This document shows, piece by piece, positions 1-29,290 of a stretch of 29,290 nt of DNA. The DNA is from a virus, in the IMG/VR virus record IMGVR_UViG_3300047382_000256, positions 1 to 29,290 of that record. One strand, written 5' to 3'. The position numbers were made by a program, and so were the translations under genes. How positions within the stretch are numbered: position 1 is the first letter of the stretch; every line of letters starts with the position of its first letter. The notes below the pieces were generated by a model. It was given only the letters and a program-made list of their open reading frames with translations. It searched no databases and was not told the DNA's origin.

Positions 1-109
1 CATGTGCGTCTTCAAACAGTTCAGGATGCAAGTCCCAACAGTGTTCTGTTTGTTTAGTAATATAAATCCAATCGTCCTTGCCGTCAAGACAAACCATCAC
101 TGCATACAT
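1..109 (-). CDS. Hypothetical protein, 3' part cut by window edge
   Basis: Reading the minus strand from an ATG at 109, the frame is open for 36 codons to the window edge, so only the N-terminus is present. It begins MYAVMVCLDGKDDWIYIT and continues with acidic and aromatic residues. An in-frame TGA lies three codons upstream of the ATG, which fixes the start close to 109. A purine-rich AAAAGG lies about 11 nt upstream as a possible ribosome site. It follows the aldolase gene on the same strand after a gap of about 30 nt, so it is probably co-transcribed. The DDWIY/T stretch resembles small conserved hypothetical proteins of T4-like marine phages as I remember them. No function can be given. 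Confidence 0.6.
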   Translation of the reverse strand, partial: MYAVMVCLDGKDDWIYITKQTEHCWDLHPELFEDAH

Positions 110-141
110 CAGGTTTCATACCTTTTCTACCCATAATTCTT

Positions 142-951
142 TCATGCACTTGCTTCTGTTATTTTTTTAATGTTACTGCTTATTGTAGCATTAAATTCTT
201 CATCTGTCAAGTCATAACGTAAGCCTTCTGACAATGCTCTACTGAAACTAGCAGTTATATTGTCATTAAGACCTAGTCTATTACACGCTTCGTTTGTAGT
301 ATATCCGCCACTTAGGAACACAACACGTTCTACATTAGGAAACACTGTGAGATTGTGATATAAGTTGGGTGTTTCTGGAGGTGTTAGTTTGAGGATGCAC
401 TTGCCTGGGAACTCATCCAGGAACTCTTGCAAGTGATACATAAGAGCATCTTCGACTTCGCCTTTGATAGGATGGTCAATGGGTACTTCAGGTTCAATGA
501 TTGGTACAAGTCCATACTCGCAAATAGTGCGAGCAAGTGTAAACTGTTGTTTGAGTACAGGATGTATCATGCCTACGCCGTGTACAATGCTACGCATCTT
601 TGTACCATAAATCTTAGGACCCCAGTTGCTAGTAGCCCATTCTAATATCTGCTTTACTGGAAACTGTTTGAGTGTTCCATCATCGTCACAGCCACTGTCG
701 ATCTTTAGGAACGTGTCAATACCTTTTTCATCCAAGATGTTAACCATGCCACGGTAAATTGTATCTTTGTAGAGGATTGCTCCCCAGATGTTTGAGTCGT
801 TGAAGTCAGGACTGTTGACCATTCTAAGACGCATAGCATGAACTTTCTCCATTTTATCTTCTTCTGTGTACTCTTGTCCGTAGCGTTCTAGTACGCCACC
901 TGTTGAACCACCACTGTGATCCATTGCTGCAATAAATCTATGATCACTCAT
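142..951 (-). CDS. fda: Class I fructose-bisphosphate aldolase (bacterial FdaB type)
   Basis: A 269-aa protein that aligns over its whole length with the short bacterial class I aldolases (staphylococcal FdaB type, about 296 aa). These cleave fructose-1,6-bisphosphate to dihydroxyacetone phosphate and glyceraldehyde-3-phosphate through a lysine Schiff base, without metal. Seen: FIAAMDHSGGST at residues 6-17 with D11, GTKMRS at 116-121, IIEPEV at 151-156, the active-site strand CILKLT with candidate Schiff-base K188, the phosphate-binding LSGGY at 213-217 and SFSRAL at 235-240. The start at 951 (MSDHRF) is preferred over upstream in-frame codons because the conserved fold begins there. It overlaps the HAD gene by 8 nt, so translation is probably coupled. 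It is likely a phage auxiliary metabolic gene acting on host glycolysis, gluconeogenesis or the Calvin cycle in the cytoplasm. The family call is firm; the role in infection is inference. Confidence 0.93.
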   Translation of the reverse strand: MSDHRFIAAMDHSGGSTGGVLERYGQEYTEEDKMEKVHAMRLRMVNSPDFNDSNIWGAILYKDTIYRGMVNILDEKGIDTFLKIDSGCDDDGTLKQFPVKQILEWATSNWGPKIYGTKMRSIVHGVGMIHPVLKQQFTLARTICEYGLVPIIEPEVPIDHPIKGEVEDALMYHLQEFLDEFPGKCILKLTPPETPNLYHNLTVFPNVERVVFLSGGYTTNEACNRLGLNDNITASFSRALSEGLRYDLTDEEFNATISSNIKKITEASA

Positions 952-1282
952 ATGACTCTCCTGTTTCACGAAAGAAGTTTTCACTCCAAAATGCTTTGTC
1001 GTCAATCCACACATCGTAGTTCTCTTTTTCGCCTACGCTTAGTTCGTGATGCTTTGCACCCCAGTCCATAAGTTGCTTGTATGTAAGTTCGTAATAATCT
1101 ACACCGCTTACACAGCCACGTGCTGTCATATATTTTATTGTGTGTCCTGCATCGTACAATGCGTTTACTCGTGCAATACGCTCTGGCATTGGAATATGAT
1201 TAGCATAGTCTTTTTTACCACTGCCATCCATAAAGTAAACTTCTTGACAAATAGTGCCGTCGATATCAATAACGTATTTCAT
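944..1282 (-). CDS. HAD-superfamily phosphatase (EcbF/BcbF-like)
   Basis: A 112-aa minimal HAD protein. Motif I is DIDGT with nucleophile D6 and acid/base D8. Motif II is T53 in YMTARG. K86 is a candidate for motif III. Motif IV is the WIDDKAF segment with D94 and D95. The small size without a cap domain, the YAN..P start of the region after motif I and the C-terminal DDKA resemble the EcbF/BcbF capsule-type phosphatases, also common in phages. The substrate is unknown; sugar phosphates are a reasonable guess given the overlapping aldolase gene just downstream. AAAGGA lies about 6 nt before the ATG. The 28-nt gap upstream is A/T-rich with a TATAAA but no clear -35 box. Confidence 0.82.
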   Translation of the reverse strand: MKYVIDIDGTICQEVYFMDGSGKKDYANHIPMPERIARVNALYDAGHTIKYMTARGCVSGVDYYELTYKQLMDWGAKHHELSVGEKENYDVWIDDKAFWSENFFRETGESYE

Positions 1283-1310
1283 TAAAAGTCCTTTATATTT
1301 TTAAATTTTT

Positions 1311-1448
1311 TCATTCTGGTACTTGCATACCTTTTTTGGTAAAACTTTTTGCTCGACGAATAATTTCTTTTTCACATAAGCGACTATTGCTTAAATGATG
1401 CTTCCACTTTTTATATAGTTTAGCATAACTATTATTCTTTCTTGTCAT
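1311..1448 (-). CDS. Small basic hypothetical protein (45 aa)
   Basis: Begins MTRKNNSYAKLYKKWKHHLS and ends KGMQVPE. It is strongly basic and rich in Lys/Arg, as expected of a small nucleic-acid-binding or host-takeover protein, but no family is recognised. The ATG at 1448 sits directly after the TGA of the 62-aa gene (TGAAATG), so translation is probably coupled. The frame is open further upstream, but that part lies inside the neighbouring gene and lacks its own start signal, so the short form is preferred. Confidence 0.55.
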   Translation of the reverse strand: MTRKNNSYAKLYKKWKHHLSNSRLCEKEIIRRAKSFTKKGMQVPE

Positions 1449-1449
1449 T

Positions 1450-1638
1450 TCATTTACCAGCTTTAGCATCTTTTTCTGCTTTAGACAGTTTGTTATTCCA
1501 TTGATTGTTACTAATACCGAGTTCACTGGGCATAGCCTTAGTTTCACCTTTAGTAACTTTACCACCCTTAGCAAGGAACTCTGCCTTCATTCGTTCAAGT
1601 TCTTCATCTTTTTTATTTGGACTATGATTCATTGACAT
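1450..1638 (-). CDS. Small charged hypothetical protein (62 aa)
   Basis: A 62-aa protein with a central GGKVTKGETKAMPSELGISN segment between two Lys/Glu-rich, probably helical stretches. Its first codons overlap the end of the upstream MazG-like gene by 17 nt. The start may be 1638 or the next ATG at 1632. A GGAG about 11-14 nt upstream, inside the MazG gene, could serve as the ribosome site. The segment looks like a conserved T4-like marine phage hypothetical. The function is unknown. Confidence 0.65.
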   Translation of the reverse strand: MSMNHSPNKKDEELERMKAEFLAKGGKVTKGETKAMPSELGISNNQWNNKLSKAEKDAKAGK

Positions 1639-1912
1639 TGATTAGTGTACTCCATTTTTTTAGTTTATCTTCTTTTACACTGCTACGTGCATAAATGTGT
1701 TTCCAATCTAAGATGCCATGTTCTGTCATTAGATTAATCATACAATAAACATCACCTACTTCTTCAAGAAGTTTAATGCGCTGTTCTTCTGTTATTTCTT
1801 CTTTGTACTCAAACTTGCGCATTATCTTTGAACAGCGTTGTGTTAGTTCGCCGCACTCTTCCATAGTAATACACATTAGCTGTTGTAGTGTGTTAATAGG
1901 ACTATCTTTCAT
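1622..1912 (-). CDS. MazG-like nucleotide pyrophosphohydrolase (short form)
   Basis: A 96-aa all-alpha NTP pyrophosphohydrolase. The metal-binding signature is present: the MEECGEL helix with E18, E19 and E22, then LLEEVGDVYCMINLM with E51 and D54 (EExxE...ExxD). Members hydrolyse (d)NTPs to the monophosphate and pyrophosphate; phage versions are thought to adjust nucleotide pools or ppGpp in the infected cell, though substrates differ. An AAGG motif lies before the ATG. It overlaps the 54-aa membrane-protein gene upstream and the 62-aa gene downstream, so it belongs to a coupled operon. A second, more divergent MazG-like gene lies 1.5 kb away. Confidence 0.85.
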   Translation of the reverse strand: MKDSPINTLQQLMCITMEECGELTQRCSKIMRKFEYKEEITEEQRIKLLEEVGDVYCMINLMTEHGILDWKHIYARSSVKEDKLKKWSTLINVNES

Positions 1913-2066
1913 TTTCTTGCCTTAATCTATATTGACAGTATGCTTCCCAACCATATTCGTACATACCATACGCAACAACAAAGCCAACCCAAGGAATAGC
2001 AAATGCTGCTGTTAGCATTAAGTCTGCTGCTAAAAATGCTGCGGGATAATCATACCAGCGTATCAA
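1902..2066 (-). CDS. Small membrane protein with TTG start (54 aa)
   Basis: Found by reading the apparent gap between the exonuclease and MazG-like genes. From a TTG at 2066 the frame runs 54 codons to TAG, giving MIRWYDYPAAFLAADLML, then a hydrophobic stretch through about residue 36 (one or two membrane passes), then a hydrophilic tail YCQYRLRQENER. The TTG overlaps the exonuclease stop codon (TTGA), and AGGAG lies 7 nt upstream, so start and ribosome site fit well. The 3' end overlaps the MazG-like start by 11 nt. It is likely an inner-membrane protein. No family is recognised. Confidence 0.68.
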   Translation of the reverse strand: MIRWYDYPAAFLAADLMLTAAFAIPWVGFVVAYGMYEYGWEAYCQYRLRQENER

Positions 2067-2590
2067 CGAGTTACTCCTAACTCTTTGTATACCATTTGTA
2101 CACCTTTTGCTTGGAAGTAAGCATCTGCTAGTGCGTTGTGCAGATCACTTTGCATTGCTTTGCGTGGATCTACTTTTGCCATTAAAAATAGTGTACGTGA
2201 ATCACGTACTTGCCAAAACTGCCAAGGAATAGGTTTACCACGTTGCCGAAGCATATCTTCGATAATAGTAATGTCAAATCCATAGCCATGTCCCCACAGC
2301 ACATCAACACCTACCATCCACTTAGGCAAACTATCTAAGAACACATCCATGTGTTCACGTCCTTCAGTACTAAATGCTTCTTCTTGTACTTTAGGATCCT
2401 GCTTACTCCACCAGGCAATAGTATCGTCACTGACATCTCTGTCCTGTGAGTCTAGGTCTAGTTTGTAGTAAAATTCACTGTGAGGTTCGCTGTTGTCTAA
2501 AGGATTAAATTTTACACCACCTACTGTTAGCACTGCTGTTCGAGGAGTAGTGTGTAGTGTTTCTAAATCAATCATTGCGTGTACAGGCAT
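2063..2590 (-). CDS. DEDDh 3'-5' exonuclease (DexA/RNase T-like fold)
   Basis: A 175-aa DnaQ-fold nuclease with all three exonuclease motifs: Exo I MIDLET with D8 and E10, Exo II HGYGFDITII with D106, and Exo III HNALADAYFQA with H151 and D156. The VRDSRTLF segment (D130) is typical of the phage DexA-like group. It is expected to remove nucleotides from 3' ends of DNA or RNA using two divalent metals in the cytoplasm, for example in host DNA turnover or repair. Which substrate applies is not visible. The ATG at 2590 has AAGGAA upstream and a strong promoter at 2618-2646, so it is probably the first gene of the operon that ends with the aldolase. Confidence 0.85.
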   Translation of the reverse strand: MPVHAMIDLETLHTTPRTAVLTVGGVKFNPLDNSEPHSEFYYKLDLDSQDRDVSDDTIAWWSKQDPKVQEEAFSTEGREHMDVFLDSLPKWMVGVDVLWGHGYGFDITIIEDMLRQRGKPIPWQFWQVRDSRTLFLMAKVDPRKAMQSDLHNALADAYFQAKGVQMVYKELGVTR

Positions 2591-2617
2591 TAGAGTTCCT
2601 TAATAGTTTATATTATT

Positions 2618-2646
2618 AAAGTAACACATTTTGATGTCATTGTCAA
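2618..2646 (-). promoter_or_regulatory. Sigma70-type promoter for the exonuclease-to-aldolase operon
   Basis: On the minus strand a perfect TTGACA (2641-2646) is followed after exactly 17 nt by TACTTT (2618-2623), preceded by TG at the extended -10 position (TGT-TACTTT). Transcription would begin near 2611 and leave a leader of about 20 nt carrying AAGGAA before the ATG at 2590. It lies in one of the few intergenic gaps on this side of the window, which supports a real early or middle promoter read by host sigma factor. Confidence 0.65.
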
Positions 2647-2649
2647 CAG

Positions 2650-3393
2650 TTATCTAAACATAAAAGTATAATTTATTCTTTTATTTTCATAACCCGGAAG
2701 TGTTTCTACAGGTTGTGACTTATGATAAAATAGTGAATTAAATATTACAGCTCTGTTGTATCCGTAATTAATTCTAACAGGTTCTTTCCCTGTAGACTTT
2801 AAAAATTCTCTTACTTCATCAGGTTTAAAGTTCTTTTCGTAATAGTCCCAGTCCGCAGGCGGCGCCGTGTCCCAAATATATAATCCGTTTGTTTCGGTAT
2901 CATGTTTTACTGATTCATTAGGAGTAGCCCAAAAATTTAAGTTAGCTGAATTTTTTGTAGGTCCTGGATCAGCATGAATATCTACTCCGTATGAAGTTTG
3001 GTTATAAATGAATGCCCATGCTCTTTCTATATCTAGCTGACTTAGAAATGGAAGTTTTTCTTTTGTTTCTTTAACAATATTTGAGAGCACCGGAAACCAA
3101 AGCTCGTTTGGTGTAAAATTAATTGCTGCATAATCTTTATAGTAATCATGTCGCATATTAAAATATAAAACAAAATCTCTTAATCTTAAAATGTACTCTT
3201 CATTTAAAAAATTATCTATTACAACATAACCAAGAGTGTTATATGTGTTATTCAGCATACTCCAATCTAGATTATGATTTAAAACATTGCCGTCAATTAA
3301 ACTACGATTACCTAGTTCTTCCTTAGTTATAAAAACATTGTTTTTTACTAGAAAGTCTAGGTAATCTTTACTATCGTTATATGAATTGTGCAA
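2650..3393 (-). CDS. 2-oxoglutarate/Fe(II)-dependent oxygenase
   Basis: A 247-aa protein with the double-stranded beta-helix oxygenase signature: iron ligands H140 and D142 in DIHADPGP, the following strand NLNFWATP, the distal H224 in FNSLFYHKSQPV, and R239 in ENKRINYTFMF, which would bind the 2-oxoglutarate carboxylate. This is the arrangement of prolyl-hydroxylase-like phage oxygenases. Such enzymes hydroxylate a protein, nucleic acid or small molecule; the substrate is not evident. The start is a TTG at 3393 with GGAAGG about 9 nt upstream, inside the end of the MazG-like gene (17-nt overlap). The next in-frame ATG, 45 codons later, has a poorly spaced ribosome site and would remove a likely N-terminal part. 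Codons are more A/T-rich than in the two flanking genes. Confidence 0.82.
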   Translation of the reverse strand: MHNSYNDSKDYLDFLVKNNVFITKEELGNRSLIDGNVLNHNLDWSMLNNTYNTLGYVVIDNFLNEEYILRLRDFVLYFNMRHDYYKDYAAINFTPNELWFPVLSNIVKETKEKLPFLSQLDIERAWAFIYNQTSYGVDIHADPGPTKNSANLNFWATPNESVKHDTETNGLYIWDTAPPADWDYYEKNFKPDEVREFLKSTGKEPVRINYGYNRAVIFNSLFYHKSQPVETLPGYENKRINYTFMFR

Positions 3394-3730
3394 GTTCAGG
3401 AGCCTTCCAGCCTTCAGGCTTTAGTACTTTACCGTCTTCACGTTTGCGAACTTTGCCTGTGTCTGGATCAATCTTAGCAAAGTTTGTATCCATTACTTCT
3501 TTCCAGGCTGCTTCTCCGTCCCAGCCAGCGGCACGTACTGCGCCCATAGTAACAACTAATATGTCGATGAGTGCGTCGAGCTGTTCGACTTTGTCATCTG
3601 CTGCGACAGCTTCTACAAGCTCACCTACTTCTTCGTCAATAAGACTTAGATACATTTTATAGTTTGCTTCACTTGCTGGTTGGTCACACGCTGTACCGAA
3701 GCGTTCAATATCTTCAAATGGGTTTGTCAT
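3377..3730 (-). CDS. MazG/HisE-like pyrophosphohydrolase
   Basis: A 117-aa protein starting MTNPFEDIERF at an ATG preceded by AGAGG. The helical metal site is seen as LIDEEVGEL with E33, E34 and E37 and LDALIDILVV with D52 and D56. A C-terminal extension KIDPDTGKVRKREDGKVLKP is typical of the PRA-PH/HisE-like phage group rather than classical MazG. It probably hydrolyses nucleotides or related pyrophosphates in the cytoplasm. The frame is open 24 codons upstream, but that stretch overlaps the co-chaperonin gene and is not conserved-looking. It has little sequence in common with the 96-aa MazG-like protein at 1622-1912, so the two probably have different substrates. Confidence 0.83.
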   Translation of the reverse strand: MTNPFEDIERFGTACDQPASEANYKMYLSLIDEEVGELVEAVAADDKVEQLDALIDILVVTMGAVRAAGWDGEAAWKEVMDTNFAKIDPDTGKVRKREDGKVLKPEGWKAPELAQFI

Positions 3731-3740
3731 TATTACCTCT

Positions 3741-4145
3741 TTATGCTGTAACAAATGATGAAGGATCAATTGTTGCATGTTCACCGTCTGCATATTCTGC
3801 ACCGAATTGAACTCCGTCGGGCTTTTTATCTGAAAATGCTAGTACACAGTCAGAATCTATCATGCGCAATTCTGTTTCACCATTGCCTTCGTCAATTTTA
3901 ATACTACGAGTCCAACGACCATGTTCAATAAGTATCCAATCACCTACTTTATATGTCTCGGTGTTGTTGGGGCCTTTTGAATGTACTCTTCCCCAACGAG
4001 GATAAATTCCTCTTGTTTCTCCGTCATCGCTTCTTAGAATCAACCCACTTTTTGTAGTCTGTTCTCCAAAGTACATGTCGGAAACTAAAACTCTATCATT
4101 AATCGGTTTTAGTGTTCCGTGTATTGTATCTAAATTTATAGCCAT
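3741..4145 (-). CDS. GroES-like co-chaperonin (T4 gp31 type)
   Basis: A 134-aa protein with the Cpn10 beta-barrel pattern: PINDRVLVSDMYFG at residues 14-27, a mobile-loop-like EQTTKSGLIL at 28-37, TRGIYPRWGRVHSKGP at 45-59 and YKVGDWILIEHGRWTR at 65-80. It should cap host GroEL as a heptamer, in the manner of T4 gp31, to help fold the phage capsid protein. It is longer than GroES (about 97 aa), with an acidic C-terminal extension. The ATG overlaps the previous stop (TAATG), and AAGGTGA just upstream is a good ribosome site. Confidence 0.9.
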   Translation of the reverse strand: MAINLDTIHGTLKPINDRVLVSDMYFGEQTTKSGLILRSDDGETRGIYPRWGRVHSKGPNNTETYKVGDWILIEHGRWTRSIKIDEGNGETELRMIDSDCVLAFSDKKPDGVQFGAEYADGEHATIDPSSFVTA

Positions 4146-4495
4146 TATTCACCTTTTTGTACAAAATTTCCATCTGCGTCTTCTTGCCATTCATCATCTT
4201 CTTCTAACATTTCTAATTCTGCTTCTGTTAGAGGTTCTGCAATATCATCAACTGGAGTAGTACTTGTTTCATTTTTTACAAGTTGTCCTCTTTCATCTTT
4301 TGCATATTTTTGATAATGATCTTTTACAATATCTTCTCTTTTTCTTTTAATTTTTCCACCTGGTCCTAATTCGTCGCCACGGGCATTTACTTTTGCATTG
4401 CCAATCGCAGGAACAAGTTCATTCTTCTTACGCAACAAATCCATGTCGACAACTTTGCCTCTCATAGATCTATGTATAATTTGCTTTCTAGCCAT
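4145..4495 (-). CDS. Conserved phage hypothetical protein (116 aa)
   Basis: The first 50 residues are basic and well ordered (MARKQIIHRSMRGKVVDMDL, then NELVPAIGNAKVNARGDELG). The middle carries GPGGKIKRKREDIV, and the C-terminal 40 residues are very acidic (EAELEMLEEDDEWQED). This split of charges resembles small virion or scaffold-type proteins and also nucleic-acid-binding proteins. I believe similar proteins occur in T4-like marine phages, but no function is known to me. AAGGAG sits just before the ATG, and the gene is translationally coupled to the co-chaperonin. Confidence 0.72.
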   Translation of the reverse strand: MARKQIIHRSMRGKVVDMDLLRKKNELVPAIGNAKVNARGDELGPGGKIKRKREDIVKDHYQKYAKDERGQLVKNETSTTPVDDIAEPLTEAELEMLEEDDEWQEDADGNFVQKGE

Positions 4496-4516
4496 ATTAT
4501 TCTCCTTATACTCTAC

Positions 4517-5047
4517 TTATCTCAGGAACTCTCGCCAATCCAGGCCATATTGGATTGAGTCTATTTTATGTATACCTATTAAGTATAGCACATATGATGC
4601 TACAGAGCTACCTCTGCCTACTCCCCAAACAATACTATTCTCACGCATAAAGTCTACTAGATAAATCATATAACGTAATAAGTTAAGCATATCACGTTCT
4701 TTAAAAGCATCTAATTCTTCCCATATGCGTTCTTGTACGTGCTGTGGACAAGGTGTTTGTGCTTTTTGCAATACGTATTCATATACATTAATGTCTTTGT
4801 ATGCGTCAGGCATAAACCATTCTGATTGTAATGCACCGTCAAATGTCTTTTCGTCTACGTCAATCGGAATATACTTTTGTAGTTTATCAAAGCCTTGTTC
4901 TTCCATTGCTGTATTAAACTTGTCTACATCATCTGATTCTTCGCATAATACCACATGGCACTTGTCAACATGACCTGAATAAATCATATCGATAAGATCA
5001 CGATTAGAGAATTGTGGAATACCTAGTTTGTCTGTTTTCATAAGCAT
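4517..5047 (-). CDS. DnaE-like fragment: Pol III alpha GRGS module without catalytic aspartates
   Basis: A 176-aa protein. The C-terminal 65 residues match the palm of bacterial DNA polymerase III alpha: LRYMIYLVDFMRENSIVWG, then GVGRGSSVASYVLYLIGI at 142-159 (the nucleotide-binding GRGS element), then SIQYGLDWREFLR, which corresponds to the L.FERFLNPER segment of DnaE. The protein stops exactly where DnaE would continue with the PDFDVDF catalytic aspartates, and it also lacks the PHP and fingers domains. The N-terminal 110 residues are not recognised. It cannot be a polymerase by itself; it may bind nucleotide, interfere with or pair with the host replisome, or be a conserved phage protein of new use. 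The start may be 5047 or 5041; neither has a ribosome site, and the promoter at 5054-5082 would give an almost leaderless message. Confidence 0.7.
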   Translation of the reverse strand: MLMKTDKLGIPQFSNRDLIDMIYSGHVDKCHVVLCEESDDVDKFNTAMEEQGFDKLQKYIPIDVDEKTFDGALQSEWFMPDAYKDINVYEYVLQKAQTPCPQHVQERIWEELDAFKERDMLNLLRYMIYLVDFMRENSIVWGVGRGSSVASYVLYLIGIHKIDSIQYGLDWREFLR

Positions 5048-5053
5048 ATATAT

Positions 5054-5082
5054 ATTTTACGATATATTGATTAAATTGTCAA
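5054..5082 (-). promoter_or_regulatory. Sigma70-type promoter before the DnaE-like gene
   Basis: Minus-strand TTGACA (5077-5082), a 17-nt spacer, then TAAAAT (5054-5059). It overlaps the 3' end of the 75-aa gene. The predicted first transcribed base (about 5047) coincides with the first ATG of the DnaE-like gene, so the message would be leaderless or nearly so. It marks the border between the tail-gene block and the left-hand operon. Confidence 0.62.
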
Positions 5083-5284
5083 GTCCGTTTTCGTCAGAAT
5101 CTTCTTCTTTTTTTCTTAAATTCAATCTTCTTGTTTCTTGTTCTATTTTATAGGTATCTATTACTAGAATTATTTGTGATCTTATGTCATCATTACAGGT
5201 ATGATAATATCTACTTAATTGTATAATCTTATCTTCAACTTCGTTATCTGTTAGATGAGATAAATCTCCTACACCAGGGTGCAT
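5057..5284 (-). CDS. Small conserved-type hypothetical protein (75 aa)
   Basis: A 75-aa mainly helical protein: MHPGVGDLSHLTDNEVEDKI, then LSRYYHTCNDDIRSQIILVI and a charged C-terminus with RRLNLRKKEE. It resembles the small two-helix proteins found between structural genes in T4-like marine phages, but no function is known. The ATG overlaps the stop of the 209-aa gene (TAATG), and AGGAAG lies about 10 nt upstream, so it is expressed with the tail genes. Confidence 0.7.
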   Translation of the reverse strand: MHPGVGDLSHLTDNEVEDKIIQLSRYYHTCNDDIRSQIILVIDTYKIEQETRRLNLRKKEEDSDENGLDNLINIS

Positions 5285-5913
5285 TATTTAAATCTTCCTA
5301 AGTAATTAACAAATATATCTACACCACCATTTGGCGACCAAAATTCGATTATTGTTGGACCATAATCTGCATTAGCTGGTAAAACAAAAGGCGATGGATA
5401 ATTTGGACTAAAATGCATGTTTTCGGCATCACTTGTAAAATTTATTTTCCAGTTATCTATAGTTATATCAGTACTGTTTATTTGTAGTGTAAATTTTGCA
5501 AATCTATCTTCGTATGTTGGATCTGAACTATTACCTAGGGGAAATCCTACAATTTTAAAAGTACCAGTTTTATAACCGCCATCCTCTACTAATTCAGCAA
5601 AATTTATATCTAAAAATTGATAATGTCCGTTATTAAAATTAATTTCAGTAACTACATCACCTTCTTGGGCACCTATATCAAATGTTTTTCCTGTTACTGA
5701 TTGCTGGTTAGCATCAATAATATAGGTTCCTGCAAAATTATTATTTTCTGTTAGTTTTACAGTTTCGTTTTGTAGAAGTTCAATTTCTGCTTTTGCTGCT
5801 GTAAAGTTATCTTTAATTGTACTAAAGTTATCTCTAAATCCTTGAGTATCATTATCTACTCCAGCAACTGGATATGCTGCATCAATTGTACTACTTTGTA
5901 TATTACTGGCCAT
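5284..5913 (-). CDS. Putative tail/baseplate-associated protein (209 aa)
   Basis: Residues 18-45 carry GVDNDTQGFRDNFSTIKDNF followed by a helical AAKAEIELLQ. This is a divergent copy of the N-terminal module shared with the 239-, 568- and 2935-aa proteins here (pattern G-D-x-x-R-x-x-F-x-K-x-N-x-N-F). The remainder is beta-rich without a recognised fold and ends IFVNYLGRFK. With its shared N-terminus and its place at the end of the tail block it is probably a short fibre or fibre-associated virion protein. An ATAAATA late box and a GAGG ribosome site precede it. Confidence 0.75.
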   Translation of the reverse strand: MASNIQSSTIDAAYPVAGVDNDTQGFRDNFSTIKDNFTAAKAEIELLQNETVKLTENNNFAGTYIIDANQQSVTGKTFDIGAQEGDVVTEINFNNGHYQFLDINFAELVEDGGYKTGTFKIVGFPLGNSSDPTYEDRFAKFTLQINSTDITIDNWKINFTSDAENMHFSPNYPSPFVLPANADYGPTIIEFWSPNGGVDIFVNYLGRFK

Positions 5914-5931
5914 TGTCTATCCTCTTTTACA

Positions 5932-5938
5932 TATTTAT
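5932..5938 (-). promoter_or_regulatory. T4-type late promoter box (ATAAATA)
   Basis: Minus-strand CATAAATATG lies about 20 nt before the ATG of the 209-aa gene, in the 30-nt gap after the 1521-aa gene. It matches the core of the T4 late consensus TATAAATA read by gp55-type sigma. The GAGG ribosome site begins near the predicted start of transcription. Confidence 0.5.
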
Positions 5939-5943
5939 GTATT

Positions 5944-8900
5944 TTACACGTTGTATTGGTAATTTGCGAACAATATATATTGTTCGTTACCGTTGTTATT
6001 TGTTTGGTCGATTATATATCTATCAAATTCAAAATTAATTTTTGTTTGGTCAAATAAATTGTTAGTTATTGCATTTCTAATATTTAGCATTATATTTGCA
6101 CCTTCTCCTGGTTTACAGAAACATACAGGAATTGCAGTAACATAATCTAATTCCTGTGGAAATGTATTTGCCTGTGGAGTACGCATCCATAACGGTAAAT
6201 ATTCTCTTTCATCCTTGCCAGTTTCTTGTATTCGACTTCTCATGTTATCTATATTAACAATATACTTTTTCTGATCTCTAAAATCACTTGCTCTTATTGC
6301 TGTATTATCTGCTTTTATAGTATTTGTTTTAGGTCTTATTCTATATGGTTCGCTATCAGTAATCCCTAACTCTAGTTCTACATCTGAGCCGTCTCGTAAT
6401 TCAATTTCAAAATCATTATTGTCAACATCAACAGTTACATTAGAATCTCTTGTTATAACTATAAGATCGTCACCATTCGGAATAACAAACTTAACTGTGT
6501 TTCTACCATAAACAGGCAGTTCTTGAAATCCTGTGCCTGTATTAGTAATGTCGTCCTTTGTATCGTACTGTATACTATCTGTAGTTATAGTTTCTGTAGT
6601 AGAAGCTGTAAATGATTTTCTTGCTTTTCCGTTTATAGGTTGTGACGGATCTATTACTTCTAGATAAATTGCTTCATATATTACTTCATTAGTACCCGGC
6701 TGTTTTGCTTCTGCTATTTTAAAATCACCAATTTTAAAATTAGACTTTTTATGATTAAGAGCTGTTGCAGCAACAAAATTAGCAATATCTTGAGTTTCAA
6801 TGCCTGCATATACAAGCATTTTTATTGTAGTTTGTATACCAAATTCAGGATCGTCTGGTCTATAAATTTTATTATTTGGAAAAATTTTAGGATTACTTAC
6901 AAAACTAGTAAAACTTTGACGTTGTCTCGGTTCTAACAAAGGTTTTACATATATGTTACTATATCTAATTTTGTCATCATCAACTACAGTTATTTTAAAT
7001 TCTTTAGTTACAGCACTATAACCAAATCTATCTTTTGCTTCTACTGTAAAGACAAAATCTCTATCAAATGTTGAACTAGTAGGATCTAAACTATCAAATA
7101 CTGTAGAATAATTATCAAATGTAGTTAATCCTAACCCTTTATCATTTGCATATTGTCTAGGTTTACCAATAATGTCTCCATCTAGATTTAATCTCATTCC
7201 GTTAGGTAGTCTTCCAGAAATCAGTCTATATATTAAATTAGTATCCGGAACAGTAGTAGTTGCATTTAATTTAAATGTACTAACAAAATTAGCTTTTATA
7301 TTTCCTAAATCACGTTCAGTTAGAAATTCTATGGTACTATCAATTTCGCCTATTATTCTTATATCAAATGTTTTATCACTAAATGGTAAGTCTACAATTT
7401 CATCTTGTTCAAGAACTTTAATTAGCTTTGTAAATGAATCACGTCTGAAAATAGATATACTTATATCTGCACCAGTAGTAATATTTCTTAAAAGTCCTGG
7501 AGTTTCTTCTATATTACTTGTAATGTTAACTCTATCTTCGTTATCTCTGTATATAACAAATGATAGATTTGTTGTCTTCAAATATTTTTTTACTAGTAAA
7601 TTATTTCTACTATTTGCCGTAGATGGCATTCTTAAACTCCAGAGCTGAGCTGGATCTGCAGGATAAACATCTGTTAAGTAAATGTTTGTTTGATACTGCG
7701 GAGACAACCTTTGTAATGCACCTATTTCAAAATCCATTTGTAGTCTTTGTTCGAATATATTTCTATTTACAGTTTCACTAAGTTCTGCACTTGTGTTTGA
7801 TATAAAACTCCATTTTGAAGAATCAAAATCAACTATTGGATTTCCTTCGCTATCTTTTATAATAGCACCATTATCGTCTTGTTGTGAAACAACTGTGTGT
7901 ATTCTTGTAGGATCGCCGAATAGATCTAAGTCCGTACTTGATAGTTGATAGATTGCTCCATTGTAATATGCATAATCGCCTAGTATAAATTCCTGACCTA
8001 CTTTTAAATTTAGAGATGTTTCTTCTATTAGAATAGCACTACTATCCTTCATTTTAATTCTATATTCTAGGTAAGGTAAAATATCCTTTATTTCATATTT
8101 TTCAACAGCATTAAAATTTAAAAATCTACCTAAGTATCTTGTTTTCTCAGTTTCAGATAAACGATTTACAAAAAAGATTTCGTCATTAATTACTGCGCTT
8201 TGGCTTGTAATTAATCTAATCTTAGGAGTTACTGATCTATCTAAAGTTATTAAATCATAAGAACTATTACGTCCGTCAACTTTTATGATTTCGTATTCTT
8301 TATCATTAATTCTAATTACTTCATTTCTTAAAGATTCTAAATCATCTACTCCGTCTTCTAAGCCTCTTGGTAATTTTGCTACTTTTACATTATTTCTTCC
8401 TATTAATGTATCTTCATCAAATGTACCTATTACTTCAACTGTTCCAGTATCTGCTTCAAATCTTGTTGCTCTAAGTGTAAATTTGTAAGAGTTTGTTATT
8501 GCCGGTTGATACGGAACTCGCCCTGCAATTTCTCCACTGCCTGTATTTAAAGTTAACCCCGGAGGAAGTAAACTAGGAGTACGGTCAGGATTGAAATCTA
8601 ATAATTCGTAAAATACAAAACCTGCAAGTGTATCGCTTTCAATTATATCTGTATATAATGTAACGTAGTTATTTGCTCGTTTAAATCCAAGATCGCTCGG
8701 TGTAAGCCATACTGGATTTCTTAAGTGTGTATTATCTGCTGTAAATACACCATCAGCTGCTTGCATGATCGTATTATCTGCTCTAAGATAGTCGTCCCCT
8801 ACAAGATATATTATAAATTCTCGTCTTACCCAACTATCACCATCTGTAACAGTAACAGCAAATGAATAATATCTATTTAATTTTTTTGGTATTTTTGGTT

Positions 8901-10509
8901 GACCTGCATTGTCGTAACCTAGTATATCGTAATAATAACTACTAAATCCAAAATCACTTTTTATACTAAAATCAGTTATAAAAGTATCATATGCTTCGTT
9001 ATCATATCCGCCTATATTTCCTATTCTATCTAATGCTAATAAAGGTTCTACAACGCCTGTAATTTTGCCATCTTCGGATAATGACAAGCCAGGCGGAAGT
9101 TCACCGTCACCGTTTGCAATAAAATATTCTAACTCATCTCCTGCTGGTAGATCGCTATCTATTGCAGATAACTGAAAATCTACAAGTGCATTATCTAAAA
9201 TATAAAGTGTATTATTAGATCCTACTTGTAGTCTTCCTTCATTTGTAATCCATACTGGATCGTCGGGCCCTACAACATTTATAATAAATGTTCTGTCGTC
9301 TATAATGCCGTTATATTTTGCTCGCAACACAAATTGATACGATGTATCTCGTTCTACTTCGAACGGAGTACCAACTAAATTATTGCCTTCGATTCTAGTT
9401 CCTGCCGGAAGAGTACCTGATAGTAATTCTACACTAGGATAAATGTCATCAGTTACAGGTAGTGCAAATATAACTGGCATTCGTTCAGCTAAATTAGCAA
9501 CTACTGTACCGCTACGAACAGACCATAACGATATAATATCCGCTGTGCCTATTCCTGCTGTTCTTTGTTGTTTAGATTGAGGACCTATTACATAAGGATA
9601 AGCTGGTTCGACTAACCCGTTGTCTTTAAATGTTAAAAAATATGCGTAAGTTCCGTTAGGATATTCTGGAGTTATACAATATCTACCGTTGTATTCATCA
9701 AGTGTACTTAGAGTAGAAACGTATTCATAGTCTTCTACAAATGTACCTAGTGTAAAATTTCTTTCTTCATTATTAATTCTATAAGTATCTGTAATTTTAT
9801 ATCCGTTAGGTCTATGATCATCGTTATCTCTTAAACGATAAGCTGACGGTGTTCTTATTGGCCTTGATAACGGCTCGAGTGGATCGTCATATCCGAAAGG
9901 TCCATAAATAGGATAACCGTCAAACGCATAACCTACAATTTTAGAATGTCCGTCTTGATGGCGCATAAAATCATTACCGTAACTATTACTACCATAGTAT
10001 TCGTTTTTTTGGTATATTTTACGTTCTCTAGAATATACTGTTGGAACAAACGCACCAGTGACATATCTATATGCACCAGTTTCGTCTATATAGCCACTTG
10101 CTAAATCACCTTTATAAACATCACTGAATACCGAAATGTCCCAGTTTAATTCATCCGGCGGCTTTGTTGCACTGTTAAATAAAATATCATTATTCTTTGA
10201 TGTGTATATTAATACTCCATTAGTTGCAATACCTATTGGTCCCTGTTCTACATTTTGAGGATTAGTACTATTTCTGCCGCCACGATAATTAAATGTAAGA
10301 TCGATACTTTTAGTTTGTATGTATGTTCCTAACGCCCATCCAGATCTTTCCGAAACACCATCATTATTTAAAGGATTACCTGCTTTTGCCGGATATGGAT
10401 CTCCATCTGAAACAATTCTTATATTGTTTTCATCTGATGTGATAGTTGTACTACTAGGATATATTCCAGAGTTATTTACAATTCCTGTGTCTTTAGGATT
10501 AAAAGACAT
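5944..10509 (-). CDS. Large virion protein with YHYH and putative-Ig (He_PIG) domains
   Basis: A 1521-aa protein, probably part of the tail or an adhesin. A YHYH-type domain spans about residues 184-310, with KIVGYAFDGYPIYGPFG at 190-206 and YCITPEYPNGTYAYFLT at 277-293. Four putative-Ig (He_PIG-like) modules follow, each with an LP.G..L...G.I.G.P motif: about 355-415 (GTLPAGTRIEGNNLVGTP), 455-570 (LPPGLSLSEDGKITG), 630-690 (LLPPGLTLNTGSGEIAG) and 1090-1180 (RLPNGMRLNLDGDIIGKP). Between and after them are long unassigned stretches. The C-terminus has a CFC motif (C1463, C1465) and ends in a beta-rich FANYQYNV. No signal peptide is seen. It lacks the N-terminal module of its neighbours. An excellent AAGGAGG ribosome site precedes it. 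Confidence 0.85.
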   Translation of the reverse strand: MSFNPKDTGIVNNSGIYPSSTTITSDENNIRIVSDGDPYPAKAGNPLNNDGVSERSGWALGTYIQTKSIDLTFNYRGGRNSTNPQNVEQGPIGIATNGVLIYTSKNNDILFNSATKPPDELNWDISVFSDVYKGDLASGYIDETGAYRYVTGAFVPTVYSRERKIYQKNEYYGSNSYGNDFMRHQDGHSKIVGYAFDGYPIYGPFGYDDPLEPLSRPIRTPSAYRLRDNDDHRPNGYKITDTYRINNEERNFTLGTFVEDYEYVSTLSTLDEYNGRYCITPEYPNGTYAYFLTFKDNGLVEPAYPYVIGPQSKQQRTAGIGTADIISLWSVRSGTVVANLAERMPVIFALPVTDDIYPSVELLSGTLPAGTRIEGNNLVGTPFEVERDTSYQFVLRAKYNGIIDDRTFIINVVGPDDPVWITNEGRLQVGSNNTLYILDNALVDFQLSAIDSDLPAGDELEYFIANGDGELPPGLSLSEDGKITGVVEPLLALDRIGNIGGYDNEAYDTFITDFSIKSDFGFSSYYYDILGYDNAGQPKIPKKLNRYYSFAVTVTDGDSWVRREFIIYLVGDDYLRADNTIMQAADGVFTADNTHLRNPVWLTPSDLGFKRANNYVTLYTDIIESDTLAGFVFYELLDFNPDRTPSLLPPGLTLNTGSGEIAGRVPYQPAITNSYKFTLRATRFEADTGTVEVIGTFDEDTLIGRNNVKVAKLPRGLEDGVDDLESLRNEVIRINDKEYEIIKVDGRNSSYDLITLDRSVTPKIRLITSQSAVINDEIFFVNRLSETEKTRYLGRFLNFNAVEKYEIKDILPYLEYRIKMKDSSAILIEETSLNLKVGQEFILGDYAYYNGAIYQLSSTDLDLFGDPTRIHTVVSQQDDNGAIIKDSEGNPIVDFDSSKWSFISNTSAELSETVNRNIFEQRLQMDFEIGALQRLSPQYQTNIYLTDVYPADPAQLWSLRMPSTANSRNNLLVKKYLKTTNLSFVIYRDNEDRVNITSNIEETPGLLRNITTGADISISIFRRDSFTKLIKVLEQDEIVDLPFSDKTFDIRIIGEIDSTIEFLTERDLGNIKANFVSTFKLNATTTVPDTNLIYRLISGRLPNGMRLNLDGDIIGKPRQYANDKGLGLTTFDNYSTVFDSLDPTSSTFDRDFVFTVEAKDRFGYSAVTKEFKITVVDDDKIRYSNIYVKPLLEPRQRQSFTSFVSNPKIFPNNKIYRPDDPEFGIQTTIKMLVYAGIETQDIANFVAATALNHKKSNFKIGDFKIAEAKQPGTNEVIYEAIYLEVIDPSQPINGKARKSFTASTTETITTDSIQYDTKDDITNTGTGFQELPVYGRNTVKFVIPNGDDLIVITRDSNVTVDVDNNDFEIELRDGSDVELELGITDSEPYRIRPKTNTIKADNTAIRASDFRDQKKYIVNIDNMRSRIQETGKDEREYLPLWMRTPQANTFPQELDYVTAIPVCFCKPGEGANIMLNIRNAITNNLFDQTKINFEFDRYIIDQTNNNGNEQYILFANYQYNV

Positions 10510-10516
10510 ATATTGG

Positions 10517-10523
10517 CCTCCTT
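10517..10523 (-). promoter_or_regulatory. Strong ribosome binding site for the 1521-aa gene
   Basis: Minus-strand AAGGAGG, a full match to the anti-Shine-Dalgarno, is placed 7 nt before the ATG at 10509. It overlaps the stop codon of the 239-aa gene. It is the best ribosome site in the window. Confidence 0.7.
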
Positions 10524-11241
10524 ATATAAATGAACCATTATCGATAATTATCGGATCAGGAGAAACTATTGTTCCTTGGTCTACCTCTGTTTTTGCTACT
10601 AAGTATTCTAAGATATTTGAAACTGTACTTGTAATATTTCCAAAGTCAAAAGATTGTGAAATATTTCCTACTGCATTGTCTAGATCTCTAATATCTATCC
10701 CCCATACATTGCCCTGCATGTTACCATTAAGGAACCCTGTAATACTAGATGCAGTTATGCTATTAACAGCAGTTATATCATTACCTTGAGCATCTAATGT
10801 GCCGCCTAATTGAGGTGTTGTATCTGTAACTAATGAAGAACTTGTATTAGAAATTGTTAAAGTATCATTTACTATTGATGTTGTAATTCCTTCGCCACCG
10901 TTGACGTTTAAAAGACCTGGGCCTGAAAGATTTAAACTACCACTATCTGAACTAAAAATTAATTGTGTTATTCCAGAACTAGCATTAATTGTAACACCTG
11001 TATCTGTAGAATTTAGTGTTACATTAGCTCCTGGAACTAATTTTTTAAATTGTAAATCGTAATTTAATCTTTGTGCAAAAACACCTTCTCCAACGTTACC
11101 TAAATTTGACGCTGTTGTTTGTTCGTCATCACGGAGGTCAAGTTCCTCAAAATTTTGATTAACTTTAATAAAGGCTTCTCTTAAATCGTCACCTGTACCG
11201 TCGTTTGCTATATTTCCGACATTAATTAATTGAACTGCCAT
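10522..11241 (-). CDS. Short tail-fibre-like protein (239 aa)
   Basis: Begins with the shared tail module: NVGNIANDGTGDDLREAFIK and VNQNFEEL at residues 7-34. It continues with beta-rich, low-complexity fibre-like sequence rich in T, S, N and G, including LGGTLDAQGNDITAVNSITA, a pattern common in phage tail fibres and their trimer-forming shafts. It is likely a fibre or fibre-adaptor sharing its docking site with the 209-, 568- and 2935-aa proteins. A late-type promoter and GGAG lie just upstream, and it ends 12 nt before the 1521-aa gene. Confidence 0.8.
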   Translation of the reverse strand: MAVQLINVGNIANDGTGDDLREAFIKVNQNFEELDLRDDEQTTASNLGNVGEGVFAQRLNYDLQFKKLVPGANVTLNSTDTGVTINASSGITQLIFSSDSGSLNLSGPGLLNVNGGEGITTSIVNDTLTISNTSSSLVTDTTPQLGGTLDAQGNDITAVNSITASSITGFLNGNMQGNVWGIDIRDLDNAVGNISQSFDFGNITSTVSNILEYLVAKTEVDQGTIVSPDPIIIDNGSFI

Positions 11242-11251
11242 TTTGATTCTC

Positions 11252-11267
11252 CATTTATAGTATTTAG
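11252..11267 (-). promoter_or_regulatory. Late promoter boxes (CTAAATA and TATAAATG)
   Basis: On the minus strand CTAAATA (11261-11267) is followed closely by TATAAATG (11252-11259), then GGAG and the ATG of the 239-aa gene at 11241. CTAAATA is the late-box variant I associate with marine T4-like phages. Geometry favours it, since the second box would place the transcript start downstream of the ribosome site. The boxes overlap the stop codon of the protease gene. Confidence 0.5.
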
Positions 11268-14032
11268 CTAACTATGATCTGTCCGCCCATGGAGTCATCC
11301 ACACTTGATTGATAATAAAATGTTCCTATGTAGCTAGGTGTCCAAACTATATTTCCGCTTGTTGATCCTTGTCCTGGTATTCCTAGTACTTGATTATCTG
11401 TTCCTGTAGTAGGCTGAGTTTTAATAAACAAAGGATTACCAGCAGTATTAATATTAAGTATTAGCTGATCACCGTAATCTAAATTGATAGTTAAATTATC
11501 TCCACTTAACGATCCAGTAGAGTCTGTACCAGTTATAGTATAACCGTTTGCAATACTTATATTTCTACTAACTCCGCTAGGTCTATTTGGACTTGTGTCA
11601 GATATGTCTATGTCTATACTATCGCTACCATTATCTAGGCTTAGTGTCATAGTTTCTAAACCCTCTGTAGTTAAATCTGGAGTAATTAAAAAGTTTTGAG
11701 ATGCACTATTTGAATTAATAGTAAACTGTCCATTTAAACTTGCAAAGTTCAAATCATTAGATGATACTCCGGTTATTGTATAATTTATAATATCTCCGTC
11801 ATCTTTTTCTGTAGTTAATAACGATACTGTAACACTTGTACCTTCTGGTACTGGATTTATATCTGCACTTAAAGAAAATGTAGGTGTTTGACTTGTATCA
11901 TTTATAATTACATCTATTGTACTTGCACCGTTATCTAATGCAATAGTAAATGTTTCAGTTGTTTCTGTAGATCTATCAGCAGTAATAGTAAATGTTTTAT
12001 CAGCTCTGTTTCCGGATATAGTAAACACACCTGTTAAATTTTCTCCATTAATATCGTCGCTAGATATACCTGTAATAGTATAAGGTATCGTAGTGCCGTC
12101 GTCGACAAAGTTTGTAATTAATGTAATATCAAATGTTTCATTCTCATTTACACTTACTTCTGATCGATAAAGCTGATAGGTAGGAGCATTTGCTCCTGTA
12201 GAGCTATCTAAAATAAATACCCCTGCGATAGCACTTCCATTGTCTAAAGATATTACAAGGGTTTCATTTCCCTCTGTAAGTATATCCTCTACTGTATTCA
12301 ATGTAATTGATGCTGTATTGTTATTCACAACAAATACACCTGTTAAATCTTGTCCGCCTATGTCTTCGCTTGTAACGCCACTAATTGTAAATGGCACATT
12401 AGTTCCATTTACAACATTTGTAGTATTAAGTACAATTGTAACTGACTGGCCTTCGGATATTGTTTCAGGAGTTACAATTATATTATATGTTTCAGTATCT
12501 GGAAATCTAACATCAATTTGTTTTGAACTATTAAATTTATTAAAGATAAACTTATTGTTTCCACCTAATAATGATCTTTCATTATTATAATCATTGTCTA
12601 GTCCACTATCAAATAGCTGATTTGTTTTTATTGTTCTGTCTATAAAATCTTTTGCTTGTGCAGGCGTTGCACCTGGATTCAATTGCAAGAACAAAGTAAG
12701 CATACCTGCTACTTGAGGCGATGCCATACTAGAACCACTTATATTCATTTGCTTCCAAAAAGAATTACCAAATTGATACGCACCGGTAGTATAAAGATTT
12801 TGATTACTACTTGAACTCATTATGTTTGTTCCAGGTGCATAATACATAACTCCGGGACCTGTTTCTGAACTAGCAGCTTTTTGTTCTAGTCCTCCTGAAT
12901 GTATTTCACTATCTACATTACCTATAATATATGCTTCGTCATCATAGGGAGAACCACCTCTATTATAGTATAGTTGACCTGGATAAATGTTACTCGTAAA
13001 ATAATTATCATAATCTAAGCCTCCTGGAACATCAATTTTTTGAAATGTATTACCAGCAGCTATACAGACATGAACACCTGCATCTATTAATTCTTGTATT
13101 TCAACATCTATAGCAGCAACTCTTGTAGGATAAGCTATTCCTGTACCGTCATCTGCTCCGATCATACCTTTTGTTGCATCTCTAGATGATCCAGACCAAG
13201 GAGTACCTCTATATACTCCACCTGTAACACCTGAAAAATACGAACTGTATCCCCAACTTAAATTTACAACTGTTGGTCGTCTATAACCAGTAGTAGGCTC
13301 AATAGGTTTATTAAGATGCCAGTTTTTAATAAGATCAAAACTACCTATTGCCGGAATGCCAAATCCAGGATCAGATGGTCCTTGTAGTCCTTGTATTTTC
13401 ATAGAATAGATATTTGCGCCTTTGGCCCACCCAAATATTCTTCCTGCAACTATTCCTGCAACGTGTGTTCCGTGTCCGTCATAATCTGCATAAAATCCCC
13501 CAGGCTGGGTGCCTAATATTCCAGATTCGGTATACCAATTAACACGTTGTAATCTTTGTTCTCCGTTATAATCATTCCATTCTTCGTGAGCAAATTGTAT
13601 GCCACTATCTTGTATAACTATATCTACACCTGTTCCGTCTATAGTATAATTATAGCCGCCGGGCGCTGTATTACCACTATATAAATTTGTAGCATCATTT
13701 ATTCTGCGCAATCCCCAGTTTACAAATGCACCAGCATCACTAGTTGTTTTATCAAATACTGTTTCTTGTATTTTTTTATGCGTAATTATAAGATCGTCTC
13801 TATCTTCTGGATTTACTTCAACTGCAACTACTCTTGAATCATTTTTTAATTCCGTTGCTTCTGCATCTGTTAATGCATAGTGTGTAATCCTATAAGAACC
13901 GGGTCTAGCATTAGATACATCAACAGTTCTATTTGGTATTGAACCTGCGCCCGTTGATATTACCATATCTTGATTAAATTGTTCTGCATCTACTCCGCGA
14001 TGTAAACTTACAATGTATTCTTTTTCACTCAC
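11264..14032 (-). CDS. Virion-type subtilisin (S8) protease with Calx-beta-like repeats and a cupredoxin-like C-terminus
   Basis: A 922-aa multidomain protein. Residues 1-85 resemble an I9-type inhibitor/propeptide (EYIVSL start, DSRVVAVEVN end). Residues 105-500 form a subtilisin domain with an intact catalytic set: D142 in QDSG, H187 in GHGTHVAG, oxyanion N328 in IAAGN and S435 in SGSSMASPQVAG. Three Calx-beta-like repeats follow at about 519-610, 622-713 and 724-813, each with EG/EN..(T)..L.T..V..GT..P(Y/F)TI(T/S)G(V/I)(S/T)S and a late E(T/G)...LDNG. Residues 820-922 resemble a cupredoxin, but the copper ligands are replaced (YYQSSVDDSMGG where C and H are expected). No export signal is seen, and the gene sits among fibre genes, so a structural protease is likely. 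It starts with GTG; GGAG lies 10 nt upstream. Confidence 0.88.
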   Translation of the reverse strand: MSEKEYIVSLHRGVDAEQFNQDMVISTGAGSIPNRTVDVSNARPGSYRITHYALTDAEATELKNDSRVVAVEVNPEDRDDLIITHKKIQETVFDKTTSDAGAFVNWGLRRINDATNLYSGNTAPGGYNYTIDGTGVDIVIQDSGIQFAHEEWNDYNGEQRLQRVNWYTESGILGTQPGGFYADYDGHGTHVAGIVAGRIFGWAKGANIYSMKIQGLQGPSDPGFGIPAIGSFDLIKNWHLNKPIEPTTGYRRPTVVNLSWGYSSYFSGVTGGVYRGTPWSGSSRDATKGMIGADDGTGIAYPTRVAAIDVEIQELIDAGVHVCIAAGNTFQKIDVPGGLDYDNYFTSNIYPGQLYYNRGGSPYDDEAYIIGNVDSEIHSGGLEQKAASSETGPGVMYYAPGTNIMSSSSNQNLYTTGAYQFGNSFWKQMNISGSSMASPQVAGMLTLFLQLNPGATPAQAKDFIDRTIKTNQLFDSGLDNDYNNERSLLGGNNKFIFNKFNSSKQIDVRFPDTETYNIIVTPETISEGQSVTIVLNTTNVVNGTNVPFTISGVTSEDIGGQDLTGVFVVNNNTASITLNTVEDILTEGNETLVISLDNGSAIAGVFILDSSTGANAPTYQLYRSEVSVNENETFDITLITNFVDDGTTIPYTITGISSDDINGENLTGVFTISGNRADKTFTITADRSTETTETFTIALDNGASTIDVIINDTSQTPTFSLSADINPVPEGTSVTVSLLTTEKDDGDIINYTITGVSSNDLNFASLNGQFTINSNSASQNFLITPDLTTEGLETMTLSLDNGSDSIDIDISDTSPNRPSGVSRNISIANGYTITGTDSTGSLSGDNLTINLDYGDQLILNINTAGNPLFIKTQPTTGTDNQVLGIPGQGSTSGNIVWTPSYIGTFYYQSSVDDSMGGQIIVS

Positions 14033-14047
14033 AGACTGTTATCTCCG

Positions 14048-17000
14048 TTATGCTATAGTTGCGTTCTGGTTTGCAGTATTCAACCAACCATTTGTAGTGT
14101 ATAGTAATGTTATGTTATCATTAACATCGCTAAATGTAATCGTTGTTCCAGTTGCTAATGTAGTTGGAGTAACTATTGCATCACCACCATCTACTACCAT
14201 TGTAATTATTTTTATTTGTCCTAGTACACCGTCTGCTAGTGTGTATGCATCATCTACGCCAGTTGTGGTAATTTCAGTTACAAGAGTATCTATTCCAATT
14301 GCACCTGGTCCACTAATTTGTTGTACATCGCCGACTATTATGTCTGTAGGTCCTACAAATTTTCCTGCTGTTATAGTTGTTGATTCAATACTATTGTTAT
14401 CAATAATACTAGTTCCGTTTTCGTAATTAGCTACAATTTTACCTGCTACACCGTCAACTATTAGACTACTATCATCACCAAAGATTGAACCTTTTATATC
14501 TGCGTTTATTGAAGCAGGAATAGCAGTTAGATAACCTACTGTAGCGTGGTTGCCCCAGCTTAACGCTGTGTCTGCATTGTCACCTTGTGCGCTAGTTGCT
14601 GCATCAGTAATTCCATAACCTGCAAGTGTAGTTGGAGTACTAGAAATTAGTGACCATGATATATCAAAACCTGTTATGCTTCCAGAACCGTCTCCGGTTA
14701 ATGTTGTAAAGCCACTTATAGTGCCGCCTGTGTCACCGGTAACATTTAAGAAGCCACTTATAGTGCCGCCTGTATCGCCAGTAATGTTTGTAAACTGTGT
14801 AATATCACCGCCAGTGTCGCCTGTAATTGTTGTAAATCCACTTACTGTTCCGCCAGTGTCGCCAGTGATATTTAAGAAGCCACTTATGGTACCGCCTGTG
14901 TCGCCTGTGATATTTGTAAACTGTGTAATATCACCACCGGTGTCACCAGTAATGTTTGTAAATGCAGTAATGTCTCCACCTGTTGCACCAGTAACATTAA
15001 GATATCCTGATAATGTTCCTGTTCCAGCACCAGTGATAGTAGTAGCTTCAACTGTATCTGCAACAAATGTTTCTGTACCTATGCTCCATTTGTCGTCTGT
15101 CTCGTTCCATACAAATTGTTTATTGTCTTCGTCGCCACGCTCAATTTCAATTCCACCGGACTCTGTTGGACTTGCTCCTGTGAAGTTGCTATTTAATAAT
15201 ATAATATTATCAGCAATATTAACTTCTTCTGTATTAACTGTTGTAGTTGTGCCTTGTACTGTTAAGTTCCCTTGCACAATAACTTCGTTTTCAAATGTTG
15301 CTGTACCTGTTACATTAGGAGTAATAATTTTACCAGACACTCCGTCAATAATAGGAGTACTATCGTCAGCAACAACACTGCCTATAAGTGAGCCTTCAAA
15401 TACTCCTGTATGCAAACTCACCCATGCACCGCTTTGATAAAATTGAAATCTATTCTCAGATGTATTATAGATAGTATCGCCACTTTGCGTTATAATCTGA
15501 TTAGCTACAGTCTGATTCATATTTACAAATTTAAGAGGACCACCTTCTATTTTTGCTCTATTGCCAACTTGTAGTATTAAGTCAGTGGCACTTTCTAGTG
15601 TACCAGTACCTGTACCACTTAATACAAAGTTTTCTGTTTCAACAGTAGTCGCTGTAACTGTATCAATACTAAAATTAGATGCTCTTAAAGTTACAAAGTT
15701 ACCTTCATCGTAACGTCTTGCAACTGTACCGATCTTTCCTGATTCATCTAAGAAAGGAAAAACATCGCCTGTTGTTTCTGTATTTCCTAATGTTACTTTA
15801 TCACTTGCGTTAATTTGAATAACTGTACCAGTAATAGTACCGATAGCTGTTGGAAATTGTAAGTTACCTGTAATACTATTACTAACACCGTCAATAATAA
15901 TAGTTGAATCGTCGCCAAAGAAAGATCCTCTAAAGTTACCTGTAGCATCTTCAAAGTTTGCACTTATAATTGATCCTCCGTTGAGATCTAGGTTACCTGT
16001 TGTAACACCTAAATCGCCTATAACATGTAATTTATAACTACCTGCTACACCGGTATTGTCGCCAAACACACCTGCGTTTGCTTTGTGTGTTTCGCCAACA
16101 GCATTACCTGCTAAATCTCCTGATAATGTTGTTGCTTCAATGTTGTTTATATAAGCATTACCAAACGCTGCTCCGGATCTACCAACACTACCATTACCAT
16201 TTACGTCTGGATAGATATCGTTATTGCCTTCTACTCTAACTTCGTTGACTTCTAATCTTGTTGTTGTATCAATATAGATAATATCACCAGCTAGTGTACC
16301 TTCACTATCTTGATATGTAATTTTATAACCTGATTCTACAGTAAGTGTATCTGTTTTATTTGAACTAAATCCTGTAATGTCACCTGCAATACCTGGTTCC
16401 CAAACTTGTGTTGTTTCATTCCAAACAATTGTTTGTCCATTTAATGCACCATTTTGTGTAAGTCTTGCTGCGTTAATTCTAGAGTTAAGGTGATCAACAA
16501 GTAATGTACTATCTTCTCCAAATACACTACCTTGTAGGTCACCTCTGTTAATAACTTCAACAGTTACTAATCCATCTTGTATAAATTCAGGTATTACTGC
16601 TCTTAGATCTGTTGCTTTAATATAGCCTTCATCATTAGTTAAATCACTTACAGCTAAAGGTCTACCTGAAATTACAGCATAAGGAATTTCGTTTGTAGTA
16701 GCATCAAAAACAGTAGATCCATTATTACCTTTTATACTACCTTGAAAGAAGTTTCCGTACACTCCGTCAAATCTATTAGCAGGACCGCCAACACTTGCTC
16801 CAAAATCTGTGTCAGGTAGAATACTTTCACTTACTTGTAGATTTGTTACAAATAATTCTGCTTCTGCATCGCCAAATTCGTAAAATTCTAACCCTGTTCC
16901 ATCTGCTTTAACTCTTACAAATTTTCCTTGTGCATCTGTATATGCTGTAGGAGTGTCGTCTAAATCTATAAATTCACCAGGTTGTAACTGATTTCCGTTA

Positions 17001-17155
17001 ATTGTAATTGCTTGAGCATTAATTGTACCTAGTGCGTCAATATTTTGTGCATCAACAATGCTAACATTGCGTAAATCTAGATTATCACCTGATGGTATTT
17101 CTTTGATCTTATTACCATCTGTAGTGTCTAGTATTAGGGGAAATCTATTTGCCAT
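14048..17155 (-). CDS. Large tail fibre protein with 14-residue tandem repeats (1035 aa)
   Basis: Starts MANRFPLILDTTDGNKIKEI at the ATG at 17155, which is the best spaced from an AGGA ribosome site; an ATG at 17161 and a TTG at 17164 are alternatives. Seen in order: four copies of the (K/Q)GS(V/I)FGDDS(T)LLVDGV module (near residues 208, 409, 591 and 888), a shaft segment NLTVQGTTTTVNTEEVNIAD near 630, eight 14-residue repeats of the form GDITQFTNITGDTG at 713-824, one degenerate WGNH element near 868, and a beta-rich C-terminus ending TTNGWLNTANQNATIA. These features are typical of long myovirus tail fibres. It shares the GDDS module with the 568-aa fibre but has no copy of the usual N-terminal module. 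An ATAAATA box lies upstream. Confidence 0.85.
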   Translation of the reverse strand: MANRFPLILDTTDGNKIKEIPSGDNLDLRNVSIVDAQNIDALGTINAQAITINGNQLQPGEFIDLDDTPTAYTDAQGKFVRVKADGTGLEFYEFGDAEAELFVTNLQVSESILPDTDFGASVGGPANRFDGVYGNFFQGSIKGNNGSTVFDATTNEIPYAVISGRPLAVSDLTNDEGYIKATDLRAVIPEFIQDGLVTVEVINRGDLQGSVFGEDSTLLVDHLNSRINAARLTQNGALNGQTIVWNETTQVWEPGIAGDITGFSSNKTDTLTVESGYKITYQDSEGTLAGDIIYIDTTTRLEVNEVRVEGNNDIYPDVNGNGSVGRSGAAFGNAYINNIEATTLSGDLAGNAVGETHKANAGVFGDNTGVAGSYKLHVIGDLGVTTGNLDLNGGSIISANFEDATGNFRGSFFGDDSTIIIDGVSNSITGNLQFPTAIGTITGTVIQINASDKVTLGNTETTGDVFPFLDESGKIGTVARRYDEGNFVTLRASNFSIDTVTATTVETENFVLSGTGTGTLESATDLILQVGNRAKIEGGPLKFVNMNQTVANQIITQSGDTIYNTSENRFQFYQSGAWVSLHTGVFEGSLIGSVVADDSTPIIDGVSGKIITPNVTGTATFENEVIVQGNLTVQGTTTTVNTEEVNIADNIILLNSNFTGASPTESGGIEIERGDEDNKQFVWNETDDKWSIGTETFVADTVEATTITGAGTGTLSGYLNVTGATGGDITAFTNITGDTGGDITQFTNITGDTGGTISGFLNITGDTGGTVSGFTTITGDTGGDITQFTNITGDTGGTISGFLNVTGDTGGTISGFTTLTGDGSGSITGFDISWSLISSTPTTLAGYGITDAATSAQGDNADTALSWGNHATVGYLTAIPASINADIKGSIFGDDSSLIVDGVAGKIVANYENGTSIIDNNSIESTTITAGKFVGPTDIIVGDVQQISGPGAIGIDTLVTEITTTGVDDAYTLADGVLGQIKIITMVVDGGDAIVTPTTLATGTTITFSDVNDNITLLYTTNGWLNTANQNATIA
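14684..15019 (-). repeat. Eight tandem 42-nt repeats (14-residue units), with a 126-nt higher-order repeat
   Basis: Within the 1035-aa fibre gene, eight in-frame units of 14 residues follow G(D/T)I(T/S)(Q/G)F(T/L)(N/T)ITGDTG. The first and last units are the most degenerate. Units 3-5 and 6-8 repeat the same order of types (DITQFTN, TISGFLN, T(V/I)SGFTT), giving two 126-nt blocks at 14810-14935 and 14684-14809. The DNA is conserved as well as the protein, which indicates recent duplication. Confidence 0.88.
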
Positions 17156-17179
17156 TCTCATCAATCCTGTTGTTATACA

Positions 17180-17186
17180 TATTTAT
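17180..17186 (-). promoter_or_regulatory. T4-type late promoter box (ATAAATA)
   Basis: Minus-strand CGATAAATATG in the 48-nt gap before the 1035-aa fibre gene. The core matches T4 late -10 boxes. The AGGA ribosome site follows about 12 nt downstream of the box. Confidence 0.5.
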
Positions 17187-17203
17187 CGTATCTGCTTGAA
17201 GTA

Positions 17204-18910
17204 TTATAATGCTGCTATTCTAGTTTGAAAATCTGCAAAGTCGATTGCCGCTGCTACTTCTGTTTTAAGTGTTGCTAAGTCAATTGTTTCTGCTACAAGA
17301 TAATCAGTACCTGCTACTGCTGCACTAATATTTCCTGCGCCATCTGCTTTTACAATACCTGTAATTGCACCTACTACTGGATCAGTTTCAGTAAAGCTAG
17401 TAAGATAACCTGCTGTGCTATGATCGCCCCAGCCGTATGCTGTGTCCCAATTCGCACTATCTTCAATGTTTGCTTTGGGTATATTACTATTAACTCCATC
17501 TACAAGTAATGTACTGTCATCACCAAACACACTACCTTTAATGTCACCGTCATGTGATGCGCCAGCTACTTGATAGCCTGCACTTGCATGATCTCCCCAA
17601 CTAAATGCTGCATCCCAATTTGCTTCATTAGTACCAGCTGCATAACCTGCACTTGCATGATCGCCCCAACTAAATGCTGCATCCCAATTTGCACTATCTT
17701 CAATGTTTGCTTTTGGAATTATACTATTTACAGCATCAACTAATAGTGTTGAATCATCAGCAAACACACTACCTTTTAAATCTCTTGGTGCCGAAATAGC
17801 AGTATCGACTTCTGCTTTTGTATAAGTTGTTGCTTGTGGTGCATAACCAGCTGCACTATGATCTCCCCATGCAAACGCTGTATCCCAATCTGTACTGCTT
17901 TCTACGTTAGCTTTTGGAATTACACTATTAATAGCATCTACAAGTAGAGTACTATCATCACCAAACACACTACCTTGTAAATCACCTGTGTTATTAACAT
18001 CAATTGTTAATGTGCCGTCTAGTATATCTGCTTGTACAAGGTATCCTGCTGCTGCGTGATCACCCCATGCATATGCTGTATCCCAATTTGTACTATCTTG
18101 CACTACTGCCTTAGGTATTACGCTGTTCACTGCATCAACTAGTAGTGTTGAATCGTCACCGAACACACTACCTTGTATATCGCCAGTGCCACCTTCTACA
18201 ACAACTTTTTCGCCACCGAAAGTAATTACTCCGCCGTCATTAGTAATTTCAACACCACCTAGGTTAATCGTGCTGCCACTTAGATACAGATCACGGAACT
18301 TATGTGTCATGCTACCTATATCGTATGCTTCGTTTGCATCAGGAATAATATTACCTTTAACAGTTCCGTCTAAGTTAATTGCTTTACCTACACTGTCTAC
18401 CATTGAAGTACTGTCATCAGCAAATACACTACCTACAATATCTCCAGTTACATTGCCAGTTACATTGCCTGTAAGATCTCCTGTAATAGAAGTAGCAGTA
18501 ATTGTATTTGCATCTACAGTTGTAGTATCAACAGGACCAACTACTTTGCCTGCAATACCATCTACCATTACACTCGAGTCATCTGCAAAAACACTACCAG
18601 TAGTATCTTGTCTTTCTGCAGGTGGACCACCGTTAATTAACAGTGTACCATTAGCAGTAAGTTCAATCCTGTTTTGGTTAAGGTATATAAAGTCTTTTAC
18701 ATATACATCTTCCCAACGCTTGTCTTCACTGCCTAAAGAACGTGTGCCGTCAGCATCTGGTATAAGATCTGCTGCTGTGTTGCTAGGATCAGTATTTTGT
18801 CCTGCATAAAGTTCGTCAAAATTATTATTAATTTTATCAAAAGCTGTACGTAAAGGATCGCCGTCTCCTTTGTTAGGAGTACTACCTGTATTAATTGTCT
18901 GTTTTGCCAT
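17204..18910 (-). CDS. Tail fibre protein with GDDSTLLVD and WGDH repeats (568 aa)
   Basis: Residues 1-36 are the shared tail module (GDGDPLRTAFDKINNNFDEL). The body carries six copies of the GSVF(A/G)DDSTLLVDAVNS module (near residues 105, 160, 247, 313, 390 and 459) and five copies of (N/D)WD(T/A)A(Y/F).WGDH..AGY (276-290, 342-356, 409-423, 432-446, 489-502). Two of the latter are directly adjacent. Segments RSLGSEDKRWEDVYVKDF and YDIGSMTHKFRDLYLSG match the fibre 'G...RW..VY' motif common in phage adhesins. The C-terminus is a probable helix (ETIDLATLKTEVAAAIDFAD). It is probably a long or side tail fibre. AGAAGGA precedes the ATG; no late box is seen, so it may be co-transcribed with the 2935-aa gene. 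Confidence 0.85.
   Translation of the reverse strand: MAKQTINTGSTPNKGDGDPLRTAFDKINNNFDELYAGQNTDPSNTAADLIPDADGTRSLGSEDKRWEDVYVKDFIYLNQNRIELTANGTLLINGGPPAERQDTTGSVFADDSSVMVDGIAGKVVGPVDTTTVDANTITATSITGDLTGNVTGNVTGDIVGSVFADDSTSMVDSVGKAINLDGTVKGNIIPDANEAYDIGSMTHKFRDLYLSGSTINLGGVEITNDGGVITFGGEKVVVEGGTGDIQGSVFGDDSTLLVDAVNSVIPKAVVQDSTNWDTAYAWGDHAAAGYLVQADILDGTLTIDVNNTGDLQGSVFGDDSTLLVDAINSVIPKANVESSTDWDTAFAWGDHSAAGYAPQATTYTKAEVDTAISAPRDLKGSVFADDSTLLVDAVNSIIPKANIEDSANWDAAFSWGDHASAGYAAGTNEANWDAAFSWGDHASAGYQVAGASHDGDIKGSVFGDDSTLLVDGVNSNIPKANIEDSANWDTAYGWGDHSTAGYLTSFTETDPVVGAITGIVKADGAGNISAAVAGTDYLVAETIDLATLKTEVAAAIDFADFQTRIAAL
17405..18085 (-). repeat. Five WGDH repeats interspersed with GDDSTLLVD modules
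   Basis: In the 568-aa fibre gene the 15-residue element (N/D)WD(T/A)A(Y/F)(A/S/G)WGDH(A/S)xAGY occurs five times. Copies 1, 2, 3 and 5 each follow a GSVFxDDSTLLVDAVNSxIPKA module by a few residues, so a composite unit of about 65-80 residues is repeated. Copies 3 and 4 are nearly identical at the DNA level and only 23 residues apart, which looks like a recent local duplication. Confidence 0.8.
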
Positions 18911-19043
18911 TCGATTTTCCTTCTACACGAACTTTTATTGTGCCAGCTGTTGCAATAACCTGTCTAGTTTGAGGCTGACTCTCATCTAAGTCAACCGATG
19001 CTTTTTGTGTTTTCATTAATTTCTCAAGAGTGCTTCGTTTCAT
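18891..19043 (-). CDS. Small ORF between fibre genes (50 aa)
   Basis: Found by reading the 135-nt gap between the 2935-aa and 568-aa genes. From the ATG at 19043, just after the upstream TAA (TAATAATG), the frame runs 50 codons: MKRSTLEKLMKTQKASVDLD, then QPQTRQVIATAGTIKVRVEG and SNGKTDN. It ends 20 nt inside the 568-aa gene. A GGA lies about 10 nt upstream. The length, the full use of the gap and coupled ends on both sides favour a real gene, perhaps a fibre chaperone or small virion protein. No family is recognised. Confidence 0.55.
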   Translation of the reverse strand: MKRSTLEKLMKTQKASVDLDESQPQTRQVIATAGTIKVRVEGKSNGKTDN

Positions 19044-19045
19044 TA

Positions 19046-22000
19046 TTATTTTCCAACTAATACTTCTACAGTGCCACGTTCACTGTCATCTTTAGAACTA
19101 ACAGCTTTACCTATTATTGTACCAATTTTAGGTTCATTGTTAACAACAGCATAACCTGGTATAGCACTTGTAACAAGTATATCACCTTTTTGTACTTTAC
19201 CTATAACATTACACGGAACTCTACCTTGTAGTGCTACTCCGGCAACATTATCACCTTTTAAATGACTGTTCATTAAGTGTGCTGGATTTGTTGTTACAAC
19301 ACCTGCTACTCTATGATCTTCTTTTATATTAGTTGTAGTAACTTCTTCATCACCGCCTAATACTAAAACTGTGCCAGGTGCATACTTTTCATCTGCTAAG
19401 TAATTTTCAGCTAAGTCAGCGTATAATGCTTCAGTTGCTGTTCCGTTGAATACACTAGCATATACTGTATTATATTTCTTTGTTGGCGCACCTATATTAT
19501 AAATGTTATCAAAGTCAGGAACAACACCGTCTTTATTAAAGATAAACGGTGTAACACTTGTACTTGTGCCACTATCGGATGCAACAATAGCAATTTGTCC
19601 TGCTGTTGTTTTACCTGTATTTCCACCTATTGCAATACCTGTACTTGCAAGTCCTTTTTCTCCTGGTGCTTCTATAAAGCTACTGTAGATCCAATCTACT
19701 GCGAGATTACTTTGACCACCTAATACTGAACTTGCTTGAAGTGTACTTTCTGTAACACCTGTACCGCCTATATTAACACTACCCGGTATCTCAAGATCTG
19801 GGAATGTAGGAGGAACATATCCTGGATCGCTTGGAGATCCTCCTGTTCCTGCAGAACCGCCAGTCGCTGTAAGTATTGTACCTTGTCCTGGTGTTTTGAG
19901 TAGTAGCTCTGTAGTATCTAATGATAATACTTCGTAATTACTATCCCCTCCGAGTATAAGACTATTAACTTGAATACTTCCGTCGACATTAGTTTTAACA
20001 ATACTGTTAGGCTCGCCTGCTACTGTTACATTACTAATACCATAAGTACCAGTACCGGTTTTTATTAGTGCTTCACCTGCGTCTGTTCCAGAAGCAATTT
20101 CACTAGTGAAGTCACCGTCTTCTAGACCGCCACCTTCACTTATAACTGTAGCAAAAGGAATTGCACTTACTGAACCATCGCCTGCTACGCTTCTACCTAA
20201 AACATTATCAGTTGAAATATGTTGTAATTTTTCAGGAGCAACACCTGTTGATGTATCTGAACTTGTTTGTAATTCAATAAATCCGTTTGTTGAAGTAAAT
20301 TCTGTATCTTTAAACGATGCAACACCTAAATCTGACTGACTTATGCCTGTTGCATTTGCTCTTAAACTTGCTGCATTTAAATCTAATTTACTTTGTGCAA
20401 TTGCTGCTGTTGGGCTAACATCTGCATTAACAATAGTTTCAGTTGCAAGTTGAATACTAACTTCGGTATATCTATCTGTTGGATTTCCACTTCCGTCTGT
20501 AGTAACAAATCTTTCAGTAGTTATAACAACATCACTATCTGCGCTAGGAACACCATTTGCCCATTCTGATAATGGTCCGTCTATACAAGGGCCATTTACT
20601 ACACCTGATACACTTACAGTATCTTGTCCTACAGGAGCACCTGAACTAAAGTCTCCGGTTAATGGTGTATAGGTAATGATAATAATGTCACCTTCGAAAC
20701 CTTGTGTTTCTTGTACATCAACAACAGTACCAGTTGCTCCAGAAAGGTTACCTGATATTGTTTGTCCTGGTTTATACGCTGCTCCGGCTCCTGACGTTGT
20801 AATTAAATCTGCGTCGATTATAATTTTCTTTAACGATGTTGATACTAATAACTGTCCTTCATCATAATCATTAATATCAACGTCTCTTAGATCTGGAAGT
20901 GTGTCATTATTACCTTGACTATTATCTACATAAGCTTTATTTGCAGTATCACTATCTGAAACTGGTGTACTAATATTCGTTATAGTATTACCAGCAGCAT
21001 TTATATCTGCTGTCATAGGCACACTACCGTTTGGAGCAAGCACACCTGGCCCAATTTTATTACTAATTGCTGCACCAGTTTGATCAAATCCTAAACGTCT
21101 ATTAACATACCCACGTACAGCACTTTCTGTTGGTACTGTATCTGATGCGTTATCAGTCATTGCTGTATCTGTTGAGAATTCAGTAACAACAACACCACGT
21201 TTAAAGCCTAAGCCGTCAACATCGGAAAGCGCAATACTTGCTGAGAAACTAACAGTACCAGTACCCTGATCCACACTAAAGAATCTACCAACTCTAAAGA
21301 TACCGTTTTGGTCGGTACTTACATAGAACACACGCCCTTTACCACGTTCGTCAACTTCATTTGACTGATCCGGCGCTCTCGGCAAACCAAAGATAACATT
21401 TGGATAGTTACTTGTGTTAAATCCACCTGTACCAACATCTAAGAAGTCGTGTCCTGTAGCTCTACAGGTAGAAATTGCAATAGTAACTGTACCCGGTGAT
21501 CCTGCTTGTAGACCACTTCTAAGTATCGGAACAACAGTTCCTAATACTAATGTTGAAGCAAGCCCTGCTGCTCTTGCAGGATATTGTAAGTCACTTACAT
21601 CTGCAATATCAACAATACCGTAATCATCTGATTCTGACGGCGTAGCTTGTATTTCGTGATCGCCTGATACAGGGTCAATTTGTACGCCTCTATAATTTGA
21701 TATAGTATGTTTTTTACCATCCCATGTTGTAATCATAGGAAGTTCGCCTGTACCATTAAAATCACTAGGCCTAAAATCACCTGAAGTTGTAATATTATTA
21801 TTAATACGACGAATTTCGTTTTCTTCGTATATTCTAACTACAGCAATAGTTGTATCGCCTGCTGTATTACCTAGTGTAGTTCCGCCTGTAAGAGGATTAC
21901 TATCTAGATCTAGTACTGTACCTTTTGTATTTTGTGCATTAACTGTATCAACAACAAGTCTTACGTAATCATAAGTACTATCAAATCCTGCTAAAGTAGT

Positions 22001-25000
22001 GTCTTCTGATAGTTCATTACCTAATGCATCCGCAGTTAAAAATGAAATACTTCTATATACAGTATCTGGATTTTCTCTAAAGATAACCGCAGTAGATGGA
22101 CGAATTGTTAAAATATCTGGACGAGCAATATCTTCAAAGATAAATGTTTGGTTATTTCTAACTTGTACATAAGTACCATGTGGTATGCCGCCTGTTTCTA
22201 AAATACCGTTTTGACTAAACTGACCGTCACCTGTTGCAAAGTTAACTTTGATAATTTTACCATTGTATCTAGGCGTATCGTCAGTTATTGCAATAGTTCC
22301 AGTGAATGTAAAAATTTTAAATCCGCCATTACTATCAACTTCGGTTGCTGTAATTACAACATCATTTGCCGGAGTTGCTCCGCCTAGGTCTGCACCACTA
22401 ATAGTAATAGTATCACCTACTTCGTAATCTTCTCCTAATAATACACCAGTTACACTATATCCATCTGTAATTGTTTTAGAAACTTTAAATGTTGCGCCTG
22501 TACCTGCACCTAAATTAATACCTGCGTAGGTTGTAGATATACTATCACCAAATCCGGATATTTCTCCTACTATTGTGCCTGTGTCGACAACGTTTGCAAT
22601 CTCGTATCTAGCAAATATATCTTTGTTAGGATGATAGATATCAAATTCACCTCTATTACTCGGTAAATATTCAAAATCATAAAGGTGTCCAAATAATTGT
22701 TCTTCATCATTTGCATATCCTGAAGTATCAACTTCACTAGGTACACTACTTGCACCTAAAGCACCACTTGTTGATCCTGTAAGTTGATTTGTAGTATCAA
22801 ATATGTTAGATACACCTGTTAGATAAATTGTTCTTGTATTACTTGAAATTATTACAGTACCAGATGCACCTGTTGATGCCTGTGTAATTGTTTCGCCTTC
22901 AACTGTAGTAACATTATCAGAACAAGTTAAAATAATATCAGCTGTAAATGTTTTTGCAGGATTGTTCATATCATCACGTGTTGAAATTCCGTCTGGAATT
23001 TCATTTGGATCCGAACCTTCTGCAACTAGACCATAATCACCATAACAACTTGAACCTGTAAGAGATCTAATCTCAGAACCATTCTTAGCATAATACGATG
23101 CATGGCAGTAATATGTAAACATACTAACCATCTCTGATAGCGCACCATTCACAACAACTAGACCGTAACCTAGATCGTTAACTTGTGTAAAGTCGTTACC
23201 TAACATACTTCTGTTACCAGCAGTTTGTAGTGTGATAGCAATTGGAGCATCAATACTTTGTACTGTTCTAGCAACAATTAAAGCTCTGTTATTACTAATA
23301 TCTACATTTGCTGATACTAGTGCTGCACCTACTGATAATGAAGTTAAGTTTGGTGTAACTTCAGCTGGTAATAATTCTAAAGTATCAAGATCAATTACAT
23401 CTTTAATAATTCCAACTAGATCACTTACTATTGTTGCTTCTGTGCCCGTTGCAGGATTTGCTGTTACAGGCTGTCCTGCTCTTGTACCTTGTACAACTTC
23501 GCTTACAATAGTTTGCAAATCAGTATATGCTGCTACAGTAGCAGTTTCTTCATCTGTGTTACCTAACTGTCCAGCTGTGCCAACAAAGTAAGATCTTGCA
23601 TTTATTAATGTTCCTGAATTACCTCCATAAAGAACATCATATGAAAGTGCATCAACGATATATCCTACATCTCTTTCACATTTTGTACTATTATATGTAA
23701 GACTTGGATAATTTGTAGTAATAAAACTTGTTACTTGAGCTTTAATGAATGCTTTGTTTGCTTGTAGTATTACACTTGCATCGTTTGCATTAGTTGTAGG
23801 TTGTGCCGCTGGCGTCGGGAAAGTAAGTGCATCTGCTGCGGTATCTGTACTTACTACACCGTTGTTTAAAATATCTACAACTTCGTCAAATGCTGCTGCT
23901 GCTCTTGTTTCAGCAGTAACATCTGCATCAACTGCTGATAACGCAAGTACTTCACTTTTAGCAAAATTAATTGCGGCGGTTGTTTGTGCTAATTGTTCTG
24001 CTGTAACAACATCTGCATTTGCACGTTGATATGCTAACCCTGCTGTAACTGCTCTATAGTTTGAACCTAATGCAATATCTAACCCAACTGCATCTAAAAT
24101 TAATCCAGTGTCTCTAGCACATTTATCTTCATTAAAATCAAACGGAGCAACAGAATCTAAGTCTACTCCAGTTTGTAAATTACTTGTTGTACCTGTAAAG
24201 CCTTGTCCTACACCTAGTGCATCAGGGTTACTATTTTTATCTAATAGTAGTACCGCAGTACCTTCGTCAGGGTCGTAATTTATTACTGCATTAACTTGGA
24301 ATCTTCTACCATCAACATAAAATGGGCAAGGTGTTTCTGGTCTACGTATATAAAGACCTTGTGGGTCTTCAGGACTACCTAAACTTTTTACCTGCAGGAC
24401 AAATGGATCAGGAGTTGCAGTTACATCTGGAACCGGACTTCCGTCTGCAGGTCTACCAGTTGATACAACTTGTACTGCTGTATTTCCAGTAAATGCATCT
24501 ACAAACATACCTCCTGAAAATACTTGCTTGTTTTGCGATCTACTAAAACTTGAACCAGTTTGGATGTATGGAGATTTAGTTAGAACTTGTCCATATGGAT
24601 CAAGTGTACATAAAAATCCGCCATGTCCTTGTACAGTCATGTTACGCAGAATTGTAGCATCGTTCATTAAGAACACATCCATTTCGTCATTAGGTAACGG
24701 TGGATTGTAATCGTCGTTGAATGCAAAATTTATTGTATTAATAAAATTTAATGACATTGCTAGTGCAGTTGCTTCAGCTTCGCCATTAAATAAATCTGCT
24801 TGAGGGTATTCTATTAAATTTACATCACCATAGATGGTTGTAGGTTGTGCATTTGCAAATAGTCCTTGTAGAATAGTATAAATTTGATTTATGCCATCCT
24901 CAGTAGCTCCATTTTGTGAGCCATCTTTTGGCAATGCACCGTAATAATATTCACCCTGTGCTTCTAAAACATTTTCATTTCCGCCGAGTACAAAATCTTT

Positions 25001-27853
25001 TGCCATTGCTTCTACAATTAATCTTACATCTCTATTACATTTTCCTTGTGCAAATGATAAAGACGGATATGTTGCAGCAATATACTGAACTACTTGTTCT
25101 GCAATAAACTCTTTGTTATCTTCTAAGATTCTTGATGCTATAACTGCACCGCCAGCATTTTGATATCCTTCACCTACATTTTTTAATCTATTAGGATATT
25201 TTAAGTAATGATAACCGAAATAACCATCTATTTCATTTGTTAGCGGATTTATATAAGGCTTGCCGCCTGATATTTCTCCTACTGTAAATGTAAGATCTGG
25301 CGCACCAGTTGCACCGATATCGTCGTCTGAAATAGTAATAGTGTCACCAACTAAGTATCCTGTACCTGGATTATTAATTGTAACACTACTTAGTAATACA
25401 CTACCATTTGCATTTACAGTAATATCAAATGTTGCTCTTTCACCAGCACCGCTTGTGCCTTCGCTTACTGTTACAGCTGAAGTAATAGGATCGATTGTTG
25501 TAACTGTTGTAGGTGTTACTCCTGCATACGTGCCGGCTGCGGCAGCTCTAGTACCATTCGGTGCGCCGCCGATTATTGAAGAAAGTTGTGTAATTTGACT
25601 TGAGACAATTGTTAAATTATCAAATTGTTTATCTCTATAGAAAAATGTATTAGTATATCTAGATTGTGATATACGTTTCTTAGGACGTATTATTACTCGT
25701 CTAAATTCGTCACCTTTAATACTTACGTTTGCAGGAACACGAATTGGATAGTCTTCTTCATAAATGCCTGATTCTATTCTAATACTACATTGTGTTTCTC
25801 TTACAAAATTTCCATACTCTAATTCTTCGCCTGGAATAAATTCAACAGGTTCTAATAATTGTAGTTCTATAACATCATTATCTGCAGGTAATACTGTATC
25901 AGGATTTGCATCATAATCGTAAGCAATAATTCTACCAACAGCGCCTGACTCTTTACCTACAACAACTTTTCCTGGAATAATATCAGTATTAGTAGGGTTA
26001 CCTTGATCTACATAACCATAAGATCCGTTACCTAAATTAATCTTGTAAGTAGTTGCACCGTCTACTACTGTAGGTGCATCTAATGGACCTGGAGTTGGTC
26101 CGTCTATAATATCTAATACAATATCAAATTTTGCATCAGTTGCACTAGCAACGTTTTCTGCTGTAAATTCGTCAGGTATAAGTGTAGGATTTAAATATTG
26201 TGTAAATCTGTCTTGATATAATGTACCAGCAACACTGCTACCGCTACCTACAGTGACACCTTTTACAATATCCCTTATCAATTTCTTAGTATGTTCAATT
26301 GATGCAACTGTTTCTACTCTTTGTTCACCTATTGCTTTTCTTGCACTTGGATTTGAATAATATCTAATACCTGCCCATCTTGAAAGATAGTTAGCATTAT
26401 CACCTAGTAGTATATCTAGTCTAACACTGTTGACAATATACTCAACATCTCTTGCACATGTATCTAAATTATATTCAAAATTTGGATATGTAGTTTCTAT
26501 AAATGCTAAAACTTCTTGCTGTATAAATTCTACGTTTTCAGATATAAGAGTACTAAAATTTGGTCTACTTACTGGGGGAGCAGTAAACCCTGCTGTTGTT
26601 ACTAGTGAAGGTTCAAGACCACCACCAAATGTAATTGTTTGCATATACGGACCAGGCTCAATCGGAGCCGATAGTATAATTTCTTCAGCTTTTCTTGCTG
26701 CTGCATTTACCGAAGCATATGCCCAACTAGGTGATCTACCTTCTTTGCCCGGCGGTGTATATGTTTGTCTATCATCGCCATCTGTTGCCACATATAAGTT
26801 AACTTGTGAGGTAGGAGTACCTTTATCAACATATAATTTTGTTGCTGCCTGTAAATCATCTGATCCACCGATATCAGTACCTAATCCTGCTAAATCTCCT
26901 GGATGATCATTTAAGAAAAGTGTACCTTCCATCCTGTCACCTTGTCTACGTGTAACACTTTCACGTGGCAACGCTACAGTTGATAACCAGTTACCTGTTA
27001 ATGTAGGATCATAATCTGCATCAACAATAGTAAATGTACCGGTTCCTCCCGATAATATTATTCTAGATGTATTGTTAATTGCATCTGCTTCAGACGTATG
27101 TAAAGTAAGTGTGTTTTGATCTACAATTCTTACATATACAGTTTGCTCGTCAACAATATTTGTAGGAAGATCTGATGGATTAGTTGTTCTAAATATAAAT
27201 GGAGCACCTAAATATTGATCAGTTAGTCCGTGTGCTGTAATTACTGGATTGCCAAAACTATTAAAAGATTCAATTGTCTTTGTATAAAAATCTCTATTTT
27301 CAGGTTCTGGATCTAATCTAATTCCAGCACCAGCTCTTTGTTTTTCTTGATAATTTGAATCAGCATATCTTTTGTTTATAACAAGATCGCCTATTTCAAT
27401 ATCTTCACCATGTGTGGCACGCCATAAATCAACACTTGATTGATTTATTTCTGCTACATTTGCAATGGGTTGTGTAGCTGCATTAAGTGGGCCGCCTAGT
27501 GTAGGAAATATATCTCTTGATATATCAATAGCATTAATTTTTAATACTAGTTTACCTTCTTCAGAAAAGTCAAATCCTATTGTATCGATGTCTGTAGGAT
27601 CTAAAGCATTGTCACTTGCTAAATCAAGAAATACTATTCCTGTTTCAGTATCATTTACTACCGGTACTTTATTTACTTGGCCATCATATGTATTAGGAGT
27701 ATCGCCTAAGTCTAAAAGACTTATTTGTCCACCTAGTCCAAATACAGCATATATTTCACTAAAGTTTTCATTTACCTTACGAAAACTTTCGCGAATACTA
27801 TCGCCTGTACCATCATTACCTTCAACACCGATATCAATATTCTGTTTTGCCAT
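19046..27853 (-). CDS. Giant tail/adhesin protein (2935 aa)
   Basis: The largest gene in the window. Residues 1-36 are the shared tail module (GNDGTGDSIRESFRKVNENF). Four copies of a (K/T)C.RD(V/T)..I(V/L)(D/E/N)(A/S) motif, with cysteines at 466, 939, 1245 and 1392, each continue with D(I/V/F)..G.N. Three of them are preceded by a helix and (T/N)YP..(E/S/T)(Y/F). Residues 690-755 and 1057-1120 look like beta-helix segments (NDEMDVFLMNDATILRNMTV). Later parts contain GTGYLVGDTITISD-type and fibre-type motifs (VPTESAVRGYVNRRL near 2240; TANKAYVDN near 2303). The C-terminal 150 residues (YADLAENYLADEKYAPGT through GTVEVLVGK) form a conserved-looking fibre terminus. It is probably the long tail fibre or a large adhesin of the virion. 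AAGGA precedes the ATG. Confidence 0.85.
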   Translation of the reverse strand: MAKQNIDIGVEGNDGTGDSIRESFRKVNENFSEIYAVFGLGGQISLLDLGDTPNTYDGQVNKVPVVNDTETGIVFLDLASDNALDPTDIDTIGFDFSEEGKLVLKINAIDISRDIFPTLGGPLNAATQPIANVAEINQSSVDLWRATHGEDIEIGDLVINKRYADSNYQEKQRAGAGIRLDPEPENRDFYTKTIESFNSFGNPVITAHGLTDQYLGAPFIFRTTNPSDLPTNIVDEQTVYVRIVDQNTLTLHTSEADAINNTSRIILSGGTGTFTIVDADYDPTLTGNWLSTVALPRESVTRRQGDRMEGTLFLNDHPGDLAGLGTDIGGSDDLQAATKLYVDKGTPTSQVNLYVATDGDDRQTYTPPGKEGRSPSWAYASVNAAARKAEEIILSAPIEPGPYMQTITFGGGLEPSLVTTAGFTAPPVSRPNFSTLISENVEFIQQEVLAFIETTYPNFEYNLDTCARDVEYIVNSVRLDILLGDNANYLSRWAGIRYYSNPSARKAIGEQRVETVASIEHTKKLIRDIVKGVTVGSGSSVAGTLYQDRFTQYLNPTLIPDEFTAENVASATDAKFDIVLDIIDGPTPGPLDAPTVVDGATTYKINLGNGSYGYVDQGNPTNTDIIPGKVVVGKESGAVGRIIAYDYDANPDTVLPADNDVIELQLLEPVEFIPGEELEYGNFVRETQCSIRIESGIYEEDYPIRVPANVSIKGDEFRRVIIRPKKRISQSRYTNTFFYRDKQFDNLTIVSSQITQLSSIIGGAPNGTRAAAAGTYAGVTPTTVTTIDPITSAVTVSEGTSGAGERATFDITVNANGSVLLSSVTINNPGTGYLVGDTITISDDDIGATGAPDLTFTVGEISGGKPYINPLTNEIDGYFGYHYLKYPNRLKNVGEGYQNAGGAVIASRILEDNKEFIAEQVVQYIAATYPSLSFAQGKCNRDVRLIVEAMAKDFVLGGNENVLEAQGEYYYGALPKDGSQNGATEDGINQIYTILQGLFANAQPTTIYGDVNLIEYPQADLFNGEAEATALAMSLNFINTINFAFNDDYNPPLPNDEMDVFLMNDATILRNMTVQGHGGFLCTLDPYGQVLTKSPYIQTGSSFSRSQNKQVFSGGMFVDAFTGNTAVQVVSTGRPADGSPVPDVTATPDPFVLQVKSLGSPEDPQGLYIRRPETPCPFYVDGRRFQVNAVINYDPDEGTAVLLLDKNSNPDALGVGQGFTGTTSNLQTGVDLDSVAPFDFNEDKCARDTGLILDAVGLDIALGSNYRAVTAGLAYQRANADVVTAEQLAQTTAAINFAKSEVLALSAVDADVTAETRAAAAFDEVVDILNNGVVSTDTAADALTFPTPAAQPTTNANDASVILQANKAFIKAQVTSFITTNYPSLTYNSTKCERDVGYIVDALSYDVLYGGNSGTLINARSYFVGTAGQLGNTDEETATVAAYTDLQTIVSEVVQGTRAGQPVTANPATGTEATIVSDLVGIIKDVIDLDTLELLPAEVTPNLTSLSVGAALVSANVDISNNRALIVARTVQSIDAPIAITLQTAGNRSMLGNDFTQVNDLGYGLVVVNGALSEMVSMFTYYCHASYYAKNGSEIRSLTGSSCYGDYGLVAEGSDPNEIPDGISTRDDMNNPAKTFTADIILTCSDNVTTVEGETITQASTGASGTVIISSNTRTIYLTGVSNIFDTTNQLTGSTSGALGASSVPSEVDTSGYANDEEQLFGHLYDFEYLPSNRGEFDIYHPNKDIFARYEIANVVDTGTIVGEISGFGDSISTTYAGINLGAGTGATFKVSKTITDGYSVTGVLLGEDYEVGDTITISGADLGGATPANDVVITATEVDSNGGFKIFTFTGTIAITDDTPRYNGKIIKVNFATGDGQFSQNGILETGGIPHGTYVQVRNNQTFIFEDIARPDILTIRPSTAVIFRENPDTVYRSISFLTADALGNELSEDTTLAGFDSTYDYVRLVVDTVNAQNTKGTVLDLDSNPLTGGTTLGNTAGDTTIAVVRIYEENEIRRINNNITTSGDFRPSDFNGTGELPMITTWDGKKHTISNYRGVQIDPVSGDHEIQATPSESDDYGIVDIADVSDLQYPARAAGLASTLVLGTVVPILRSGLQAGSPGTVTIAISTCRATGHDFLDVGTGGFNTSNYPNVIFGLPRAPDQSNEVDERGKGRVFYVSTDQNGIFRVGRFFSVDQGTGTVSFSASIALSDVDGLGFKRGVVVTEFSTDTAMTDNASDTVPTESAVRGYVNRRLGFDQTGAAISNKIGPGVLAPNGSVPMTADINAAGNTITNISTPVSDSDTANKAYVDNSQGNNDTLPDLRDVDINDYDEGQLLVSTSLKKIIIDADLITTSGAGAAYKPGQTISGNLSGATGTVVDVQETQGFEGDIIIITYTPLTGDFSSGAPVGQDTVSVSGVVNGPCIDGPLSEWANGVPSADSDVVITTERFVTTDGSGNPTDRYTEVSIQLATETIVNADVSPTAAIAQSKLDLNAASLRANATGISQSDLGVASFKDTEFTSTNGFIELQTSSDTSTGVAPEKLQHISTDNVLGRSVAGDGSVSAIPFATVISEGGGLEDGDFTSEIASGTDAGEALIKTGTGTYGISNVTVAGEPNSIVKTNVDGSIQVNSLILGGDSNYEVLSLDTTELLLKTPGQGTILTATGGSAGTGGSPSDPGYVPPTFPDLEIPGSVNIGGTGVTESTLQASSVLGGQSNLAVDWIYSSFIEAPGEKGLASTGIAIGGNTGKTTAGQIAIVASDSGTSTSVTPFIFNKDGVVPDFDNIYNIGAPTKKYNTVYASVFNGTATEALYADLAENYLADEKYAPGTVLVLGGDEEVTTTNIKEDHRVAGVVTTNPAHLMNSHLKGDNVAGVALQGRVPCNVIGKVQKGDILVTSAIPGYAVVNNEPKIGTIIGKAVSSKDDSERGTVEVLVGK

Positions 27854-27865
27854 TGCGTTTTATCC

Positions 27866-28228
27866 TTAAACAGCTGGACTCATTAGGTCCATATCAAAAT
27901 TTACACTCACTCCGCATCCACATGAACTTTGGGCATTTGGATTGCGTATTTCAAAGTTTGCACCTACTAGACTCTTTACGTAATCTACTTCAGTGCCAAT
28001 TAAAAACATTAAACTATGTGCTCCAACTACAAACGCAGATCCGTTTGCTGTTTTTACTACTTCGTCATCTACTGCTAAGTCTGTTGGACTAGCAATAGTA
28101 CCCCATTCGTATTCAAATCCAGCACATCCACCGCCCTTAATGTTTAGTGTAATGCCATAGCAATCGTTTTCTTCACTAAGAAGATCAATTTGTTTCTCTG
28201 CTGCTGGGGTTAAAGTAAGTATGCTCAT
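27866..28228 (-). CDS. A-type iron-sulfur cluster carrier (IscA/ErpA/HesB family)
   Basis: A 120-aa protein with the three invariant cysteines of the family: C35 in KGGGCAGFEYEW and C103 and C105 in SSCGCGVSVNF. Length and fold pattern match IscA/ErpA (about 107-114 aa). These bind a [2Fe-2S] or [4Fe-4S] cluster and hand it to apo-proteins in the cytoplasm. Such genes are known in marine T4-like phages, where they may supply clusters to host or phage enzymes. It lies just upstream of the giant fibre gene (12-nt gap) and has its own ATAAATA box and AAGGA site, so it is probably expressed late and leads the tail transcript. Confidence 0.92.
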   Translation of the reverse strand: MSILTLTPAAEKQIDLLSEENDCYGITLNIKGGGCAGFEYEWGTIASPTDLAVDDEVVKTANGSAFVVGAHSLMFLIGTEVDYVKSLVGANFEIRNPNAQSSCGCGVSVNFDMDLMSPAV

Positions 28229-28243
28229 AGTGTTCCTTTTTAA

Positions 28244-28250
28244 TATTTAT
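28244..28250 (-). promoter_or_regulatory. T4-type late promoter box (ATAAATA)
   Basis: Minus-strand AAATAAATATT in the 56-nt divergent gap between the iron-sulfur carrier and the zinc-ribbon gene. The AAGGA ribosome site lies just downstream and the ATG at 28228 about 16 nt after the box. It could drive the carrier and the 2935-aa gene as one late message. Confidence 0.5.
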
Positions 28251-28260
28251 TTCTTATTTT

Positions 28261-28266
28261 TATAAT
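28261..28266 (+). promoter_or_regulatory. Possible -10 box (TATAAT) for the plus-strand gene
   Basis: A perfect TATAAT lies 18 nt before the ATG of the only plus-strand gene. The position 17 nt upstream reads TTTTAA, a poor -35. The leader would be about 12 nt and has no clear ribosome site. This is a weak call based on position and the single box. Confidence 0.3.
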
Positions 28267-28284
28267 CTTAATGTAAATATACTT

Positions 28285-28572
28285 ATGTTTCTAAAAGAAT
28301 TTAAAAAACAAACCCGGCATGTGCGTAAAAGCAAAACTGGCAAGGAACACACCTACAAGCGTGAACAGACTATTTGCCAGTTCCGTTGTGATAGTTGTGA
28401 TGCAGAGTTTGAACGCACAAGAGGCAGTATGGATCCTAAACGTCTAAGCAACAATTATTTTCATGTGTGTAGTAATTGTGATGCTAAAGTATTTGCTCAA
28501 AAGAAAGGCGTAGAAAAGAAACAAGTATGGAATATGACTGCTTCTAGCTCTACGCCTATTGGTAAACTTTAG
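28285..28572 (+). CDS. Zinc-ribbon protein (95 aa), only plus-strand gene
   Basis: A small basic protein with two CxxC knuckles: C35-C38 (FRCDSCDAEF) and C62-C65 (FHVCSNCDAKVF), with H60 and C31 nearby, so one zinc ion is probably bound. The N-terminal 30 residues are Lys/Arg-rich (KKQTRHVRKSKTGK), consistent with nucleic-acid binding. The form resembles zinc-binding N-terminal parts of phage HNH endonucleases and small transcription factors, but no HNH catalytic motif is present. It is transcribed away from the iron-sulfur carrier and converges on the 55-aa gene, with which it shares its last bases. A regulatory role is possible but not shown. Confidence 0.75.
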   Translation: MFLKEFKKQTRHVRKSKTGKEHTYKREQTICQFRCDSCDAEFERTRGSMDPKRLSNNYFHVCSNCDAKVFAQKKGVEKKQVWNMTASSSTPIGKL

Positions 28573-28736
28573 TCTTCACGCTTCCAAATTGTCCATGCGC
28601 CATATGCAATAGCACCGTATGCTACTAAACTCGCGATTGGTTTAAAGATTAGAAACGCAATACCTGCGCCAATTAGCACAGCACCGTCTAGTGTTGTACG
28701 TTCGCTTAGTCTTTGATTAATCCATTTTTTGATCAT
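28569..28736 (-). CDS. Small membrane protein (55 aa)
   Basis: Found by reading the gap after the plus-strand gene. From the ATG at 28736 the minus frame gives MIKKWINQRLSERTTLDGAV, then a hydrophobic stretch LIGAGIAFLIFKPIASLVAY, then GAIAYGAWTIWKRED. This implies one or two membrane passes with a basic N-terminus in the cytoplasm. AGGAG lies 8 nt upstream. It overlaps the end of the 89-aa gene by 20 nt (coupled translation) and the last 3 nt of the convergent zinc-ribbon gene. No family is recognised. Confidence 0.72.
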   Translation of the reverse strand: MIKKWINQRLSERTTLDGAVLIGAGIAFLIFKPIASLVAYGAIAYGAWTIWKRED

Positions 28737-28986
28737 GGCTCATTCTCCTTAGTTGTGTTTCAAGTCGAGCAATTCTACTGTCCTGAATACGAAGTTTTTC
28801 TTCTAGTCCTTGTACATACTTTTGTGAAGGAATAGTATGTTGTACGCCATCTTCTCCTAGCACAGTCATTGTATCTACACCTTGACCACGTAATCCTCCT
28901 AACACTCTGTTAGGATTTTTATTAGATGATGATTGGGTCTGGGGCTTCGACTTTCTGCCGTACATCATGCCCAAATAATTGCTCAT
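28717..28986 (-). CDS. Small coiled-coil protein (89 aa), possibly virion-associated
   Basis: Begins MSNYLGMMYGRKSKPQTQSS at the ATG at 28986, which has GGAG about 7 nt upstream. A Ser/Asn-rich linker and RVLGGLRGQGVDTMTVLGED follow, and the last 35 residues (VQGLEEKLRIQDSRIARLET) form a strong coiled coil. A perfect late box TATAAATA lies 17 nt upstream, so it is probably expressed late and could be a structural or assembly protein. The first 65 nt overlap the upstream gene in another frame. The function is unknown. Confidence 0.72.
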   Translation of the reverse strand: MSNYLGMMYGRKSKPQTQSSSNKNPNRVLGGLRGQGVDTMTVLGEDGVQHTIPSQKYVQGLEEKLRIQDSRIARLETQLRRMSHDQKMD

Positions 28987-29290
28987 TGTTTTTCTCCATA
29001 TTGTATTTATATAGTGCAATGCTTGCAAGATTCTTACATTTGCTCTCTACCATGATGTCACTCCACTCTAAATGCGACAGCGCCCAGTCGTTAACAGCAT
29101 CATTCCACATATAATCTGAGTGTGCTCTTAGTTTGCCTTTTTTGAATCCTTGTTCTTCAAGCGCCGCAAAGTCCGGTTTTTCTGTTTCTGAGTGACCGGT
29201 AAGAAGATCTTCTCTGCTAACACTATAATGCATAGCAGGCCTAACACCACGCCAACTGTCAATAATACGGTCAATTCTGTCGTCATCGGG
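28922..29290 (-). CDS. Hypothetical protein, 5' part cut by window edge
   Basis: The frame is open from the right edge for 122 codons to a TAA at 28922. It reads DDDRIDRIIDSWRGVRPAMH at the edge and ends KVEAPDPIII. An ATG at 29233 exists, but the 19 codons before it look like coding sequence in the same frame, so the real start is probably outside the window. The sequence is acidic and rich in Trp/Tyr (MWNDAVNDWALSHLEWSDIM) with no recognised motif. The end overlaps the 89-aa gene by 65 nt. Confidence 0.65.
   Translation of the reverse strand, partial: PDDDRIDRIIDSWRGVRPAMHYSVSREDLLTGHSETEKPDFAALEEQGFKKGKLRAHSDYMWNDAVNDWALSHLEWSDIMVESKCKNLASIALYKYNMEKNNEQLFGHDVRQKVEAPDPIII
29004..29011 (-). 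promoter_or_regulatory. Perfect T4 late promoter (TATAAATA)
   Basis: The exact consensus TATAAATA on the minus strand, 17 nt before the ATG of the 89-aa gene and inside the partial upstream gene. The GGAG ribosome site starts at about the expected first transcribed base. It is the strongest late box in the window. Confidence 0.62.

Follow-up and report, generated by a model that had tools for sequence, protein, structure and literature searches.

A subtilisin-type protease with an I9-like propeptide in a phage tail-fibre gene cluster and its possible role at the host surface

The locus and the protease family

The window analysed here, i.e., the whole 29,290 nt of IMG/VR record IMGVR_UViG_3300047382_000256, carries the following genes and signals around a protease gene:

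5944..10509, minus strand: 1521-aa YHYH and Ig-domain protein, with baseplate wedge and virion structural PHROG matches
10522..11241, minus strand: 239-aa protein with a T4 gp9/10-type N-terminus, directly downstream of the protease gene
11264..14032, minus strand: 922-aa S8 protease gene with GTG start and stop at 11264-11266, member of phrog_9158 / T4-GC 292
14043..14046, minus strand: GGAG, likely ribosome-binding site, 11-14 nt ahead of the protease GTG
14048..17164, minus strand: upstream partner of 1038 aa, by eye a repetitive, fibre-like protein, the gene of which ends 15 nt ahead of the protease GTG
17204..18910, minus strand: 568-aa tail fibre protein (phrog_9729), with T4_gp9_10_N slightly below the Pfam cut-off
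19046..27853, minus strand: 2935-aa protein with a T4 gp9/10-type N-terminus

The limits of the protease gene given in an earlier, sequence-only reading are correct; the gene runs on the minus strand from 14032 to 11264 and encodes 922 aa, and the third codon upstream of its GTG start is an in-frame stop, as read from the sequence. The tail-type character of the neighbours, proposed in the same reading, is borne out by Pfam and PHROG, while the adjoining 1038-aa upstream protein itself gave neither a Pfam match nor a significant PHROG match. In 78 of 79 loci the next upstream open reading frame was co-oriented with the protease gene and lay -38 to +56 nt from it; an overlap of 1-4 nt between the two is seen in S-SSM7, S-SCSM2R, Sf-FR1, and S-SCSM1. 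When ten upstream proteins were scanned, eight matched tail PHROGs, one carried an Mtd_N tropism-determinant domain and one had no match. A fibre-type neighbour is retained in several different genome contexts, and in the group to which the window belongs the downstream order of a gp9/10-type protein followed by a YHYH protein recurs.

Marine cyanophages are already known to carry this gene family, listed as phrog_9158, which is tied to T4-GC 292 through phage records. The phrog_9158 profile spans residues 2-922 of the window protein (E=3.4e-91) and one search returned at least 584 related IMG/VR stretches. Members from T4-like cyanophages include those of P-SSM2 (PSSM2_297), S-SSM7, S-CAM4, S-H9-1, and S-SCSM1 (SSCSM1_228). 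The cyanophage proteins have the same propeptide and S8 core, the same catalytic residues and the same fibre/baseplate gene setting as the window protein, which is 27-35% identical to eight homologues from isolates, has Calx-beta repeats added and has lost copper ligands that are kept in S-CAM4, S-H9-1, and ACG-2014h. Of 49 hits in phage records 17 were opened, the others being mostly near-duplicates by name. Two hits from Acinetobacter phage MD-2021a were dropped (H48, the surroundings of which resemble a bacterial chromosome, and H49), as was a third (H47) with a match confined to the repeat region. Among the matches listed in a scan of bacterial and archaeal genomes only distant relatives were found, with 23-40% identity in the best segment. 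A cyanophage origin of the window's own virus is unsupported, as psbA was found in none of 37 longer family contigs; this absence proves little because most of the contigs are fragments. In the same mostly fragmentary material gp23 was found in 8 of 37 longer contigs and sheath in 8 of 38 records (window included), three of them above the cut-off. In the published literature, with most subscription journals outside the search, no study was found on the role of such a protease in marine phages. The term "sheath subtilisin" appears a single time in the available part of PMC9004378, where the legend of a figure gives it to a gene, and in the portion of PMC10665884 (S-CREM2) at hand no mention of a subtilisin or peptidase was found.

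Catalytic domain and propeptide

From its N-terminus the protein comprises an I9-like propeptide and an S8 domain of the proteinase K type, followed by three Calx-beta-like repeats and a cupredoxin-fold domain that lacks the copper ligands:

13802..14032, minus strand: I9-like propeptide domain, residues 1-77, conserved as strongly as the catalytic domain
13775..13801, minus strand: low-confidence linker, residues 78-86, with a probable self-processing site at its end
12524..13774, minus strand: proteinase K-type S8 catalytic domain, residues 87-503 (Pfam and predicted fold)
13607..13609, minus strand: catalytic Asp142, conserved in homologue alignments
13472..13474, minus strand: catalytic His187, conserved in homologue alignments
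13049..13051, minus strand: oxyanion Asn328, conserved in homologue alignments
12728..12730, minus strand: catalytic Ser435, conserved in homologue alignments
12206..12496, minus strand: Calx-beta-like repeat 1, about residues 513-609 (fold match)
11897..12187, minus strand: Calx-beta-like repeat 2, about residues 616-712 (fold match)
11597..11887, minus strand: Calx-beta-like repeat 3, about residues 716-812 (fold match)
11267..11569, minus strand: cupredoxin-fold domain, about residues 822-922, with ligands H/C/H replaced by N/S/D

The active-site residues D142, H187, N328, and S435 were found where they had been placed earlier, in the order of S8 peptidases. Pfam Peptidase_S8 (PF00082) matches residues 133-481 (E=5e-24; 85.5 bits vs. 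a cut-off of 21.8) and is the sole Pfam family common to all 62 members scanned. Structure prediction, which had been proposed as a check, gave a fold in agreement with solved proteinase K-type proteases, the closest being ProteinT (Z 36.9) and aqualysin I (Z 36.6; 1.9 A over 272 residues), with proteinase K at Z 34.8 and PCSK9 at Z about 31. The set of Asp, His, Asn, and Ser was complete in 93/93 homologues, in ten out of ten additional divergent homologues and in 79 of the 81 open reading frames of a second IMG/VR sample, the remaining two being truncated at contig ends with their readable catalytic residues intact. The second sample was drawn because the pattern used in part to draw the first IMG/VR set included Asp142; it comprises 80 loci obtained with a non-catalytic pattern (residues 220-300), both sets being the best 80 of a longer list, and the outcome was unchanged. 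A loss of the triad across homologues, named in the sequence-only reading as a finding that would speak against it, did not occur among the homologues examined. A pseudo-enzyme was rejected, with no catalytic substitution in the 93 homologues, the 10 more, or any readable position of the 81 reading frames, and the protease appears catalytically competent by residue conservation, as had been claimed. The export signal earlier described as missing was not seen in the family either; a 10-aa stretch with a mean hydropathy of at least 2 within the first 60 aa is present in 0/93 homologues vs. 69/87 cellular relatives, a comparison that is rough because the N-terminal stretch of the latter is longer and variable.

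The N-terminal domain has the order beta-alpha-beta-beta-alpha-beta in the AlphaFold model, which we take to be that of the I9 propeptide fold. The earlier description of a propeptide-like N-terminus agrees with this order, while Pfam I9 stays below threshold, with E=0.13 for the window protein and E<=1 in 19 of 47 members (best 0.0034), and the propeptide profile matched 8c4z_A, apparently the propeptide chain of ProteinT, at E=1.8 only and ranked under two unrelated chains. A cleavage guessed to lie near residue 85 fits the predicted model, in which residue 87, beside the linker of residues 78-86, is the counterpart of the first mature residue in aqualysin and proteinase K; other close structural rows place this residue at 85-89.

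What is new here is that the phage propeptide is conserved like the protease, unlike that of cellular relatives. The ratio of propeptide identity to catalytic identity was 0.93-1.12 in one phage set and 0.86-1.09 in another, the closer pairs of the latter going down to 0.86-0.89, and was 0.53-0.60 in cellular relatives at a catalytic identity of 0.3-0.7. Since its conservation matches that of the protease, the propeptide is probably not discarded after processing. It may clamp the enzyme within the tail; alternatively, the strong retention of the propeptide could mean that the mature protein remains inhibited. The conservation predicts that propeptide and enzyme are about equal in amount in purified virions.

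C-terminal modules

The three Calx-beta-like repeats of the sequence-only reading stand at the level of fold, where NCX1 ranks first, though Pfam Calx-beta (PF03160) is below its cut-off in the window protein (E=0.63; 10.5 bits vs. 27) and reaches E<=0.001 in 2 of 62 homologues. The best match, to the tandem calcium-binding domains of NCX1 (CBD12; Z 10.7, rmsd 9.9 A, 196 residues), has a small margin to complement, alpha-2-macroglobulin, and invasin (Z 8.5-10); the likeness to the Calx-beta domains of NCX1 and CALX is one of fold.

The last domain is also borne out as a copper-less cupredoxin. With the family profile, matches were obtained to copper nitrite reductase (E=5e-5) and plastocyanin (E=8e-4), and Pfam Copper-bind was found at E<=1 in 12 of 17 cupredoxin members, the window protein not being one of them. 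The alignment columns that we assign to the type 1 copper ligands His, Cys, His, and Met read N, S, D, and M in the window protein. All four ligands are kept in 14 of the 17 cupredoxin rows, the H/C/H set being lost in the window protein, L003 and L005; a "copper" pattern label on L089 is probably false and was disregarded. In a tree of the protease (79 rows, after removal of rows at least 95% alike) the three copper-less rows group together (100/100) within a clade of 16 rows (96/81), the remaining domain-bearing rows of which retain the ligands by pattern, and copper loss was found in the window's own clade only. The tree also indicates that C-terminal modules were gained, lost, or swapped among sister proteases. 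More than half of the homologues (58/93) are shorter than 600 aa and consist of the protease without added C-terminal modules, which are therefore dispensable for the core role. The S-SCSM1 homologue has a LamG domain, of extracellular type, at its C-terminus, and Pfam matches to AGS_C and Reeler occur in a few long homologues. By eye, some fibre proteins share the same C-terminal ending as cupredoxin-bearing proteases.

The proposal that the copper-less domain is a docking part is weakened by its absence from those 58 homologues, by the complete ligands of most cupredoxin rows and by the ending shared with fibres, and was rejected as a general explanation, the tree placing the loss in one clade and the modules being variable. 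As most homologues lack the domain, and as it mostly keeps its ligands and shares its ending with some fibres, it has the look of an interchangeable module at the tip and not of the general virion anchor.

Possible roles and relation to known systems

Enzymes directed against sugars and peptidoglycan are known from phage tails. A strictly conserved protease of the fibre cluster would suggest that these phages need to cut surface proteins as well or that fibre assembly has a proteolytic step. The S-SCSM1 homologue SSCSM1_228 carries the record label "(virion protein)", that record having 48 virion-labelled features vs. 45 proteins stated in the available part of PMC9602691. Presence in the virion is suggested by this label of one homologue and, together with the fibre-type neighbours, it supports the earlier idea that the protease belongs to the tail system.

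The most likely reading, in which our confidence is about even, is a self-processing, fibre-associated virion protease that acts at the host surface. The subtilisin, which lacks an export signal, would be produced in the cytoplasm along with the product of the fibre-type gene just upstream, fold with its I9-like propeptide and undergo a single predicted cut near residues 86/87. It would then enter the tail as a complex with its propeptide, as the conservation of the latter suggests. At the cell surface the clamp would open and host surface proteins would be cut beside the binding site of the fibre, while the Calx-beta stalk and the cupredoxin-fold tip may extend the protease outward and aid adhesion. 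Rather tentatively, it may be proposed that contractile-tailed phages bear a spring-loaded tail protease that cuts itself, has its propeptide as a built-in lock and is freed only upon contact of the neighbouring fibre with the host. Such a lock would silence the protease in the cytoplasm and in the free virion; with the propeptide as a permanent working part, its rate of evolution, as low as that of the enzyme, would be accounted for.

The close linkage with the fibre-type gene upstream, the gene overlaps of a few nucleotides and the recurrent downstream gene order would also suit a maturation protease that trims the upstream fibre, a connector or another tail protein at assembly and is left over in the virion, like prohead proteases for heads. 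We consider this unlikely, though worth attention, as the upstream proteins are diverse (collagen-like, gp9/10-type, Mtd_N), as their C-termini fall by eye into several unlike classes, so that no common cleavage site was seen, and as the adhesion-type modules on some homologues suit a role at the surface better. It is less conceivable that the propeptide is the sole site ever cut, stays bound and blocks the active site, the finished protein having a structural or binding function in the tail. PCSK9 retains its bound prodomain and works without catalysis (PMC13276728, available part); it is among the structural neighbours, and the unusual conservation of the phage propeptide would agree with such a role. 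However, loss of the triad might then be expected in some lineages and none was found among the homologues examined, and ProteinT, aqualysin, and proteinase K outrank PCSK9 in fold match. A protease of the infected cell that acts in the cytoplasm or at lysis, e.g., in host protein turnover, and owes its place among the fibre genes to gene order only, would account for the missing export signal and for the majority of homologues being protease-only, but is most improbable in view of the virion label in S-SCSM1, the fibre-type neighbour across different genome contexts and the extracellular-type C-terminal domains (Calx-beta, LamG). As cultured cyanophages such as P-SSM2, S-CREM1, and S-RSM4 carry the gene, the role of the protease is directly testable.

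With the proteinase K group (aqualysin I, ProteinT, proteinase K) the phage protein has in common the predicted fold, the D/H/N/S residues and, likely, a single propeptide cut, and the strand/helix order of its N-terminal domain fits an I9-type propeptide; unlike this group it has no signal peptide, about 140 additional residues in the catalytic region, a conserved propeptide and a gene located in a phage tail cluster. PCSK9 shares the proteinase K-type fold, and a bound propeptide may be a further common trait; no loss of catalytic residues was seen in the phage homologues examined. The likeness to the "Extracellular serine proteinase" of Agrobacterium phage Atu_ph07 and to other viral S8 proteins (BFVD) was seen at the fold level (Foldseek, E=7e-31 to the full model). 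Finally, SphB1 of Bordetella, acting on FhaB, is presumably a comparable case of a subtilisin-type protease at a surface beside a long adhesin, SphB1 being an autotransporter of bacteria.

The protease gene and its neighbourhood

The S8 gene begins with GTG, and the third codon upstream of it is an in-frame stop, which constrains the start position; GGAG is found 11-14 nt ahead of the start. The encoded protein matches Peptidase_S8 (Pfam, E=5e-24) and, over its whole length, phrog_9158 (PHROGs, E=3e-91), with a second PHROGs match to another 'protease' family (2e-29). In the window, a virus record of IMG/VR with 29,290 bases, the features referred to here are:

142-1014, minus strand: Class I fructose-bisphosphate aldolase (Pfam PF00274, E=3e-8)
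3741-4145 and 27866-28228, minus strand: GroES-type co-chaperonin and iron-sulphur cluster biosynthesis protein, flanking the tail cluster
5944-10509, minus strand: 1521-aa protein that has a YHYH domain and Ig domains and hits PHROGs of the baseplate wedge and virion structural types
14032 to 11264, minus strand: 922-aa S8 protein

Among 85 loci including the window, three were without a matching gene call and three without an upstream ORF. Simple ORF calling placed a co-oriented upstream ORF within -38 to +56 nt in 78 of the 79 loci scored, which are partly non-independent, and the downstream ORF was co-oriented in 78/81. A scan of ten upstream proteins, chosen from different contexts, gave tail PHROGs matches for eight; that of locus L076 matched Mtd_N, also present in the separately scanned upstream protein of L030, and that of L015 had no family match. 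The window's own 1038-aa upstream neighbour had no significant Pfam or PHROGs match. Annotated cyanophages carry the protease gene in the same kind of cluster.

Relatives of the aldolase occur in 55 IMG/VR loci (67-100% identity in the best segment), on contigs of up to 299,910 bases that include those of two protease loci, L002 and L004, while in phage records only two unannotated Staphylococcus phage records matched; this uncultured phage group seems to carry it as a stable metabolic gene. Two large related contigs, G007 (236,751 bases, locus L021) and G032 (207,029 bases, locus L085), have no Pfam Gp23 match, and a tail sheath match is present in G032 and absent in G007. The record CAKLQH020000012.1 (L102), named as an Acinetobacter phage, has a neighbourhood like that of a bacterial chromosome (transporters, cysteine desulfurase) and is probably mislabelled.

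Catalytic residues and propeptide

In the sequence-only reading the protease looked active, a view that consistent loss of the triad among homologues would contradict. No such loss was seen: all four catalytic residues (D142, H187, N328, S435) are present in each of 93 aligned proteins (the window, 84 IMG/VR loci and 8 phages) and in 25/25 members of a divergent set that includes second S8 genes directly upstream in L024 and L041 and has ten members outside the first 93. As one earlier search pattern contained Asp142, the search was repeated with A6, a stretch (residues 220-300) in which no catalytic residue lies. The catalytic set was complete in 79 of 81 ORFs from 80 loci, the remaining two end at contig ends, and no catalytic substitution was seen at any readable position of the 81; these loci are the best 80 of at least 504 relatives, so that the count does not reach very distant ones. 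The second S8 genes (L024 4703-6758; L041 5037-7212) share 25-26% identity with the protease in the matched part, and both copies at each locus have all four residues intact.

An AlphaFold2 model of the protein, built with a 62-sequence alignment including the window, had a mean pLDDT of 86.3 and a pTM of 0.53, which leaves relative domain positions uncertain. Residues 4-73 run strand-helix-strand-strand-helix-strand, the order of I9 propeptides; at sequence level the I9 assignment is weak. Residues 78-86 fall below pLDDT 50, and the catalytic domain extends from 87 to about 503. The closest solved structures are ProteinT (Z 36.9, 1.8 A, 274 residues), aqualysin I (Z 36.6, 1.9 A, 272 residues) and proteinase K (Z 34.8). 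Residue 87 is the counterpart of the first mature residue of both aqualysin and proteinase K in the structural alignment, and other close rows put it at 85-89; the obvious expectation is therefore that the protein processes itself near 86/87.

Across the 62 rows of the alignment, pairwise identity averaged 0.556 for the propeptide, 0.527 for the catalytic domain and 0.382 for the linker. For the control, related S8 proteins were taken from the matches listed in genomes of bacteria and archaea; 74 of the 87 ORFs could be used, since the rest had no clear D/H/S or fewer than 135 aa ahead of the Asp. At equal catalytic identity the ratio of propeptide to catalytic identity was 0.99-1.06 in phages versus 0.56-0.58 (below 0.70) and 0.67 (0.70-0.85 bin) in the control, the main weakness of this comparison being that control propeptides are delimited by distance from the catalytic Asp and not by a domain match. 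For catalytic identities of 0.3-0.7, five stretch choices gave 0.53-0.60 in the control and three gave 0.93-1.12 in phages. The second phage set, found with A6 and drawn without regard to the propeptide (77/81 ORFs usable), gave 0.86-1.09, with 0.86-0.89 among closer pairs. Most control proteins look secreted, as an N-terminal stretch of mean hydropathy >=2 occurs in 69/87 of them and in 0/93 phage proteins, the stretches being unequal in length. The main new result is a phage propeptide that, judged by its conservation, behaves like a permanent part.

C-terminal modules and loss of copper ligands

The protein is essentially propeptide and protease in 58 of the 93 homologues (<600 aa), two of which (L024, L083) are shortened by contig ends. 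Other homologues carry at the C-terminus Calx-beta-like repeats, a cupredoxin, LamG (in S-SCSM1) or, in ACG-2014h, a cupredoxin preceded by a weak match of esterase type, and sister proteases in the tree can have long and short C-termini, e.g., L027 and L023. In ACG-2014h (L012 7995-10919) the esterase-type match is below cut-off; the S8 domain precedes it, and a cupredoxin with complete ligands follows. Modelled separately (pLDDT 86.7), the C-terminal 419 residues of the window protein best match the tandem calcium-binding (Calx-beta) domains of NCX1 (Z 10.7, rmsd 9.9 A, 196 residues); the next scores, only a little lower, belong to other proteins of the beta-sandwich type. The last 100 residues belong to the cupredoxin family by family profile; the window's own sequence gave no Pfam match there.

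Of 17 cupredoxin rows, 14 have the full set of copper ligands, a count leaving out close copies of rows used (L002, L004, L006, L017, L025, L061, L063). The H/C/H ligands are lost in the window, L003 and L005, which form one clade of the protease tree (support 100/100); the window's ending also occurs in L002, L004 and L006. Cupredoxin-like ends can also be made out by eye in the proteins encoded just upstream of the protease at L030, L042, L044, L047 and L059.

Virion label and proposed role

The S8 protein of S-SCSM1, SSCSM1_228, is labelled a virion protein. In that record 48 features are marked '(virion protein)' or named 'virion protein' (partial counts 16, 15, 0, 4, 13, 0), which does not match the 45 proteins found by mass spectrometry according to the accessible text of the paper (PMC9602691). 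Most likely the label denotes such detection, because it is borne by NMNAT, ORF213 and ORF214, all named in that text, and is missing from the short tail fibre and from one baseplate wedge protein. For S-CREM1 14 virion proteins were found, and the available part of the report does not say whether the protease is included (PMC9964418).

The best fit, to which we give an even chance, is a self-processing protease of the virion that is associated with the fibres and works on the surface of the host. Fibre maturation is a less probable reading, though one to be taken seriously. A propeptide with the conservation of a permanent part would suit a PCSK9-like protein that cuts only itself, keeps its propeptide bound and does not cut in trans; this reading, too, deserves consideration but is less probable again.

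Among predicted viral structures, the full model of this putative surface-acting protease matches cyanophage S8 proteins first (ACG-2014h, ACG-2014e, S-SCSM1), followed by Agrobacterium phage Atu_ph07, with giant-virus subtilases lower. The family is already known and annotated in cyanophages, its gene being labelled T4-GC 292 in the P-SSM2 and S-SSM7 records. Sullivan 2010 (PMC3037559) names an S8 peptidase, T4-GC 518, common to two cyanophages, the accessible text giving no role. New in this analysis are the lineage-specific architecture with copper loss, the retention of catalysis, as judged by sequence, in a sample for whose selection the active site played no part, and a propeptide conserved as well as the catalytic domain, measured against a control.
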